Source: Prevotella sp.
GTDB taxonomy: Bacteria; Bacteroidota; Bacteroidia; Bacteroidales; Bacteroidaceae
Direction of reading: 5' to 3'
NCBI GenBank assembly: GCA_017469955.1
Contig: JAFUFJ010000004.1
Span: 1 to 64,000 of the forward strand
DNA: 64,000 bases
Shown: in pieces, positions 1 to 64,000 of the stretch
Layout: each line of letters opens with the position of its first letter
How positions within the stretch are numbered: position 1 is the stretch's first letter
Made by a program: the position numbers and the translations under genes
Notes under the pieces: model-generated
Told to the model about the DNA's origin: nothing
The model's input: only the letters and a program-made list of their open reading frames with translations
The model's database searches: none

Positions 1-2
1 CC

Positions 3-37
3 AAGCAGACTTCCGGAAGGAAGTCTGCTTTCTTTTT
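3..37 (+). terminator. hairpin with T-tract, copy 1
   Basis: A perfect 12-bp stem (AAGCAGACTTCC pairing with GGAAGTCTGCTT, loop GGAA) is followed by TTTCTTTTT. It looks like an intrinsic terminator for a plus-strand gene lying before the window. A near copy follows at 135-170. Confidence 0.6.
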
Positions 38-134
38 CCGCCAATCCCAACAAATGCCCCCGGCAACGGCATGGAAGGGCACGCTAAGTTTGGATCTGCA
101 TAATCAAAAATCGAGCCCGATCGTCCCTACTTCC

Positions 135-170
135 AAGCAGATTTCCGGAAGGAAGTCTGCTTTCTCTTTT
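135..170 (+). terminator. hairpin with T-tract, copy 2
   Basis: Nearly identical to the hairpin at 3-37, with one base change that leaves a G-T pair in the stem, followed by TTTCTCTTTT. No gene lies between the two copies, so it is either a duplicated terminator or a small dispersed repeat. Confidence 0.5.
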
Positions 171-281
171 CCCGATGACAAAGTCGTAAGGTGTTGAGAA
201 CAAGGCTCTGACAACAGTACAAAAACCTCTTCATCCACAAAGGCGCAAACCATCATGCCGTCAGGCTGATTCTTTGTCTTT

Positions 282-388
282 GAGAAAGCTAAGACTTTAA
301 CCCGAGAAGTCTTAGGTTTCTTGCCCATAAAGCTATCCTTTCTCATCCATAAAGCTAAGAGTTCTCAGGCTAAAGTCTTAGCTTTCTC
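282..388. repeat. modular 22-bp-period palindrome array A1 (5 modules)
   Basis: Five 19-bp modules separated by 3-bp spacers (ccc, gcc, atc, agg). The first is GAGAAAGCTAAGACTTTAA and the last is CTAAAGTCTTAGCTTTCTC, which is its reverse complement except at the last base. The rest of 1-622 holds only the hairpins listed separately; short open frames across the array are by-products of the repeat. Confidence 0.85.
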
Positions 389-511
389 GCCGTCAACTGG
401 CGGAAAGAGCGAGACGAAGGGTAAGAAAGCGGGCCGGGAACCCTGCGGGACACCCCGCAGAATCCTCTGCCCTGCGGTGGTAAAAACTGGTCGGTCGACG
501 ACAGCAAAAGA

Positions 512-597
512 GGAATGAAGCATGGAAAGAAGACCATTTGACGGCCGTCTTCCGGCCCCCTCAGTCGGCGAGAGAGCCCTTTTCCATGCCTCATTCC
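512..597 (-). terminator. long inverted repeat downstream of the first peptide gene
   Basis: Arms at 512-528 and 581-597 (GGAATGA-CATGGAAA with its complement, one or two central mismatches) enclose a GC-rich loop. Read on the minus strand it is followed by TCTTTTG, so it is a plausible terminator for the peptide gene and the M6 protease gene ahead of it. Confidence 0.5.
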
Positions 598-622
598 TTC
601 GGTTCAGACCGTGCGTTGCCGG

Positions 623-838
623 TCAGTCTTCCCAGACATCGTGCAGGACGATGAACGGTTTGGCATCGGCTTCGAGGCCTTCAAGGTCGTCTCCTCCGTC
701 GCTAATCTCAATCTTCCCGTCCACACGGCCGTTGAAAATGCTGTCCATCTCGTCAGATCCTGCCATGAAAGCCTGTGCCGGCTCCGTCGAGAGGGTCGCT
801 GTCTGCGGTTGTATGTATGTGCGCTTATCTTGTCTCAT
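623..838 (-). CDS. small acidic TYIQP peptide, downstream of M6 protease
   Basis: Encodes 71 residues. It begins MRQDKRTYIQPQTATLS, has an Asp/Gly-rich middle (GGDD, DGK) and ends VWED. There is no obvious signal peptide or membrane segment. An upstream ATG at 856 overlaps the protease stop (ATGA), but AAAGGA lies just before the ATG at 838, and that start gives an N-terminus matching the peptide at 4017-4214, so 838 is preferred. It follows the protease gene closely and is probably co-transcribed with it. Two related peptides lie at 4017-4214 and 47354-47575, each beside a large secreted protein. Function is unknown. Precursor peptide, secretion partner or regulator are all possible; I know of no established role for this type. 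Confidence 0.7.
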   Translation of the reverse strand: MRQDKRTYIQPQTATLSTEPAQAFMAGSDEMDSIFNGRVDGKIEISDGGDDLEGLEADAKPFIVLHDVWED

Positions 839-852
839 TGCTCGTTCCTTTC

Positions 853-3528
853 TCATTTGATGATCACTTTGCGTCCGTTCCTGATATAGATGCCCTTCGG
901 AAGCGACCGGCTTGTGGCCGTCGTACCTACCTGCTGACCTTGGATATTGTAGATGCGGTCGACGGCTTCGGACTGGTTCTTTGAGGTCACTCCATCGATA
1001 CTTGTCTCTACATCGTCGAGGTCGACGCCCATGTCACCATAGACATCGTCATAGAAAATGACATGCTCGGGGTCGGAATCTTGGAGGAATGTGGGCGAGA
1101 AGCCTGACGCTACGCCCTCAGTGCTGTCTGCTTCAGTGGCGACAAAGTAGGCTCTGTAGGCCTTGGACGTAGACTTTCCTACCGAGCGATAGAACTTGTT
1201 GCCGCTGATGAAGTAGGCTCCCTCGGGCAGCAGTCCTGACGTCTTTGTGCCGGCAAAGGTCCATCCGTCGATGGTTACCGAGGCCTCGTCTGTGCTTTCG
1301 CGCGTCACTTTCTTGTAAGAGAACGGCCCCACCTTGGTGTCATGGCTCACCTTCACGAGGAACGGCACACCGGCTTGTGTGCTTGTTGTGCGTGCCGAAC
1401 CGTCGTCGGCCGTATTGGTTCTGAAGTTGACGGTTGTGCTTTTCGACGTTGTTGTCACACCGGCGAACTGGGCCACCATGGCATCAGTGCCGAAGTATTG
1501 TCGCACTTCCGTCTGGTTCAGGTCAAAAGGCAGCCACATGGTGCTCCACTTTCCTGCTGAAAGTGTGCGGTCAATCGTCACTTCATCATAGAGCCCTGTC
1601 GAGTAGATATCGCCCGCCTGCGCTCCTTCATGCAGTGCAAGGCTGGCAGCTTCTGGGTAGCGATAGATGAAGTTGACGGTGCCGTCAGCGTTGCGAGTGA
1701 TGTGATGTATCTCGTGATCGGCAAACGGTTTCGCCGTGTTTCCTGTCTGTGCCGTGCTATTATAGTAGACGGCAGCGGGCGTCGATGTGGCCGAAAGTTC
1801 GTTGTTAAGCTGAGTGCCAAGGTTGAGAGTGGTGCCCTTGCTGCTGTAGTATTCGTTCAGATAAGACGCTATTTCGCTGCCCGTCTTGCCGGCAAGCGTG
1901 GCATTATCGGCATATTTCTGCGGGAGGAAGTAGTCTGGTTCGTAAGGATAGGCATCCCAATGGAGCAGCCCTGCCACGTCGGTTCCTGCCCTGAACATGC
2001 TGATTCGCGCATGATCGTTGTTGCTATCGGCCGTGAGTGGATTGATCTTGATGCTGTTGTTATCCCAGATGGTCTGGTTGTAGTCGATGTGACTGATGAG
2101 CAGTCCGCTCCAGGGCAGATAGGTGTCCCACCCTGTCTGCTGGCGGTTCTCCAGCGTATAGAACTCGCCCGTCTTGTCGTTTCCACGGCAATATACCACA
2201 TAAGCCTCTCCTCCGTCGCCCAGAGCTGTCAAGCCTTCTACCACGGTTGGCTCGTCTAACACGATGGGATCGAGCCATCCTACCGCCCATCTTTCATAGG
2301 CCGTATAGCCTGCAGGGCAATAACCGTCGCCGTTGTAGCTGCCATATGACATGATGTCCCATGCGCCCATTCCCGAATTTCGGGTGTTGCTTGAGTCGTA
2401 AAGGTCGTGGTATCCCAGGCAGTGGCTGAACTCATGACACAGGGTTCCAATGCCGAAGATGCGCGTACCGGTGACGGTGCTGGTGCTCTGACGCATGCCA
2501 AACTCGTCATAGTCCCACGTCTTGTCGGTGGCTTGTTCGGGACTACAGGCGAAGACATCTATCTTTACCCCGTCTAAAGTCAATGCTCCGTAGGTGGGAG
2601 TCGTATAGGCATTACCGTTGGTTGTATAGCCATAGTAGTTTGCATTACTGGCGTATTTCGCGTCCGTAGTATACCTTGCTGACAGAGTTGACTTGACAGC
2701 GTAGGGTGTGTTTGCTCCGCCTTGATCGGCTTCTCCCTGACCTGCCCAGATCACAAACACCTCGTCTACCTCGCCGTCTCCGTCCCAGTCATACTTTGAA
2801 AAGTCCACACCCTGCTTGTCGGCAAGCTGCACAGCCTCGTAGATCATATAGCCCACATGGGAATCACGATAGAAGGTTGTGCCGTCTTTCCTGAGGATGG
2901 GCGCGCCGTAATAGTCGCGTTTCTGGGAAAGAGCGACAGGGCCGACAACGTCGAAGTCGATGTCGAACTGGTAGTTTCCGTTGCGGTCAATGCTTTGGTC
3001 GCGGAAATAGTCGCGCACGCTGCCCACGAAAGGCTCCACGTTGAAGCCCACTTCGTTGACGATGCGCTTATAAAGGCCGTTGACACTGCTCACGCCATAC
3101 TTCGACTCCTGATAGTAATCGTGGAACTTCACGTCGGTGAACTCGGCCAGGATGACGATGCCTTTCTTTGAGCCTTGGAAGTAACTTGTGTCCTTATAGC
3201 CTGCCTTACGGCGCGCCTTCTGTGCCCCCTTGGCCTGTAAAGCCTGCTCAATCTGAGCCTCAACATAGGCTGCACGTGTGGTGTCGGCTTGCACTTCTTC
3301 GAGCGTAGTCTGCCGAAACACGTCCTTGCCTGCCTCGACATAGACGTTTCCCTCTCGGTCGAAATAGAGGATTTCCCTTTCGTCTCCACGCGGTTCTACA
3401 AGCACTCGACGGCCATCTGCAAGCCGAACATACTGCCACATCCCCGGCTTTACGGGGACGGCATACAAGACTGCTGACAGACAAAGGGCTGCCGTCAGCA
3501 CCAGAAGTCTCACCTTCACTCGTTTCAT
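853..3528 (-). CDS. secreted M6 family metalloprotease with C-terminal sorting-like region
   Basis: Encodes 891 aa with an N-terminal signal peptide. The zinc motif HEFSHCLGYHD starts near residue 365 and is followed by SGMGAWDIMSYGSYN, as in M6 (immune inhibitor A-like) peptidases, where the HExxH histidines and a downstream Asp bind zinc. This makes it a likely secreted protein-degrading enzyme. The last 240 residues or so (from near 649) form a beta-rich region also seen in the proteins at 4238-6346 and 47596-49932, and end LPKGIYIRNGRKVIIK, resembling type IX secretion cargo tails. The small peptide gene follows immediately on the same strand. No TAnnTTTG box was seen in the upstream 100 bp. 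The family call is firm; the physiological substrate is not inferable. Confidence 0.9.
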   Translation of the reverse strand: MKRVKVRLLVLTAALCLSAVLYAVPVKPGMWQYVRLADGRRVLVEPRGDEREILYFDREGNVYVEAGKDVFRQTTLEEVQADTTRAAYVEAQIEQALQAKGAQKARRKAGYKDTSYFQGSKKGIVILAEFTDVKFHDYYQESKYGVSSVNGLYKRIVNEVGFNVEPFVGSVRDYFRDQSIDRNGNYQFDIDFDVVGPVALSQKRDYYGAPILRKDGTTFYRDSHVGYMIYEAVQLADKQGVDFSKYDWDGDGEVDEVFVIWAGQGEADQGGANTPYAVKSTLSARYTTDAKYASNANYYGYTTNGNAYTTPTYGALTLDGVKIDVFACSPEQATDKTWDYDEFGMRQSTSTVTGTRIFGIGTLCHEFSHCLGYHDLYDSSNTRNSGMGAWDIMSYGSYNGDGYCPAGYTAYERWAVGWLDPIVLDEPTVVEGLTALGDGGEAYVVYCRGNDKTGEFYTLENRQQTGWDTYLPWSGLLISHIDYNQTIWDNNSIKINPLTADSNNDHARISMFRAGTDVAGLLHWDAYPYEPDYFLPQKYADNATLAGKTGSEIASYLNEYYSSKGTTLNLGTQLNNELSATSTPAAVYYNSTAQTGNTAKPFADHEIHHITRNADGTVNFIYRYPEAASLALHEGAQAGDIYSTGLYDEVTIDRTLSAGKWSTMWLPFDLNQTEVRQYFGTDAMVAQFAGVTTTSKSTTVNFRTNTADDGSARTTSTQAGVPFLVKVSHDTKVGPFSYKKVTRESTDEASVTIDGWTFAGTKTSGLLPEGAYFISGNKFYRSVGKSTSKAYRAYFVATEADSTEGVASGFSPTFLQDSDPEHVIFYDDVYGDMGVDLDDVETSIDGVTSKNQSEAVDRIYNIQGQQVGTTATSRSLPKGIYIRNGRKVIIK

Positions 3529-3633
3529 CTTTTCGTTTTTACTGCCGTGTTCTTACGGTCTTTATTGTTGTTTTCTTATGTCTTTCTTGCAGTGTTCCTA
3601 TTCTGCTGCCGTTGCTTCCTGTCGTTTCACGGC

Positions 3634-3718
3634 TGTACATCTGCCGTGTACGGGCCATACATGTGGCTGGTATGCTTCATACATCATAGATGTACGGCAC
3701 AGAACCCTTAGCTTTCTC
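3634..3718. repeat. modular 22-bp-period palindrome array A2 (hybrid, 4 modules)
   Basis: Four 19-bp modules with 3-bp spacers (ggc, ctt, gca). The first three use ACATC/ACATG-type half-words, for example CATACATCATAGATGTACG. The fourth is CAGAACCCTTAGCTTTCTC, of the AAAGC type. It lies between the M6 gene start and the second peptide gene. Confidence 0.75.
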
Positions 3719-3797
3719 GCGGGCTACTGCCCGACAGAATGATACAAAAGGCTGCCGGTCGGGACGTGACGGCTCCCGCCTGTGCTTCGCAACAACG

Positions 3798-3846
3798 ACA
3801 ATGGGAGTGGAGAAACGGCCTCGACAGCCATATCCACTCCCATTGT
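3798..3846 (-). terminator. 14-bp perfect inverted repeat downstream of the second peptide
   Basis: ACAATGGGAGTGGA (3798-3811) pairs perfectly with 3833-3846 across a 21-nt loop. Its position about 170 bp past the peptide stop fits a 3' end structure for the leucine-rich-repeat/peptide unit, but no clear T-tract follows. The remainder of 3719-4016 shows nothing else I can name. Confidence 0.4.
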
Positions 3847-4016
3847 GCTGTTTCTGATCAGTCTGGCAACATGACGGTCCTTCCGGCCGTTGTGCCCGCG
3901 AGGGGCTTCCCTTGAGGGGCGCGTCACCGCCCTGTGCGAGGCATGGAAAGCCGTCGGCTGCCGCATGACTCATTGACGGACCACACTGACGAAGAGGATC
4001 TGTCCTGCTCAACCGG

Positions 4017-4214
4017 CTAATCCCAGTCAATGTCGTCCCACGTGTTCCAGGGATTTCCCTTGGCGTCGACATCGTCGTCGGCACTTCCGTTTCCGCCGAA
4101 GTCAAACTGATCGCCGGGAGCCTTGCCGTCAACGTTCACCGAGTTGTGGGTGATCTGCATGAGCTCGGGCAAGAATATTTCTTCTGTCGTGGGCTGAATA
4201 TATGTCTTCTTCAT
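4017..4214 (-). CDS. small acidic TYIQP peptide, downstream of LRR protein
   Basis: Encodes 65 residues. It begins MKKTYIQPTTEEIFLPE, then has a Gly/Asp-rich segment (FGGNGSADDD) and ends WDDIDWD. A strong Shine-Dalgarno sequence, GGAGG, lies about 9 nt before the ATG at 4214; this decides against a TTG start at 4229. The gene lies 23 nt downstream of the leucine-rich-repeat gene stop and is probably in the same transcript. It is related in layout to the peptides at 623-838 and 47354-47575: Tyr-x-x-Pro near the N-terminus, then hydrophobic residues, then an acidic Gly-rich part, then a terminal Trp-Asp motif. Function is unknown. Confidence 0.75.
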   Translation of the reverse strand: MKKTYIQPTTEEIFLPELMQITHNSVNVDGKAPGDQFDFGGNGSADDDVDAKGNPWNTWDDIDWD

Positions 4215-4237
4215 TTTCTTTACCTCCAATTTTCAAG

Positions 4238-6346
4238 TTACTTTACAACCACTTTCTTTCCGTTGATGACATAGATGCCTGCAGGCAAGTCAATCTTGTC
4301 GACGCTCATTTTGCGGCCGTTCAGGTCGTAAATATTGATGTCATAGACCGTGTTCTGCCCGGCATCCACGCTGCTGATGGCTGTAGGCTGGACGAAATTA
4401 CCCACGGCAGAGGTAGAGATCTGCGAGCCAACGCCGTCGATTTGTACCCTCCACCATGCACGGGTATCCTGCGCAGTGGCGCCCTCTGCAGCGCTTGGAA
4501 CGCGCTTGAATTTGCCATTAGAGAGGTAGAAGTCCCACGGGAACATCTTGTATGGCTGCATGCGGCCTCTGAAAATAATCTCGGCATGGTCGTCGTCGTT
4601 GTCGACAGTCACGCGGGTTTCGCGGTTGACGGCACGGCTTTCCATGAAGCTTTGGTCGGTAAGGTCCTGCACGTTCCACAAGGTGACGACGATTTCCTTT
4701 TCGGGTTTGATGAGTAATGGGGTAAGAGTGGGCAGGTCGTCTGTTACGTCTATCTCCTCGAAGGTCAGCGAATAGAGACGGTTGCCCGGGTCAATCGCGC
4801 CCGTAGCGACGCCACGCGAGGCCGACTTCATGGTGGCAACAACGGTGCCTTCGCCAAACTGCTGCTTGTAGTTCTTCGTGAAGGCGCTGCATGCCTCTGT
4901 GTTAGGGAACACTACTGTGGCCCAAGTGCCGGCCTTGAAGGTACGGGTAATCTCCATGGCCTCGAACTTATTGTCCTGTTCGAGGGCAATCTTCCACGAC
5001 TCATTAGAGGTGTAGTCGTCCAACAAGTTTCCGCGAACATAGAACGTTGCCCCGCTCACATCTTCGGCACAGCCACGGCTATTGCTTGCGAAGGGTTTGA
5101 TCTCGTCGCCTAGACCCACCCCGTTCGACTGCAGGTCGGCCGGTTTTCCGAGCAGATAGACGGTGTTCAAGCTCTCACATCCGTGCAAGAATGCGCCATC
5201 GATGTTAGTCACGCTGGCCGGAACCGTCAGCGTTGTCAGCTCCATGGCCAAGCAAAGGAAGTGAGGACCCACGGTGGTAAGCGAGGAAGGCAGGTTGATG
5301 TTGGCCAGCTTGAAGTTGTATTGCAGGGCACACTCCTCAATGGTCTGCACGCCTACGGGTATGTCTAACGCCGTCAGGTTGTCGCACACCCAGAAGGTAT
5401 ACTTAGGTATCACGGTCACCTTTGCCTCTTCCTGGAACTGAAAATTGGTGAGAGACGTGCAGTGTTCGAACACTCCACCGTAGCTATCAGTACCAAGATG
5501 CTCGACAGAATTGGGTATTACCACGTTGTTCAGCTTCGTACAACCCATGAAAGCATAGTCGCCGATGTAGCGCATGGTCGAGGGAAACGTGACTGACTGC
5601 AGATAGTCGTTCATGTGGTTGTTGGGATAGTACCACGTGAGTGGTTCTGTCGAATTGGGATCGCAATACGACATCTTCAGGGGATCATACTCGTCCCAGC
5701 AGAAGCCATACTCCTGAACAGCCACTACCGTGTAGCTGTTCCCGTCGGGATCGGCGATGGAAGCCGGGATGTTGACTGACGAAACCGTGGAATAAGGCAC
5801 GGTCTCTCTGGTGCGCTTCCAGAACCTTCGTGCCTGGCTTGTCTCGTCAAGGGCGGTGCTGAGGAAGCCGACAAACTCATACTTCGTTGCCCCGTTGTCG
5901 ACGGTTATCGTATAGTCCTTGAACGTGATAATCTCGTTTTTGAACTGACTGCCAACGTAAGGACGGCCTACATCCGACTTGATGTCCTCGATATAGAAAC
6001 CGTATCGTGTGCCGTTGATGGTCACATAAGTATTATATTTAAACGTGTATTTCTTATTATTATATGCGTAACTCGATTCTTTACTCAACGAACTATACGA
6101 TGAATTGACGGTGTCCACGCACTGCTTGGTGTCCTTTAGGTGCAGCCTTACTGCCACTTCTCCGCTGAGAGTCTCAACTGTTCCCTTTGGACGATGCTCG
6201 AAGGTGGTGGAGTATTCAAGGATTCCATCGGTGAATCCCTTGGAATGGTCGGAAGCGTCGAGCCACGTTGTTGCGCCTCCTTGTGCCGAAACGGCCACGC
6301 TAACGGCCAGCATGGCTGCGGCCATTAAAAACTTCATTGCTTTCAT
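4238..6346 (-). CDS. secreted BspA-like leucine-rich repeat protein
   Basis: Encodes 702 aa with a signal peptide (ends VSAQ near residue 22). The middle carries BspA/LRR_5-type repeats, recognisable by IGDYAFMGCTKLNNVVIP, TSLTNF, LTALDIP and TIEECAL (roughly residues 250-420). Such proteins are surface adhesins or binding proteins in oral and gut Bacteroidetes. From about residue 465 the C-terminus resembles that of the M6 protease (TRTFKAGTWATVVFP versus DRTLSAGKWSTMWLP) and ends LPAGIYVINGKKVVVK, a type IX cargo-like tail. The small TYIQP peptide gene follows. MKFLM at 6337 is a possible alternative start. The ligand is unknown. Confidence 0.85.
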   Translation of the reverse strand: MKAMKFLMAAAMLAVSVAVSAQGGATTWLDASDHSKGFTDGILEYSTTFEHRPKGTVETLSGEVAVRLHLKDTKQCVDTVNSSYSSLSKESSYAYNNKKYTFKYNTYVTINGTRYGFYIEDIKSDVGRPYVGSQFKNEIITFKDYTITVDNGATKYEFVGFLSTALDETSQARRFWKRTRETVPYSTVSSVNIPASIADPDGNSYTVVAVQEYGFCWDEYDPLKMSYCDPNSTEPLTWYYPNNHMNDYLQSVTFPSTMRYIGDYAFMGCTKLNNVVIPNSVEHLGTDSYGGVFEHCTSLTNFQFQEEAKVTVIPKYTFWVCDNLTALDIPVGVQTIEECALQYNFKLANINLPSSLTTVGPHFLCLAMELTTLTVPASVTNIDGAFLHGCESLNTVYLLGKPADLQSNGVGLGDEIKPFASNSRGCAEDVSGATFYVRGNLLDDYTSNESWKIALEQDNKFEAMEITRTFKAGTWATVVFPNTEACSAFTKNYKQQFGEGTVVATMKSASRGVATGAIDPGNRLYSLTFEEIDVTDDLPTLTPLLIKPEKEIVVTLWNVQDLTDQSFMESRAVNRETRVTVDNDDDHAEIIFRGRMQPYKMFPWDFYLSNGKFKRVPSAAEGATAQDTRAWWRVQIDGVGSQISTSAVGNFVQPTAISSVDAGQNTVYDINIYDLNGRKMSVDKIDLPAGIYVINGKKVVVK

Positions 6347-6497
6347 ACTTGAATTTTATGTTTATTTTCTAATTATTATGCACCGGCAAACCGTTGGCTA
6401 TGACGGCCACGTAAGTCGTTAAGACTGTTGTGAAAAGTGCAGATACAGGGCGTGAACGGTCCCCGCTATACTATACTTGAATTGCTATAATCGGTTG

Positions 6498-6505
6498 CAA
6501 AATTA
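6498..6505 (-). promoter_or_regulatory. TAATTTTG -7 box for LRR gene
   Basis: On the minus strand this reads TAATTTTG, matching the Bacteroidetes TAnnTTTG box. No good -33 TTTG was seen. It implies a leader of about 145 nt before the leucine-rich-repeat gene. Confidence 0.5.
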
Positions 6506-6692
6506 GAACATGCGCATGATATTCAGCCTATTAGGGGGGGTAAAAGTGTTGATTTTTAAGAAGATTTAACTGTTTTGGCCCGAAAATGGCGCCCGAAAAG
6601 GGTGTTTTTCGGCTAACTGGGTGCGCTAACAGCGCAGGCAAAGCCGTAGAGAACCGGCAGGGACGTGGCGCTGCCGTGGCAGGGACGAGGCT

Positions 6693-6799
6693 GAGAAAGC
6701 TATGGGTTCAGAGTGAGAAGTCTTAGCTTTATGGGCGAGAAAGGATAGACTTCTCGGGCAGAACCCATAGACTTCTGGGGCTAAAGTCTTAGCTTTCTC
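6693..6799. repeat. modular 22-bp-period palindrome array A3 (5 modules)
   Basis: Five 19-bp modules with spacers agt, ggc, ggg, ggg. The outer modules are GAGAAAGCTATGGGTTCAG and CTAAAGTCTTAGCTTTCTC. It sits in the 750-bp gap between the divergent leucine-rich-repeat and susC genes. The sequence on either side is otherwise featureless apart from the two promoters listed. Confidence 0.85.
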
Positions 6800-6986
6800 G
6801 CGGGCAACGGTGCGGGAGGGTGGGACGAAGGGCAAGAGAACGGGGCACGAAGCGACACGCTGCGACGGATGAAGGCTGGGGGAAGAGGGCAGCGGAAACA
6901 CCCGTTTTGCCCCTCCTAAGAGGTCTAAATGCAGCAACCGAGTGAAAATTTTTGAAATTTTCTGATGGGTATTTGTAAAATATTCG

Positions 6987-6994
6987 TATCTTTG
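6987..6994 (+). promoter_or_regulatory. TATCTTTG -7 box for susC
   Basis: Matches TAnnTTTG about 105 bp before the susC ATG. It supports translation starting at 7099 rather than at the upstream in-frame ATG at 7027. The -33 element is not clear. Confidence 0.6.
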
Positions 6995-7098
6995 CACCGA
7001 CTTAAACCTAACGATGCGACAGTCCAATGCTGAAGAAGCAGAGGCTCAACGATACGACTAAATATCAACAACCTATAAAACAATACAAACAACGTAGT

Positions 7099-10000
7099 AT
7101 GGAAAAAGTATCTCTATTTGGGAAAGCATTGCTTTTTCTGTTCCTTTTGATCGCTCCACCCGTGGCGCTTCATGCGCAGGAGGTGAAGGGAACAGTGACT
7201 GATGCCTCTACCGGTGAGCCGTTGATCGGCGTCACCATCAAGTCGTTGGATACGAAGGCTATGGCTGTTACCGACTTCGACGGTCAGTATACCATCAGCA
7301 GTCAGCCTAACGACCGTTTGCAATTCTCCTATGTGGGCTACGAAGAGGAGACCGTGAAGGTGGGCACTCGCCGGACGGTCGACGTGGAGTTGAAGGCTCT
7401 TGTGCAGAGCTTGAACGACATCGTGGTCATCGGTTACGGTACGCAGCGCAAGGCCGACCTGACAGGTTCGGTAGGCGTCGTGGACATGGAGGAGGCCAAA
7501 AAGACGGCTGCCACCAACATTTATGAAATGCTTCAGGGCCAGGTGCCGGGCATCTCGGTGAGCACCACGAGCCAGCCTGGTGCGATGAGCCACGTGCAAA
7601 TACGTGGTGTGGGCTCGTTCAACACCGTGGGTCCACTGTATGTTCTCGACGGAATGATCGTCAACGACGTGAACCATCTCAACCCGAACGAGATCGAATC
7701 AATGCAAGTTCTCAAAGACGCGTCGGCCGCAGCTATCTATGGTGCTCGGGGTGCAAACGGTGTGATCTTGATCGAAACTAAGAAGGGAAAAAAGGGACAA
7801 CCCACACTGGATGTCTCGGCAACATGGAGCGTTGCCGACCTGCCCAAGAAGATTGACATGATGTCGACGACCGACTTCATGCGGTATAACGAGCAGGCTT
7901 ACCTGAACGCCAACGCCGACTGGCCGGGAGCAAACTACTCAAGCGTGAACACTGGAAAGTATATTCCGAACACAGACTGGCAGAAGGCTGCCTTCCAAAC
8001 CGGCTTCACGCAGGACTATAATATAATGTACGCGCAAGGCTCTGACAACGTGAACATGGCTATCGGAGCAGGATATATGGACCAGAAGGGCGTGATAGAA
8101 GGACCGAAGTATCAACGTTTCACGGCCAGAATGAACGCCGACGCGACCTACGGAATCCTGAAAATAGGCTATAACTCGACGTTCCAGCACACCATCAGCC
8201 ACGAGACTATCACGGGCGCAAGCAACGGCGGTCCGTTTGTTGGCTCAACGTCGATGCCTCCGGTGATACCCGTTTGGGACCCGTTTGAGCCCGCACAACA
8301 CAAAGGAGACCCGGGATTCGGATACGGAAGCCAGGACTTCCCGACCTATGCCAGCAACCCTGTAGGCGTGCAATACTCAAATGACAACCTCACGGTGAAC
8401 AACCGTATCATCGCCAATGCTTTCGCTGAACTGAAGCTGTTCAAACACTTCACCTACAAACTGAACTTCGGCGTAGACGCCTGGTTTGGCCGTCATAAGA
8501 ACATTGCGCACTGTTATACCACGCGAATGGGCTCGGCCGAACAGCGATACGACGACGTTCTGACCGACAACCGTGACCAACGTGCCACGACTATCCTCGA
8601 CAACACGCTGACCTACCAGAACTCTTTCGGCAAGCACAACCTGACTGCTCTCGTAGGACACACTGCAGAAGAGGTGAACTGGCACTGGCTTGAGGCACAG
8701 GGATACAACCAGCAAGTGGAAGGTCTCTATGAAATCAGCCTCGTAGGCACACAGAACAACATGGCAGGAAAGCCCGAAAGACGCCGCCAACTGTCGTACA
8801 TCGGACGTATCGACTACAACTACGACGGCAAGTATCTGGCTCAGTTCAACTTCCGTTCGGACGGTTCGTCGAAGTTCGGTACCAATAAACGCCGCGGTTA
8901 CTTCCCGTCGTTCTCGTTCGGATGGCGCATCAGTGAAGAGAAGTTCTGGGAGCCTGTAAAGGATGTTGTCGACAACCTGAAGCTGAGAGCCAGCTGGGGT
9001 AAGGTGGGCGACATGCAGTCGTTAGGCAACTATAGCTATATTCCGACCATCGACCACAGCGGTCCTTACGAGGGCTACTTTGCCGTATTCGGCCCAGCAG
9101 GGATGGAAACCATCAACTATGGTGCCACACAATCGTCGAAGGTGAACGTCGACTTAGGATGGGAAACGAAGACTACCACCAACATCGGTGTCGACTTCAA
9201 CATGTTCAACAGCCGTCTGTTCGGTTCGTTTGAGTGGTTCAACGCCAAGTCGACCGACCTGCTTCTGAACGTTCCTCAGTCGTGGGCAACTGGTATTTCC
9301 AGCCTGTGGACCAACTACGGAGAGATGCGTAACCGCGGTATTGAGCTGATGATTGGATGGAGAGACAAGCTGAAAGACTTCGACTACAGCATCAGTGCCA
9401 ACCTTTCTACGGTACGAAACAAGGTCTTGAAGATGGGCGATGCCTACGTGCAGGAAGGCTATACCCGCTCGGAAGTGGGACGCTCGATCTCCGACTTCTA
9501 CCTCCTGAAGGCCGACGGAATATTCCAGTCAATGGACGAAATCCTTGAATACACCACCACACTCGACGACGGGTCTGTCAGAGTTATCCAGCCAAACGCA
9601 CAGCCAGGCGACGTGAAATACATCGACGTCAACGGCGACGGACAGATAGATGACACTGACAAGGACTGGTGCGGAAGCCCGCTTCCGAAGTTCGAACTGG
9701 GCTTCAATGTCAGCCTTGGCTACAAAGGATTCGACTTCAACATGCTGTGGGCCGGCCGCTTCGGCAACAAGATCTACAACGAACGCCGTGCAAGCACGCT
9801 CGGATTCACCGTGGACAACATCCCCGCAGATGCCACTCCTTGGACATGGGACAACCCATCGAACACCTATCCCCGCATGTATGCCAACTCAACTGACAAC
9901 AACAAAGCCAGTGATCGCTTCCTCGAAAAGGGCACTTACTTCCGCATGAAGAACATCCAGCTGGGATATACTCTGCCGTCGGAGATAACAAGAAAGATCT

Positions 10001-10170
10001 ATCTGCAGAAACTTCGTGCCTACGTCAGCGGTACCAATCTCGTGACATTCACAGGATACAAGGGCTATGACCCTGACATTATCTGCACCTATGTATATGC
10101 ACAAGGCATCGACTGGGAGCAATATCCTTCCACACGTCAGATCAACTTCGGACTGCAGGTTACATTCTAA
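7099..10170 (+). CDS. SusC/RagA-family TonB-dependent outer-membrane transporter
   Basis: Encodes 1023 aa. After the signal peptide (ends LHAQ) comes a CarboxypepD_reg-like domain (VKGTVTDASTGEPLIGVTIK), then the linker VIGYGTQRKADLTGSV and a plug domain (GVGSFNTVGPLYVLDG, ASAAAIYGARGANGVILI), then a large beta-barrel ending INFGLQVTF with the expected terminal Phe. SusC proteins import oligosaccharides across the outer membrane using TonB energy, with a SusD lid. The susD gene follows after 20 bp. The ATG at 7099 gives a normal signal peptide; starting at 7027 would add a charged, unlikely extension. The transported glycan cannot be read from the sequence. Confidence 0.95.
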   Translation: MEKVSLFGKALLFLFLLIAPPVALHAQEVKGTVTDASTGEPLIGVTIKSLDTKAMAVTDFDGQYTISSQPNDRLQFSYVGYEEETVKVGTRRTVDVELKALVQSLNDIVVIGYGTQRKADLTGSVGVVDMEEAKKTAATNIYEMLQGQVPGISVSTTSQPGAMSHVQIRGVGSFNTVGPLYVLDGMIVNDVNHLNPNEIESMQVLKDASAAAIYGARGANGVILIETKKGKKGQPTLDVSATWSVADLPKKIDMMSTTDFMRYNEQAYLNANADWPGANYSSVNTGKYIPNTDWQKAAFQTGFTQDYNIMYAQGSDNVNMAIGAGYMDQKGVIEGPKYQRFTARMNADATYGILKIGYNSTFQHTISHETITGASNGGPFVGSTSMPPVIPVWDPFEPAQHKGDPGFGYGSQDFPTYASNPVGVQYSNDNLTVNNRIIANAFAELKLFKHFTYKLNFGVDAWFGRHKNIAHCYTTRMGSAEQRYDDVLTDNRDQRATTILDNTLTYQNSFGKHNLTALVGHTAEEVNWHWLEAQGYNQQVEGLYEISLVGTQNNMAGKPERRRQLSYIGRIDYNYDGKYLAQFNFRSDGSSKFGTNKRRGYFPSFSFGWRISEEKFWEPVKDVVDNLKLRASWGKVGDMQSLGNYSYIPTIDHSGPYEGYFAVFGPAGMETINYGATQSSKVNVDLGWETKTTTNIGVDFNMFNSRLFGSFEWFNAKSTDLLLNVPQSWATGISSLWTNYGEMRNRGIELMIGWRDKLKDFDYSISANLSTVRNKVLKMGDAYVQEGYTRSEVGRSISDFYLLKADGIFQSMDEILEYTTTLDDGSVRVIQPNAQPGDVKYIDVNGDGQIDDTDKDWCGSPLPKFELGFNVSLGYKGFDFNMLWAGRFGNKIYNERRASTLGFTVDNIPADATPWTWDNPSNTYPRMYANSTDNNKASDRFLEKGTYFRMKNIQLGYTLPSEITRKIYLQKLRAYVSGTNLVTFTGYKGYDPDIICTYVYAQGIDWEQYPSTRQINFGLQVTF

Positions 10171-10190
10171 ACACGAAAGGAGACATCAAT

Positions 10191-11810
10191 ATGAAAAAGA
10201 TTATCGTAAAAACAATAATAGCACTGTCGCTGCTCACGTCGTTTACCGCCTGCAGTGACGACTGGCTGAGCCTCGAAAATCCTTTCCAAGAGACTGCCGA
10301 CACGTTCTGGAAGACTTCAGATCAGTTCAACGAAGGTCTCTCTGCTGCCTACTCAACATGGCGTAGGCCGGGATATTTCAGCCGTTGGTTCCAGGTACTG
10401 ATGATCCTTCGAGGCGACGAAGGGTGGAGCGAAAGCCCTAACTCGGAGTTCCAGGCCGATGCAAACTTCATCATTTCGGCCTACAACTATAACAGTAATG
10501 AGGGACTTAACCTGCCATGGCAGGCCTTCTACAACAGCCTTTACTATGTGAATCAGGTGATTGACAACATGAATGACCACGGATACGACCTGTTTACACA
10601 GGAAGAAGCCGACCACATTCTTGGCCAAGCCTACTTTATTCGAGGCGTTGCCCACTGGTCAGTTGCCGGCATTTACGGCAAGGGACCCGTGCAAACCAGC
10701 TCGACAGAGAATGGATTCATCGGCACACAGGAAGACCTTTACAAGCAGGCTCTTGAGGATTTCACCGCAGCATCCGGACTGCTGCCTCTCTCATGGGACA
10801 GCGAAAACAAGGGAAGAGTGACCAAAGGCGGAGCATTAGGCATGATGGCCCGCATGAATATGCAGCTTGCAGGCATGAAGTGTCATCGCCCTTGGGATAC
10901 AGAAAACCAAGACCAGACGGCTGCAAACGCCTACTGGCAGGCTGCCAAGAAGAACATAGAAGACATATTTGCACTTGGAATCTACAGCCTTGTCCCCAAC
11001 TGGATGGACAACTTCACCGAGGCTAATGAGAACAACTCAGAATCACTCTTCGAGGTAAACTTCAAGGATGGTCTCATCAACGGTAAGGAAGTAGGACAGC
11101 AACGCCCGAAGTTCCTGGGCTTATACCTCAGCAGTGGCGAGGGTGCTTGGAACGATGGTTCGTCACGTGACTGGCTTCTTGACGAGTTCAACAAGGAACT
11201 TGACAAGGACGGTAACGTCGATATGCGCAAATTCCACACCCTCTTCTACTACGATGAGAATGAACCTCAGACCGCGACTGCTAACTATTATGGCAAGACT
11301 TGGCCAGAATGGTGCGCCTCAGAGGGCTTTGCCGGCATGGACTTCCCTCACAAATGCTACTGGAAAAAGTACACCAGCGTCGAGACAGACAACAAGTCTG
11401 AGGACTACGCTTCTGGTGCCAACATGCGAGTTTTGCGCCTTGCCGACGTCTATTTGATGTATGCTGAGGTGCTGAATGAGCTGAATGGCGACCGTAACAC
11501 CGCCGTTGAATACATCAACAAAGTACGCCGTCGCGTCAACATGGCTGACCTTGATGCCTCACGCTATCAGACATACGATGCCTTGCTCACCCAGATCAAA
11601 CACGAGCGACTGGTGGAACTTTGCGGAGAATGCACACGCTGGTTCGACTTAGACCGTTGGGGAGACCTCCACGATCAGGCAAAAGTAAACGAAATTGCCG
11701 AACGTGACCCCGACTTCTTGAACTACAAAGTCGGCAAGAACCATCTTTGGATCATCCCTAACCACGAGATAAACCTCTGGCCAGGGCTTACACAGAACGA
11801 CGGCTATTAA
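10191..11810 (+). CDS. SusD/RagB-family nutrient-binding outer-membrane lipoprotein
   Basis: Encodes 539 aa. A lipoprotein signal (LLTSFTACSDDWL, Cys near residue 21) is followed by a SusD N-terminal domain (NPFQETADTFWKTSDQFNEGLSAAYS) and TPR-like helices. The C-terminal signature is LADVYLMYAEVLNELNGDRNTAVEYINKVR and later ERLVELCGECTRWFDLDRW. SusD proteins cap the SusC barrel and bind the glycan at the cell surface. It lies 20 bp after susC and 23 bp before the next gene, in one operon. Carbohydrate specificity is unknown. Confidence 0.95.
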   Translation: MKKIIVKTIIALSLLTSFTACSDDWLSLENPFQETADTFWKTSDQFNEGLSAAYSTWRRPGYFSRWFQVLMILRGDEGWSESPNSEFQADANFIISAYNYNSNEGLNLPWQAFYNSLYYVNQVIDNMNDHGYDLFTQEEADHILGQAYFIRGVAHWSVAGIYGKGPVQTSSTENGFIGTQEDLYKQALEDFTAASGLLPLSWDSENKGRVTKGGALGMMARMNMQLAGMKCHRPWDTENQDQTAANAYWQAAKKNIEDIFALGIYSLVPNWMDNFTEANENNSESLFEVNFKDGLINGKEVGQQRPKFLGLYLSSGEGAWNDGSSRDWLLDEFNKELDKDGNVDMRKFHTLFYYDENEPQTATANYYGKTWPEWCASEGFAGMDFPHKCYWKKYTSVETDNKSEDYASGANMRVLRLADVYLMYAEVLNELNGDRNTAVEYINKVRRRVNMADLDASRYQTYDALLTQIKHERLVELCGECTRWFDLDRWGDLHDQAKVNEIAERDPDFLNYKVGKNHLWIIPNHEINLWPGLTQNDGY

Positions 11811-11833
11811 TTCTAATTAAAAGGAATATTGCA

Positions 11834-12907
11834 ATGAAAAAGATAATCAATATATTAGTAGCTGGTGCAGCTGCCATCATCTTGTTGCCCATATCGTACA
11901 GCTGTACGGACGTAGGTGGGGACGGTATTGACTCAGTATTGTGGGAAGGAAGCAAGAATCCCGAGAACACAAGCTACCGTAATCCCGTATGGGAACCGTC
12001 TCTTGAAGCAGGAACTCTGCTGAAAGGTTCAAGCATGTATGTTGCTCTTTCGGCAACAACCCAGTGGACAACCGGACTGACTAACTATTGTCCTGCTTTG
12101 ACTTCTGGCAATCTTATGACATGGTCGCGTGCCAATGACGGATTCAATTCCGACGCACTTCCCACATGGGGCGAGGGACGAATCAACTCTCTTAGTGCCG
12201 ACTATGCCCGCCTGAACCGTGTCCAGTTCTTCCTTTTCTACACCTTAGAGGGCAGCAACTCTATCGGCTATGCTGCCGCATCAAGTGGACAAGGCCCATA
12301 TACTGACAAGGGCGAGCTGCTCACAGCCGAGGAGCTTGGCGTGACATCGCTGCAAGATCCCTTCTTCATCGTCGTGGCAACCAACTATTATCTCTGCTAT
12401 ACAACAGAAGAAGGAACCTACATCCAGAAGGTCACTCTCAGGGGCAACACTGTCCCTGCAGCGACGGTAAGCCTGTCTGGAAAGCCGACAAAGATTGCCA
12501 GCACGGGCGACGTGGCTGTCTATCGCAAGGCAGCCGACGACGTATACCTGTTCACAACCGTCAAGAATGGCGACAAGACCGAGATACGTTATGGCCGTGC
12601 AAGCACCATCACCGGTCCTTATCTTGACAAGCAAGGTGCCAGTCTTGCCGATGGAAGCACGGGCGAACTGCTCATCGAAGGCGGTAGCGACATCATCAAT
12701 CCTGAGAACCCCATGCGTGCATTCCTCAACAGCGAGGGTAATCTTCTCTATGTAGCCTACAACGCTACTGAGGCAGGCAATGCCCAGATGAAGAGCGGAA
12801 GCGCCCGCAAACCGATGTTTGTCTCGCCTGTGGAATTTGGCGAAGACGGCTGGTTCAAGGCTTCAGTGACTGCCCAGAAGGGCTGGACATCACCCCGTTT
12901 CGAATAA
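11834..12907 (+). CDS. surface lipoprotein with GH43-like propeller features
   Basis: Encodes 357 aa with a lipoprotein signal (LLPISYSCTDV). Segments such as FFLFYTLEGSNSIGYAAAS, GPYTDKGELL, DPFFIVVATNYYLCYT, RYGRASTITGPYLDK and NLLYVAYNA follow the blade pattern of five-bladed GH43-type beta-propellers. I do not see a confident full set of catalytic acids, so it may bind glycan rather than cleave it. It is third in the susC-susD operon, the position often held by a surface glycan-binding lipoprotein or glycosidase. The fold inference is moderate and the activity uncertain. Confidence 0.6.
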   Translation: MKKIINILVAGAAAIILLPISYSCTDVGGDGIDSVLWEGSKNPENTSYRNPVWEPSLEAGTLLKGSSMYVALSATTQWTTGLTNYCPALTSGNLMTWSRANDGFNSDALPTWGEGRINSLSADYARLNRVQFFLFYTLEGSNSIGYAAASSGQGPYTDKGELLTAEELGVTSLQDPFFIVVATNYYLCYTTEEGTYIQKVTLRGNTVPAATVSLSGKPTKIASTGDVAVYRKAADDVYLFTTVKNGDKTEIRYGRASTITGPYLDKQGASLADGSTGELLIEGGSDIINPENPMRAFLNSEGNLLYVAYNATEAGNAQMKSGSARKPMFVSPVEFGEDGWFKASVTAQKGWTSPRFE

Positions 12908-12937
12908 TCATCAGCGTAAAACGAATTATCAACTCAT

Positions 12938-12974
12938 GAGAGAGGGAGCAGGCATGCTCCTGCTTCCCTTTCTC
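12938..12974 (+). terminator. hairpin between PUL genes
   Basis: GAGA-GGGAGCAGG pairs with CCTGCTTCCC-TCTC across a short loop. It lies between the GH43-like lipoprotein gene and the VCBS gene and could be a partial terminator or a processing site that sets different levels for the two parts of the operon. Confidence 0.5.
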
Positions 12975-13001
12975 CTTATTATTAACTAACAACCAATATT
13001 T

Positions 13002-14897
13002 ATGAAGAAAATCTTTACTTTAGCAGTAGTTGCTTGCATGTCTCTTGGCGTGTCAGCACAAAACAGCTTGTCTCGCGTTGACAAAAACATCGTGATGGAC
13101 TATGCTGGAGGTTGTGAGATCGACCTTGACAACGACGGACTTAAGGAAGCCATTGTTGCCGGTTGGTCACGTGATGCCGCGTTAGGTTTCGTCGGCGAAG
13201 ACATCGATGGCAATGAGGTTCAGACAGAAGACCAGGCTTGGGTTCTGAAGTATGACGGCACCGACTATGCCGCTTCTCAGTTCTTCAAGACCGTGGGAAT
13301 GCGCGGACACATCATCCCTGCCGACTTCAACGGTGACGGCAACATCGACCTTTTCTTGTCAGGCGAGCGCTTTGACTTCCCCGGTGTGTATCTGAACGAC
13401 GGCAATGGCAACTTTGCCCTCGACGAGAACTATGCCATCCTCAATGCCTTTGAGGAAGAGATTGAGTGGTATCCCCGTGGTGTTGACGTAGCCGACTTCA
13501 ACGCAGACGGTCTTCCCGATGTCGTCGGAATGGGCTGGAGCAACGCACATAACAACCGTCAGGACAACTGCGGCGTTGCCATCAACAACGGCGACGGTAC
13601 CTTTACTCTGCGTGCTACCGACGTAATGGGCGACGGCGACGTGAACTATGACTTCGCCCTTGCTACCATTCGTGCCTATGACCTCAACAATGACGGCTAT
13701 GCAGACATCCTTGTTCAGGGTAACGTTGACAACAGCGGCGACCTGAGTGACATCCAACAGGGCCGTACTTTCCAGGTCTACATCAACGTAGGCAAGGAGA
13801 CTGATCCGGAAGAAGTGGTAAGCTTCTACAACATCAACATCGCTGACGACGTGTCTCATCACTATGGAAACGGCAACATCCTTGTCGCTGACTTCAACAA
13901 CGATGGCACACCTGACATCTACGTAACCGGTGAGGCTCCTCAGGATGCCGGTGCCGTTGGCCTGGCTGACCAGTGGGACTACATCCCCCAATTGCTGACC
14001 GGTAAGATCACCGTTGAGGACGGTATGGCAACAGTTGGCTACACTGAGAACACTCAGTTGGCCCTCCGTCGCAACAACATCAAGGTGCTTAGCTCTACAA
14101 ATGTGGGCATCCGCGCCATCGACTACAATGCCGACGGTTACTACGACGTGCTGACTTTCGGATGGTGCACAGGCCTTCCCGACGGCACACCCAACACCCA
14201 GGCAGCATGGCTTCTGAAGGGTAGCGACCGTGGTCTGACCGACTACAGCCGCATTCCCGGTGCTTCTGAGCAGGCAGTTCTGTTCCTTGACTATGGTGTA
14301 GAGGGAGCTCTCAACTACCTGATGACCGGCTATCACGGCGACAATACCTACTTCACCGGCGAAGACAACGGCCTTCCCACGGGACGTAACTGCGCCTTCA
14401 CGAAGAATCCTTACGAGGTTGCTGCCCGTCCAGACGCACCTACCGGCCTGAATGCCGAGGTCAATGGCAACAAGGTTGCCCTCACTTGGACTCCAGCCGC
14501 TTCTTCTCTGAAGAACGTGACCTATGAAGTTTACCTCAAGAACACTGCCACTGGCAAGTTCTACAACAACGTGACTTCGTTCGTAGGCGGTGAGAAAGAC
14601 GGCGTGCGCAAGGTCGTTCGTCCAGGCAATGCCTACATGGCTACCAGCTTAGAACTCAACCTTCCCGACGGAACATATGAGTGGGGCGTGCAGACAGTCA
14701 ATGCTGCAGAGCGCGGTTCTGTATTTGCCAACGGCGGTACCATCAGCGTTGGTCAAGACGGTATCAGCGAGAAGACAGCCGAGGCTGCTGTTGAAGCCGT
14801 GCGCTACAATGCCCTTGGCCAGCAGGTTTCAGCCCAGAAGGGTGTGAACCTCGTTAAGATGACCGACGGCAGCGTTCAGAAAGTTATCGTCAAATAA
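13002..14897 (+). CDS. secreted FG-GAP/VCBS repeat protein with fibronectin-like domain
   Basis: Encodes 631 aa with a signal peptide (ends GVSAQ). At least six calcium-loop repeats are readable: DLDNDGLKEAI, DFNGDGNIDLF, DFNADGLPDVV, DLNNDGYADIL, DFNNDGTPDIY and DYNADGYYDVL. This is the pattern of an integrin-like seven-bladed FG-GAP/VCBS propeller. A fibronectin type III-like domain (PDAPTGLNAEVNGNKVALTWTPA) follows near residue 480, and the tail YNALGQQVS-QKVIVK resembles a type IX cargo tail. It is likely an exported surface protein that binds glycan or a partner protein. It is carried with the susC-susD operon but follows a hairpin. The long antisense open frame here is a by-product of the repeats. 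Confidence 0.8.
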   Translation: MKKIFTLAVVACMSLGVSAQNSLSRVDKNIVMDYAGGCEIDLDNDGLKEAIVAGWSRDAALGFVGEDIDGNEVQTEDQAWVLKYDGTDYAASQFFKTVGMRGHIIPADFNGDGNIDLFLSGERFDFPGVYLNDGNGNFALDENYAILNAFEEEIEWYPRGVDVADFNADGLPDVVGMGWSNAHNNRQDNCGVAINNGDGTFTLRATDVMGDGDVNYDFALATIRAYDLNNDGYADILVQGNVDNSGDLSDIQQGRTFQVYINVGKETDPEEVVSFYNINIADDVSHHYGNGNILVADFNNDGTPDIYVTGEAPQDAGAVGLADQWDYIPQLLTGKITVEDGMATVGYTENTQLALRRNNIKVLSSTNVGIRAIDYNADGYYDVLTFGWCTGLPDGTPNTQAAWLLKGSDRGLTDYSRIPGASEQAVLFLDYGVEGALNYLMTGYHGDNTYFTGEDNGLPTGRNCAFTKNPYEVAARPDAPTGLNAEVNGNKVALTWTPAASSLKNVTYEVYLKNTATGKFYNNVTSFVGGEKDGVRKVVRPGNAYMATSLELNLPDGTYEWGVQTVNAAERGSVFANGGTISVGQDGISEKTAEAAVEAVRYNALGQQVSAQKGVNLVKMTDGSVQKVIVK

Positions 14898-14932
14898 TCC
14901 TTCCTTTTAGGAATTTCATATTCACAAGTGAG

Positions 14933-14972
14933 GCGCAGGGGCTGTGAGAACAGCGGTTCTGCGCCTTTTTTC
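14933..14972 (+). terminator. intrinsic terminator after VCBS gene
   Basis: GGCGCAG pairs with CTGCGCC, with an inner CTGT-gaga-ACAG stem, followed by TTTTTT. Confidence 0.85.
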
Positions 14973-15043
14973 GCGGCATGACGCGCCGTCTGCCAAGAGG
15001 TGACGGCAGCCCATTCTCGCCTCCACTCCCCGCCCTTCACTCT

Positions 15044-15150
15044 GAGAAAGCTTAGGTTTCAGCCCGAGAAATCATAGCTTTATGGGCGAGAAAGGATAGC
15101 TTTCTGAGGAAGAAAGCTAAGACTTCTCACCCTGAACCCATAGCTTTCTT
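15044..15150. repeat. modular 22-bp-period palindrome array A4 (5 modules)
   Basis: Five 19-bp modules with spacers ccc, ggc, agg, acc. The outer modules are GAGAAAGCTTAGGTTTCAG and CTGAACCCATAGCTTTCTT. It lies between the VCBS terminator and the next promoter. The rest of 14973-15266 shows nothing else. Confidence 0.85.
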
Positions 15151-15266
15151 GCGCAGAAAGTCTGCGGAAAGAAGCATCAAGAGCCGTCAGTCACGATTTG
15201 ATTTCGGCCCTCCCGGCCCTCGAACAGGGCTAATTTTCATTTATTTCAGTTAATTTATATCGAATG

Positions 15267-15299
15267 TTTCGTGGTTTTAAAGGTTATTGCGTACCTTTG
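15267..15299 (+). promoter_or_regulatory. promoter TTTC-N21-TACCTTTG
   Basis: The -7 box TACCTTTG (15292-15299) has a near-consensus -33 TTTC 21 bp upstream. It lies 60 bp before the 15360 gene, so the second part of the locus probably has its own promoter. Confidence 0.65.
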
Positions 15300-15359
15300 T
15301 AACGTGGAAATTACGTCCTTCAGACAATCCGTAAAGAAACTAACAACAGAACAGAAAAC

Positions 15360-15944
15360 ATGAGAAAGATCGCGTTAATGCTGCTGCTTGCAGCCCTTTC
15401 CTGCCAGCTGAGCGCACAGACCGTCATCGACATCTCCGTCGAACAGTATCCACCTCTGCAGGTCATTGCCTCCACTGTCAACATTGAACTGCCTGCCGAC
15501 GGGCTCACCGTGGGCAGCGACATCGCCGTAGAAGGCGGTGACGGCAACTATACATACACATGGACTGACAGCCAGAACAACGTGCTCGGCCGTGAGAAGA
15601 CCTACCACATCAACTCGGCAGGCAACTACTATCTCGTCGTCACCGACGGCAAAGGCTGCACCGTTTCGACCCTCTTCACGGCCAGCGGAGAGACCGCCGT
15701 CAACGGCATCCGCCAAGGAAACAGCTCGATAAGCGTCACTGGCAACACCCTCTTTGTCAGCTTCAGCCGGCAAGCTTCGCAAGTAAGGCTCACCGACACC
15801 GCCGGCCGTCTCGTGCTGAAAGAGACCCGCCTGCCCGCAGAAGGCACAGCCACCATCGACATCACCAGCCTGCCTCAGGGCGTATATATTGTGGCCTGCG
15901 TCTATCCCGACGGCCAGACCTACGCCGGAAAAATCACCAAATAG
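15360..15944 (+). CDS. small secreted SprB-repeat-like protein with type IX tail
   Basis: Encodes 194 aa with a signal peptide (ends QLSAQ). Residues 60-105 (EGGDGNYTYTWTDSQNN then AGNYYLVVTDGKGCT) match the SprB/PKD-like repeat pattern of Bacteroidetes adhesins. The C-terminal 75 residues look like a type A type IX sorting domain (VRLTDTAGRLVLKE, ITSLPQGVYIVAC, YAGKITK). It is likely exported and surface attached. It opens a three-gene group with the Asp-box protein 31 bp downstream. A small adhesion or scaffold role is an inference. Confidence 0.7.
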   Translation: MRKIALMLLLAALSCQLSAQTVIDISVEQYPPLQVIASTVNIELPADGLTVGSDIAVEGGDGNYTYTWTDSQNNVLGREKTYHINSAGNYYLVVTDGKGCTVSTLFTASGETAVNGIRQGNSSISVTGNTLFVSFSRQASQVRLTDTAGRLVLKETRLPAEGTATIDITSLPQGVYIVACVYPDGQTYAGKITK

Positions 15945-15975
15945 CCCATCACATCCACCTATACCGACAACGACT

Positions 15976-18012
15976 ATGAACCGCAGACTATACATTCTCA
16001 TCGCATTCGCCGCATGCGCCATCGCCATGCAGGCACAGAACACCTATCACCACTATGCCAAGTCGGCAGCCAACGTCACGCTGCAGCTCAATTGGAAGAC
16101 CGACAACTACGGCACCATACAGTGGCAACGCTCCCAAGACCAGGGCACGACATGGACCGACCTGAGCAACGCCGTCAAGCCTTCCTACACCTTCAAGGCC
16201 GGCAACTCGGGCACCTACTACTACCGTGTGGTCGTCAACGGCGACGAAGCCTGCGAACCTATCGCCGAAACCCACGTGATCAGCGTAGCAAACTTCACCA
16301 CGACACTCGTCCAAGCCTACTCGACATCTGCCCTCTTCGAGATATCCGGACTCAACATCCCGGCCGAAGACATCGCCGACTACGGCTTTGCCGTCAACTA
16401 TAACGGACTTAGCCGCACCTTCTCAAGCATGCCAAGGACATCAGAAGGCAGCACCATCCCCGGCGGAGAAACCTTTGAGATGACCTGCAAAAACCTCTTG
16501 CCCAACCGAAACTACTCCGTCAGAGTATACTTCAAAACCCGTGACGGATCGCTCATCCTCGGCACAGGCAAGCTCGTCAAGACCACCATCGGCCTCGAAT
16601 GGTCGACAGAAGACTGGGTCATCACCAAGAACACCGTGCGCCCTCGCTTTCTGCTTAGCGGCAATGTAGGGTCAACACCACAGATGAAGTTCGAGTTCGG
16701 CACCAAAGATCACATGCAGACCTACAGCGTAAGCGCCGTTTCAGGATCGACAGATGTCTATCAGACTGCTACCATAAGAGGACTGAAACCCTCCACCGAC
16801 TACATCGCAAGAGTGACCACCGACATCGACGGCGAAGAGCAAGTCATCGAGAAAACCGTGCGCACCATGACCGACTACAGCACCTATGAAGTCGACGAAG
16901 ATGTCGTATCGCCCACACATCGCATCACATGGGACGCCAAACGCACCCTCATCCAGCTCAACCCCAGCAACATACAAGCCGAATATCCCCGCATGATCAG
17001 AATCAGCAGCGACTCGCTCCTGCTCGCCTATCATGGCGGTGACGGCTCAGGAAAAGGCGTCGACCACTGGTTGAACATCTACCTTCAGCGCTCGACCGAC
17101 AACGGAAAAACATGGTCAGACCCAGAGAAGATCATGGACAAGACCAAGACTTGGACCACCAACGGATGGTATCGATTCACCAATCCCGAACTCATCAAGC
17201 TGCAAAACGGATGGATCGTCATGACCTTCACAGGCAATGCCAACCCTGAAACCAACCAGAACTGCCAGGTACTCGTCATGATATCGAAGGACGGAGGCAA
17301 CACATGGGGCGATCCTATCACCGTCATGCGGGGCAGAACCTGGGAGCCGATGATCGTACAACTGCCCGGAGGCGAACTTGAACTCTTCGTATCCAGCGAG
17401 GCAGCATGGTGGAACAACGGCAGCGCCTCTAACCAAGAAATACGATTTGCACGCTCAACCGACAACGGACTGACCTGGACTGAGAGCCAGAGAGCCAGCT
17501 ACAACCCCAATGCAAGAGATGGAATGCCGGTCGGAGTGGTGCTGCAAGGCAACAAGGGAGTGCTCTTCTCCATCGAAAGTCCGGGCACGAGCTACACCCC
17601 TTCCTTGCTCCATCGCAACCTGAACGGCGAATGGGAAAGCGGAGAGTGGGACCACGTGCAGGACTCAGAGCGATGGGTGAACACCAACCTTCAGGGCGGT
17701 TGCGCCCCGCACATGATACAGTTGCCCACGGGAGAGATCGTCATGGCTGCCCACTTAAGTCAGGCAGGCAGCGTTTGGCAGACATGTCGGTCGCAGGTAT
17801 CCATCGGCGATAACACCGGACACAACTTCACAAGTCGCACTGTTCCCTTCCCAACCTCGGTCATGCCTACCGGTCAAGGAGCCTACTATAGCTCCCTTTT
17901 CCTGAAAGACGAGACCACCATTTGGCTCATCATCTCTCACAGTACTTACGACGGAACAACCTGTGTAAACAACAAAATAGAATACCTTGAAGGGAAAATC
18001 AGCAGCCGTTAA
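15976..18012 (+). CDS. secreted Asp-box (BNR) six-bladed propeller, sialidase/exo-arabinanase-like
   Basis: Encodes 678 aa with a signal peptide (ends AMQAQ). The N-terminal 280 residues hold Ig/fibronectin-like beta domains. The C-terminal half carries Asp-boxes STDNGKTWS, SKDGGNTWG and STDNGLTWT, the signature of sialidase-type propellers (GH33, GH93 and relatives). The segment AEYPRMIRISSDSLLLAY is typical of the first blade in BNR exo-hydrolases. I could not place the arginine triad needed to call it a sialidase. It belongs to the polysaccharide locus, where it may cleave or bind terminal sugars. The ATG at 15976 is chosen because the signal peptide begins there. Confidence 0.7.
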   Translation: MNRRLYILIAFAACAIAMQAQNTYHHYAKSAANVTLQLNWKTDNYGTIQWQRSQDQGTTWTDLSNAVKPSYTFKAGNSGTYYYRVVVNGDEACEPIAETHVISVANFTTTLVQAYSTSALFEISGLNIPAEDIADYGFAVNYNGLSRTFSSMPRTSEGSTIPGGETFEMTCKNLLPNRNYSVRVYFKTRDGSLILGTGKLVKTTIGLEWSTEDWVITKNTVRPRFLLSGNVGSTPQMKFEFGTKDHMQTYSVSAVSGSTDVYQTATIRGLKPSTDYIARVTTDIDGEEQVIEKTVRTMTDYSTYEVDEDVVSPTHRITWDAKRTLIQLNPSNIQAEYPRMIRISSDSLLLAYHGGDGSGKGVDHWLNIYLQRSTDNGKTWSDPEKIMDKTKTWTTNGWYRFTNPELIKLQNGWIVMTFTGNANPETNQNCQVLVMISKDGGNTWGDPITVMRGRTWEPMIVQLPGGELELFVSSEAAWWNNGSASNQEIRFARSTDNGLTWTESQRASYNPNARDGMPVGVVLQGNKGVLFSIESPGTSYTPSLLHRNLNGEWESGEWDHVQDSERWVNTNLQGGCAPHMIQLPTGEIVMAAHLSQAGSVWQTCRSQVSIGDNTGHNFTSRTVPFPTSVMPTGQGAYYSSLFLKDETTIWLIISHSTYDGTTCVNNKIEYLEGKISSR

Positions 18013-18124
18013 GGACGGAAAGGCTTCCGAAAGCTGACGACATGGCTCTGCGATGCCTGAGAGAACGCAAAGACACCGCAGCCACACCACAACGGAAAAC
18101 AAACCAATCAACAAGCATATCACA

Positions 18125-20116
18125 ATGAACAACCTAACAAAAATGCTCGCCGGAGCATTCTTTCTGCTGTCAGCAGGGGCTGCCAACGCCTATGACATCA
18201 AGTCGCACATCAGCCTGAAGCAGCCGGGCAACGCGGCCGTAACCTATCAGCTCAACAGCACGGAGCAAAGCGAGCTGCCAGTCACCATCACCACTTCCGA
18301 GCGTCAAGACGGCAACGACATCGTCTACACCGTGAAGATTCTGGCCAAGAAACGCATCTACTTCAACTATGGTGCCGAGCTGAACACAGGCTATACGGCC
18401 GGCGATTGTGAGTACTACCTGCCCGGCTTCTGGTATCATCGCAACCTTCGCTCGCCCAAAGAGGCACCCTCTTTCCACACGTCGAAGGCCTGGAATTTCC
18501 GTGAAGACCGCCTGTCGTCGCCCTTGACCAGCGTCTTCAACGGCAAGACCGGGCAGTCAACCTCCGTACTTCGACAGATAGAAGACGGTGGCGATGCACT
18601 GACTACCCATGCTGAAGGCGAAGTGATTCTCTCGGGAACCACCACCCTTGGCTACCTCGGACTTGACGGAGAAGGGGCTGTTGCCAAGCTTACCTTCGGC
18701 TATCCTTACGTGGAAACGCCGCGCAGATATATCCGCAAACTGACGCTTGCGCCAAGTGTGAAGGCGTTTGCAAAGCTCGAACCCGGCGAGGTGAAGACCC
18801 TTTCATGGCGCATCCGCAGCCAGAAGGCCGACAGCTACGGCCAGTTTGTGAGCCAGACATGGGAGTATTGCTTCGACCAACTCAGCCCGAAGCCCATCAA
18901 GCCGCTCTACTCTGCCGAGCAGATGAAGAATCAACTGGCCAATTACTTCCGCCTGTCGTTCGTCGACAAGTATCCCCTGAAGTTCAACTCAGGCCACGGA
19001 CTACGCATTGACGACTGCCTGCCCGTGCCCATCATGCAGGTAGGTTTCTGCGGCCGTGTGCTGCTCAATGCCTTTAATGCCTTGGAATACGGCGAGGCCA
19101 GCGGGCAGGAAGACCTCGTGAAGAATGCCAATGCCATTCTTGAAAGCTTCCTAGCCAACGGCTTTACCAAGGCCGGTTACTTCTACGACGACATCGATTT
19201 TGGTCGTGGAATGCCACGCGACGAGGACGTAGTGCACAGCATTCGCCAGCAGTCGGAGGGCATCTATGCCATACTGCTCTACCTGAAATACGAGAAAGAG
19301 CACGGGCGCAAACACAAGGAATGGGAACAGAAGATGCGCACGCTGCTCGACAATTTCGTCGTGCTCCTTAAGGAAGACGGCCATTATGCACGCAAGTTCC
19401 ACGACAATGGTGTCGACATTGATGCCAGTGGAGGCTCAACTCCGTCGGCCACGTCGGCCCTCGTGATGGGCTACAAGTATTTCGGCGACAAGCGTTATCT
19501 GGCAGCAGCCAAGCGCACGGTGGGCTATCTTGAGCAGAACATCATTTCGAAGAGCGACTATTTCTCGTCAACGCTCGACGCCAACTGCGAGGACAAAGAG
19601 GCTGCCATCTCGGCCGTAACAGCCACATACTATCTGGCCATGGTCACCAAGAAGCAGGAGCGTCAGCACTACATCTCGCTCTGTCGTCAGGCTGCCTACT
19701 TCGCCTTGTCGTGGTACTACCTTTGGGACGTGCCTTTCGCACAGGGCCAAATGCTCGGAGATCTGGGCTTCCGCAGCCGTGGATGGAGCAACGTTTCGGT
19801 CGAGAACAATCATGTTGACGTGTTTGTTTTCGAACTTGCTCACATCGTGAAGTGGCTCGGAGAAGTGGAACAGGAACCGAGATTCATGCAGATGAACGAC
19901 CTCATCTACTCGTCGCTCAACCAGCTGTTGCCCGTCACAAACCGCCTCTGCGGCATCGGTGTTGAAGGCTTCAATCCCGAAGTAGTGCAACACACCACGT
20001 GGGACTACGGACGTAATGGCAAGGGCTACTACAACGATATCTTCGCACCGGGCTGGACTGTCGCCTCGCTATGGGAGCTCTATTCGCCCCAGCGCACGGT
20101 GAATTTCCTGAAATAA
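18125..20116 (+). CDS. secreted alpha-barrel protein, candidate glycan-active enzyme
   Basis: Encodes 663 aa with a signal peptide (ends GAANA). The first 260 residues are beta-rich. From about residue 270 the sequence becomes a repeating helical pattern (QVGFCGRVLLNAFNALEYG, VVHSIRQQSEGIYAILLYLKYE, STPSATSALVMGYKYFGDKRYLAAAKRTVGYLEQN, AAISAVTATYYLAMV), suggesting an alpha/alpha toroid of the kind used by many glycoside hydrolases, lyases and epimerases. Conserved-looking acids (FYDDIDFGRG, MPRDEDV) could be catalytic, but I cannot assign a family. It is the last gene of the locus and is followed by a strong terminator. The in-frame frame runs upstream to 18053, but MNNLTKML starts the signal peptide. 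Confidence 0.6.
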   Translation: MNNLTKMLAGAFFLLSAGAANAYDIKSHISLKQPGNAAVTYQLNSTEQSELPVTITTSERQDGNDIVYTVKILAKKRIYFNYGAELNTGYTAGDCEYYLPGFWYHRNLRSPKEAPSFHTSKAWNFREDRLSSPLTSVFNGKTGQSTSVLRQIEDGGDALTTHAEGEVILSGTTTLGYLGLDGEGAVAKLTFGYPYVETPRRYIRKLTLAPSVKAFAKLEPGEVKTLSWRIRSQKADSYGQFVSQTWEYCFDQLSPKPIKPLYSAEQMKNQLANYFRLSFVDKYPLKFNSGHGLRIDDCLPVPIMQVGFCGRVLLNAFNALEYGEASGQEDLVKNANAILESFLANGFTKAGYFYDDIDFGRGMPRDEDVVHSIRQQSEGIYAILLYLKYEKEHGRKHKEWEQKMRTLLDNFVVLLKEDGHYARKFHDNGVDIDASGGSTPSATSALVMGYKYFGDKRYLAAAKRTVGYLEQNIISKSDYFSSTLDANCEDKEAAISAVTATYYLAMVTKKQERQHYISLCRQAAYFALSWYYLWDVPFAQGQMLGDLGFRSRGWSNVSVENNHVDVFVFELAHIVKWLGEVEQEPRFMQMNDLIYSSLNQLLPVTNRLCGIGVEGFNPEVVQHTTWDYGRNGKGYYNDIFAPGWTVASLWELYSPQRTVNFLK

Positions 20117-20135
20117 CTCTTCATTCCATAACTCC

Positions 20136-20173
20136 GGGAGGCAGGCAAGACGCTCTTGTCTGCTTCCCTTTTT
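20136..20173 (+). terminator. intrinsic terminator ending the polysaccharide locus
   Basis: A 15-bp stem with one G-T pair (GGGAGGCAGGCAAGA with TCTTGTCTGCTTCCC, loop CGC) is followed by TTTTT. Confidence 0.9.
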
Positions 20174-20265
20174 CATGCCCTTCGGCGAGCCTTCCCGGCC
20201 TGAAGGACAAGCCTTCCGACGGCAATGCCGGCCCTGCGAGAGGCTGAAAGGACGGGAAAAAGAAC

Positions 20266-20350
20266 GAGATACGTAAGATGTATGAAGCATACATGTGCCT
20301 GGTATGGACCATACATCATAGATGTACGACCGAGAAAGGGCAGCTTTCTC
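20266..20350. repeat. modular 22-bp-period palindrome array A5 (hybrid, 4 clear modules)
   Basis: Modules with spacers aag, gac, acc. They include CATACATCATAGATGTACG, identical to a module of array A2, and GAGAAAGGGCAGCTTTCTC. Degraded modules may continue in phase to about 20416, reaching the 3' end of xerD. It lies in the convergent gap between the polysaccharide locus and xerD. Confidence 0.75.
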
Positions 20351-20408
20351 AGCCACGAGCAAAAGCCTGACGGCCATGAAGTTTCGCGCCTCAGGCGCTG
20401 AAAGCTTT

Positions 20409-21323
20409 CTATTCCTGGATGTTTCTCGGATGGTGCAGCAGGATTTCCTCGCGCAAAGTGGTCGTGTCAAGATGGGTATACACCTGAGTTGTGCGTATGC
20501 CCTCATGGCCGAGCATGACCTGTATGACGCGCAAGTCGGCTCCGCCTTTCAGCAGTTCGGTGGCAAACGAGTGGCGAAGGGTGTGGGGCGACACCGTCTT
20601 CTGGATGCCGGCAGCCTCGGCCTGACGCTTCAACATGATGAAAACCATGTTGCGGGTGAGGTGGCTTCCTCGACGGTTCAGGAACACATAGTCCTCCTCT
20701 CCAGGCTTGATCTTCATCCTGTTACGGTCGGAAAACCACCAGAAAAGCTCCTTCAGGGCCCGCTTCGAGATGGGCACGAGCCGTTCCTTACGCCCTTTAC
20801 CCATGACACGCACAAACTGTTCTTCAGCGTAAATGTCGGACATTCGCAGGCCAACCAGCTCTGACACACGCAGTCCGCACGAGAAAAGCACCTCGACAAT
20901 GGCCCGGTTGCGGTGCCCCAAAGGGTCGCTCATGTCGAAGGAAGCCTCAATGAGGTCGACCTCTTCTGTCGACAACACCTCGGGCAGATGCTGCGGAAGC
21001 GTAGGCCATTCGAGCAGCTCCGTAGGATCTTGATCGACAAAACCCTCCAAGAGCAGGTAACGAAAAAAGGCCCGCGTACCGCTCAGCACACGCGCCTGTG
21101 AACGCATACCCACACCATGCTCATGCAGCTGGGCAGCAAAAGCCTCCATGTCCTGCAACGCAAGCGACCCGACATCCAGCCCTTCACGCTCGCAAAAGTC
21201 AAGCAAATGCATCAAGTCACGATGGTAAGCATCCAGCGTGTTGGCCGAGAAATTACGCTCCAGCTTCAGGTATCGCATGTACATGCGAACAATATTTACA
21301 GAAGAAATCTTGCCAGTTTCCAT
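20409..21323 (-). CDS. xerD: tyrosine recombinase XerD
   Basis: Encodes 304 aa. It has an N-terminal SAM-like DNA-binding domain (LERNFSANTLDAYHRDLMHLL) and a catalytic domain with Arg in CGLRVSELVGL, Lys in GKGRKERLVP, HTLRHSFATELL, GHEGIRTTQVYTH and the nucleophile Tyr in the last. The catalytic set is complete. Length and architecture match XerC/XerD, which resolve chromosome dimers at dif. Divergence from aroQ supports the housekeeping gene rather than a mobile-element integrase. No dif-like site was recognised nearby. Confidence 0.9.
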   Translation of the reverse strand: METGKISSVNIVRMYMRYLKLERNFSANTLDAYHRDLMHLLDFCEREGLDVGSLALQDMEAFAAQLHEHGVGMRSQARVLSGTRAFFRYLLLEGFVDQDPTELLEWPTLPQHLPEVLSTEEVDLIEASFDMSDPLGHRNRAIVEVLFSCGLRVSELVGLRMSDIYAEEQFVRVMGKGRKERLVPISKRALKELFWWFSDRNRMKIKPGEEDYVFLNRRGSHLTRNMVFIMLKRQAEAAGIQKTVSPHTLRHSFATELLKGGADLRVIQVMLGHEGIRTTQVYTHLDTTTLREEILLHHPRNIQE

Positions 21324-21332
21324 TTAAATCCG

Positions 21333-21340
21333 TACCTTTG
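21333..21340 (+). promoter_or_regulatory. TACCTTTG -7 box for aroQ operon
   Basis: TAnnTTTG match in the plus orientation in the xerD-aroQ divergent gap, with TTGC near the -33 position. It would give a leader of about 215 nt before aroQ, in which I see no other feature. Confidence 0.5.
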
Positions 21341-21557
21341 CCCCGTAGAACCCGCCTTTCCGCACACGCGAAACACCGTCAGGGCCGCGTCTGCCGGCCA
21401 CCATTCAGCACCAGCCGGGAAGGGCTTTCGCCTGCAAATTTACAAAAAGTCGGAGGCAGAACAAAAGAAAAACAGCTCTTTTTCATGCCGAGGCAGCACA
21501 AATCCGACAAGCCGGCAAAGCCGCATCTGCAAAAATCATAGCGAAAACCGCACCATC

Positions 21558-21977
21558 ATGAAGATAGAAATCATCAACGGACCCAACCTGAACCTGCTCG
21601 GACAACGCGAGCCAGGCATCTATGGCAGCGAGTCGATGGAAACCCTTCTCGACAGCCTCCGCCGGAGATATCCCGAAATAGCCTTCACCTACTACCAGAG
21701 CAACGTCGAGGGGGAGCTCATCAACCGTATGCAGGAAAAGGGATTCGGAGCAGCCGACGGCATCATTATCAATGCCGGAGCCTACACACACACTTCGGTA
21801 GCTCTGCACGACTGCATACGGTCGCTGAAGACACCCGTCGTCGAAGTACACATCTCCAACATCTATCAACGCGAAGAATTCCGCCATCGCTCGCTCATCA
21901 GCAGTGCCTGCAAGGGCACGATCTGCGGTTTCGGCATGGATTCCTACAGGCTTGCCGTCGAGGCTTTCGTCGGATAA
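21558..21977 (+). CDS. aroQ: type II 3-dehydroquinate dehydratase
   Basis: Encodes 139 aa. It starts MKIEIINGPNLNLLGQREPGIYG, the classic type II dehydroquinase N-terminus. The loop holds the conserved Tyr, then QSNVEGELINRM, IINAGAYTHTSVALHD and VEVHISNIYQREEFRHRS with active-site His and Arg. It converts 3-dehydroquinate to 3-dehydroshikimate in the shikimate pathway, in the cytoplasm, as a dodecamer in known members. The open frame extends upstream to 21117, but homologous sequence begins at 21558. Confidence 0.95.
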   Translation: MKIEIINGPNLNLLGQREPGIYGSESMETLLDSLRRRYPEIAFTYYQSNVEGELINRMQEKGFGAADGIIINAGAYTHTSVALHDCIRSLKTPVVEVHISNIYQREEFRHRSLISSACKGTICGFGMDSYRLAVEAFVG

Positions 21978-22003
21978 CAGCCAAGCAACAAGCATCCATC
22001 ACC

Positions 22004-22636
22004 GTGACCATCGATGACTATATCCTGAAGTACAGCGAGCCCGAACCCGACTATCTCTACCGGCTCTGGCGCGCAACCAACATCCATACCGTCCACGGAC
22101 GTATGGCAAGCGGACACCTGCAGGGACGGTTGCTCAAGATGATCGTCGGCATGATACACCCGAAACGCATCCTTGAGATAGGCACTTTCAGCGGCTATTC
22201 GGCCCTCTCCATGGCCGAAGGTCTCGGCGAAGACGGAGAGATCTACACCTTTGAGGTCAACGACGAGATGGAAGACTTCACCCGTCCTTGGATAGAGCAG
22301 TCGCCCTGGGCCGACAAGATACACTTCATCATCGGCGACGCCAACATCGAAGCTCCGCGGCTCGGACTGTCATTCGACATGGCATTCATCGACGGTGACA
22401 AGCGCACCTATACCCAAACCTACGAAACTATCATGCCGCTCATGAACAAAGGAGCATACATTCTGGCCGACAACACACTGTGGGACGGGCACGTATGCGA
22501 CAGCAATTACGACCACGACCGGCAGACTTCTGGCATTAAAGACTTCAACGAGCACGTCGCCAACGACCCCAGAGCCGAACAGGTCATACTGCCTTTGCGC
22601 GACGGACTCACCATCATCAAGATCAACAACCCATAA
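22004..22636 (+). CDS. class I SAM-dependent O-methyltransferase (caffeoyl-CoA OMT type)
   Basis: Encodes 210 aa. It contains RILEIGTFSGYSALSMAEGL (SAM-binding motif I), a FEVNDE acidic turn, DMAFIDGDKRTYTQTYE (metal-binding region) and GAYILADNTLWDGHV, all typical of the cation-dependent OMT-3 family. The substrate of bacterial members is mostly unknown. It begins with GTG 26 bp after aroQ and is co-transcribed. The only nearby ATG is out of frame, so the GTG start is accepted. Confidence 0.85.
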   Translation: MTIDDYILKYSEPEPDYLYRLWRATNIHTVHGRMASGHLQGRLLKMIVGMIHPKRILEIGTFSGYSALSMAEGLGEDGEIYTFEVNDEMEDFTRPWIEQSPWADKIHFIIGDANIEAPRLGLSFDMAFIDGDKRTYTQTYETIMPLMNKGAYILADNTLWDGHVCDSNYDHDRQTSGIKDFNEHVANDPRAEQVILPLRDGLTIIKINNP

Positions 22637-22647
22637 CCATCACAAAT

Positions 22648-24081
22648 ATGAAAAAGACCATCATCGCCAGCATCATGATGCTGTTAGCCGCAGGAGCCAC
22701 CGAAATCTTCGCACAAGCAGGCTCGGGTGTCTACGTCGGAGGACACATTCGACGCCAACGACCCACGACCGTCAGCAAGCTGAAATCATCCGGTTTTACC
22801 TACGTTATCTTGTTCAACGTCAACGTAGATACCAACGGTGACCTCACCGTAGACAACGGAGGCGAGGCAGGAGGAGTCATCTGCAGGGACGGAAAATACG
22901 TGTTTGACAGCGTACAACCCTACTATGCCGGCGACGTCAAGAACCTGAAGACCCAGCCAACCGGCATCGAACGCGTCGAGATATGCATCGGAGGATGGGG
23001 CAACCAGTCCTATAACAACATCAAAAGCCTCGTCAACAGCGAGGGCACGGGCGAGACTTCCATCCTTTATCGCAACTTCAAGGCACTCAAAGAGGCCATC
23101 CCCGAAATCGACGCCGTCAACAATGATGACGAGCATGCCTATGATGTCAACTCGGCAGTGGCCTTCCATGCCATGATGTACGAGCTGGGATATCAGACAA
23201 CCGTAGCACCCTATACCCAGAAAAACTATTGGACTCAGCTCGTCACCCAGCTCAACAATCTGCACAAAGGAGCCTGCGACCGAGTGCTGATCCAATGCTA
23301 TGACGGCGGTGCCTATAACAATCCTTCCAATTGGCACATTGACAACATACCCTTGCATGCCGGAAGAACCAACTACCAGACTGACATGAATACCTCAATT
23401 GAGCAAATGCAGTCGTGGAAAAACGTCAACGGTGTGACCGGCGGATTTGTGTGGGTATACAACGATGAGACATGGGACTTGCACAATTGGGCCACGGCCA
23501 TGAACCGCGTCTTTAAGCCCAAACAGGTGCCTGCAGGAGAAATTGCTGCCACACTCTATAGTGAAGCCGGCTACGGAGGCTATGCCGTTGACCTGCCTAT
23601 GGGAGAGTTCTACCAGGCACAGCTGGCCGCTTACGGCGTGACTCGCAACGATATCGAGTCAGTAAAGCTTGCCGAAGGCTATCAAATCGTCATCGGTACG
23701 AGCTCGGAACCTTACCGAGGAACGCGTATAACCTTCACCGAGTCGTCGGCAGACCTTAGCTATGTCACCACGAACGGCAAGGAAAACAACCTGCGCAACC
23801 GGGTAAACTCGGTGACCATCAGCAAGATTGACGACACGGCAGTCAAGGAAATAGCCGGAGAAGCAGCAGGAAAACTAACGATCATTCCCAACCCTGCTTC
23901 CGACGAAGTGGCCATTCGCGGAGCTAAAGGCAACACGGTCACCCTCTTCGACCTCAGCGGAAGAAAGGTGATGGAGCAGCCTTTCGACGCCAGACAGGCA
24001 GTTGTCGACGTAAGCAGGCTGGCCTCTGGTGCCTATATCCTTCGCATAGGAGCCCAATCGGGCACCTTCATCAAGCGGTAA
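22648..24081 (+). CDS. secreted GH18-like protein with beta/gamma-crystallin domain and type IX tail
   Basis: Encodes 477 aa with a signal peptide (ends IFAQ). Residues 25-290 look like a GH18-type TIM barrel: YVILFNVNV, VEICIGGWGNQS, the acidic motif IDAVNNDDEHAYD near 154-166 at the place of DxxDxDxE, and GGFVWVYNDETWD. Residues 300-390 resemble a beta/gamma-crystallin domain (LYSEAGYGGYAVDLPMGEF, GTRITFTESSADLSYV). The last 75 residues are a type A sorting domain (IIPNPASDEVAI, LFDLSGRKVME, SGAYILRIG). It is likely an exported endo-N-acetylglucosaminidase-like or chitinase-like protein; the altered acidic motif leaves activity uncertain. It sits inside a housekeeping gene run, 11 bp after the methyltransferase. 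Confidence 0.75.
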   Translation: MKKTIIASIMMLLAAGATEIFAQAGSGVYVGGHIRRQRPTTVSKLKSSGFTYVILFNVNVDTNGDLTVDNGGEAGGVICRDGKYVFDSVQPYYAGDVKNLKTQPTGIERVEICIGGWGNQSYNNIKSLVNSEGTGETSILYRNFKALKEAIPEIDAVNNDDEHAYDVNSAVAFHAMMYELGYQTTVAPYTQKNYWTQLVTQLNNLHKGACDRVLIQCYDGGAYNNPSNWHIDNIPLHAGRTNYQTDMNTSIEQMQSWKNVNGVTGGFVWVYNDETWDLHNWATAMNRVFKPKQVPAGEIAATLYSEAGYGGYAVDLPMGEFYQAQLAAYGVTRNDIESVKLAEGYQIVIGTSSEPYRGTRITFTESSADLSYVTTNGKENNLRNRVNSVTISKIDDTAVKEIAGEAAGKLTIIPNPASDEVAIRGAKGNTVTLFDLSGRKVMEQPFDARQAVVDVSRLASGAYILRIGAQSGTFIKR

Positions 24082-24141
24082 GCGAATGCTGAAGCTACCG
24101 GCATGCCAGCCGCTTCAAACATTATTCATTAATCATCTACT

Positions 24142-24477
24142 ATGCAAGAGACAAGACAAAACAAGATTGCACGAATGCTTCAAAAGGAGCTGAGCCTCAT
24201 CTTCCAGGGACAAACCCGCATGATGCACGGCGTGATGGTGAGCGTAACACGCACAAAAGTGTCGCCCGACCTGAGCGTCTGCACGGCCTATCTGAGCGTG
24301 TTTCCTTCGGAAAAGGCCGAAGAGATCGTAGCCAACGTCAACGCAAACACGAAGACTATCCGCTACGAACTGGGCACTCGCATCCGCAATCAGGTGCGCA
24401 TCATCCCCGAACTACGCTTCTTCGTCGACGACTCGCTCGACTATATCGACCGTATTGACGAGCTGTTGAAGGGATAA
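24142..24477 (+). CDS. rbfA: 30S ribosome-binding factor A
   Basis: Encodes 111 aa. It starts MQETRQNKIARMLQKELSLIFQ and has the compact KH-like fold pattern (VMVSVTRTKVSPDLSVCTAYLSVFP, RYELGTRIRNQVRIIPELRFFVDDSLDY). RbfA assists 16S 5' end maturation and 30S assembly, especially in the cold. Length and motif order fit the family well. It lies 60 bp after the secreted GH18-like gene. Confidence 0.95.
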   Translation: MQETRQNKIARMLQKELSLIFQGQTRMMHGVMVSVTRTKVSPDLSVCTAYLSVFPSEKAEEIVANVNANTKTIRYELGTRIRNQVRIIPELRFFVDDSLDYIDRIDELLKG

Positions 24478-24550
24478 AGGCATTGCCCATCCGGCGAAAA
24501 ACCTTTTGGACTTGCCGTTTTTTACATAAATTTCAGACTCGAAAGATCAC

Positions 24551-25777
24551 TTGAACTTCCCGTTTTACATAGCCCGTCGCTATCTGTTTGCCAAGAAGTC
24601 GACCAATGCCATCAATGCCATCTCGGTGATTTCGGTGACAGGTATTGCCGTTGCCACGATGGCACTTGTCATCGTGTTGAGTGTTTTCAACGGTTTTTCC
24701 GACCTTGTCGGCACGCTGCTCACTAATTTTGATCCGCAACTGAAGGTAGTTCCGCTGCAGGGAAAGACGGCTGCGGCCGACGATCCTGTGCTCGAAAGTG
24801 TCAGACAGATGCCTGAAGTGCTGATTGCCACCGACTGTGTTGAAGACATCGCCCTGGCCGTTTATGAGGGCAAACAGCAAATGGTGACGGTGATGGGGGT
24901 CGACGATAACTTCAAGAAGCTTACCCGTATTGACGACATTCTCTATGGAGACGGCCAGTTTATGCTGTCGGATGACGGGCTGCAATATGGCATTCCCGGC
25001 ATACGACTGGCCGACAACCTAGGCATCTTAGCCCATTGGGGTGGGTGGCTTCGCATCTTTGCGCCGCAGAAAGAGGGGCAGCCTGACTTGTCGAACCCGA
25101 TGGAAGCACTGGTTTGCGACTCGCTGTTGTCGCCGGGAGTCGTGTTCGGAGTCAATCAGGGTCGCTACGATACCGACCATATACTGACGTCAGTGAGCTT
25201 TGCCCGCATGCTGTTTGGCGAGCAGGGACGCGTCTCTTCACTGCAGCTGAAGCTGAAAGACACGCGCATGGTGGGCCGTGTGAAGAAGCGCATCAACCAG
25301 CTTGCTCCCGACCGTTTCAAAGCACTCGACCGCTACGAGCAGCAGGAAGACACCTTCCACATTATGCAAATAGAGAAATACCTGGCCTATCTCTTCCTGA
25401 CTTTCATACTCCTTGTGGCCTGTTTCAACATAGTGGGCACCCTCTCAATGCTCATCATTGAGAAGCGCGACGATACGCAAACCTTGCGCAGCATGGGGGC
25501 CGACGACCAGCACATCACTCGCATTTTCCTCTATGAAGGGCGCATCATCACGGTCATCGGAGCCGTGGCAGGCACTCTTGTCGGCTTGCTTTTATGCCTC
25601 TTACAGCAGGTGTTTGGCACCGTAAAGCTTGGGGCTTCGTCGGGCAGTTACATCGTCGATGCCTACCCGGTAAGTGTGCATGCTGCCGATGTTCTCTTGA
25701 TTGTGGCGACGGTGATTGCGGTGGGATGGCTCTCGGTATGGTATCCCGTGCGCTACCTGTCGAAACGCCTTCTATAG
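24551..25777 (+). CDS. LolC/LolE-type ABC transporter permease
   Basis: Encodes 408 aa. It starts LNFPFYIARRYLFAKKSTNAINAISVISVTGIAVATMALVIVLSVFNGF (first membrane helix), then a periplasmic MacB-like domain, then three C-terminal helices with the FtsX core (LAYLFLTFILLVACFNIVGTLSMLIIEKRDDTQTLRSMGA). Such permeases release lipoproteins from the inner membrane together with LolD. The start codon is TTG with no in-frame ATG nearby. It follows rbfA by 73 bp. No ATP-binding subunit gene is adjacent. Confidence 0.85.
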   Translation: MNFPFYIARRYLFAKKSTNAINAISVISVTGIAVATMALVIVLSVFNGFSDLVGTLLTNFDPQLKVVPLQGKTAAADDPVLESVRQMPEVLIATDCVEDIALAVYEGKQQMVTVMGVDDNFKKLTRIDDILYGDGQFMLSDDGLQYGIPGIRLADNLGILAHWGGWLRIFAPQKEGQPDLSNPMEALVCDSLLSPGVVFGVNQGRYDTDHILTSVSFARMLFGEQGRVSSLQLKLKDTRMVGRVKKRINQLAPDRFKALDRYEQQEDTFHIMQIEKYLAYLFLTFILLVACFNIVGTLSMLIIEKRDDTQTLRSMGADDQHITRIFLYEGRIITVIGAVAGTLVGLLLCLLQQVFGTVKLGASSGSYIVDAYPVSVHAADVLLIVATVIAVGWLSVWYPVRYLSKRLL

Positions 25778-25828
25778 GTAAACCGCAAGGAAGGCGGTGA
25801 GAAACCGCGCCGATACATAGCGAGAAAA

Positions 25829-25860
25829 TTTGGCCGTCAAGGCCTGTATCCTTAATTTTG
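25829..25860 (+). promoter_or_regulatory. promoter TTTG-N20-TAATTTTG
   Basis: A full Bacteroidetes promoter (TTTG 25829-25832, TAATTTTG 25853-25860). It is about 190 bp before the M15 peptidase start but only 40 bp before a 43-codon ORF, which supports that ORF or a structured leader. Confidence 0.8.
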
Positions 25861-25899
25861 CACCCGGCATCCGGCTGCTCTGCGACAGAGAACAGCCCG

Positions 25900-26031
25900 A
25901 TGTCGGGATTTTCAGTCCCACACAACACGAAGACCAACACCAAGGCTGACGCGAAGCCCCTGCGTCGAAGACGACCAGCACCGCCCGAGACGACCTGGCC
26001 AGGGCTGTTCTTCAAGCAGCCGATTCATTAA
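25900..26031 (+). CDS. candidate 43-aa basic peptide
   Basis: ATG to TAA encodes 43 residues: it starts MSGFSVPHNTKTNTK, has a cluster PLRRRRPAPPE and ends WPGLFFKQPIH. It begins about 40 bp after a full promoter and ends 21 bp before the M15 peptidase gene, so it would be the first gene of that transcript. The composition (Arg/Pro-rich centre, aromatic-hydrophobic end) suggests a nucleic-acid-binding or membrane-active peptide, but I recognise no family. It may instead be just a leader region. Confidence 0.4.
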   Translation: MSGFSVPHNTKTNTKADAKPLRRRRPAPPETTWPGLFFKQPIH

Positions 26032-26052
26032 CCCTTTTAATCAAAACACATC

Positions 26053-26493
26053 ATGCAACACGACAAAAGACTAAGCGAGCACTTCATGCTCAGCGAGTTT
26101 ACTCGCTCTGAAACGGCCCGAAGACTGGGCATCGGCAACGAGCCGAATGTGGAACAAACCGAAAACTTGCGCAACTTGTGTACCGAGATTCTCGAGCCGC
26201 TCCGGCGTGCCTTCGGACCCATCTACATCAACAGCGGCTACCGCAGTGCGCGCCTCAACGAGGCTGTAAGGGGCGTAGGCAACAGCTGTCACCTGAGGGG
26301 TGAGGCCGCCGACATTCGCATTCCTGACCTGCAGACGGGCGTCAAGTACTACCAGTTCCTGCGCGATCACACCAACTTCGACCAGCTGCTCTTCGAATAC
26401 AACCGGCGGGACAGCGTCTGGATCCACGTGAGTTGCAAGCAGGAGATTGCCCTCAACCGACACCAAGCCTTCCCTAACTATGCGACAGACTGA
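26053..26493 (+). CDS. M15-family D-Ala-D-Ala carboxypeptidase-like metallopeptidase
   Basis: Encodes 146 aa. Zinc-site residues are visible: His80 and Asp87 in SCHLRGEAADI, and His125 in SVWIHVSC. INSGYRSARLN is the usual upstream motif. Members cleave peptidoglycan cross-bridges or stem peptides. There is no signal peptide, which is usual for the small M15_3 type often carried by phages and integrative elements, although no phage genes are present here. Its stop overlaps the next gene by 14 nt. Confidence 0.85.
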   Translation: MQHDKRLSEHFMLSEFTRSETARRLGIGNEPNVEQTENLRNLCTEILEPLRRAFGPIYINSGYRSARLNEAVRGVGNSCHLRGEAADIRIPDLQTGVKYYQFLRDHTNFDQLLFEYNRRDSVWIHVSCKQEIALNRHQAFPNYATD

Positions 26494-26707
26494 AGCTTTG
26501 ACCTCCGCGCCGACCGGCAACTCTGCCCGGCTACTCACCTGCAAGCACTGCGGAACGACGCAGGACGAGCGCCACTTTGCCCTGCTTCCAAGCCGAAACC
26601 GGCGCCGCATCTGCAACCATTGCCGATACGTATTGACCATACGTCCGAGCCGAGTCAGGCGGTGGATCAGGGAACTTGAGGCCGGGCACGGAGACGATTC
26701 GTTCTGA
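26480..26707 (+). CDS. small zinc-ribbon protein coupled to the M15 gene
   Basis: Encodes 75 aa with two CxxC pairs, Cys21/Cys24 (CKHCG) and Cys45/Cys48 (CNHC), spaced as in a four-Cys zinc ribbon, and an Arg-rich second half (RNRRRIC, RPSRVRRWIR). Its ATG lies inside the end of the M15 gene, so translation is probably coupled. Nucleic-acid binding is likely from the fold; the role is unknown. Confidence 0.6.
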   Translation: MRQTEALTSAPTGNSARLLTCKHCGTTQDERHFALLPSRNRRRICNHCRYVLTIRPSRVRRWIRELEAGHGDDSF

Positions 26708-26727
26708 GAAGGCGCGGAAAGGACGCC

Positions 26728-26834
26728 GAGAAAGCTAAGACTTCAGGGTGAGAAGTCTAAGAGTTGTCATCGAGAAAGCTAAGACTTCTCGGCCATAACT
26801 CTAAGACTTCTCGGGCTGAAAGCATAGCTTTCTC
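26728..26834. repeat. modular 22-bp-period palindrome array A6 (5 modules)
   Basis: Five 19-bp modules with spacers ggt, atc, ggc, ggg. The central module is GAGAAAGCTAAGACTTCTC and the last is CTGAAAGCATAGCTTTCTC. It starts 20 bp after the zinc-ribbon stop, in the convergent gap before upp. Confidence 0.9.
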
Positions 26835-26906
26835 AGCCAGACTCCTCAACACTTCGGGAGACATCAACGGCCCAACCCGTCGGGAAAGGCCGTGCAGACA
26901 CACAAG

Positions 26907-26944
26907 AAGGGCAGGCCTCCACCTTGCGGAAGACCTGCCCTTTT
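26907..26944. terminator. bidirectional terminator between zinc-ribbon gene and upp
   Basis: AAGGGCAGG (26907-26915) pairs with CCTGCCCTT (26934-26942), with further inner pairs. T-rich runs follow on the plus side, and the minus side is T-rich past the stem. Confidence 0.8.
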
Positions 26945-26960
26945 GCTTTATTTGCCGACC

Positions 26961-27617
26961 TTACAGCTTCTCTCCGTAGCACAAGTCGCCACAGTCTCCA
27001 AAGCCAGGCACGATGTACTTGTGCTCGTTCATGCCCGGATCGACGACCGCACACCACAGCGTAGCATCCTCTGGCACGGCTTTTCCTACCACCTCTATGC
27101 CCTCGGGCACGGCAATCACGCAGGCGATGTGTACCCGTTTGGGCCGTCCAGTCTTAGCCAACGCCTCGTAAGCGGCTGCCATCGAACCGCCCGTTGCCAG
27201 CATCGGATCGACGATGATGAGCGTCTTTCCCTCGACGCTCGGTGCTGCCATATACTCTGTATGGACGCCCACCTCGGTGTGCTCGCGATTGGTATACATG
27301 CGATAGGCTGACACAAAACCGTTGTCAGCATGATCGAACACGTCGAGAAAACCCTCGTGGAACGGCAATCCTGCACGCAATACCGTGGCAACGACCACCT
27401 CGTCCTGAGGCAAACTGACCAAGGCCGTGCCCAGCGGCGTGGCCACTTCACGCTCAGCATAGTCGAGCGACTGCGAGAGCTCATAGGCCATCATCTGGCC
27501 GATGCGCCGGATGTTGTTGCGGAAATTCAAACGATTCTTCTGGTAATTCTGGTCGCGAAGCTCAGCCAAATACTGATTGACAATACTGTTCTTCGCCGAA
27601 ATGTTGATAGTCTTCAT
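26961..27617 (-). CDS. upp: uracil phosphoribosyltransferase
   Basis: Encodes 218 aa. It has the PRPP-binding loop IIVDPMLATGGSMAAAYEAL, TVLRAGLPFHEGF, and the uracil-binding end VVDPGMNEHKYIVPGFGDCGDLCYG. It salvages uracil to UMP in the cytoplasm. An in-frame ATG exists at 27674, but it lies upstream of the promoter boxes at 27644-27675, so MKTINISAKNS at 27617 is the start. Confidence 0.95.
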   Translation of the reverse strand: MKTINISAKNSIVNQYLAELRDQNYQKNRLNFRNNIRRIGQMMAYELSQSLDYAEREVATPLGTALVSLPQDEVVVATVLRAGLPFHEGFLDVFDHADNGFVSAYRMYTNREHTEVGVHTEYMAAPSVEGKTLIIVDPMLATGGSMAAAYEALAKTGRPKRVHIACVIAVPEGIEVVGKAVPEDATLWCAVVDPGMNEHKYIVPGFGDCGDLCYGEKL

Positions 27618-27643
27618 TGCAGATGGTATTTCTAAACTGCCTG

Positions 27644-27675
27644 CAAAGATATAAAAAACAGGGCGACCCGACAAA
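27644..27675 (-). promoter_or_regulatory. promoter of upp, TTTG-N20-TATCTTTG
   Basis: On the minus strand, TTTG (27675-27672) and TATCTTTG (27651-27644) are 20 bp apart, about 27 bp before the upp ATG. It fixes the upp start. Confidence 0.85.
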
Positions 27676-27837
27676 ATATTTCACGAAAAAAGCCATTGTC
27701 GCCCAACACTTTCATCAAGCACAGCAAGGCCTGCAATTTTGCAAAACAGACTTTACAAAAAACTTCACTCCACTCCGTTTTTACCACTCTTTAACTCAAA
27801 AAGCGAGCCATAAATGCAAATAAATCATAATTACTAA

Positions 27838-27867
27838 TTTCAAATTGCCATTTTCTTCGTAACTTTG
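27838..27867 (+). promoter_or_regulatory. promoter of pckA, TTTC-N18-TAACTTTG
   Basis: TAACTTTG at 27860-27867 with TTTC 18 bp upstream, 65 bp before the pckA ATG. The 27676-27837 segment between the two divergent promoters is AT-rich without other features. Confidence 0.7.
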
Positions 27868-27931
27868 CATCCGCCTTTCAAAGGCTGTTACCGCAAACGA
27901 ACATAAAAAAATAAATACTTATTCAAAGATT

Positions 27932-29554
27932 ATGGCAAAATTTGAGAAATCAGTTTTAGAGCAGTACGGTATCACCGGTACTACCGAAGTGGTTTACAAT
28001 CCTTCCTACGAAGTATTGTTTGAAGAAGAGACAAAAGAAGGTCTCGAGGGTTTTGACAAAGGCCAGCTCACCGAGCTCGACGCCGTTAACGTGATGACCG
28101 GCATCTATACCGGCCGTTCGCCAAAAGACAAGTTCATCGTCGACGACGAGAATTCTCACGACACTGTATGGTGGACCTCAGAGGAATACAAGAACGACAA
28201 CCACCGCGCCAGCAAGGAAGCTTGGGCAGCAGTGAAAGAACTTGCCAAGAAAGAACTCTCCAACAAGCGCCTCTTCGTGGTCGATGGTTTCTGCGGAGCC
28301 AACGAAGACACCCGCATGGCCGTACGCTTCATCATGGAAGTAGCATGGCAGGCTCACTTCGTAAAGAACATGTTCATCCGCCCGACAGAGGCCGAACTCG
28401 AAAACTTCGAGCCCGACTTCATCGTATACAACGCATCAAAGGCAAAGGTAGAGAACTACAAAGAGCTCGGCCTCAACTCTGAAACAGCCGTAGTTTTCAA
28501 CGTCACCAGCAAGGAACAGGTCATCCTGAACACATGGTACGGCGGTGAGATGAAGAAAGGAATGTTCTCGATGATGAACTACTTCCTCCCACTGAAGGGC
28601 ATGGCTTCTATGCACTGCTCGGCCAATACCGATATGAATGGCGAGAACACAGCTATCTTCTTCGGCCTTTCCGGCACAGGAAAGACCACCTTGTCTACCG
28701 ACCCGAAGCGTCTGCTTATCGGCGATGACGAACATGGATGGGACGACAACGGTGTGTTCAACTTCGAGGGTGGATGCTATGCAAAGGTAATCAACCTTGA
28801 CAAAGAGAGCGAGCCCGACATCTACAACGCTATCCGTCGCAACGCACTTCTCGAAAACGTCACCGTGGCAGAAGACGGAAAAATCGACTTCGCCGACAAG
28901 AGTGTCACCGAGAACACCCGCGTAAGCTATCCTATCGAGCACATCGAAAAGATCGTACAGAAGAAGAATGGCAAGAGTGCCGGACCGGCTGCAAAGCAGG
29001 TGATCTTCCTCTCAGCTGACGCATTTGGCGTACTGCCCCCAGTGTCAATCCTCACACCCGAGCAGACGAAGTACTACTTCCTCTCCGGATTTACCGCAAA
29101 GCTCGCCGGCACAGAGCGCGGCATCACCGAGCCTACTCCAACCTTCTCTGCTTGCTTCGGACAGGCATTCCTCGAGCTGCATCCTACCAAATATGCAGAA
29201 GAACTGGTAAAGAAGATGGAAAAAAGCGGTGCAAAAGCCTACCTTGTGAACACCGGTTGGAACGGTACCGGCAAACGTATCTCCATCAAAGACACACGCG
29301 GTATCATCGACGCTATTCTCGACGGTTCGATCAACAACGCACCTACCAAGAACATTCCTCTGTTCAACTTCGAGGTGCCCACAGAACTTCCTGGCGTAGA
29401 TCCCAACATTCTCGACCCACGAGACACCTATGCTGACGCCGCCGAATGGCAGAAAAAAGCAGAAGATCTGGCAGCACGCTTCATCAAGAACTTCGGCAAA
29501 TACACCACCAACGAGGCTGGTAAAGCCCTTGTGGTTGCAGGTCCGCAGCTCTAA
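27932..29554 (+). CDS. pckA: ATP-dependent phosphoenolpyruvate carboxykinase
   Basis: Encodes 540 aa. It contains [15 protein letters not shown], the Walker A-like [14 protein letters not shown], the Mn/Mg site ([23 protein letters not shown]), and [17 protein letters not shown]. These mark the ATP-type enzyme. In Bacteroidales it fixes CO2 onto PEP to give oxaloacetate during fermentation to succinate, conserving ATP. Codon use and strength of the promoter suggest high expression. A terminator follows 28 bp after the stop. Confidence 0.97.
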
Positions 29555-29582
29555 TGTGATTCACACATCGTAGTAACGATAG

Positions 29583-29613
29583 AAAAAGACCGGCCCCAAG
29601 GCTGGTCTTTTTT
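29583..29613. terminator. terminator of pckA
   Basis: AAAAAGACCGGCC pairs with GGCTGGTCTTTTTT (loop CCAA), one G-T pair, with A and T tracts on both sides. Confidence 0.9.
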
Positions 29614-29717
29614 CTTGGCAAAAGGACTGACAACAACCTGCCCAGGATACACCTCTTCGCGGAAAGGTTGATTTAAGTCAAAAAGACAGGCTGCACTCAA
29701 AATTGTCAACCACATTT

Positions 29718-29748
29718 TTTGCCAAACAGAAAACTTGTCGTAACTTTG
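29718..29748 (+). promoter_or_regulatory. promoter TTTG-N19-TAACTTTG for a candidate RNA
   Basis: A consensus promoter (TTTG 29718-29721, TAACTTTG 29741-29748) without a protein gene behind it. The next ORF begins about 470 bp later and has its own -7 box. Confidence 0.8.
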
Positions 29749-29754
29749 CATCGT

Positions 29755-29910
29755 GTTCGCGAGAACATTGCAAATAATGGTTTTTCATAATAAAGTTTTC
29801 ATTAGGTTAGTAGTTTGATAGATTTTAAGGAAAAGATTGTGTTATCAAAACCTTATCGGTAACATTTATCTTATGGAGGCCGGCATCAGTGAGTGATGTC
29901 TTCCTCTTTT
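29755..29910 (+). ncRNA. candidate small RNA of about 155 nt
   Basis: It starts just after a full promoter and ends in a hairpin with a T-tract (29876-29906 then TTTT). The first transcribed bases form GTTC-gcga-GAAC (29755-29766). Only trivial ORFs are inside. I do not recognise it as tmRNA, SRP RNA or RNase P RNA; a 6S-like or regulatory RNA is possible. Downstream 29911-30072 shows nothing clear. Confidence 0.5.
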
Positions 29911-30072
29911 TCTTTTATAGACCTGCCAACTGCACTGCAATCAGCACCCGAAACCTTTTCATGCACCTCTTGAACAGCCAGCACCTTAGCCGGCGGCAAC
30001 GGCCCGCCACTACGTTTCGCCACCCTAAAATTTCCCTATATAGAAGCCATCCAACTCTAAACAGAACTTAAA

Positions 30073-30128
30073 AAAAAGCCCCTGAATGATTATTTTACAT
30101 AATAAAGCATTAAAAAAGGTGGCTTTTT
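30073..30128. other. long hairpin before the lipoprotein gene
   Basis: AAAAAGCC (30073-30080) pairs with GGCTTTTT (30121-30128), with an inner AATG-TTATT / AATAA-CATT stem. It lies just before the -7 box TAAATTTG at 30142-30149, so it is probably a transcript end separating the RNA unit from the next operon. Confidence 0.45.
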
Positions 30129-30141
30129 GAGGATTTCTGAT

Positions 30142-30149
30142 TAAATTTG
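30142..30149 (+). promoter_or_regulatory. TAAATTTG -7 box for the 30218 operon
   Basis: TAnnTTTG match 69 bp before the lipoprotein ATG. No well-spaced -33 TTTG was found. Confidence 0.55.
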
Positions 30150-30217
30150 CATGCTAAAAGTCTGCGGTGGCAATTATACCAATTTGTCATTGCAGGGAAA
30201 TAATTGCATCAGAAAGA

Positions 30218-31660
30218 ATGAAAAGAAATCCATACATATTGGCCATGATGCTCACGACGATGCTTGCCTTGACATCGTGCCTGGGCGACAACAAAGACAA
30301 CATTGTCTATACCCACGACGCAGCAATCACGTCGTTTTCGCTCGGAACATTAAACAGATATACTTATGTAGAATCGAGCACTGGTGCCGACAGTCTTGTG
30401 AAATCTACGGTTACGGGGTCAAGCTACAGGTTCTACATTGACCAGCTCAACAAGGAGATATACAATCCCGACTCACTGCCTTATGGCACTGATGTGGCCC
30501 ACGTCATATGCACCATCGGAAGCAAAAACGCAGGTACCATTACCATCAAAAGCCTCACAAGCGACTCGTTGAGATACTATAGCAGCAGCGACTCTATTGA
30601 CTTCAGCCAGCCACGCATGTTCAGAGTGTTCAGCAACGATGGCGGAGATTCCAACATTTATCGCATCAAAGTGAACGTACACCAGCAGGAACCCGACGAG
30701 TTCAACTGGACTTTAATGTCGGAAAAGCAAGACGCCTACCTGACAAGTGCCTCCCATGTGCGCCTGTCGGCTGCAGGTTCTGACGTATATGCCCTCATGA
30801 CAACAGCGTCAGGCGTCACTGTTCTGACGAACCTTAAAGAGCGTATTGCCCTATTAAACACCTCTGGCAATGGCGATTCCGGCACGCTCGACGATGCAGA
30901 CATAGAGCTGAGTGGCCAGGCTATCAACAACATTGCGGTCAAGAACGGTCGGCTCGTAGTCTACGAACCCGAGAAGAATACGTTGCACTTCTATGGAAAA
31001 GACTATGAGAAACGTGAGGGAATAGATGCTCGTGTCAGCCAGCTTATCGGAGCTACGGATGCCAATCTCTATGCCTTGTCGACAGAAGGCGGACTGCTTG
31101 CGTCTCGCGACAACGGAACCACATGGACAGAAGAGGCGGTTGAGAATGCCAACAAGAACATGCTTCCCAACGAAAACATACGCCTCGTCAGCATCCCTTC
31201 AAAGACCAACCTTGAAACCAGCCGTCTGGTTTTGGCCGGTCTCAATACAAAAATCAACACGGTTGACAACATGATGGTATGGGGAAAGGTGGAAGAAAAC
31301 GGAGAATACGCCGAGAGCAACCAGTGGTTCTACTATCCGAAGAGCGCCATTAACAAATATCCACTGCCATCATTGCAGAACATTCAGTTCGAAGCCTATG
31401 ATGATGGAATCTTGGCATTTGGAACCACCAGCGATGAAGAAATCTCAACCATATATTTCAGTCGTGACCTTGGCATTACATGGCCTGCGAGCACTCTCGT
31501 CAGCTTTCCCGACGGGTTTGCTCCACAAAACACGGCTTATGCCATGACCGTCGACAGCGAAAACTATCTCTGGCTGGCCGACGGCACTACAGGAAAAGTC
31601 TGGCGCGGACGACTGAACAGGCTCGGGTGGACAGAGAATCAAAAGAGTTTCACTGAATAA
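30218..31660 (+). CDS. DUF6242-like lipoprotein with propeller-type repeats
   Basis: Encodes 480 aa with a lipoprotein signal (MLALTSCLGDNKDN). The N-terminal 160 residues are a beta-sandwich-like region (TSFSLGTLNRY, SNIYRIKVNVHQQEPDEFNW). The rest repeats a BNR-like pattern (LLASRDNGTTWTEE, IYFSRDLGITWPAS), suggesting a beta-propeller. It resembles the DUF6242 family found before outer-membrane assembly genes. The gene ends 15 bp before the DUF6089 gene, so it probably begins the bamA operon. Residues before MKRNPY in the open frame lack a signal and are excluded. Function unknown. Confidence 0.7.
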   Translation: MKRNPYILAMMLTTMLALTSCLGDNKDNIVYTHDAAITSFSLGTLNRYTYVESSTGADSLVKSTVTGSSYRFYIDQLNKEIYNPDSLPYGTDVAHVICTIGSKNAGTITIKSLTSDSLRYYSSSDSIDFSQPRMFRVFSNDGGDSNIYRIKVNVHQQEPDEFNWTLMSEKQDAYLTSASHVRLSAAGSDVYALMTTASGVTVLTNLKERIALLNTSGNGDSGTLDDADIELSGQAINNIAVKNGRLVVYEPEKNTLHFYGKDYEKREGIDARVSQLIGATDANLYALSTEGGLLASRDNGTTWTEEAVENANKNMLPNENIRLVSIPSKTNLETSRLVLAGLNTKINTVDNMMVWGKVEENGEYAESNQWFYYPKSAINKYPLPSLQNIQFEAYDDGILAFGTTSDEEISTIYFSRDLGITWPASTLVSFPDGFAPQNTAYAMTVDSENYLWLADGTTGKVWRGRLNRLGWTENQKSFTE

Positions 31661-31675
31661 ACTTCTACTAACAAT

Positions 31676-32362
31676 ATGAAAAGACTCCTGTCACTGCTAC
31701 TGATGCTCCTCGCCTTTGCTACCGTCAAAGCACAAGGCGATGTAGAATACCGCGCCGAAATCGGTGCCGGAGCAGGGCTCGTAGCTTATGAAGGAGATTT
31801 TAACGGCAGTGTATTAAAGAATCAACAGCCTATCGCATCCGTGATTTTCCGCCGGCTTTTCAACCCAAGAAGCGGACTGAAGATATCGGGAAGCTACGGT
31901 AAATTAAAAGGCTCATCCAAGAATGCAGACACTTACTACATTGACTTCGCAGACCAACCCTATGGGTTTAACAGCTCATTAGCTGACGTCAGCATAGTAT
32001 ATGAATACAATCTCTGGCCCTATGGAACCGGCAGAGAATACCGAGGAGCCAAGCCTTTGGTTCCCTATTTGGCCATCGGTCTTGGAGCCACTTATGCTTC
32101 GGCTGACAACGATACCAACTCCTTTGCCGTCAACATGCCAATAGGCATAGGCCTGAAATATAAGATTGCAGACCGGCTAAACCTGGGAATAGAATGGACT
32201 ATGCACTTCTCAGGAAGCGACAAACTTGACGGAATTGCGGATCCTTACTATGTCAAGAGCAACGGCATCTTCAAAAACACCGACTGCTATTCGGCCCTGC
32301 AACTGTCACTGACCTATTCTTTCATGGCCAAATGCCGAACCTGTCACAACGCCGACGAATAG
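31676..32362 (+). CDS. DUF6089-type outer-membrane beta-barrel protein
   Basis: Encodes 228 aa with a signal peptide (ends VKAQ). Alternating beta strands, glycine turns and aromatic residues ([63 protein letters not shown]) indicate a small barrel. It lies immediately upstream of uppS and bamA, the conserved position of DUF6089 in Bacteroidetes. An odd C-terminal [10 protein letters not shown] follows the last strand; CRTCH resembles a haem c motif but stands alone at the very end. Function is unproven; an envelope assembly link is inferred from position. Confidence 0.8.
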
Positions 32363-32393
32363 GATCCTGTACGAAATTAGCACCAATACTCGC

Positions 32394-33149
32394 ATGACAA
32401 AGATAGACATGACACGGATTCCACGGCACATCGCCATCATCATGGATGGCAATGGAAGGTGGGCTGTACAACAGGGAAAGCCCAGGAACTATGGCCATCA
32501 AGCCGGAGTAGACACTGTCAGGCGCATCACTTCTGAATGCACTAAGCTCGGCGTAAAGTATCTAACACTCTATACTTTCTCGACAGAAAACTGGAATCGT
32601 CCTGCCGATGAAATATCAGCATTGATGGGGTTGGTGCTCTCATCGCTTGAAGATGAGATATTCATCAAGAACAATGTACGGTTTCAAGTGATAGGCGACA
32701 TCAAACGACTGCCAGAAGAAGTGCAGGAGAAACTACAGACAACCATGGAACATACGGCACAAAACGACGCAATGACCATGGTGGTAGCCCTCAGCTATTC
32801 AAGCCGATGGGAAATAACAGAAGCCGTTCGCAACATTATCAAAGAAACAAAAGACAAAGATACTTCTACTGATTTAGCTGCAGAAATCACAGAAAACACC
32901 ATCAGCAGGCATTTGACTACGAATTTCATGCCTGACCCCGATCTGCTTATCAGGACAGGAGGAGAAACAAGAATCTCCAATTTCCTGCTATGGCAAATAG
33001 CCTATTCCGAGCTATATTTCTGCGATACCTACTGGCCAGACTTCACGGAAGCCGACCTCCACAAAGCCATTGAAAGCTACCAAGGACGGCAAAGAAGATT
33101 CGGAAAGACCGAGAAACAAGTAGAAGAGGAAAACAATAAAGACGCTTAA
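32394..33149 (+). CDS. uppS: undecaprenyl diphosphate synthase
   Basis: Encodes 251 aa. The catalytic start is [17 protein letters not shown] with the essential Asp, followed by [22 protein letters not shown], and near the C-terminus [27 protein letters not shown]. It is a cis-prenyltransferase that condenses isopentenyl diphosphate to C55 carrier lipid for cell-wall and O-antigen synthesis. It ends 9 bp before bamA. Confidence 0.97.
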
Positions 33150-33158
33150 CACAATAAT

Positions 33159-35870
33159 ATGACACATATATATAATAAGGTGAAGCATATATATACGACC
33201 CCGTTTGGCGGAGATGCGCGACAGAAGGCAGTCTCGTTCATACTCTTTACCGTGCTGTCATGTCTGACATCAACAGCACAAGACAAGATAGATTTCCCTG
33301 AGATTTCATATGCCGGCAGCCCAAGAGTCTGCACTATCGGAGGCATTAACGTATCAGGTATTGACGCGTATGACGACTATGCCATCATTCCTATCACTGG
33401 TCTTACCGTCGGACAAGAGATTACTTTACCTGGACTTGAAATCACAGATGCCGTAAAAAAACTCTGGCGATACGGTATATTCTCTGATGTCACCATCACA
33501 GCCGACTCTCTTGTGGGCAACAAAGTGTATCTTACGCTCCGGCTTAAGCCACTCCCACGTGTCTCAACCATCAACTATCTGGGTGTGAAGAAGTCGGAAC
33601 GCGAAGATCTTGAGAAAAAACTTGGCATGATTCCCGGCATGCAGCTCAACCCCAATGTATTCACCCGTGCCAAGGTTCTGGCAAAGAAATACTTCGACGA
33701 CAAAGGCTTTAAGAACGCAGAAATTGACATTATCCGCCGAGACGACGTAGCCAACAAAGATCAAGTCATCATTGATGTAGTCGTCGACAAGAAAGAAAAA
33801 ATGCGTGTTCGCAATATCATCATTGACGGAAACAGTGCCCTTAGCGACAGCAAGATAAAGGGTGGTCTGTTCAAAAAAGGAGCTCTTTCGAAGACACATG
33901 AGGCCGGAAAACTTTCCTCTTTCCTCAAATCCAAGAAATTCACACCAGAAAGATGGAAGGAAGACAAGCGCAAACTGATCGAGAAATATAACGAATACGG
34001 CTATCGTGACGCCACTATTGTGGAGGACAGCATATGGAATAATGACTATAAGCACGTCAATATCTACGTAAAAGTGAACGAAGGGCGCAAGTACTATCTG
34101 CGCAATGTCACCTGGGTAGGCAATACTGTCTACACGACAGAAGACAACAACCGAAGCAAAGGTCTCAGGAATGTGCTTGACATGAAGAAGGGCGATGTCT
34201 ACGACCAGACAAAGATAGAGAAGCGTCTACACTCTGATGAAGACGCCGTAGCCAACCTTTATTACAACACCGGATACGTCTTTTCTTCTGTAAGTCCGAC
34301 AGAAGTCAATATCGTAGGCGACTCGGTTGACCTTGAGATACGTATCATAGAAAACCAACAAGCCCACCTAAACCACGTCAGAATCAATGGCAACGACCGC
34401 CTTTATGAGAATGTGGTCCGCCGTGAACTGCGCACAAAACCCGGCGATCTCTTTAGCAAAGATGCCCTACAACGCACAGCCCGCGACCTTGCCACCATGG
34501 GCCATTTCGATCCAGAAAGCATCAACCCCGACGTGAAACTCGACTATGAGAACGGAACCGTAGACATCAACTGGGACCTGGAACAGAAGTCAAACGACCA
34601 GATTGAGTTCTCCCTTGGCTGGGGCCAGACGGGCGTTATCGGACGTGTAGGCTTGAAACTCAACAACTTCTCAATGAGAAATCTCTTCAACAAGAATCGA
34701 GAGCACCGGGGCATTATGCCCATTGGCGACGGTGAAGTTCTTGGCTTGAATTTCCAAACCAACGGTACATACTACCGGTCATACAATGCCTCTTACTCCA
34801 CCAACTGGTTCGGAGGCAAGCGACCCATACAATTCTCCGTCGGAGCATACTACTCGAAACAGAGTGATGTGTCAAGCACTTATTACAACAGTGCATGGCG
34901 AAACAACTACTACAACTATATGTATGGCTACGGTTCCTACTATGGAGGCTATGGCAATAACAACTATTACAACAACTACGAGAACTACTATGATCCCGAC
35001 AAATACGTCAAGTTGCTGGGAGCATCTCTTGGCTGGGGCACTCGCCTACGTTGGCCTGACGACTATTTCACCCTGTATGTACAGCTGGCCTACACGCGTT
35101 ACATGCTGAAAAACTGGCAGTATTTCCTGCTTACTACGGGCAACTCCAACAACCTGAACCTCAGCATTCAGATGAGCCGCTCGTCGATTGACAATCCACT
35201 CTTCCCACGTACCGGATCAGAGTTCATGGCTTCAGTCACCGTCACTCCGCCTTGGTCAAAGTGGGATGACAAAGACTATCGCTACTTAGCCAACGACTAT
35301 CGTTCGGCATCATACACTGCCGAGCAGCAGGAAAAATACAGGTGGGTGGAGTACCACAAATGGAAGTTCCGCTCAAAGACCTACACGGCCCTGACCTCCG
35401 GTGCCAAGTGTCTGGTGCTGATGACACGTGTTGAGCTTGGTCTTCTGGGCTCCTTCAACAAGTACAAGAAGTCGCCTTTCGAGACCTACTATGTGGGTGG
35501 TGACGGTATGAGCGGCTATTCCACGGGCTATGCCGAGGAAACTATCGGCCTGCGCGGTTACGAAAATGGCTCACTTACACCGTATGGATACGAAGGCTAT
35601 GCCTACGATCGCTTCTCTGTTGAGCTCCGCTATCCGTTCTTGTTGGGCAACACTACCATCTACGGACTTACCTTTGCCGAGGCTGGTAATGCCTGGAACG
35701 ACACCAAGGACTTCAATCCCTTTGACATGAAGCGTTCGGCTGGCGCCGGTGTTCGCATCTATCTGCCGATGGTAGGTCTGATGGGTATCGACTGGGCTTA
35801 TGGCTTCGACAAGGTATTTGGCAACAAAGGAGGCTCGCAATTCCACTTCATCCTCGGTCAAGAATTCTAA
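33159..35870 (+). CDS. bamA: BamA outer-membrane assembly factor
   Basis: Encodes 903 aa: an N-terminal signal-like segment (ends LTSTAQ near 41), five POTRA-type domains (about 60-460; for example VRNIIIDGNSALSD and LNHVRINGNDRLYENVVRRELRTKPGD) and an Omp85 barrel ending FHFILGQEF with terminal Phe. The VGGDGMSGY / IGLRGYENGSLTP region is the conserved L6 loop motif. It inserts outer-membrane proteins. A striking Tyr/Asn/Gly-rich stretch lies at residues 582-611 (DNA 34903-34992) in the early barrel. Genes for periplasmic chaperones follow. Confidence 0.95.
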   Translation: MTHIYNKVKHIYTTPFGGDARQKAVSFILFTVLSCLTSTAQDKIDFPEISYAGSPRVCTIGGINVSGIDAYDDYAIIPITGLTVGQEITLPGLEITDAVKKLWRYGIFSDVTITADSLVGNKVYLTLRLKPLPRVSTINYLGVKKSEREDLEKKLGMIPGMQLNPNVFTRAKVLAKKYFDDKGFKNAEIDIIRRDDVANKDQVIIDVVVDKKEKMRVRNIIIDGNSALSDSKIKGGLFKKGALSKTHEAGKLSSFLKSKKFTPERWKEDKRKLIEKYNEYGYRDATIVEDSIWNNDYKHVNIYVKVNEGRKYYLRNVTWVGNTVYTTEDNNRSKGLRNVLDMKKGDVYDQTKIEKRLHSDEDAVANLYYNTGYVFSSVSPTEVNIVGDSVDLEIRIIENQQAHLNHVRINGNDRLYENVVRRELRTKPGDLFSKDALQRTARDLATMGHFDPESINPDVKLDYENGTVDINWDLEQKSNDQIEFSLGWGQTGVIGRVGLKLNNFSMRNLFNKNREHRGIMPIGDGEVLGLNFQTNGTYYRSYNASYSTNWFGGKRPIQFSVGAYYSKQSDVSSTYYNSAWRNNYYNYMYGYGSYYGGYGNNNYYNNYENYYDPDKYVKLLGASLGWGTRLRWPDDYFTLYVQLAYTRYMLKNWQYFLLTTGNSNNLNLSIQMSRSSIDNPLFPRTGSEFMASVTVTPPWSKWDDKDYRYLANDYRSASYTAEQQEKYRWVEYHKWKFRSKTYTALTSGAKCLVLMTRVELGLLGSFNKYKKSPFETYYVGGDGMSGYSTGYAEETIGLRGYENGSLTPYGYEGYAYDRFSVELRYPFLLGNTTIYGLTFAEAGNAWNDTKDFNPFDMKRSAGAGVRIYLPMVGLMGIDWAYGFDKVFGNKGGSQFHFILGQEF

Positions 35871-35913
35871 CTTTACAGTCAACAAGAAACATAACTTTCA
35901 AACCATTAATAGT

Positions 35914-36426
35914 ATGAAAAAAGCGATAATGATGCTCGTCATGCTCGTATCGGCCATGACTATGAGCGCCCAAAAGTTTGCTTTGCTCGACATGGAATAC
36001 ATCATGAAGAATATTCCGGCCTACGAGCGTGCCAACGAACAGCTTAACCAGGTGTCGAAAAAGTGGCAGGCTGAAGTAGAGGCTCTTAACACAGAAGCCT
36101 CAACCATGTATAAGAACTATCAGAACGAGGTGGTGTTCCTCTCTGAAGAGCAGAAGAAAGACCGTCAGGAATCCATCATGAAGAAGGAGAAAGAGGCCAG
36201 CGACCTGAAGCGCAAGTATTTCGGTCCTGAGGGCGAGCTCTACAAGAAGCGCGAGAGCCTCATCTCGCCCATTCAGGACGAGATATGGAATGCTGTGAAA
36301 GACATTGCAGAGCTTCGCGGCTACAGTCTTGTGCTCGACCGCGCCTCCGACACAGGAATCATCTACGGATCGCCCAAGATCGACATCTCAAACGAGGTGC
36401 TCCAGAAGCTGGGTTATTCAAATTGA
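35914..36426 (+). CDS. OmpH/Skp family periplasmic chaperone 1
   Basis: Encodes 170 aa with a signal peptide (ends TMSAQ), then KFALLDMEYIMKNIPAYERANEQLNQVSKKW and a long charged coiled coil (residues 45-120). The Skp family forms trimers that hold unfolded outer-membrane proteins on the way to BamA. It is 43 bp after bamA and the first of three paralogues. The start is the ATG before the signal peptide. Confidence 0.9.
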   Translation: MKKAIMMLVMLVSAMTMSAQKFALLDMEYIMKNIPAYERANEQLNQVSKKWQAEVEALNTEASTMYKNYQNEVVFLSEEQKKDRQESIMKKEKEASDLKRKYFGPEGELYKKRESLISPIQDEIWNAVKDIAELRGYSLVLDRASDTGIIYGSPKIDISNEVLQKLGYSN

Positions 36427-36495
36427 CAAGTTGAAAGACCTGCTAATTGACAGAGCAACAAAATAATTAATTAACAAAATAACAACGTAACGACA

Positions 36496-36990
36496 ATGAA
36501 AAAGATTATGATCATGATGATGCTCTTCGCACCGATGAGCATCTTCGCCCAGAAGTTTGGCCATGTTGACACCCAATCCATCATCTCGACCCTGCCTGAA
36601 ATCAGCAAGGTCGACGGAGAAATAAAGGCGCTTGCACAAGAGAAGGACAACCAAATCCAGGCCATGGCACAGGAGTTCCAGCGCAAAGTGGAGGAATATC
36701 AGAAGAACCTCAGCACCATGAACCAGACCAAGAAGGACGAGGTGGAGAAGGAACTTGGCGACATGCAGCAGAAAATCCAGCAGGCAAATCAGGATGCTCA
36801 GCAAGAGCTTGCACAGGTTCAAAGAGAAAAGTATGAGCCCATCCAGAACAAGATCCGCACAGCCATCGAGAACGTAGGCAAGGCCGGAGGCTATATATAC
36901 ATCTTCGAGACGGGCGTTGCCCTCTATACTGGTCCCGACTCCAAGGACGTCACTGCCGACGTAAAGGCCGAACTCTCCAAGATGAAATAA
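36496..36990 (+). CDS. OmpH/Skp family periplasmic chaperone 2
   Basis: Encodes 164 aa with a signal peptide (ends IFAQ). It starts KFGHVDTQSIISTLPEISKVDGEIKALAQEK and has a coiled coil rich in Gln and Lys (QNLSTMNQTKKDEVEKELGDMQ region). Same family as its neighbours but clearly diverged, so an old duplication. It lies 69 bp after the first copy. Confidence 0.9.
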   Translation: MKKIMIMMMLFAPMSIFAQKFGHVDTQSIISTLPEISKVDGEIKALAQEKDNQIQAMAQEFQRKVEEYQKNLSTMNQTKKDEVEKELGDMQQKIQQANQDAQQELAQVQREKYEPIQNKIRTAIENVGKAGGYIYIFETGVALYTGPDSKDVTADVKAELSKMK

Positions 36991-36993
36991 AGA

Positions 36994-37038
36994 AGACCGT
37001 CGCCCAAGTCCTCCCCCGCAGGAGGACAAGGGCGGTCT
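36994..37038 (+). terminator. GC-rich hairpin between skp paralogues 2 and 3
   Basis: AGACCG-CGCCC-TCCTCC pairs with GGAGGA-GGGCGGTCT. No T-tract follows, so it may attenuate or stabilise rather than stop the transcript. A second small hairpin (CCTTC/GAAGG) lies near 37074. Confidence 0.4.
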
Positions 37039-37122
37039 ATAAAGAGAGCCAAGAGGACAGAAGCCTCTCCCAACCCTTCCGACCGAAGGGAAGTTACAAA
37101 CCTGTTAAATAGGAATCTTGAT

Positions 37123-37716
37123 ATGAAAGAAACTTTAATAGATAAACATTCCACTCTCCAACCCTCAGTCATGAGCGTCTGGAAGAGGCTTCTGCTCGTT
37201 GTCTTTTGTGCCCTTCCGTCTGCCTTGCAGGCACAAGAAGAGGAGCAGGTCGTACAGCTGCAACAGTTTCTTTTCGGCTATTTCAGCTACGAACAGGCCA
37301 TGAAAGCCATGCCCGAATATGCAAAAGTAGAGCAAGACATGGCTGCCCTTCGCAAGCAATACGACAACGAAGCCAAACGGGCCGAAGACGAGTTCAACCT
37401 GAAATACGAAGACTTCCTGGAGGGACAACGCGACTTTGCGCCCTCGATACTGAAGAAAAGACAGGCTGAACTGCAAGACATCCTCGACAAGAACGTCGCC
37501 TTCCGCAAGGAAGCCCAGCGCCTGATCGACCAGGCAAGGCAGGAGGCTCTGCAGCCCTTGCGCGACAAAATCAGCGTGGCTTTGCAGCGATTGGCAGGCA
37601 TCCGAGGCTATGCTTTCGTCCTCAACACCGACGGCGACGCCCTGCCTTTCGTTGACGCAACGCGCGGAGAGGACATCAATGCCACGCTGCAGAACATCCT
37701 TCAGACCATGCAATAA
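37123..37716 (+). CDS. OmpH/Skp family periplasmic chaperone 3
   Basis: Encodes 197 aa from ATG 37123, which has AGGA at good spacing; ATG 37171 would give a tighter signal peptide (MSVWKRLLLVVFCALPSALQAQ). The mature part has FSYEQAMKAMPEYAKVEQDMAALRKQYDNEAKRAEDEF and a long coiled coil, matching Skp-like proteins. It is the most diverged of the three and ends 60-150 bp before murI, depending on the murI start. Confidence 0.8.
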   Translation: MKETLIDKHSTLQPSVMSVWKRLLLVVFCALPSALQAQEEEQVVQLQQFLFGYFSYEQAMKAMPEYAKVEQDMAALRKQYDNEAKRAEDEFNLKYEDFLEGQRDFAPSILKKRQAELQDILDKNVAFRKEAQRLIDQARQEALQPLRDKISVALQRLAGIRGYAFVLNTDGDALPFVDATRGEDINATLQNILQTMQ

Positions 37717-37863
37717 GACGCATCGCGGTGCTGAAAGGAGCCCCGGGCCGGACATTCCTGCCGGCATTCCCGGCCATTGCCGGCTGCCGGACGGCATGCA
37801 CCATCCCCGAGTCTTCCACTTTTTCAGAAGCACCCTTCTCCATCATCCATTCCTTATCAGAAC

Positions 37864-38724
37864 GTGGGACCCATCGGTATCTTCGATTCCGGCTATGGCG
37901 GACTGACCATTCTCAATGCCATACGCCAGAGATTGCCCGAGTACGACTACCTGTACTTGGGCGACAATGCCCGTGCGCCCTACGGCTCGCGCTCGTTCGA
38001 CGTCGTCTATCAGTTCACCAGACAGGCCGTTGAACGCCTATTTTCCATGGGATGCAGACTCGTCATCCTCGGCTGCAATACGGCATCAGCCAAGGCCTTG
38101 CGCACCATTCAGCAGAACGACCTGCCCCTGTTCGAGGCCAACGAACGGGCTGAAGGCACACCTTTCTCCGGCAGCCACCGCGTGCTTGGCATCATACGTC
38201 CCACAGCGGAAGCCATCGGAAGCATCACCCGTTCGCGGCACATCGGCATCCTTGCCACCGAAGGCACCATACGAAGCCACAGCTACGACCTTGAGATTCA
38301 CAAGCTCTATCCCGACATCCAAGTCACAGGAGTGGCCTGTCCGCTGTGGGCAGCCATCGTCGAAGCAGGCGAGACCGACAGCCCGGGAGCCGACTATTTC
38401 GTAGGCAAGCGCATCAGACAGCTCCTCGAAGCCGACCCCCTTATCGACAGTATCATCCTTGGATGCACCCACTACCCGCTGCTTTTCGACAGCATACGCC
38501 GCCACGTGCCGAAGCATATCGCCGTCCTACCGCAAGGAAGCTACGTCGCAGAGAGCCTTGCCGACTACCTGAAGCGCCACCCTGCACTCGAAGAACAGTG
38601 CACCCGCAACGCCACAACACGCTATCTCACCACCGAGAATGCTGACGCCTTCCGCGAATCAGCACAAAAGTTCCTGCAGCAACCCATCACCCACGTCGAG
38701 AACATCACCCTCGCAGGCTGCTGA
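37864..38724 (+). CDS. murI: glutamate racemase
   Basis: Encodes 286 aa from GTG 37864. The active-site motifs are GIFDSGYGGLTIL, the first cysteine in LVILGCNTASAKALR and the second in IILGCTHYPLLFDSI, the expected Cys pair. It makes D-glutamate for peptidoglycan. No in-frame ATG lies near the conserved N-terminus. GTG at 37864 (before GPIGIFDSGYGG) fits the family best; TTG at 37777 would add a Pro/Ser-rich tail of 29 residues. It closes the envelope gene run. Confidence 0.9.
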   Translation: MGPIGIFDSGYGGLTILNAIRQRLPEYDYLYLGDNARAPYGSRSFDVVYQFTRQAVERLFSMGCRLVILGCNTASAKALRTIQQNDLPLFEANERAEGTPFSGSHRVLGIIRPTAEAIGSITRSRHIGILATEGTIRSHSYDLEIHKLYPDIQVTGVACPLWAAIVEAGETDSPGADYFVGKRIRQLLEADPLIDSIILGCTHYPLLFDSIRRHVPKHIAVLPQGSYVAESLADYLKRHPALEEQCTRNATTRYLTTENADAFRESAQKFLQQPITHVENITLAGC

Positions 38725-38810
38725 CATCCCCTCGCCTTTCAGCCCACGACACCCCCTTCTTCGCCCGACAACCGTTTCCCCTCTTTCCGGGAAACCGCAG
38801 ACTCCGTCTT

Positions 38811-38917
38811 CAGAAAGCTATCCTTTCAAGTCGAGAATCCATAGACTTCTGCACGAGAAAGCTATCCTTTCTCGACCATAACCCATAGACTTCTCAGGCA
38901 GAACTCTTAGCTTTCTC
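38811..38917. repeat. modular 22-bp-period palindrome array A7 (5 modules)
   Basis: Five modules with spacers gtc, cac, gac, agg. The central module GAGAAAGCTATCCTTTCTC has perfect 7-bp arms. The last is CAGAACTCTTAGCTTTCTC. It lies in the 311-bp gap after murI, which otherwise shows only a weak GTTTCCC/GGGAAAC hairpin near 38774. Confidence 0.85.
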
Positions 38918-39035
38918 AGGCAGAACACCGATGCCCGTCCGCCAGATTGCTGACATGCCCGTCCGAAAAGGTTAAGGATTTTTAACGTACACTGGGCTTA
39001 AACGTATTCACGCCCGCGCGCGTCTTATATAATGT

Positions 39036-41570
39036 ATGAATCGATTTATCATGACAGCGATGCTGCTGTTGGGCGCGATGGCAGCATCAGCCCAGGGTTT
39101 TGTGCGCGGAAAAGTAGTCGACAAGACTACCGATGAGGCGCTTCCGTTTGTGAATGTCAAGGTTGTAAGGCAAGCCGACAGCGGGTTTGCCGGTGGAGGT
39201 GTGACCGACGTCGAAGGCAGTTTCAGCATACAAGGACTGCAGGAGGGACGCTATGAGCTGCAGGTTTCGATGGTCGGATACAAGGAACTCAGCCGTCAGT
39301 TCTCCGTCACGCGGGAGAAGACGGGCGTGTCGCTGGGCAAGATTCGCCTCAGCGAAGACGCCAAAATGCTGAAGGAAGTGACCGTGACAGGTCAGCAGTC
39401 AACCATGAAACTGGAAGTAGACCGCAAGACGTTCGACGTCTCTCAGGACATCTCCAATGCAGGACAGGCAGCCACAGACGTGCTGGAAAACATCCCAAGC
39501 GTTGAGGTAGACAACGACGGAAACATATCGTTGCGGGGCAACGAGAGCGTCGAAGTATGGATTAATGGCAAAGCCTCGGGCCTCACAACCGACAACCGTG
39601 CGCAGATACTTCAGCAGCTTCCTGCCGAAAGCATCGAACGCATCGAGGTGATAGACAATCCCTCGGCCAAGTTCTCGGCTGAGGGATCGGCAGGCATCAT
39701 CAATATCGTCCTGAAGAAAGACCGTAAGCCAGGCTACTATGGATCGGTACAAGCGGGGGCCGCAACCCGCGGTGGAGCTCACTCAAGTTTCAACGTAAAC
39801 TACAACAGTTCGCTGCTCGATGCCTACCTGAACGTGGGCTACCGGCACCGGAAAAACAACGGAAAGTCGGAGAGCGAGCAGTACTATCCGCTCAGCAACG
39901 AGTGGCAACGCTATGCATCACGCTCGACCAACATGGGCAACAACCTCTTCTCACGGGCCGGCTTGACATGGCATGCCACCGGAAAAGACGACCTGACGCT
40001 GTCGGGAATGATGATGCACGGAGGCCGTCACGACTGGTCAACAACGCCCTATCACTATGGAACGGGCGACACAGAGATCTCGCTCATGACCCGGAAGACT
40101 ACAGGAGGAGGACACATGCACATGATACATGGCGAGCTGAACTGGCAACATCACTTCTCGGAAGACGGACGCCACTTCCTCGACATCACGGCATCTGCCG
40201 ACCGCTGGAAGAACAATGACGACAATGTCTACCAAGACTCTACCGTGGAAGCACTGCGGCTTGCCGACGCGACAGCCGGCCAATATGCCTACGGACCGGC
40301 CACATACAGCTACCAACGCCGGCCGATGCACATCAACAACCGGGCCTACGAAGTGAAAGCCGACTACGAGAACCCCATCACCGAGCAGCTCAAGCTGCAG
40401 GCCGGATATCAGGGACGATTCTCACATGAGAACACTCCGCAGGAGTCATACGTCGACAACCTCTACTTCGACGGACGCAATGCACACGAAGACACCGGCT
40501 ATTTCAACCGCTTCATCTACGACATGGATCTGCATGCTCTCTATGCCACCGTCAACTATACACTGGGCAAGCTCGGCGTGATGGGAGGCCTGCGCGGAGA
40601 ATACTGGAAAGTAAACACCGAAAGCTACGACTGGGAACAGGAACACAACTCCGACAAGCGCGAGGCTGCTTTCAAAAAAGACTACTTCCAACTCTTCCCC
40701 TCGCTCTTCCTCTCCTATCAGCTTACTCCCAACGATCAGCTGCAACTCAACTACACCCGGCGCCTGCGCCGTCCGTGGGGAGGACAACTGAACTCATTCA
40801 AAGACACGAGAGATGCCACGCGCATCTCCTTCGGTAACCCCGAACTGACACCAGAGTTCTCCAACTCTTTCTCCTTCAACTACCTGCGCACCTGGACCGA
40901 ACACTCGCTGCTGCTCTCAGCCTACTACCGGCCAACCACCGACGTGATGCAGCGCATCAACTGGATATCGTCGGCAGACGGACTGATGTATCAAACCCAT
41001 AAAAACGTAGCAAAGAGCCAGAGCGAAGGCGTCGAGCTCACGGTGAAAAACAAGCTGTTACGCATTGTTGACTTGTCGACCAACGTCAATGCATACTACT
41101 ATAAGCTCAACGGATTTGCCTATACCATCGACGGACAGACGATCACTGGCGACGAGAATCATAACTTTACATGGAACGCACGCATGCAGGCCTCGGTGGT
41201 ATTGCCCTACGATATCTCGATGCAACTGAGCGGACGCTACCGTTCACGGCAAGTCATCACGCAAGGATATCGCAAGGCTGGCTACGACATGGACCTCGGT
41301 GTCCGCAAAAACTTCTTCGACAAGAAACTCGTCTTGGCCGTCAATTGCCGCGACTTGCTGAACTCACGCCGGTTCAGAAACTTCACATCAAGCGAGTCGT
41401 TCGAACGACATCAGATGTTCAAACGCGGAGGAAGAAACCTTACTTTCACCCTGACGTGGAACTTCGGAACCAACAATGCCAAGAAACCAGAGGGCAGACC
41501 TGGCGAACAAGGAGAACAGGACGACAGCCAACAAAGCAGCAGTTACGACAGCGGAATGGGCGACGATTAA
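39036..41570 (+). CDS. outer-membrane beta-barrel receptor with carboxypeptidase-like regulatory domain
   Basis: Encodes 844 aa with a signal peptide (ends AASAQ). A CarboxypepD_reg-like domain (VRGKVVDKTTDEALPFVNVKV) and a plug domain (ATDVLENIPSVEVDNDGNISLRGNESVEVWINGK, IERIEVIDNPSAKFSAEGSAGIINIVLKK) are followed by a TonB-dependent-type barrel (the outer_membrane_beta-barrel family). No SusD partner is present, so it probably imports or binds something other than a SusCD glycan, such as a metal complex or peptide. The C-terminal tail past the last strand is long and Gln/Ser-rich (GEQGEQDDSQQSSSYDSG). Confidence 0.85.
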   Translation: MNRFIMTAMLLLGAMAASAQGFVRGKVVDKTTDEALPFVNVKVVRQADSGFAGGGVTDVEGSFSIQGLQEGRYELQVSMVGYKELSRQFSVTREKTGVSLGKIRLSEDAKMLKEVTVTGQQSTMKLEVDRKTFDVSQDISNAGQAATDVLENIPSVEVDNDGNISLRGNESVEVWINGKASGLTTDNRAQILQQLPAESIERIEVIDNPSAKFSAEGSAGIINIVLKKDRKPGYYGSVQAGAATRGGAHSSFNVNYNSSLLDAYLNVGYRHRKNNGKSESEQYYPLSNEWQRYASRSTNMGNNLFSRAGLTWHATGKDDLTLSGMMMHGGRHDWSTTPYHYGTGDTEISLMTRKTTGGGHMHMIHGELNWQHHFSEDGRHFLDITASADRWKNNDDNVYQDSTVEALRLADATAGQYAYGPATYSYQRRPMHINNRAYEVKADYENPITEQLKLQAGYQGRFSHENTPQESYVDNLYFDGRNAHEDTGYFNRFIYDMDLHALYATVNYTLGKLGVMGGLRGEYWKVNTESYDWEQEHNSDKREAAFKKDYFQLFPSLFLSYQLTPNDQLQLNYTRRLRRPWGGQLNSFKDTRDATRISFGNPELTPEFSNSFSFNYLRTWTEHSLLLSAYYRPTTDVMQRINWISSADGLMYQTHKNVAKSQSEGVELTVKNKLLRIVDLSTNVNAYYYKLNGFAYTIDGQTITGDENHNFTWNARMQASVVLPYDISMQLSGRYRSRQVITQGYRKAGYDMDLGVRKNFFDKKLVLAVNCRDLLNSRRFRNFTSSESFERHQMFKRGGRNLTFTLTWNFGTNNAKKPEGRPGEQGEQDDSQQSSSYDSGMGDD

Positions 41571-41612
41571 ACATCACGACACCCTTTCTCGCGAAAAAGA
41601 ACACAGAAAAAA

Positions 41613-41668
41613 CTCGGCTCCCACACGACAGACGGACTTCTTTCCGCATCCTTCGTGTGAGGGCCGAG
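41613..41668. terminator. convergent hairpin between the receptor and phosphatase genes
   Basis: CTCGGCTCCCACACGA (41613-41628) pairs with TCGTGTGAGGGCCGAG (41653-41668) with small central mismatches, between two converging genes. Confidence 0.6.
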
Positions 41669-41747
41669 CCTCGTTATCTGCACAAAAAGAAACTTCTCTC
41701 TGAAGAAACGCCATGCTCAGTTAGAGAGAAGTCTATAGATTTACGCC

Positions 41748-43232
41748 CTATTGCTGGTCGGCAACCTCAGTAATAGGATTGCCGATACAAGAATTTGGCA
41801 TCTGAATATGAAGCATCGCACAAATGGTTGGAGCCACGTCAATCATGTGGTTAGTGCGTGAAGAATGACCATGCTTCACATGCCAGCCGAAGAATACGCA
41901 CGGGATATGTGAGTCATAAGGATTCCATGCACCGTGGGTTGTGCCCCTATAGTCATTCCCTGGTACAAAATCATAGAGACCGGAACGGGTCACACAGTAG
42001 ATGTCTCCTGAGCGCTGTGAGTTCCATCCGTTGATGAGTTGCTCTTTCAAGAAGGCGGGAACGGTAGCCTGTGCAGCATTGGCAAGGTCGATGACATAGA
42101 GCAAATCCTTCTCCTGCTTCAGGAAATCAACGGCTTCGTCAACCACGTCTTGCAACTTAATACCCGCATTCTTGATACCCGGACGGTCGAGGAATATCTT
42201 ATAAGAATAGGTAAAGGGAGCCATGTTCTCAAGGCCGAACTTAGCCTTCAGATGATCATTCAGGCGCTTTCTGGCATCACCAACGCTCCATCCTCCGGCA
42301 GGAATGCGGTGTTCGTTGAGCATAGTTGAGTTGTGGGCAGCGCCGTGATCTGCCGAAAGAAAAAGAAGATACTGCCCCTTGCCCACGGTTTTGTCAAGGT
42401 AAGTCAGGAATTTCGACAAGTCTTTATCCAGTTGCATGTACACTTCGTAGTTCTCTTCTCCACGAGTTCCATACGAGTGGGCTATGGCATCTGTGGGTGA
42501 CACACTGATACAAATCATGTCGGTTTCACCGCGTTGTCCGAGTCTTTCGTTCTCAATGGCAGCCTGAGCCATGAGGAAAGTCTTGGTGACCCCTATAGGC
42601 GACATTTTGATATCCTTGCCGGGATTCCAGGTATTCTCTTCGTTAAATCTCTTAACCCAGGCAGGAAGCTCGTCCATATAATACGACGAAGTAATGTAGT
42701 GACCCACACCGTTGTCCCACCAATAGGCGGCATCTGCGGCCTGTCCGGCTGGCAAAATAGCAGCACGATCCTTCATGGCAACACCGATAACTTTCGAGCG
42801 ATAATCAGTAGCAACCTTCAGCATGTCGCCGATAGTTGTGGCTGTCATCTTGCGTGGAGACATCTCTCCTGCACGACCTTCACTGCCAACGCTCTTCACA
42901 GAGTGGTCTGAACAGCAGTAGGTGAAACGTCCGTCCATGTAGAAATCGTTACCGGCAATGCTGTGTAAGGCAGGTGTTGAGCCCGTATAGATAGAGGCAT
43001 GTCCGATACCAGTCACAGTGGGAACATAGTTGATGAGGTTGTTGTCGCAGTTGAACCCTTCGTCAACAAGTCGCCGCAGGCCACCTTTCTCATAGTTGTC
43101 ATAATAATAATAAAGGTAGTCCCAGCGCATTTGGTCGACAACTAAACCAACAACAAGCTTCGGTCTTTGTACTTGTGCCGTGGCCGATAGGGCAGCAAAG
43201 CACATTAAAATCGCAACAAAATGTTTTTTCAT
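41748..43232 (-). CDS. PafA-like alkaline phosphatase family protein
   Basis: Encodes 494 aa with a signal peptide (ends LSATAQ). It shows PKLVVGLVVDQMRWDYL (metal Asp near 33) and PTVTGIGHASIYTG with a nucleophilic Thr near residue 74, as in the Bacteroidetes PafA phosphatases that use Thr in place of Ser. FLSADHGAAHN supplies metal ligands later. It should release phosphate from esters in the periplasm, or act as a phosphodiesterase. On the minus strand, TAACTTTG at 43265-43258 is its likely -7 box. Divergent from carB. Confidence 0.85.
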   Translation of the reverse strand: MKKHFVAILMCFAALSATAQVQRPKLVVGLVVDQMRWDYLYYYYDNYEKGGLRRLVDEGFNCDNNLINYVPTVTGIGHASIYTGSTPALHSIAGNDFYMDGRFTYCCSDHSVKSVGSEGRAGEMSPRKMTATTIGDMLKVATDYRSKVIGVAMKDRAAILPAGQAADAAYWWDNGVGHYITSSYYMDELPAWVKRFNEENTWNPGKDIKMSPIGVTKTFLMAQAAIENERLGQRGETDMICISVSPTDAIAHSYGTRGEENYEVYMQLDKDLSKFLTYLDKTVGKGQYLLFLSADHGAAHNSTMLNEHRIPAGGWSVGDARKRLNDHLKAKFGLENMAPFTYSYKIFLDRPGIKNAGIKLQDVVDEAVDFLKQEKDLLYVIDLANAAQATVPAFLKEQLINGWNSQRSGDIYCVTRSGLYDFVPGNDYRGTTHGAWNPYDSHIPCVFFGWHVKHGHSSRTNHMIDVAPTICAMLHIQMPNSCIGNPITEVADQQ

Positions 43233-43257
43233 GTCAATCAGTTTAAAATTATTTCTG

Positions 43258-43265
43258 CAAAGTTA
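43258..43265 (-). promoter_or_regulatory. TAACTTTG -7 box of the phosphatase gene
   Basis: TAnnTTTG match 25 bp before the ATG on the minus strand. The -33 region is AT-rich without a clean TTTG. Confidence 0.6.
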
Positions 43266-43308
43266 GCAATTAATTTTTTAAACATGCCTTTTTTTGAAAT
43301 TAATCAAC

Positions 43309-43316
43309 TAACTTTG
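43309..43316 (+). promoter_or_regulatory. TAACTTTG -7 box of carB
   Basis: TAnnTTTG match 35 bp before the carB ATG. TTTG at 43293 is closer (12 bp) than the usual 19-21 bp. Confidence 0.55.
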
Positions 43317-43350
43317 CAGAAGTTTTTTTGGATAAGACAATATAAGCAGT

Positions 43351-46300
43351 ATGAGGAAGAAATTTAATAAGGTACTCGTGTTAGGATCGGGTGCTTTAAA
43401 GATTGGACAGGCCGGCGAATTCGACTATTCCGGCTCACAAGCACTCAAAGCCTTGCGTGAAGAAGGCATTGAATCGGTGTTGGTCAACCCGAACATCGCT
43501 ACCATTCAAACATCAGAGGGCATTGCTGACAAGGTTTATTTCCAGCCAGTGACGCCCTTTTTCGTAACCGAAATTATCAAGAAAGAACATCCTGATGGGA
43601 TTCTCTTGGCATTCGGAGGACAGACAGCACTCAATTGTGGAACGGCACTTTTCCAGTCGGGAGTACTGCAGAAATATGGCGTTGAAGTGTTAGGAACGAG
43701 TGTAGAGGCCATCATGAACACAGAGGATCGCGACCTGTTTGTCCGCAAGCTTGATGAAGTTGGCTTGAAAACTCCTGTCTCTCATGCTGTGGAGTCGATG
43801 GATGATGCTTTGCGTGCAGCCCGTGAAATAGGCTTTCCTATTATGATAAGGTCGGCCTATGCGCTTGGCGGTTTGGGTTCAGGTATCTGTCCTGACGAAG
43901 CAACTTTCGTTGAAATTGCCGAGAGTGCGTTCACGTTTGCTCCACAGATTCTGGTAGAAGAGTCGTTGAAGGGCTGGAAAGAGATTGAGTTTGAGTGCAT
44001 ACGCGATGCTAATGACCACTGTTTTACGGTAGCATCGATGGAGAATTTCGACCCGCTTGGCATTCACACTGGTGAGTCAATCGTGGTGGCTCCGACATGT
44101 TCGTTGACCGAAGAGCAGGTGAAGATGCTCCAGGATATTACCATTCGTTGCGTGCGCCACTTGAACATTGTGGGTGAGTGTAATATCCAGTTTGCCTTTA
44201 ATGCCACAACCAACGACTACAGAATCATCGAGATCAATGCCCGTCTTTCGCGTTCTTCGGCCTTGGCTTCCAAGGCTACTGGCTATCCGTTGGCATTCGT
44301 TGCTGCCAAGATAGCCTTAGGCTACACGCTCGACCAGATCGGCGAAATGGGCACTCCCCAGTCGGCTTATGTTGCTCCTCAGCTTGATTACATGATCTGC
44401 AAGATACCGCGTTGGGACCTGACTAAGTTCGCTGGTGTGTCGCGTCACATAGGATCGAGCATGAAATCGGTCGGCGAAATCATGTCGATTGGCCGGTCTT
44501 TCGAGGAGATGATCCAGAAAGGCCTGCGCATGATCGGTCAGGGAATGCATGGATTTGTAGGCAACGACCATACCCGTTTTGACGATCTTGACGATGCGCT
44601 TCAGAATCCTACCGACCTGAGAATCTTCGCCATTGCCCAGGCCTTGGAGGAGGGTTATTCGGTTGAACGCATTGAGGAGCTGACGAAAATTGACGTCTGG
44701 TTCCTTGAGCGCCTGAAGCATATTGTCGACCTGAAGCATCAGTTGCTGCAGTATAATGCCCTGGAAGAGCTCCCCGACGAGTTCCTTAGAGAGGTGAAAG
44801 CCGCAGGATTCTCCGACTTCCAGATCGCCCGTTTTGTATTGAAACCCAAGTCGGGCAACATGGAGAAGGAAAACCTTGACGTGCGCCAATACCGCAAAGC
44901 CCGCGGTGTTGTGCCACAGGTGCGCCGCATCGAGACGATCGCTTCCGAGCAGGAGACCAACTATCTTTACTTTACTTACCATGCCGGGACCGACGGCGGG
45001 GCCAGCCTTTCGGCGAAGAACGGCCATGAGCAGCCCTCAGTTGTGGTGCTGGGCTCGGGTGCCTACCGCATCGGTTCGTCGGTAGAGTTTGACTGGTGTT
45101 CGGTGAATGCCATACAGACGGCCCGCAAGCTGGGCTACCAGTCGGTCATGATCAACTACAATCCCGAGACTGTTTCGACCGACTACGACATGTGCGACCG
45201 GCTCTATTTCGACGAGCTTTCGCTGGAACGTGTGCTTGATGTGATAGACCTTGAGCAGCCACGTGGCGTCATTGTGTCGGTGGGAGGCCAGATTCCCAAC
45301 AATCTTGCCTTGAAACTCTACCGCCAAGGAGTGCCCGTTCTGGGAACAAGTCCTGTCGATATCGACCGTGCAGAGAACCGAGACAAGTTCTCAGCCATGC
45401 TTGATAAGCTGAACATTGACCAACCGGCATGGCGCGCTTTGACCTCGCTTGACGACATCAAGGAGTTCGTTAGTGAGGTAGGCTATCCGGTACTTGTGCG
45501 CCCGTCTTACGTCCTTTCAGGTGCAGCAATGAATGTTTGCTACGACGATGAGGAGCTCGAACGCTTCCTGAAGATGGCCACAGAAGTGTCGAAAGACTAT
45601 CCCGTCGTGGTGTCGCAGTTCATGCAAGACACCAAGGAGATTGAGTTTGACGCCGTTGCCGACAAAGGAGAGATCGTCGAATATGCCATCTCCGAGCACA
45701 TCGAGTATGCCGGAGTACACTCAGGAGACGCCACCATGTGCTTCCCGGCCCTGCACATTTACTATGACACCATTCGACGCATCAAGAAGGTTTCGCGCCG
45801 TATTGCCAAGGAGTTGAACATCTCCGGTCCGTTTAATATCCAGTATTTGGCCAAGGACCAGACCCTCCGTGTCATCGAGTGCAACCTGCGTGCTTCGCGT
45901 TCCTTCCCCTTTGTCTCGAAGATACTGAAGCGCAACTTCATCGACACTGCTACTCGCATCATGCTTGAAGCCCCCTATACACGGCCCGACAAGAGCGAGT
46001 TTGACATCGACCGCATTGGCGTTAAAGCCTCACAATTCTCGTTTGCACGACTCCAGAATGCCGACCCTGTACTGGGTGTTGACATGTCGTCGACGGGCGA
46101 AGTGGGCTGCCTTGGCGACGACTTCAACGAGGCCTTGCTCAATGCTCTGATAGCAACGGGCTACCGTTTGCCGAAGAAGAACATCCTCATCTCTTCGGGT
46201 GGTGCCAAGAGCAAGGTCGACTTGCTCGATGCAGGGCGCATGCTTGTCAAGAACGGCTACGCCATCTATGCCACGGGAGGCACAGCCCGCTTCTTCAACG

Positions 46301-46581
46301 ACAACGGTGTTGAGGCTCACGTTGTGGCCTGGCCCGACGAAGAAGGCGAGCGCAACGTCGTCGACATGATTGCCAACCACGAGTTCGACCTTGTCATCAA
46401 CATCCCGAAGAATCATACTTCGCGCGAGTTGACCAACGGCTACAAGATCCGCCGCGACGCCATCAACCACAATATTCCGCTGATGACCAACGCCCGACTG
46501 GCCAAGGCTTTCATCGAGGCTTTCTGCCAAACACGCGAGGAAGACATCAAGATCAAGAGCTGGCAAGAATACAATGAATAG
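43351..46581 (+). CDS. carB: carbamoyl-phosphate synthase large subunit
   Basis: Encodes 1076 aa with the duplicated carboxyphosphate and carbamoyl-phosphate halves: two N-terminal preATP-grasp units ([23 protein letters not shown] near residue 8; [22 protein letters not shown] near 563), ATP-grasp domains and a C-terminal MGS-like allosteric domain ([18 protein letters not shown]). It makes carbamoyl phosphate for pyrimidine and arginine synthesis with the CarA glutaminase. carA is not adjacent in this window. A terminator follows. Confidence 0.97.
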   Translation: [1076 protein letters not shown]

Positions 46582-46602
46582 CCCGACCGGCTGAAAACAC
46601 GA

Positions 46603-46641
46603 GCGGCAGCGTTCCTAATCACACGGAGCGCTGCCGCTTTT
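46603..46641 (+). terminator. terminator of carB
   Basis: GCGGCAGCG (46603-46611) pairs with CGCTGCCGC (46629-46637), then TTTT. Confidence 0.85.
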
Positions 46642-46713
46642 CTTATGCGCAAGAGCCTGCCGTCAACCCCTGACGGCTCCTTTCTCGTCAGTCGTTCGGA
46701 AAGCCTTGTCGGC

Positions 46714-46820
46714 GAGAAAGCTATCCTTTTAGCCTGAGAAGTCATAGCTTTATGCCTGAGAAAGGATAGCTTTATTGACAAGAAACCTAAGACTTCTCGG
46801 GCTGAACCCTTAGCTTTCTC
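46714..46820. repeat. modular 22-bp-period palindrome array A8 (5 modules)
   Basis: Five modules with spacers cct, cct, gac, ggg. The outer modules are GAGAAAGCTATCCTTTTAG and CTGAACCCTTAGCTTTCTC. It lies 70 bp after the carB terminator. Confidence 0.9.
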
Positions 46821-46898
46821 ACGCACCTTCCGCAGACATGCCGTCTTAAAACATGCGAATGGCGCGAAACATCAGTAAATAAAGGGGTTCTGAAAGAA

Positions 46899-46939
46899 AA
46901 TCGCTTTTCCGACTATCGCCGATAGTCGGAAAAGCGATT
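46899..46939. repeat. 41-bp near-perfect palindrome, copy 1
   Basis: Two 20-bp arms (46899-46918 and 46920-46939) are perfect complements around a single C. The core TCCGACTATCG-C-CGATAGTCGGA recurs at 47142-47164. This could be an operator, a recombination site or the end of a small element. Confidence 0.8.
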
Positions 46940-47110
46940 ACTTGCATTATCGGCTGCAAAATTACTCATTATTATTCAGTTACCAAAATTTTTTCCTCTT
47001 TTTTTCTTTTAGAATACATTTGGCTCTCTTTGGAAAGCCGTTTGGAAACCATTCGTGTTACGTTTTGTTATCTGCTTGATTCACAACGCATTAAATTGTT
47101 GCAGGCGAGA

Positions 47111-47137
47111 CAAATGTTACATTTCGTGTAACATTTG
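47111..47137. repeat. 10-bp-arm palindrome next to copy 2
   Basis: CAAATGTTAC pairs with GTAACATTTG around a 7-bp centre. It directly abuts the second 29-bp palindrome and may be part of the same site. Confidence 0.6.
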
Positions 47138-47138
47138 T

Positions 47139-47167
47139 TTTTCCGACTATCGGCGATAGTCGGAAAA
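47139..47167. repeat. 29-bp palindrome, copy 2
   Basis: TTTTCCGACTATCG (47139-47152) and its complement (47154-47167) surround a single G. The core is identical to copy 1 at 46899-46939. The 199 bp between the copies is AT-rich with several TTTG words and no ORF. Confidence 0.8.
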
Positions 47168-47236
47168 CGTGGGCGAAGAGTCCGCCGTATCACGTGCAGA
47201 GAATTATTACTATTAATATACTTCAAATTTAGTTTC

Positions 47237-47270
47237 AAGCCTTCATGTCGTGAGATATCAAGGCTTTTCA
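47237..47270 (+). promoter_or_regulatory. leader hairpin before the third peptide gene
   Basis: AAGCCTT (47237-47243) pairs with AAGGCTT (47260-47266), followed by TTTCATTT. It lies in the leader of the peptide/secreted-protein unit and could act as an attenuator. No clear -7 box was seen. Confidence 0.35.
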
Positions 47271-47353
47271 TTTAGAAGATCATCTTAACGGCAAGCATTA
47301 CATATAGAAGTAGGCAAGCACATAATAATAATAAAACATTAGAGAAAAGAACA

Positions 47354-47575
47354 ATGAAACAAATGGCATCTACAATTAGAGGAACAAAATCCCCCTACAC
47401 GAGACCGTATGTAGAGGTGATTGCAACGATGGCAGAGCCTGTCATGGACGCTACCTCCTGGTATGACGGCACAGGCAACACCCTGCCGGTTAAGCCAGGC
47501 GACCCTGATCCCGACGACGACTTCAAGGGAGCAAAGAAAGGTAACTGGGACGTGTTAGACAATATGTGGGATTAA
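47354..47575 (+). CDS. small acidic YTRP peptide upstream of a secreted protein
   Basis: Encodes 73 residues: SPYTRPYVEVIATMAEPVMDATSW near the N-terminus, an acidic Pro/Gly centre (GDPDPDDD) and the end NWDVLDNMWD. Layout matches the peptides at 623-838 and 4017-4214 (Tyr-x-x-Pro, hydrophobic patch, acidic Gly-rich part, terminal Trp-Asp), although here the gene precedes its secreted partner, 20 bp from the partner ATG. No signal peptide. Function unknown. Confidence 0.7.
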   Translation: MKQMASTIRGTKSPYTRPYVEVIATMAEPVMDATSWYDGTGNTLPVKPGDPDPDDDFKGAKKGNWDVLDNMWD

Positions 47576-47595
47576 CCAAGAAGGAGAACAAAGAC

Positions 47596-49932
47596 ATGAC
47601 AAAGAGATTTTCACTTTCATTAATAGCCCTGCTGGCCGCACTGCTCGGCATTTCGGAGGCAAACGCCCAGCAGATTGACGTCAATTCGGGCCAAGTGGTA
47701 TGGAAAGGCACCACGCTTGCCGACGCCTTGTCGCAGAGTCAGGAAGGCAAGTTCATCTATCTCATCCAGTTCAAGAGCACCCTCAGCGAGAACGACCCCG
47801 AGAGATACATCTCATCAGGAGGCGCCTACGGCGTGCAAGGCGTGCTCTCTTCGGTGGGCATGCGCATGCAGTTTGTGCGAAACGGCTCAAACTATCAGGT
47901 CGTCACCCGTATCGAAAACCCCGGCACCGCGTCCCATAATGGCGACCGTATGGGCTATGACAGCAATGGAACCGGCAGCAACATCTACCTCGACCGAGGC
48001 ACAACACAGGCCGACAACAACTATGTCAACTGGACCATCACCGAGACTACGGCCACGAAGACCAACATCAGATACCAAGACGAAGCCGCCTCGCACACCG
48101 AAACCGTCAACGTCGTCACCTTCCGCAATGCCAATGGAGGCCAATATTACGCAGGCATCAGCAACGGAAGGCTCGTGAGTAGTAACACAGCTACACAATG
48201 GATCATTGTCTCAGAAGACGACTTCAACGAGGCAATGGCCAAGGTGACTTGGGGAGAAGTAGACCTCGGCGTCTTCATCCAGGATGCCGAATTCGGCCGC
48301 GACAACAAGGATGCCGTCTATTGGGAGTGGGGAACATGGGACGGAACCACCTGGAACAAGGACGACAACCAGGACGATGCTTGGACTCTTGGCGAAGGAA
48401 ACCTGCATTGGCACCAACGCAATCAGAACACGATGTGTAACGGAACGCTCATTTCCAACGGCATTTCACGTGCTAAAGCAGGAGCAAACGTGGCCGGAAC
48501 AGGCAGCACGCTCGACGAGGACGGGTTCCGCAATGTGTGTGGACAGTACTATAAGGCCGAGATCTACAACGAAGCTATCGCCCTGTCTCAGACCCTTAGC
48601 GACTCTAACATACCCAACCTCACCGAAGGACTCTATAAGCTTTCGGCCCAGGCTCTTTACTTTGATGGCGCTAATGGCTCGACCAACAACAACGTCGCCT
48701 ACTTCGTTGTAAGGCGTATTGAGTATACAGACAACAGTCGAAGCGAGGTGAAAGACGTCTCGATTCAGAAGCTTCCCGTGGCGCCTCTCAACTCTTTGAC
48801 CGGCAACAACATCACCACTGTCAGCGGTGTGTCGGCCGGATATGTGATGAACACCAACGAAGACGCCTACAAACTGAACTTCTTCCTCGAGATCAGCGGT
48901 ACGACTGATATCACGATTGGCATCGAACAGGCCGAGGCAACGGGCTGGACCGTGATCGGCAACGTGCACCTCTATGCCCACGGCAAGCAAGCCATTTTCA
49001 TCGACGAAGACTGGTGTGAACAGACGAGAATTCCCTATGTCGAGAGTGGACAGACCATCTGGTCGACCAAGAATCCCTATGAGCAGACCCTCTTCATGGA
49101 CAAGTATGAGTATCCTACGACGGTATACTACAACCGTACGTTCACGAAAGACAAGTTCAACCCCATCTGCCTTCCGCTCGATCTCACAGGAAACCAGGTC
49201 AGACAGACCTTCGGCAACGACTGCATGCTCAGCGAGTTTGCCGGACTTGAGGGTTCTTGCCTGAAGTTCAGACAGGTCAACCTCGACACCGACGGCATCA
49301 AGTCAGGCGTGCCATACATCGTAAAGGTGACCACAGACCCCGTCGTCAAGGCCGGCGAACAGATCACTATGGAGGTAGGAAACGGACATGAGAACCACAC
49401 CGTGACGCTCGACGGTCCGATCTATTACATCGCCGGTGTGACGAAAGAGGCCTATTCGACGCTGCCAGAGCTGAAGCCCGTGACCGTCGGCGACTTCACT
49501 TTCGAGGGTACTTTCTACCGGAAGTCCATCTTGAAGGAGACGCTTGACGAGCAGGATGTCTACATGATTACCAAAGGAGACATGTATCACCTCGACGGAA
49601 CGAAGCCCGGCAACACCTACGACTATGACTTTGACAACCATCAGGACATCAAGAATCCGGGCACAGGCTACATGATCTGGGGCACCTATGCCTACCTGCA
49701 TGCCGACAAAGCCTCGGGCGAGAAGGTCACCACGCTCTCCATCCTCGGCGTAGACGAAGACATCACTGCCCTCGAGGGTGTATACTTCGAAGGCAGCAGC
49801 CTGCAGACAAACGCCCTGAACGACGGCAGTGTATACACACTGAGCGGACAGAAGGCTGCCTCAAACGGCACCCTCGAAGGCCTTGCCAAGGGCATTTACA
49901 TCGTCAACGGAAAGAAATTCGTCGTGAAATAG
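47596..49932 (+). CDS. large secreted protein with sorting-like C-terminus
   Basis: Encodes 778 aa with a signal peptide (ends EANAQ near 25). The central part is beta-rich with no recognised catalytic motif; a segment (YKLSAQALYFDGANGSTNNNVAYFVV, LNFFLEISGTTDITIGIEQ) looks like a carbohydrate-binding jelly-roll. From about residue 505 it resembles the C-terminal regions of the M6 protease and the LRR protein (NRTFTKDKFNPICLPLDL, VRQTFGNDCMLSEFAG, GVPYIVKV, GTFYRK). It ends LAKGIYIVNGKKFVVK, a type IX cargo-like tail. Co-transcribed with the upstream small peptide. The open frame extends 30 nt upstream, but MTKRFSLSLIALLAALL starts the signal peptide. Confidence 0.75.
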   Translation: MTKRFSLSLIALLAALLGISEANAQQIDVNSGQVVWKGTTLADALSQSQEGKFIYLIQFKSTLSENDPERYISSGGAYGVQGVLSSVGMRMQFVRNGSNYQVVTRIENPGTASHNGDRMGYDSNGTGSNIYLDRGTTQADNNYVNWTITETTATKTNIRYQDEAASHTETVNVVTFRNANGGQYYAGISNGRLVSSNTATQWIIVSEDDFNEAMAKVTWGEVDLGVFIQDAEFGRDNKDAVYWEWGTWDGTTWNKDDNQDDAWTLGEGNLHWHQRNQNTMCNGTLISNGISRAKAGANVAGTGSTLDEDGFRNVCGQYYKAEIYNEAIALSQTLSDSNIPNLTEGLYKLSAQALYFDGANGSTNNNVAYFVVRRIEYTDNSRSEVKDVSIQKLPVAPLNSLTGNNITTVSGVSAGYVMNTNEDAYKLNFFLEISGTTDITIGIEQAEATGWTVIGNVHLYAHGKQAIFIDEDWCEQTRIPYVESGQTIWSTKNPYEQTLFMDKYEYPTTVYYNRTFTKDKFNPICLPLDLTGNQVRQTFGNDCMLSEFAGLEGSCLKFRQVNLDTDGIKSGVPYIVKVTTDPVVKAGEQITMEVGNGHENHTVTLDGPIYYIAGVTKEAYSTLPELKPVTVGDFTFEGTFYRKSILKETLDEQDVYMITKGDMYHLDGTKPGNTYDYDFDNHQDIKNPGTGYMIWGTYAYLHADKASGEKVTTLSILGVDEDITALEGVYFEGSSLQTNALNDGSVYTLSGQKAASNGTLEGLAKGIYIVNGKKFVVK

Positions 49933-49960
49933 ACGGCCGACATACGGCAGCACACACAGA

Positions 49961-49999
49961 AAGCGGGGTGGCAACGGTTTGCCGTCCCGCTTCTTTTTT
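49961..49999 (+). terminator. terminator of the secreted protein gene
   Basis: AAGCGGG-GGCAA pairs with TTGCC-CCCGCTT, followed by CTTTTTT. Confidence 0.85.
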
Positions 50000-50057
50000 C
50001 AACCATTGAAAAGTTCTTTCCTGCTCTTTCTCTTGGGGAATTGTCTGTGACCAGCCT

Positions 50058-50164
50058 GAGAAAGCTAAGACTTTAGCCCGAGAACTCATAGAGTTATTGC
50101 TGAGAAAGGATAGAGTTATTGACTTAAAAGCTAAGACTTCTCGGGCTAAAGTCTTAGCTTTCTC
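50058..50164. repeat. modular 22-bp-period palindrome array A9 (5 modules)
   Basis: Five modules with spacers ccc, gct, gac, ggg. Module 1 (GAGAAAGCTAAGACTTTAG) is the exact reverse complement of module 5, so the whole array folds back on itself. Module 2 is GAGAACTCATAGAGTTATT. It lies between a terminator and a promoter. Confidence 0.9.
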
Positions 50165-50268
50165 AGCCGGAAGCCACGGGCATGCTGCAACGAAGGCTGC
50201 CCGTGGCCCGGAAAAACGGTGCCGACAGCGGCAAAAAAGAAAAACCATGCAACTTTTCCCGCCTTATC

Positions 50269-50300
50269 TTTGCCTCTTTCAAATCTTTCAATTAATTTTG
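50269..50300 (+). promoter_or_regulatory. promoter TTTG-N20-TAATTTTG for the GH43 gene
   Basis: TTTG 50269-50272 and TAATTTTG 50293-50300, 50 bp before the ATG. A second TATCTTTG box overlaps the -33 element at 50265-50272. Confidence 0.85.
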
Positions 50301-50349
50301 CAAGAAGTAAAGAAAATCATCCTATAAACCCATCAACCAGCATTTGAAT

Positions 50350-52206
50350 ATGAGAAAACTGCTCCTGACTTTGTTTGCAACATGCCTCGCCTTGACGGCC
50401 AATGCCCAGCAGCGCGAGGGCGAATACCGCAATCCTATCATCCCGACAAGCCTGCCAGACCCATCGGTCATCAAGGCTCCCGACGGCTATTATTACCTCT
50501 ATGCGACCGAAAACATCCGCAACCTGCCCATCTATCGTTCGAAGAACCTCGTCGACTGGGAGTTTGTAGGCACAGCCTTCAGCAGCGAAACACGCCCGAA
50601 GTGGAACCCCAAAGGCAACCTATGGGCCCCTGACATCAACTACGTCAACGGCCAGTATGTGCTCTACTACGCCAAGTCTGAGTGGGGAGGCGAGTGGACT
50701 TGCGGCATCGGCGTGGCCACATCCGACAAGCCTGAAGGCCCCTTCACCGACCATGGAGCCATGTTTATCAGCAAAGACATCGGCGTACAGAACTCCATCG
50801 ACGCCTTCTATATCGAGGAAGACGGACATAAATACCTGTTCTGGGGCTCGTTCAGGGGCATCTACGGCATCGAGCTCACTGACGACGGACTGGCAATAAA
50901 GCCCGGAGAGAAACCCCGACAGATAGCCGGCACCTTCATGGAAGGCACCTATATCCACAAGCGCGGACGCCACTTCTACCTCATAGGGTCGGCCGGTACG
51001 TGCTGCGAAGGTGAGAAATCAACCTATAGAGTGACCGTGGGAAGGTCGGAAAACCTTTTCGGTCCTTACGTTGACAAACGAGGAAGATCGCTCATGGAAG
51101 ACCACTATGAGGTGATACTTCACGGCTCAGACGAGGTAGTAGGGCCAGGCCACAACGCCGAGTTCATCACCGACGAGCGCGGACAAGACTGGATAATCTA
51201 CCATGGATTCTCAGCCAAAGACCCCGGAGCAGGCCGACTTGTATACATGGACCGCGTCGAATGGATCGACGGATGGCCACACATCGCACACGACGAACCG
51301 TCGACTGTCAGCGAGAGACCTGACGTTGGCAACATTCTTCTGGCCGATCCTACCATCTATTTCGAAGACGGGACCTACTATCTCTACGGCACATCGTCGC
51401 CGGAAGGCATCCTCGTCTACACCTCAACCGATCTCGAAAACTGGCAGGGACCAGTGGGAGCAACCCGAGGACACGCACTCATCAAGGGCGACTCATGGGG
51501 CACTCAGGGCTTCTGGGCTCCGCAAGTATTCAAACGAAACGGCCGATACTACATGGCCTACACCGCCAACGAGCAGATCGCCATTGCCGAAAGCGACTCG
51601 CCACTCGGTCCCTTCAAGCAGGAAACCATCGGTCACATACCCGCAGAAATGAAGCAAATCGACCCGTTCGTGTTCTTCGACGACAACGGCAAGGCATACA
51701 TGTATCACGTACGACTCATTGAAGGCAACCGCATCTATGTGGCCGAACTCAACAAAGACCTCAAGTCAATGAAGGAAAAGACGGCCCGCGAATGCGTGTC
51801 AGTCGAGCCGAAAGGCTGGGAGAACACATGGGAAAGCCAATATGGAGTGGCCGAAGGACCGACCGTAGTCAAGCAGGGAAAGAAGAAGAACGCCACCTAC
51901 TATCTCTTTTATTCGGCCAATGACTTCCGCAATCCCGACTATGCTGTGGGCATCGCAACGGCCAAAAGTCCCTACGGACCATGGGAAAAGCCGGCCGAAC
52001 CCGTCATCGTTCGTGGTGGCATCGGTGAGAATGGCACCGGACACGGCGACCTCTTCGTCGACAAAGACGGCAGGCTTCAGTACGTGTTCCACACCCATCA
52101 CAGCCGTAGCAGGGTGGCTCCGCGCAAGACAGCCGTCATCGAAATGCAGTTCGACGGCACCAACTACAGCGTGAAACCCGAAACATTCAGATTCTTCAAA
52201 CAATAG
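50350..52206 (+). CDS. tandem two-domain GH43 family glycoside hydrolase
   Basis: Encodes 618 aa with a signal peptide (ends LTANAQ). Two GH43-type five-bladed propellers lie in a row. The first (about 25-320) has NPIIPTSLPDPSVIKAPDGYYYLYATE with the base Asp, NLWAPDINYVNGQYVLYYA and SIDAFYIEEDGHKYLFWGS. The second (about 325-618) has LLADPTIYFEDGTYYLYGT, GFWAPQVFKRNGRYYMAYTA and QIDPFVFFDDNGKAYMYHV, with Glu candidates in both. GH43 enzymes cut arabinose or xylose linkages, so arabinan, arabinoxylan or a related hemicellulose is likely. It has its own strong promoter and is not next to a susCD pair. Confidence 0.88.
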   Translation: MRKLLLTLFATCLALTANAQQREGEYRNPIIPTSLPDPSVIKAPDGYYYLYATENIRNLPIYRSKNLVDWEFVGTAFSSETRPKWNPKGNLWAPDINYVNGQYVLYYAKSEWGGEWTCGIGVATSDKPEGPFTDHGAMFISKDIGVQNSIDAFYIEEDGHKYLFWGSFRGIYGIELTDDGLAIKPGEKPRQIAGTFMEGTYIHKRGRHFYLIGSAGTCCEGEKSTYRVTVGRSENLFGPYVDKRGRSLMEDHYEVILHGSDEVVGPGHNAEFITDERGQDWIIYHGFSAKDPGAGRLVYMDRVEWIDGWPHIAHDEPSTVSERPDVGNILLADPTIYFEDGTYYLYGTSSPEGILVYTSTDLENWQGPVGATRGHALIKGDSWGTQGFWAPQVFKRNGRYYMAYTANEQIAIAESDSPLGPFKQETIGHIPAEMKQIDPFVFFDDNGKAYMYHVRLIEGNRIYVAELNKDLKSMKEKTARECVSVEPKGWENTWESQYGVAEGPTVVKQGKKKNATYYLFYSANDFRNPDYAVGIATAKSPYGPWEKPAEPVIVRGGIGENGTGHGDLFVDKDGRLQYVFHTHHSRSRVAPRKTAVIEMQFDGTNYSVKPETFRFFKQ

Positions 52207-52220
52207 GAAACCGACGACGA

Positions 52221-52661
52221 ATGAAGCGTTTGCTGACCGCCTTGCTGCTCGTTGTGGCCCTGATGCCACAGCTTTCAACAGAAGCCCCCTGCCCGATCTC
52301 GCCGGAAGAGCATGCCTTGCCTGCCCTTCTGCAGGACGAATGCAGGCCGTCTTCCTTAGCCAAGGAAACGAGAAACCTGCCCGAAGAGGTCAGGCTGGGG
52401 GCCCCTTCTGCACCCGACAGACAAGCCATCATCAGCCAATCGCCCTCCATTCCCAACCTTGTAAGCACCCGGACTCAGCGGGTTATGCCCTCACAGGCCT
52501 CCAAGAACAATCGCCTTGCAGGCCGGATTGTCGCCTGTTATAAACAACGTAAGACCCTTTCAAACTCGTTCGACGGAAGGGTTGGCCGCCTGGCAGCTCC
52601 CTTTCAGTCGCGTGTCTCATGTGCCTACTTCGTGATAGCGCTGAGGCACATCATCCGTTAG
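52221..52661 (+). CDS. small secreted hypothetical protein after GH43
   Basis: Encodes 146 aa, 14 bp after the GH43 stop. The N-terminus (MKRLLTALLLVVALMPQLSTEA) is a likely signal peptide. The remainder is rich in Pro, Ser, Arg and Ala without a recognised motif. Low-complexity composition raises some doubt, but the start spacing and the terminator right after its stop support a real gene in the GH43 transcript. Confidence 0.5.
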   Translation: MKRLLTALLLVVALMPQLSTEAPCPISPEEHALPALLQDECRPSSLAKETRNLPEEVRLGAPSAPDRQAIISQSPSIPNLVSTRTQRVMPSQASKNNRLAGRIVACYKQRKTLSNSFDGRVGRLAAPFQSRVSCAYFVIALRHIIR

Positions 52662-52670
52662 CTTGACACT

Positions 52671-52704
52671 TGCCCTGCCGAATGGCATGCAGGGCAGCGT
52701 TTTT
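52671..52704 (+). terminator. terminator after the GH43 unit
   Basis: TGCCCTGC (52671-52678) pairs with GCAGGGCA (52689-52696), then GCGTTTTTC. Confidence 0.8.
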
Positions 52705-52790
52705 CAGATACCTTTTTCAGGCAAATCGCTGCTCCCTCTCCGTGGGAAGGGGCAGCAAGCCGATTGTATTACCTATCAAAAAACAAGACA

Positions 52791-53198
52791 ATGTCAAGCT
52801 TTAAAAACTTAGCAATGGCAGCAAAGGTTGCTGCACACCAGGATATTATCGTCAAGAAATCATGTTTCGGACTCGTCAAGAAGGCGTTCTACACGCCGAC
52901 CGACAGCTCCATTCTCGCCCTTCAAAACGACTATTCAGCCGAAAATGGCGACCGAATCAAACAGATCATCAACGCTCCGGAAGGACAATTAGAGGCAGCA
53001 GTCAAGGCCTTTGGAGGCATCGATCATGCGCCGATGGGGCCGTTCCGTGTGGAAGTTTGCTTGTCGGCAGACCATCAATTTGCTGCCGTTCAGGCTTTCG
53101 GATACAGCGATTTCGAGTATAAGCCCTTGGCTGACGTCCGCTTTTTCACGGGCAACGAGGCCGACATCATCGGCCGTTTGCTGGCTCCGGCCCTGTAG
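52791..53198 (+). CDS. hypothetical cytoplasmic protein
   Basis: Encodes 135 aa starting MSSFKNLAMAAKVAAHQDIIVKK. No signal peptide, membrane segment or motif I recognise. It is compact and mixed alpha/beta in pattern (VEVCLSADHQFAAVQAFGYSDFEYKPLADVRFFTG). A hairpin (GCTGCTCCC with GGGGCAGC, near 52720-52755) is in its leader and a perfect terminator follows, so it is a single-gene unit. The frame extends to 52764, but the N-terminal residues there look non-native. Confidence 0.6.
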   Translation: MSSFKNLAMAAKVAAHQDIIVKKSCFGLVKKAFYTPTDSSILALQNDYSAENGDRIKQIINAPEGQLEAAVKAFGGIDHAPMGPFRVEVCLSADHQFAAVQAFGYSDFEYKPLADVRFFTGNEADIIGRLLAPAL

Positions 53199-53222
53199 AT
53201 GCGACGTTGAAGCATGAAAGAC

Positions 53223-53262
53223 GCAGGGGTGATGCGCCGTGCATCACCCCTGCTTTGCTTTT
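53223..53262 (+). terminator. terminator with 13-bp perfect stem
   Basis: GCAGGGGTGATGC (53223-53235) and its perfect complement (53241-53253) with a 5-nt loop, then TTTGCTTTT. Confidence 0.9.
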
Positions 53263-53301
53263 GGTTTCCGCCCTGTTTCTGCTGCTTTCAGGAGGCGAAG
53301 G

Positions 53302-54678
53302 CTATTCCTTCGCCGCGAAATGGTTGTAGTCAACGGCCTTTCTCTCTGTCCGACGGCTCATGGAAGGGAACCAGATGTCGCCGGCAGTGAGCCCGCAAGC
53401 GCGGATGGCCTCTATGGCATATTCCAGACGTCCGAAGTCTGCGTCGACGTTATTGGTGCCGAATGTGAACTTCAAGCCTCGAGCCTTCGCCTTGCGAATG
53501 ATGTCGAAACTCGGTATCTTATATCGAGGACTTATCTCCATGGCGATGCCATATCGCTGCAACACGTCAAGCACTTGATCCACACGTTCGTCGGTCCACA
53601 AGCGGTCGTAGTCTGCCATCCAATCGTCAGGAATGTAAGTGGCGTTGGCGTAAATGTCGGCAGGTTCGTAGGTAAGTATTTTGACTGTCTGGTCGACTAT
53701 CATGTCCATATACTCCTGCCGGGTGCGCCCTTCGAGCAGCACTTCTTCGGGATGATAGATGCGGCAGATGCGTCCGTGGTCGACAACCGTCATCGCATCG
53801 GTGAAGATATAGTCGAAAAGCGAGATTGCTTCGCTGCTAAACTGCACCGTCCAACGTCGTCCTTCTCCCTGAGCTCCCATGAGAAATGCCATCGGCTTTA
53901 CTTCTTCATAATAGGCTAAAGCCTCATCATCGTCGGCCAGCATGCGCCCTACTCCACCCTCGCCAAGGTTAGGAGCCACGCCGTAGTTGATGCCGTAGTT
54001 CATCGACATGGCATGGGCTTGCTCCTTGGTGAGCCCGCCTTTCAGGTGGACATGATAGTCGATGACGGGGAAGAAGCGTTGCTGAAGGCGTATGATACTG
54101 TCGTTTTTCTCGTCGACGGGAGGCAGCGTATCACTGGGATTTCTGTCGTCTGCGCCGAGCTGTTTGAGCGTCAAGTTGCGGAACGACACTCGACCCTGAC
54201 GACCCTCAAAGCAGAACCTTCCGCTGCCCAGCCGCTGCCGTTGGTGGGCATCGTCGCGCCAAGGCTCGTCGGGTTCGGTATAGCATACGACCTCCGTTCC
54301 GTTGACTTTCACGGAGATATTCTTCTGCCTGACGGCGACTTCAAAGTCAAACCACTCGCTGCCACCTGCCAGCGAACGGTATAAATTGCGCACGCCGACG
54401 AGGCTTCCCGTCTGCAAAGAACCGTCGATGGGGCTGTCATGAAACCTTACTTCATAGCCATCGCCGTCGCCAGAGGTGTGAAACCACAGCGAGGCCTCTG
54501 CCCCGGAAGGGCAAAGAGCCTGCCCCGTCATGACGAAATGCTCTGTCTCGCTGCCCCACATCCGTGCCTCGCCTGCGCTGACGGCGAGCGACTTCTCTGC
54601 CTCAGCACCGCACGACATGCAGCACGCCACGGCCATTACAGCTGCCGAAGCCTGCAGAAATCTTCTCAGTTCTCTCAT
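53302..54678 (-). CDS. lipoprotein with DUF1080-like domain fused to a PHP-type domain
   Basis: Encodes 458 aa with a lipoprotein-type signal (AVACCMSCGAEAEK, Cys near 23). Residues 45-175 look like a DUF1080/3-keto-disaccharide hydrolase-type concanavalin fold (GYEVRFHDSP, GVRNLYRSLAGGSEWFDFEVAVRQKNISVKVNGTEVV, GRFCFEGRQGRVSFRNLTLK). From 205 it is PHP-like: VIDYHVHLKGG (metal His pair), then PRYKIPSFDIIRKAKARGLKFTFGTNN near the end. PHP domains are metal-dependent phosphoesterases or related hydrolases. The combination is unusual; it may act on a sugar or phosphate at the cell surface. Confidence 0.7.
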   Translation of the reverse strand: MRELRRFLQASAAVMAVACCMSCGAEAEKSLAVSAGEARMWGSETEHFVMTGQALCPSGAEASLWFHTSGDGDGYEVRFHDSPIDGSLQTGSLVGVRNLYRSLAGGSEWFDFEVAVRQKNISVKVNGTEVVCYTEPDEPWRDDAHQRQRLGSGRFCFEGRQGRVSFRNLTLKQLGADDRNPSDTLPPVDEKNDSIIRLQQRFFPVIDYHVHLKGGLTKEQAHAMSMNYGINYGVAPNLGEGGVGRMLADDDEALAYYEEVKPMAFLMGAQGEGRRWTVQFSSEAISLFDYIFTDAMTVVDHGRICRIYHPEEVLLEGRTRQEYMDMIVDQTVKILTYEPADIYANATYIPDDWMADYDRLWTDERVDQVLDVLQRYGIAMEISPRYKIPSFDIIRKAKARGLKFTFGTNNVDADFGRLEYAIEAIRACGLTAGDIWFPSMSRRTERKAVDYNHFAAKE

Positions 54679-54864
54679 CGTTCTGTCTGTATTCCGTTAG
54701 AATTGTTGCACAAAAAGGCAGGCACTCGTCACGGGAAGTGCCCCGCCCAACGATGCAAAATTACGACATATCGGCCGAATATGCAAGATTTTTTACCGGA
54801 AAATCCTGTCGAAAAAAATTCGCGTTCCAGCGCAAGGTAACGCCCGTTGCTGCCCTTTCACGGC

Positions 54865-55059
54865 CAGAAGCGTGAGGGTTCACCGCGAGAAAGCTACCCT
54901 TTCTGCCCAAGAAACCTAAGCTTTCTCGCGGTGAACCCATGGCATTCTCGCCGGCAACCGACAGACTTCCCGTCATGAAAGGGCAGCTTTCTTGTCCGCA
55001 ACCCTTAGCTTTCTCGGCAAGAAGAAATGGCCTTTCCCGGAAGAAATCTTATAACTCAA
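54865..55059. repeat. long degenerate modular palindrome array A10 (7-9 modules)
   Basis: Nine in-phase 22-bp units can be placed. Seven match the module pattern well, for example GAGAAAGCTACCCTTTCTG, AAGAAACCTAAGCTTTCTC and CGCAACCCTTAGCTTTCTC, and the last two are decayed. It lies upstream of the DUF1080-PHP gene and past the metG terminator. The other parts of 54679-55174 show nothing. Confidence 0.75.
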
Positions 55060-55164
55060 TGGCTATCATTTGGTTATACAAATCATTCATAACTCGAAAA
55101 TTCCGGACGAAAATATTTCTTCCTCCGAATTTTCCACGCACGATGCGCCAGACAAGGGGTATCT

Positions 55165-55196
55165 GTCAAAAAAAGAGATGGCCCGAAGACCATCTC
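55165..55196 (-). terminator. terminator of metG
   Basis: On the minus strand, GAGATGG (55196-55190) pairs with CCATCTC (55181-55175), then TTTTTTTG. Confidence 0.85.
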
Positions 55197-55214
55197 GATA
55201 GCTTTTCGTTCAGC

Positions 55215-57278
55215 TCATCCTACCTGACTTCCCGGCTTCACCTTGCGCAGGGTTGTGGTGACGCTGAGCGAGCCGTCATAGTCGGCAGCAGAAAGTATCA
55301 TGCCCTGACTCTCGATGCCCATCATCGAGCGAGGGGGGAAGTTAGCGATGAAGAGCACGTCTTTGCCGACGAGATCTTCGGGCTCGTAGTAGGACGCAAT
55401 GCCCGAAAGTATCGTGCGCGGCTTGCCTGTTCCGTCGTCAAGGATGAACTTCAGGAGCTTCTTCGACTTCTTTACTTTCTCACATTCAACGACGTGTCCG
55501 ACGCGGATGTCAAGCTTCTCAAAGTCGTCAAACACCACGTTCTCCTTCACAGGAGCAGCCTTATACGCCGCTGCCTCATTGGCTTTACGGATGGCTTCGA
55601 GGCGGTCAAGCTGCTTCTGGATGGCCTCGTCGTCGATCTTCTCAAAGAGAAGCTCAGGATCGGCCAGCTGATGGCCGGGCTGAAGCAGGTCGGTCTGGCC
55701 CAGCTGTTGCCAGTCAAGCTCGGGCTTGTTGAGCATGTCTCTCAGCTTCTTCGACGAGAAAGGCAGGAATGGCTCGAAAGCAATGCTCAGGTTGGCAACC
55801 AGCTGAAGCGAGATGTAAAGAATGGTTTCAACCCGTTCCGGATCGGTCTTCCACACCTTCCAAGGCTCGCAATCAGTGATGTATTTGTTACCGATGCGGG
55901 CCAGATTCATCGCTTCTTTTTGGGCTTCACGGAACTTAAACTGGTCGAGAAGGCGTTCCATTCTCTCCTTGACTCCTTTGAACTCTTCTATGGCCTGACC
56001 GTCGGTTTCGGTCAATATTCCACAGGCAGGCACCACGCCATCGAAATACTTCTTGGTGAGCTGGAGGGCACGATTGACAAAGTTTCCATAGATAGCAACC
56101 AGTTCAGAGTTGTTTCTCTCCTGGAAATCTCTCCATGTAAAATTGTTATCTTTGGTTTCAGGTGCGTTGGCAGTCAGCACATATCTCAGAACGTCTTGCT
56201 TGCCGGGAAAGTCTGAAAGGTACTCATGCAGCCAGATAGCCCAGTTGCGAGACGTCGAGATCTTGTCGTTTTCAAGGTTAAGAAACTCGTTGGCAGGCAC
56301 GTTGTCTGGCATGATATATCCCCCATGAGCCTTCATCATCACGGGGAAAATGATGCAGTGGAACACGATGTTGTCTTTGCCGATAAAGTGAACAAGGCGC
56401 GTCTCGTCGTCCTGCCACCATTGCTTCCACGAGCCCCAGCGTTCGGGATGACGCTCGCAGAGTTCCTTAGTGTTGGAGACATAGCCGATGGGAGCGTCGA
56501 ACCATACATAGAGAACCTTGCCTTCTGCACCCTCAACGGGCACGGGAATTCCCCAGTCAAGATCACGAGTCATGGCACGAGGCTGGAGGTCCATCTCAAG
56601 CCATGACTTGCACTGCCCGTAGACATTAGGACGCCATTCCTTGTGCTCATCGAGTATCCAATGCTTCAACCATTCCTGGTATTCATTGAGAGGCAGATAC
56701 CAGTTCTTGGTCTCCTTCATCACTGGAGTCGATCCTGATATGGTTGATTTGGGGTTGATCAGCTCGGTAGGCGAAAGGTCGTGTCCGCATTTCTCACACT
56801 GGTCACCATAAGCTCCCTCGTTATGACAGTGGGGACATTCGCCCGTTATGTAGCGGTCGGCTAAGAACTGATGGGCGTATTCATCGTAAAGTTGGGTGGT
56901 AATCTCTTCTACAAGCTTGCCGTCATCATACAATTTGCGAAAGAAATCTGCAGCAAACTGATGGTGGTTGGGCGACGTAGTACGGCTATAAACGTCAAAG
57001 GAGATGCCGAATTCCTTGAACGATTCTTTGATCATCTGATGGTAACGGTCCACTATATCCTGCGGAGTAACCCCCTCTTTGCGGGCCCTGATGGTGATGG
57101 GCACACCGTGTTCGTCACTTCCACCGATAAATATTACGTCCTTTTTCTGCAGTCTCAAATACCTTACATAGATGTCTGCCGGCACATATACACCAGCCAA
57201 ATGGCCGATATGTACGCCTCCGTTGGCATAGGGAAGTGCTGCAGTAACGGTAGTACGCTTATAGTTCTTCTGTTCCAT
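55215..57278 (-). CDS. metG: methionyl-tRNA synthetase
   Basis: Encodes 687 aa. The HIGH motif is in [15 protein letters not shown], the zinc knuckle is [18 protein letters not shown], and the KMSKS-like loop is [12 protein letters not shown]. The C-terminal 110 residues are an EMAP-II/Trbp111-type OB domain ([24 protein letters not shown]). It charges tRNA-Met. The open frame reaches 57311, but the -7 box at 57309-57316 overlaps that ATG, so [15 protein letters not shown] at 57278 is the start. Confidence 0.97.
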
Positions 57279-57308
57279 TGCTTGCTTTCTGTGGTTAATT
57301 TCAGCTTG

Positions 57309-57339
57309 CAAAGTTACGCTAAACTATAGAGAATACAAA
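57309..57339 (-). promoter_or_regulatory. promoter of metG, TTTG-N19-TAACTTTG
   Basis: On the minus strand, TTTG 57339-57336 and TAACTTTG 57316-57309. It rules out the upstream start codon. Confidence 0.85.
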
Positions 57340-57441
57340 ATATTAAAGGTACAAATTTCAGATTTTCCACGCGAAAAAAGAACGCACAACAGCCGTTTCT
57401 CCCTCTCTTTTCAAACGTTCTTCGGCCTCACGGCTGCCGCT

Positions 57442-58443
57442 TCACAGGCTGCTTTCACGGAAAACCAGCCGCATAGCGATGGTCTCATGGCGGATTTTCA
57501 GGTCGCCATTGATGCGCCCGATAAGCATTTCACAGGCTCTTTCGCCCATTCTGTGCGCCTGATCTTCCACAGAAGATATGGACGGAGACAAATAAGCAAC
57601 GTTAGGATCATCGGTAAATCCGATCAGCTTTACATCTTGAGGCATTCGTAAATCGGCATCTTTGAGAGCCTTCATTGCACCATAAATCAGCGTGTTGTTG
57701 ATGGCAAGAACCCCGTCAGGACGCACCTCTGTGGCCAGCAACTGTTGCATAGATTGGTAAGCAGCCTCCTGAGTCATGCTCTCACACCTTACCAATCGCC
57801 GGTCGATGGCTATGTGATGTTCGCGTAAAGCCTCGATGTATCCGTGCTTTCTTCGTTGCACCATATCAATATGATTGGGACCTCCAATGAAGGCAATGCG
57901 CCTGCATCCCTGGCTGATCAGGTGTGAAGTTGCCTCATAAGCAGCCCGAACGCCGTTGGCTACTACCGATGAAAACTGGTCAGAAAGGCATGTCCTTGCG
58001 AAGAATACCACAGGGATGTTCATCTCGTAGAGCTTCATATAATGGTCATAACGGGTAGTGTCTTCGGCCAGACAGGCAATGATTCCCTCCACATGCAGTG
58101 AGGCAAGATTGTCTAATTGCTTCTCTTCGTCGGCCATTCTCTCATGACTATTGGCGCAGATGACGCTGTATCCTTGCTTGCGAGCCTCGTCTTCTATGCC
58201 TGCGATTACTCCCGAATGAAAGTGAGTTACGATGTCAGGAACCACGACACCGATGAGCTTTGGCGCGCCTTTTCGCAAGCTCTGTGCAAAAGGATTGGGC
58301 CTATAGTTCCATCGTTCGGCCAGTTCGTGCACCTTTTTGCGCATCTCTTCGCCGATTTCCGAGCTGTTTTTAAGTGCTCTTGACACTGTAGGAACGCTCA
58401 CACCCAGTTCCTTTGCCATGTCTTTCAGCGTCACTCTTTCCAT
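57442..58443 (-). CDS. LacI-family transcriptional regulator
   Basis: Encodes 333 aa. The N-terminal helix-turn-helix (VTLKDMAKELGVSVPTVSRALKNSSEIG, residues 3-30) and hinge are followed by a periplasmic-binding-protein-like effector domain (LIGVVVPDIVTHFHSGVIAGIEDEARKQGYSVICANS, KLIGFTDDPNVAYLSPSISSVEDQ). It is probably a sugar-responsive repressor or activator. It starts 36 bp after the comF stop and may share that transcript. No operator half-site or sugar gene is adjacent; the nearest carbohydrate gene is the GH43 gene 5 kb away. Confidence 0.9.
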   Translation of the reverse strand: MERVTLKDMAKELGVSVPTVSRALKNSSEIGEEMRKKVHELAERWNYRPNPFAQSLRKGAPKLIGVVVPDIVTHFHSGVIAGIEDEARKQGYSVICANSHERMADEEKQLDNLASLHVEGIIACLAEDTTRYDHYMKLYEMNIPVVFFARTCLSDQFSSVVANGVRAAYEATSHLISQGCRRIAFIGGPNHIDMVQRRKHGYIEALREHHIAIDRRLVRCESMTQEAAYQSMQQLLATEVRPDGVLAINNTLIYGAMKALKDADLRMPQDVKLIGFTDDPNVAYLSPSISSVEDQAHRMGERACEMLIGRINGDLKIRHETIAMRLVFRESSL

Positions 58444-58479
58444 GGAAATGTTTGTTACGTTGTGATTTTTACGATGCTT

Positions 58480-59196
58480 TTACTGCGGCTTTGAGTAGCC
58501 TAACACCAGAATACTGAACCTGCAGTCGCCGGCTTTCATGAGTTCTTTCGCGCAGGCTGTCAGTGTTGCTCCCGTTGTTACCACGTCGTCTACCAGCAGA
58601 ATGTGCTTCCCTCTTACGGCCACGGCATCTGAAAGCGAGAAGGCATTCTCTACATTCTCGAGGCGTTCGACGGCCTTTTTCTGTGTCTGACTTTCGTCAA
58701 AACGGACACGTTGCAATGCATTTTCCGCGACGATGATACCTGTTTCTTCCGAAAGTCCTCTGGCTATTTCCGTGCTTTGGTTGTATCCGCGCTGGTGTTT
58801 CCTTCTCTTTGTCAGCGGAACAGGTATGATAACGTCGACATCTTCAAAGAAACCTTCCTCCCTGAACTCTTGCGCTATCCATCGTCCCATCATACGTCCG
58901 ATGTCGGGACGACGGCCATATTTGAGGCTGTAGATGAACCTTGACGCCTCAGAATGAGGCTGATAGTAGATGAGACTGGCCGCCCGTTCTATGGGGAAGC
59001 GCCCCCAGAACAGCCTTGCAAGTTCGTTGTCATAGGGCGACAATTCATAGCCTGTTCGCGGCATATCCATCTGACACTGTATGCAAAGGCAATCCTCATC
59101 GGCCTGCAAACGCCGTCCACATACCACACAGGCACGTGGAAAGAGCACCTCTTTGATGCTTGATATCAGACTATTCCGTTGCAAACTCATCGGCAT
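58480..59196 (-). CDS. ComF-family phosphoribosyltransferase-like protein
   Basis: Encodes 238 aa. It shows an N-terminal zinc-finger-like part (CVVCGRRLQADEDCLCIQCQ) and a type I PRTase core (VDVIIPVPLTKRRKHQRGYNQSTEIARGL, HILLVDDVVTTGATLTACAKEL). ComF proteins support DNA uptake in competent bacteria, but many Bacteroidetes carry one without known competence. It overlaps the recX gene end by 26 nt. Confidence 0.88.
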   Translation of the reverse strand: MPMSLQRNSLISSIKEVLFPRACVVCGRRLQADEDCLCIQCQMDMPRTGYELSPYDNELARLFWGRFPIERAASLIYYQPHSEASRFIYSLKYGRRPDIGRMMGRWIAQEFREEGFFEDVDVIIPVPLTKRRKHQRGYNQSTEIARGLSEETGIIVAENALQRVRFDESQTQKKAVERLENVENAFSLSDAVAVRGKHILLVDDVVTTGATLTACAKELMKAGDCRFSILVLGYSKPQ

Positions 59197-59647
59197 CTTC
59201 CATGCATTCCCTGATGATATCCATCGTGAAGCCCCGGCTCATGGCAAAGCGTATCAGGCGGACTTTCTGCTCGTAGCCGTCGATATCTCTTAGCTGTCGC
59301 CGTTTCTGCTGCAAGAGTTTTTGCAGGTTTTCCACGAACACTCTCCTGTCGAAGTCGTCCAAAGCTTCTCGAATGAGGTTCTGGTCGACATGCTTCATCC
59401 AGAGCGCTTGTTCGATCTTCCGCGGTCCCCATTTGGCATATCGGGCCTTGTCGCCGACAAAAGCAGCTGCGTATCTCGCGTTGTCTACATAGCGTTCGCT
59501 GACAAGACGCTGCATGATGGCGGCCTGACTGCTGTCGCTGATGCCCCACCGGCGCATCTTTTCTTGGGCATCATGCTCGCAATGTTCGCTTCTCGCACAT
59601 AGCGAAGCCAGTCGCGAGAAAGCCTGTTCGTCGTTCATTTCCTTCAT
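59171..59647 (-). CDS. recX: RecX-family regulatory protein
   Basis: Encodes 158 aa starting MKEMNDEQAFSRLASLCARSEHCEHDAQEKMRRWGI, then SERYVDNARYAAAFVGDKARYAKWGPRKIEQALWMKHV and a third repeat, as in three-helix RecX modules that modulate RecA filaments. The ATG overlaps the prmC stop (ATGA), so translation is coupled. The open frame extends to 59773 inside prmC, but family sequence starts here. Confidence 0.85.
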   Translation of the reverse strand: MKEMNDEQAFSRLASLCARSEHCEHDAQEKMRRWGISDSSQAAIMQRLVSERYVDNARYAAAFVGDKARYAKWGPRKIEQALWMKHVDQNLIREALDDFDRRVFVENLQKLLQQKRRQLRDIDGYEQKVRLIRFAMSRGFTMDIIRECMEDADEFATE

Positions 59648-60483
59648 GGCTGCGTGGCTTTTATGAATCGTTTCCGGCCAAACTGGTCGTCTCTTTCCGT
59701 GATGCCGGCATAGCCTTTTTGGCCGAGCATGTCGCAGAGCTGCCCGGCAAAGAGGGGATTTATCTCCAGCCACAGGCTGCCTTCCTGCCGTAAGGCCTGA
59801 CGTCCATAGTCGGCAATGGCCCGATAGAACCGCAATGCATCTGTGTCGGGTACGAAAAGAGCCTCGTGGGGCTCGTGGCCAAGCACGTGAGATTCCATCG
59901 ACATCTGTTCGCTTTCACAGACATAAGGCGGGTTGGAGACGATGACGTCCCATCGTCTTTCATCCCGTGGAGGGTTCAGGATGTCCTGCTGTTCTACCAC
60001 CACTCCGGCCCTCAACCGTCGGGCATTCTCCCCGGCAACGGCCAGCGGCGTGGGGGCGATGTCCCATGCAGACACCCTGCTTTCGGGCAGTTCCAAGGCC
60101 AGTGTGCAGGCTATGCAGCCCGACCCCGTGCCCATGTCTAACACGGAAAGGCTGCGCTTCTCCGACAGATCGGCAACCATCCACCGGCAGAGTTCTTCCG
60201 TCTCAGGCCGGGGAATGAGCACTCCATGCCTCACGACGAACCGCCTTCCTGCGAAAAAGGCTTCGCCCAGCACATATTGAACGGGCTCTCCGCCGGCCAG
60301 CCGGTGTATGATGGTCTGCAGCCCGGCTTGTTGATCAGCGTCGAGAGAGGCCGTTCCGTCGCACACGATGTCGGCCCATGAGAGGCTGAAACGTTCTTCC
60401 AGCACCAGCCTTACGATAGCCTTCGCCTCGGCAGCGTCGTAGCTTCTCTGCACCTCTCGGCAGGCTTCCTGATAAGTCATCAT
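59644..60483 (-). CDS. prmC: release factor glutamine methyltransferase
   Basis: Encodes 279 aa. It has VLGEAFFAGRRFVV, RPETEEL, the SAM motif VLDMGTGSGCIACTLALEL and the catalytic VIVSNPPYV. PrmC methylates the Gln of the GGQ motif in peptide release factors. The promoter's -7 box ends 6 bp before the first ATG, so the mRNA may have almost no leader; the second codon is also ATG. First gene of the prmC-recX-comF-lacI run and divergent from ribD. Confidence 0.93.
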   Translation of the reverse strand: MMTYQEACREVQRSYDAAEAKAIVRLVLEERFSLSWADIVCDGTASLDADQQAGLQTIIHRLAGGEPVQYVLGEAFFAGRRFVVRHGVLIPRPETEELCRWMVADLSEKRSLSVLDMGTGSGCIACTLALELPESRVSAWDIAPTPLAVAGENARRLRAGVVVEQQDILNPPRDERRWDVIVSNPPYVCESEQMSMESHVLGHEPHEALFVPDTDALRFYRAIADYGRQALRQEGSLWLEINPLFAGQLCDMLGQKGYAGITERDDQFGRKRFIKATQP

Positions 60484-60488
60484 ACGTG

Positions 60489-60521
60489 CAAAGATAAGAA
60501 ATTAGCCTGTCCCGACACAAA
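60489..60521 (-). promoter_or_regulatory. promoter of prmC, TTTG-N21-TATCTTTG
   Basis: On the minus strand, TTTG 60521-60518 and TATCTTTG 60496-60489. The expected transcription start coincides with the ATG at about 60483. Confidence 0.8.
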
Positions 60522-60537
60522 AAAGAAGGAAAAATCT

Positions 60538-60568
60538 TTTGCCAGCCCCTCGATTTTGCTTAATTTTG
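60538..60568 (+). promoter_or_regulatory. promoter of ribD, TTTG-N19-TAATTTTG
   Basis: TTTG 60538-60541 and TAATTTTG 60561-60568, 55 bp before the ribD ATG. Confidence 0.85.
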
Positions 60569-60623
60569 CAACAGTCTGACGATGGCAATGCTGCCTGAGA
60601 CGCCCGACTAACACCGTCATACG

Positions 60624-61556
60624 ATGCTGACAACCGACGAGAGAATGATGGCAAGATGCCTGCAGCTGGCCGTGAAAGGCCGTGAAGGCTCGCGACCCAA
60701 CCCAATGGTTGGGGCTGTGATTGTCGACAATGTGAGCGGAAGAATCATCGGTGAAGGGTGGCATCGGCAATGTGGAAAGGCGCATGCCGAGGTGAATGCC
60801 TTTGCCAGTGTGGCCGAAAGCGACGAGGAACTGCTCCGTCAGTCGACCGTCTACGTTTCGCTTGAGCCCTGCGCCCACTACGGAAAGACTCCGCCTTGTG
60901 CCGACTTGATCGTCAGAAAGGGCGTCAGTCGCGTGGTAGTGGGTTGTGTCGACCCCTTTGCAAAGGTGCAGGGAAGGGGCATCAACCGCATCCGGGAGGC
61001 CGGCATCAGTGTCACGACTGGCGTGCTTGAGGCCCGATGCAGGTGGCTGAACCGAAGGTTTTTCACCTATCATGAGCACCATCGTCCCTATATTATCTTA
61101 AAATGGGCGCAGACAGCCGACGGCTTTATCGACCTTGACGGCCATCCTCTTGCCATATCCACACCGCTGACGCGCGTCTTGGTGCATCAGCTTCGTGCCG
61201 AGGAAGACGCCATTCTCGTGGGACGAGTGACCGAAGAGCGCGAACATCCGCTGCTGAATGTGCGCCACTGGCACGGCCGAAGTCCGCGACGATTCGTGCT
61301 CAGCCACGCCACATCCATCGGCCAAGTGCTCGACGAATGCTACGAACAGCAACTGCAATCGCTCGTTGTCGAGGGCGGAAGGGCCACCCTGCAGTCGTTC
61401 ATCGACCTCGGTCTGTGGGACGAACTGCGCATAGAGACGGCCACAAAGCTCATCAGCGGACGGGGCACCCGGGCCCCACAACGGTCTGAAGCCGTCAGAC
61501 TCTTCGACAGACAGCAGTTCGGCGACAACATCGTCTGCCGGTATATTCCCGCTTAA
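60624..61556 (+). CDS. ribD: bifunctional riboflavin biosynthesis deaminase/reductase
   Basis: Encodes 310 aa. The N-terminal deaminase has HAEVNAF (zinc His and catalytic Glu) and PCAHYGKTPPCADL (zinc Cys pair). The C-terminal reductase domain has PYIILKWAQTADGFI, DAILVGRVTEE, and VVEGGRATLQSFI. It does the second and third steps of riboflavin synthesis from GTP. It is a single-gene unit with its own promoter, divergent from prmC. Confidence 0.95.
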   Translation: MLTTDERMMARCLQLAVKGREGSRPNPMVGAVIVDNVSGRIIGEGWHRQCGKAHAEVNAFASVAESDEELLRQSTVYVSLEPCAHYGKTPPCADLIVRKGVSRVVVGCVDPFAKVQGRGINRIREAGISVTTGVLEARCRWLNRRFFTYHEHHRPYIILKWAQTADGFIDLDGHPLAISTPLTRVLVHQLRAEEDAILVGRVTEEREHPLLNVRHWHGRSPRRFVLSHATSIGQVLDECYEQQLQSLVVEGGRATLQSFIDLGLWDELRIETATKLISGRGTRAPQRSEAVRLFDRQQFGDNIVCRYIPA

Positions 61557-61661
61557 AACTTTACACTTAACTCTCCCTTGGCCACCTTTCCCAAACTTGC
61601 AACTGAGCTTGCTGACCGGGAACGGTGGCCTTCCTTTTCCCGACCCGCGACGATTCATGGC

Positions 61662-61768
61662 GAGAAAGCTATCCATTCTCGTCCGTACATCATAGATGTA
61701 TGAACCATACCAGGCACATGTATGGACGATACACCATAGATGTACGGCCGTGAAACTGGCCTGTTCTC
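61662..61768. repeat. modular 22-bp-period palindrome array A11 (hybrid, 5 modules)
   Basis: Modules with spacers gtc, aac, gac, gcc: GAGAAAGCTATCCATTCTC, CGTACATCATAGATGTATG, CATACCAGGCACATGTATG, GATACACCATAGATGTACG, GTGAAACTGGCCTGTTCTC. The order of module types is the reverse of arrays A2 and A5, so this copy lies in the opposite orientation. It fills part of the 351-bp convergent gap after ribD; the remainder may hold decayed modules. Confidence 0.85.
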
Positions 61769-61907
61769 GGGCGCAGAGGTCAGGATTCGGCCGGAGCATG
61801 ACGTCCGAAGTCACGGCAAACGGAGGGCCTTTTGCCGAAAAAGGAGGACGGATGAAGGAGTGAACGCCAAGCGATGAGGTGGCAAAGGGCTGGCGAAGGC
61901 GGGCACC

Positions 61908-63257
61908 TTACTTGCCGAAACGCCAGCCAAGGTGCACCTGCATGCAGTCGGCTTTTGAGAAATTATGGGCTTTCACGTTGTATCCAACGAACAGACGGTC
62001 GTGGGTTGCGGGCAAGTTATAGCGCAGTCCGATGGTTTGATAGAACCGGCTCTCGTCGATGTCGGCAATGTATCCCATGCGTCTGTATAGGTAAATGCCG
62101 GCACTGACAGGCACAGAAAAGTGGCGGAAGAACACCTCATGTCGGGCACCAATGCCAACAACATGGGGTGAGTATCGGTAGCCTTCATGCCCGCCTTCGC
62201 GGTCGAACTGGCCGATTCTGTAGGCATAATGGGCGTAGGCGTAGCCCACTTCCAGCCCGCTGGCATGCAGCAAATGGTAGCGAACCATCGGTGCAATGCT
62301 CACGAAGGGTGACGCATAGAGGGGAGTCTTGTTGCTGTGGAACGCCTTGAAATGGTCGAGCAAGGTCTTGAACCCGCTCCCTCCAGCCACTTCGAGGTAA
62401 GCCTTCCTCCCCTCAAAGGGCTGTCTGGCGCCCGTCGCGGAGGCCTCTTGACAGACAGCTTGCAGGTCATATTGCAGGCCGACAGTAGGCCCTATCGTGT
62501 TGATGCCAAGGTTAGGACGGTCGAGAGTGCCGTTGCTGTAGTGCTTGAAGTCGGCTCCAAGTGAGACGCTCCACTGAGGGTTCAGCCGGTAACGGACCAC
62601 TACTCCCGCCCCGAAGAAAATCGAAAGACGGGCGCCTATCTGCTCGTTGTCGATGTTGTCGCGCTCGTCAAAGGGGTCGGTGCAATAGGAAACTCCGTTC
62701 TGAAGGTCAACTCCCACGGCCAGATTCCCCCGCCTGAAGAAGTCGTATTGCATGCCTCCGTAGAGGGTTATCAGCCTTCCGATGCGCGAATCGTAGGGAG
62801 TTGAAGGGCGCGAGAGGTGCACATGAGTGAAATCGGCCACACTGATGCCGGCCTGAAGCATTGGATAGCCCATCGCCCTGTCATAGGGATTGCCGGCAGC
62901 AGGCATTGGCTTCCACAGCAGACGGGCATCGAAACAACTCGTTCCATAGCTGTGAAGAATCTCTTTGTTATAGGGACCTTTGGGGATGAGATAGCTCACA
63001 TTTGCCGTAGCTTCGACCGAAAAGACACCCTTCGATGCCTCTTTTTCGCCCCAGACTTCCATGCCTTCACCGGCATCACCGGCAGCTTCCGAATGGAGAA
63101 GCCATCGGATTGAGTCGGGCTCAGACGCCTTTCCTGCCACACACGAAAGCCACGTCAGCAGCAGAACCAGTGCTGTCGTACGGCAGACACAGCGCCACTC
63201 TCCCTCAGAAGAAACGATGTGTGCCGGCCAGAAGAAGAAGCTTTCGTTGTTTGACAT
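61908..63257 (-). CDS. PagL/acyloxyacyl hydrolase-like outer-membrane barrel
   Basis: Encodes 449 aa. A hydrophobic segment near residues 25-45 (TTALVLLLTWLSCVAGKA) suggests a signal peptide behind a long, odd N-terminal extension; a later start is possible. The region SVSLGADFKHYSNGTLDRPNLGINTIGP matches the PagL lipid A 3-O-deacylase motif (His-x-Ser-Asn). The repeated beta pattern fits a barrel, and the sequence after residue 270 resembles a second set of strands. Lipid A remodelling is likely but not certain, because length exceeds the usual PagL. Confidence 0.65.
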   Translation of the reverse strand: MSNNESFFFWPAHIVSSEGEWRCVCRTTALVLLLTWLSCVAGKASEPDSIRWLLHSEAAGDAGEGMEVWGEKEASKGVFSVEATANVSYLIPKGPYNKEILHSYGTSCFDARLLWKPMPAAGNPYDRAMGYPMLQAGISVADFTHVHLSRPSTPYDSRIGRLITLYGGMQYDFFRRGNLAVGVDLQNGVSYCTDPFDERDNIDNEQIGARLSIFFGAGVVVRYRLNPQWSVSLGADFKHYSNGTLDRPNLGINTIGPTVGLQYDLQAVCQEASATGARQPFEGRKAYLEVAGGSGFKTLLDHFKAFHSNKTPLYASPFVSIAPMVRYHLLHASGLEVGYAYAHYAYRIGQFDREGGHEGYRYSPHVVGIGARHEVFFRHFSVPVSAGIYLYRRMGYIADIDESRFYQTIGLRYNLPATHDRLFVGYNVKAHNFSKADCMQVHLGWRFGK

Positions 63258-63316
63258 AGCCGTCTTTTAAATCTTACAATGTCGTCTTTTGTATTTGACA
63301 TGGTCGCCTTTAAGAA

Positions 63317-63357
63317 AATAACTGCCGATGGAGCCTGGCGCTCCACCAGCAGTTATT
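63317..63357 (-). terminator. terminator of the M16 peptidase gene
   Basis: AATAACTGC (63317-63325) pairs with GCAGTTATT (63349-63357), with an inner TGGAGC/GCTCCA stem, followed by T-rich sequence on the minus strand. Confidence 0.75.
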
Positions 63358-63401
63358 GCGAGTCTTTCTCCCTGATGTGGGGTCCAGACCAAAGGTTTTT
63401 C

Positions 63402-64000
63402 TTATTCTTCTGTCTCCTCAGGCAGCATGATGACGGTCACCTTGTTGCCAGAATTGAGGAACTCCTTCATGAATTTCTCGATGTCGGCAGGCGTCGTCTC
63501 AGAGACAATCTTCTTATAGTCGGTGTGAGAGTCGATGCCATACTTCTGGAAACGATGGATGATGCCGTTCCAGTACTGGTTGGTCTTGGCACGGTCGTCA
63601 GCCTGCTTGAGCATCACTTCCTTCACCTTTTGCAGCATTTCAGCATCGCAAGCCTCGGCCAAAGCGGGCACCTCGGCATTCATAATATCGATAGCTTCCT
63701 GCTTCTTCTCGGGCTTCATCGGGCAGTATGCCAGCAACACCACTTGATGGAAATCGTCGTCAATGCTGGCCGATCCCTGTGCGCCACATGTGTATGCTGC
63801 GCTGGCTTCCTCACGAATCTTCTTCAGATAAACCATTGAAAGCACCTGTCCGGCTATGTCTGCACAGATTGAATTCTCAAGCGTGTAGGGCATATCGTTA
63901 TTGTGCCAAATCATGTAGGCATTGGCTTTAGGCGTTTCCATCTTACGGGTGAAGATGTTGTCTACTTGTCCTTCAACCATGTTTGTGACACGTTTGCTGT
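63402..64000 (-). CDS. M16-family peptidase, C-terminal part (gene runs off the window)
   Basis: At least 199 residues are visible; the frame is open through the end of the window, so the gene is cut by the edge, not truncated in nature. The part seen (AYMIWHNNDMPYTLENSICADIAGQVLSMVYLKKIREEASAAYTCGAQGSAS) matches the C-terminal, non-catalytic M16 domain with the Arg/Tyr that helps position substrate. The zinc motif HxxEH would lie beyond the edge. It is probably a large pitrilysin-like protease of the periplasm. Confidence 0.8.
   Translation of the reverse strand, partial: SKRVTNMVEGQVDNIFTRKMETPKANAYMIWHNNDMPYTLENSICADIAGQVLSMVYLKKIREEASAAYTCGAQGSASIDDDFHQVVLLAYCPMKPEKKQEAIDIMNAEVPALAEACDAEMLQKVKEVMLKQADDRAKTNQYWNGIIHRFQKYGIDSHTDYKKIVSETTPADIEKFMKEFLNSGNKVTVIMLPEETEE

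Follow-up and report, generated by a model that had tools for sequence, protein, structure and literature searches.

The window, that is, the whole analysed stretch of 64,000 nt (positions 1 to 64,000 of contig JAFUFJ010000004.1, assembly GCA_017469955.1, from a Prevotella sp.), holds eleven arrays of short quasi-palindromic modules, which are listed in Table 1 together with the AA/TT periodicity of the same DNA. A first-pass annotation had reported these eleven copies, and at all 11 places we read what it had described. It had claimed 19-bp modules separated by 3-bp spacers, which is true of the seven pure copies of five AA-type modules each, and a restricted vocabulary of half-site words and module centres, which all 70 words and all 35 centres (TAA, TTA, TAT, ATA) of these seven copies fit. 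The pure copies align without gaps over 107 columns, with a mean column identity of 85%.

Table 1. Arrays and AA/TT lattice in the 64,000-nt window
Feature	Position	Strand	Basis or remark
Five-module AA-type array, 107 bp	282..388	+	sequence read and matrix scan
Mixed array, four modules (three AC-type, i.e. family B, and one AA-type)	3634..3718	no strand	sequence read
Five-module AA-type array	6693..6799	-	sequence read and matrix scan
Five-module AA-type array	15044..15150	-	sequence read and matrix scan
Mixed array, four modules (AC-type and one AA-type)	20266..20350	no strand	sequence read
Five-module AA-type array, focus of the first-pass annotation	26728..26834	+	both strands near-equal, 143/142 bits
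Five-module AA-type array	38811..38917	+	sequence read and matrix scan
Five-module AA-type array	46714..46820	-	132 bp past the stop of the carbamoyl-phosphate synthase large-chain gene
Five-module AA-type array	50058..50164	-	sequence read and matrix scan
Degenerate nine-module array, 195 bp	54865..55059	no strand	74 bits over 54887-54993, under the counting cut
Mixed five-module array (outer modules AA-type, inner AC-type)	61662..61768	no strand	sequence read
AA/TT lattice, window alone	1..64000	no strand	period 11.02-11.03 bp, lags 130-2000; not array-specific

Some other features of the window were recorded. At its start, 1-37 and 133-169 are palindromic, T-run-ended, terminator-like near-copies (95%) lying 132 bp apart; a tyrosine recombinase gene (Phage_integrase and SAM-like domains, 20409-21323) directly adjoins the mixed array at 20266-20350; and 853-3405 and 18125-20116 encode proteins of 850 and 663 aa without a Pfam match at E 0.001. 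SusD, TonB-plug and BspA-type LRR genes are present in the genome and point to the Bacteroidota.

The genome was sampled as five contigs, window included, which cover 745.7 kb of the 2,259,279 bases of an assembly that is 75.6% complete. These contigs were scanned with an ungapped position-weight matrix that had itself been trained on them; it found 84 places above 25 bits, against a best score of -65 in the reversed sequence; all counts below use the 76 clean 107-bp five-module arrays scoring more than 110 bits and exclude 8 places at 31-99 bits. The mean distance from array to array in this sample is 9.5 kb, and by extrapolation from the matrix scan the whole assembly would contain about 230 arrays. 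A search of the whole genome with an array model, in which 150 of 1233 candidates were scored, gave at least 151 matches, among which several single places were counted once per strand. We also counted clusters of self-match, requiring at least 62% over 66 bp: lag 22 gave 78, and the remaining 20 lags in the range 15-35 gave a single one between them, so that chance is excluded as the origin of the arrays. Since indels could escape an ungapped matrix, the two halves of the array were scanned separately. Both halves exceeded 45 bits in 138 pairs, of which 130 were at the exact distance and 8 were off by exactly 22 bp, some of these clearly being one array read one module off; over distances of 30 to 90 no distance occurred besides the exact one or that plus or minus one 22-bp module. 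The strict 22-bp phase claimed earlier thus holds in the 76 arrays and in the half-array scan, and the genome scan did not show its loss in most copies. Reversed-sequence controls were left unused for AA-9-TT chains and for chains with at least three modules: reversing such a symmetric chain reproduces its pattern, which makes the control invalid or inflates it.

The grammar of the window copies extends to the sample. In the 76 arrays 719 of 760 words come from the same eight (AAAGC, AAGTC, AAAGG, AACCC, AACTC, AAACC, AAATC, AATCC) and 366 of 380 centres are TAA, TTA, TAT or ATA, the other 14 being TGC, GCA, ACA, TGT or TTG. Only 21 of the 64 possible AANNN words occur, and half-site words change as blocks. 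The earlier claim that words are reassorted between copies while the spacing is kept is supported. The AA/TT slots are almost invariant across arrays and the remaining slots vary. Once oriented, the arrays carry strong half-sites in five fixed slots, the other five slots being freer, a point on which the first-pass annotation was silent; precisely, the strong slots hold GAGAAAGC at both ends and GAGAAGTC twice, and that of the middle module holds GAGAAAGG or, in about a quarter of arrays, GAGAAAGC. Pyrimidine-purine steps are avoided within words, and none of the 380 AA-to-TT halves is without such a step, which usually lies at the centre. The suggestion that half-sites recurring near every helical turn would suit a protein on one face of the DNA is likewise supported. 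Copying of words between modules was considered and rejected, the identity excess being weak only (z 1.9 at lags 44 and 8).

Two more families of 22-bp arrays were found in this genome: family B, with modules of the form CATACATC.ATA.GATGTACG, and family C, of the AAAAGATCATCTTTTG type, with tandem intergenic copies on contigs C4, C22, C11 and C20.

According to our own hexamer-based gene calls, none of the 76 main-family arrays reaches more than 5 bp into a called gene. For the 74 arrays with both neighbours the flanking genes are co-directional in 38 cases, convergent in 22 and divergent in 14, and the arrays lie a median of 100 bp from 3′ ends and 206 bp from 5′ ends; where the neighbours are co-directional, the upstream stop is closer than the downstream start for 31 of 38 arrays. 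Their spacing along the contigs is not significantly regular (CV 0.74 against 0.87 for the null, with 6.6% of null sets as low).

The phase of the arrays does not stop at their ends. The first-pass annotation was right on grammar, spacing and reassortment, and it omitted that the 11-bp phase extends beyond the arrays into flanks and coding DNA. In the window, the autocorrelation of AA/TT has an amplitude of 2.24% at lags of 130-300 bp, 0.85% at 1-2 kb and 0.14% at 2-4 kb; for lags 130-300, 50 jittered-block surrogates peak at 0.29%. All five contigs have this lattice, with a sharp AA/TT period of 11.01-11.04 bp over lags 130-4000 and amplitudes of 2.07-2.57% at 130-300 bp, 0.87-1.18% at 1-2 kb and 0.31-0.63% at 2-4 kb; for comparison, 50 kb of E. 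coli gave 0.15% at 130-300 and 0.10% at 1-2 kb, and 50 kb of Synechocystis pSYSM gave 0.34% and 0.07%. AA and TT carry the lattice, GC comes next among dinucleotides and TA hardly contributes. In array flanks AA/TT keeps the array phase further than any other sequence conservation, and coding DNA still has it in the bin at 660-1100 bp, the most distant one analysed (R 0.23). The rhythm is equally strong in intergenic gaps that have no array. We note that Rayleigh and chi-square values assume independent AA/TT steps and are inflated by runs of A, and for this reason we rely on effect sizes, shuffles, jittered-block surrogates and replication.

Coding DNA alone has an amplitude of 2.07% at 130-300 and 0.76% at 1000-2000, of which a shuffle of codon order leaves 0.03% and 0.06% and a shuffle of synonymous codons within genes leaves 0.21% and 0.08%. 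Since the synonymous shuffle removes most of the coding amplitude, the lattice lies mainly in synonymous choice. An order score of z >3 was reached by 393 of the 473 genes tested; the score rises with GC (Spearman 0.59), the median GC being 0.48 in the 47 weakest genes vs 0.53 overall. The nine weakest-order genes that were annotated include SusD, DUF4961, OmpA and ETF domains, and the weakest genes are not only obvious newcomers. Lattice order is 0.22-0.30 in coding DNA, about equal near arrays and more than 8 kb away from them. Coherence is 0.83 across gaps with an array, 0.80 across gaps without one and 0.63 in gene interiors, and the phase advances by 0.83 rad and 0.59 rad across the two kinds of gap, respectively, as if the intergenic period were slightly shorter.

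The link with codon choice was measured with a lattice phase predicted solely from DNA 18-400 bp away. By this phase the GAA share of Glu codons ranges from 0.26 to 0.88 (n=13,782), the AAA share of Lys codons from 0.19 to 0.74 (n=11,174) and GTT vs GTC from 0.13 to 0.68; the ranges for CAA, TTT and GAT are 0.15-0.67, 0.19-0.54 and 0.12-0.49, respectively. All nine codon pairs tested are strongly phase-dependent. E. coli K-12 showed no comparable phase swing (50 kb, four codon pairs). Among relatives with the lattice, Glu and Lys codons are phase-dependent in 5 of 5 tested, and Val and Gln codons in 3 of 5 each (G021 lying outside this test), and in three other relatives none of four codon pairs is, with one at p=0.054.

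The register of the arrays was determined from the lattice phase 20-420 bp outside the array, on both sides. The AA of main-family arrays lies at the lattice peak (R=0.943, 9 degrees, n=74); family B behaves in the same way (R=0.93, 0 degrees, n=33, or 0.84, n=46, with a looser pattern), and family C lies within about one base of the peak (R=0.99, n=44; 2 or -31 degrees depending on the base chosen). Because all of them show this near-peak register, the three array families, unrelated in sequence, have one rotational setting. As control words, ATG and TGCA gave R=0.07 and R=0.04, and GATC gave R=0.25 (n=1583), its tetramers being unevenly set on the lattice in the five contigs. The arrays were rejected as the source of the lattice: order is flat with distance from an array, and since the lattice does not weaken away from them they do not create it. 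They were also rejected as curvature maxima, as none of the 76 exceeds the noncoding 99th percentile at helical repeats of 10.5 and 11.0; the median phased AA/TT sum is 13.0 in arrays vs 17.3 for that percentile.

A scan of related genomes, proposed with the first-pass annotation, found 22-bp arrays with related words in some relatives. With the array model, at least 16 of 398 members of the genus, this genome included, matched at E<=1e-5, the others among them weakly (nine candidates scored per genome, strict filters). The words of the relatives are mostly AAAGC.TAT.GCTTT, with AAACC, AACTC, AACCC and AAGTC also present; the flanks differ, and some relatives carry quite different 22-bp sequences. 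The lattice was sampled in 27 congeners (9.8 to 140 kb each), 13 of which were picked for having array matches. It is clear in six (G184, G012 with 20 kb, G016, G092, G021 with 15 kb, and G006), weak, short-ranged or doubtful in five (G004, G055, G156, G220, G013) and not seen in the 16 others. G006 has a period of 10.95 bp rather than 11.03 and some lag-21 tandem repeats, and in G010 we left out of the lattice and codon measurements one locus, L080, in which 8 kb (7984-16016) are self-matching at both lags tested and are perhaps masked or low-complexity; this locus was still included in the autocorrelation analysis that covered the five contigs. Three relatives have arrays without a kilobase lattice, with 3, 2 and 2 lag-22 clusters in 60, 40 and 40 kb (G380, G099 and G388, respectively). 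Seven members of other families of the order (G024-G027 and G029-G031; at least 13 kb each) gave no lag-22 clusters and no clear lattice.

The arrays of relatives are in register in G016 (R=0.93, n=6) and G006 (R=0.81, n=9); the result for G092 is suggestive of the same (R=0.73, n=5, p=0.07), and G220, G380, G099 and G388, with one to three arrays each, have too few for a register. In small samples no conservation of the lattice phase between orthologues was detected, either in 31 alignments with G006 (R=0.12, p=0.29) or in five other species with 1-10 alignments each. The uracil phosphoribosyltransferase gene was found in 17 of 20 relatives; a clear 22-bp array within 500 bp after it occurs in one of the 17 (G220, 0.64), weak lag-22 signals (0.52-0.57) occur in G016, G092 and G010, and in G004 a secondary lag-22 signal (0.55) accompanies a best signal at lag 21 (0.68). 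Upstream of this gene, the loci of G014 (L157) and G340 (L160) have an 11-bp tandem repeat (GGGTGACAGAT) and a 22-bp satellite (CATATATTAC...), both absent downstream of it in the same two loci. The exact module gave one match across 84,980 species genomes, in Myroides phaeus, which we took as chance, and one match in viral contigs, without a surrounding array; phages held no near match to one stretch of the window.

Several known systems resemble the arrays or the lattice in part. Iteron, parC and parS operator arrays have tandem sites at one or two helical turns with cooperative protein binding, and they occupy few loci per replicon, whereas the arrays described here are dispersed over the chromosome about every 10 kb. 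The BrickBuilt MITE of Porphyromonas gingivalis is, according to PMC4596501, also intergenic, from the Bacteroidota, and made of tandem 23-nt units with inverted ends; it is described there as direct 23-nt repeats of 1 to 22.8 units with a leader, a tail and IS5-like TIRs, in 19 copies, which themselves vary in target-site duplication. By contrast, our arrays are 22-bp dyads, mostly of five modules and 107 bp, without leader or tail, in many more copies, with a word grammar and in lattice register. REP elements, as the extract of PMC3733652 presents them, also occur as many intergenic palindromic copies for which a supercoiling role is hypothesised; they are palindromes of 20-40 bp, whereas the arrays are five phased dyads without pair covariation.

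The nearest relative of the lattice is the A-tract periodicity of about 11 bp known as a 'structural code', in which, according to parts of PMC4132750, PMC3372288, PMC3431218, PMC3940949 and PMC7537859, AA/TT is dominant, the period is near 11 bp, coding and noncoding DNA take part and third codon positions carry much of the signal. An AA/TT period of 10-12 bp in coding and noncoding DNA, a trait of this bacterial periodicity, is found here as well. The limit of 100-150 bp, a usual rather than strictly defining trait, is not: the extract of PMC3372288 has the signal in many genomes end by about 150 bp, whereas here the signal stays coherent over 1-2 kb and codon choice changes by more than a factor of three from one phase to another. 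The persistency of PMC3431218 is, in the part consulted, the fraction of windows with a signal and not phase coherence. For E. coli, PMC7537859 gives about 2% variation in spacing abundance at a period of 11.07 and argues for selection. In the parts of the five papers that we consulted (PMC4132750, PMC3372288, PMC3431218, PMC3940949, PMC7537859) no in-register arrays are described. The claim that no named family has the array grammar agrees with our searches of Rfam (for the window) and of the PMC literature, subscription journals lying outside the scope, and in the same literature no description of chromatin-like order of such a kind in bacteria was found.

Our tentative reading, to which we give slightly less than an even chance, is that the arrays are DNA-level platforms for protein dimers bound side by side, in genome-wide rotational register and probably in the service of nucleoid architecture. 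The platform would consist of five quasi-palindromic 19-bp dyads at an exact 22-bp pitch, equal to two turns of 11.0 bp, so placed that five putative protein dimers would sit side by side on one DNA face; it is the dyad symmetry and the pitch that suggest such dimers. The platform would be set in a chromosome-wide rotational register: AA/TT steps follow a lattice of 11.03 bp that keeps its coherence for 1-2 kb, and genes carry it mainly through synonymous codon choice. A dyad-symmetric DNA-binding protein would read the arrays, and lattice and arrays may together serve nucleoid or supercoil architecture, with the arrays as candidate intergenic sites, some 10 kb apart, for docking or for the pinning of loops. 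Topological domains are about 10 kb. We consider this role the likeliest use because the arrays are intergenic in every orientation, numerous, and in register with a genome-wide structural signal. Pinning of plectoneme tips by curved DNA, as cited in the extract of PMC4132750, fits this architecture. In favour of the reading are the intergenic position and strict spacing of the arrays, the missing covariation, the lattice in all five contigs with its phase-dependent codons, and the common register of three array families and of the arrays in two relatives. Speaking against it, the searches for HU, HU-HIG and histones yielded no binding protein, lattice order is independent of the distance to an array, small samples of three relatives have arrays without a kilobase lattice, the arrays fall short of the most curved DNA, the register in G092 is merely suggestive, the array behind the uracil phosphoribosyltransferase gene is clear in one of 17 relatives, and small samples show no conserved phase between orthologues.

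Two other explanations we each regard as very improbable. In one, the array is a mobile repeat of the MITE or REP-like kind, whose ends are inverted (GAGAAAGCTA...TAGCTTTCTC) and which is spread by a transposase in trans and then decays. Terminal inverted repeats, a MITE trait, are indeed present, GAGAAAGCTA and TAGCTTTCTC being inverted and conserved, and they are also ordinary array half-sites; moreover, the copies are dispersed between genes, and there are a few near copies at 0.93-0.94 identity (a trio on C4 and pairs on C22 and C20). Decay, however, would hit the grammar at random, yet the AA/TT slots are near-invariant while others vary. Target duplications of 4-9 bp are absent (0 of 76 arrays), those of 2 and 3 bp, in 1 and 3 of 76, are at the level of shuffled pairs (means 1.3 and 2.9), and flank identity between arrays averages 0.32, with few pairs up to 0.73, where the arrays themselves have a mean pairwise identity of 0.74 and a maximum of 0.94. 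Nothing is conserved outside the arrays past the adjoining spacer-like bases and the lattice-phase AA/TT of the flanks. The five closest pairs are each within one contig, and the closest three arrays, those on C4, have common flanking sequence, as local duplication would give; some arrays therefore arose in that way. In the other explanation the array acts once transcribed, as a long RNA hairpin, terminator or processing site, for which its quasi-palindromic form, its frequent position after a gene end and the lean of three outer pairs towards complementarity (14-94, z 3.2; 13-95, z 2.3; 17-91, z 2.1) can be adduced. Taken over the full axis, compensatory changes are nevertheless not in excess: the palindrome shows no Watson-Crick covariation along its length, the axis K=108 is outside the eight best, the best axis anywhere reaches z=1.0, and other single pairs are negative (53-55, z -3.7; 39-69, z -3.4). 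Rfam gave no match at gathering score in the window, and terminator-like hairpins, by our own crude definition, start in the array at 11 of 82 gene ends and before it at 6 of 82. RNA structure was rejected as the basis of the arrays for want of covariation and of an Rfam match, and, given that covariation is absent and the register is shared, the arrays act as DNA.

That the arrays are operator clusters of an ordinary transcription regulator, or operon-end regulatory elements, the lattice being an independent trait of the genome to which any array of sites with a 22-bp pitch would become aligned, seems to us rather unlikely. The relatives that have arrays and no kilobase lattice agree with it, as does the closeness of most arrays in co-directional gaps to the upstream stop; against it, 22 of 74 arrays have convergent neighbours, a setting that calls for no promoter, some 230 extrapolated copies are many for one regulon, and the common register of three unrelated families demands an extra reason. 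Less probable still is a lattice that is a mutational imprint, left because DNA held in fixed register on a protein mutates or is repaired with helical periodicity, the arrays being merely in the same register. Such an imprint would be carried mostly by synonymous sites, as the lattice is, and the rise of order with GC is what AT-rich recent arrivals would give, although AA/TT density may confound it. Order in noncoding DNA (0.17-0.26) is, however, not above that of coding DNA, and a register fixed over evolutionary time would itself require a scaffold.

Within the platform reading, it is possible, though we rather doubt it, that in some members of the genus a scaffold with about 11.03 bp to the turn keeps the greater part of the chromosome in a fixed rotational register over kilobases, overriding normal codon choice, with the arrays as docking or register sites for a putative lattice-reading protein. 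The lattice alone is no proof of a scaffold, because strong coupling of neighbouring turns could give kilobase coherence without a kilobase-long filament. The arrays and their register are of a new kind, since the arrays match none of the known families tested and a register that is coherent and sets codons exceeds known periodicity; on a stricter view the lattice may be an extreme variant of the known periodicity of about 11 bp.

If the platform reading is true, synonymous codons in a bacterium would be set largely by DNA geometry and not by translation or base composition alone, and the purpose of 11-bp genome periodicity, an old question, would become directly testable. The arrays offer a defined 107-bp bait for the putative register-reading protein, and since the trait differs among species of one genus, whether it is present or absent and how strong it is can be traced to genes. 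Searches for HU, HU-HIG and histones gave no candidate binding protein: the copy numbers of HU and HU-HIG have no pattern with lattice presence, and no histone-fold gene turned up in any of 14 genomes. All three were rejected as the cause of the lattice, as their counts do not follow it. HU-HIG (PF18291) is expanded in two of the genomes, with 30 matches in G003 and 40 in G099 against 2-19 in 12 others, cross-matches of plain HU being counted.
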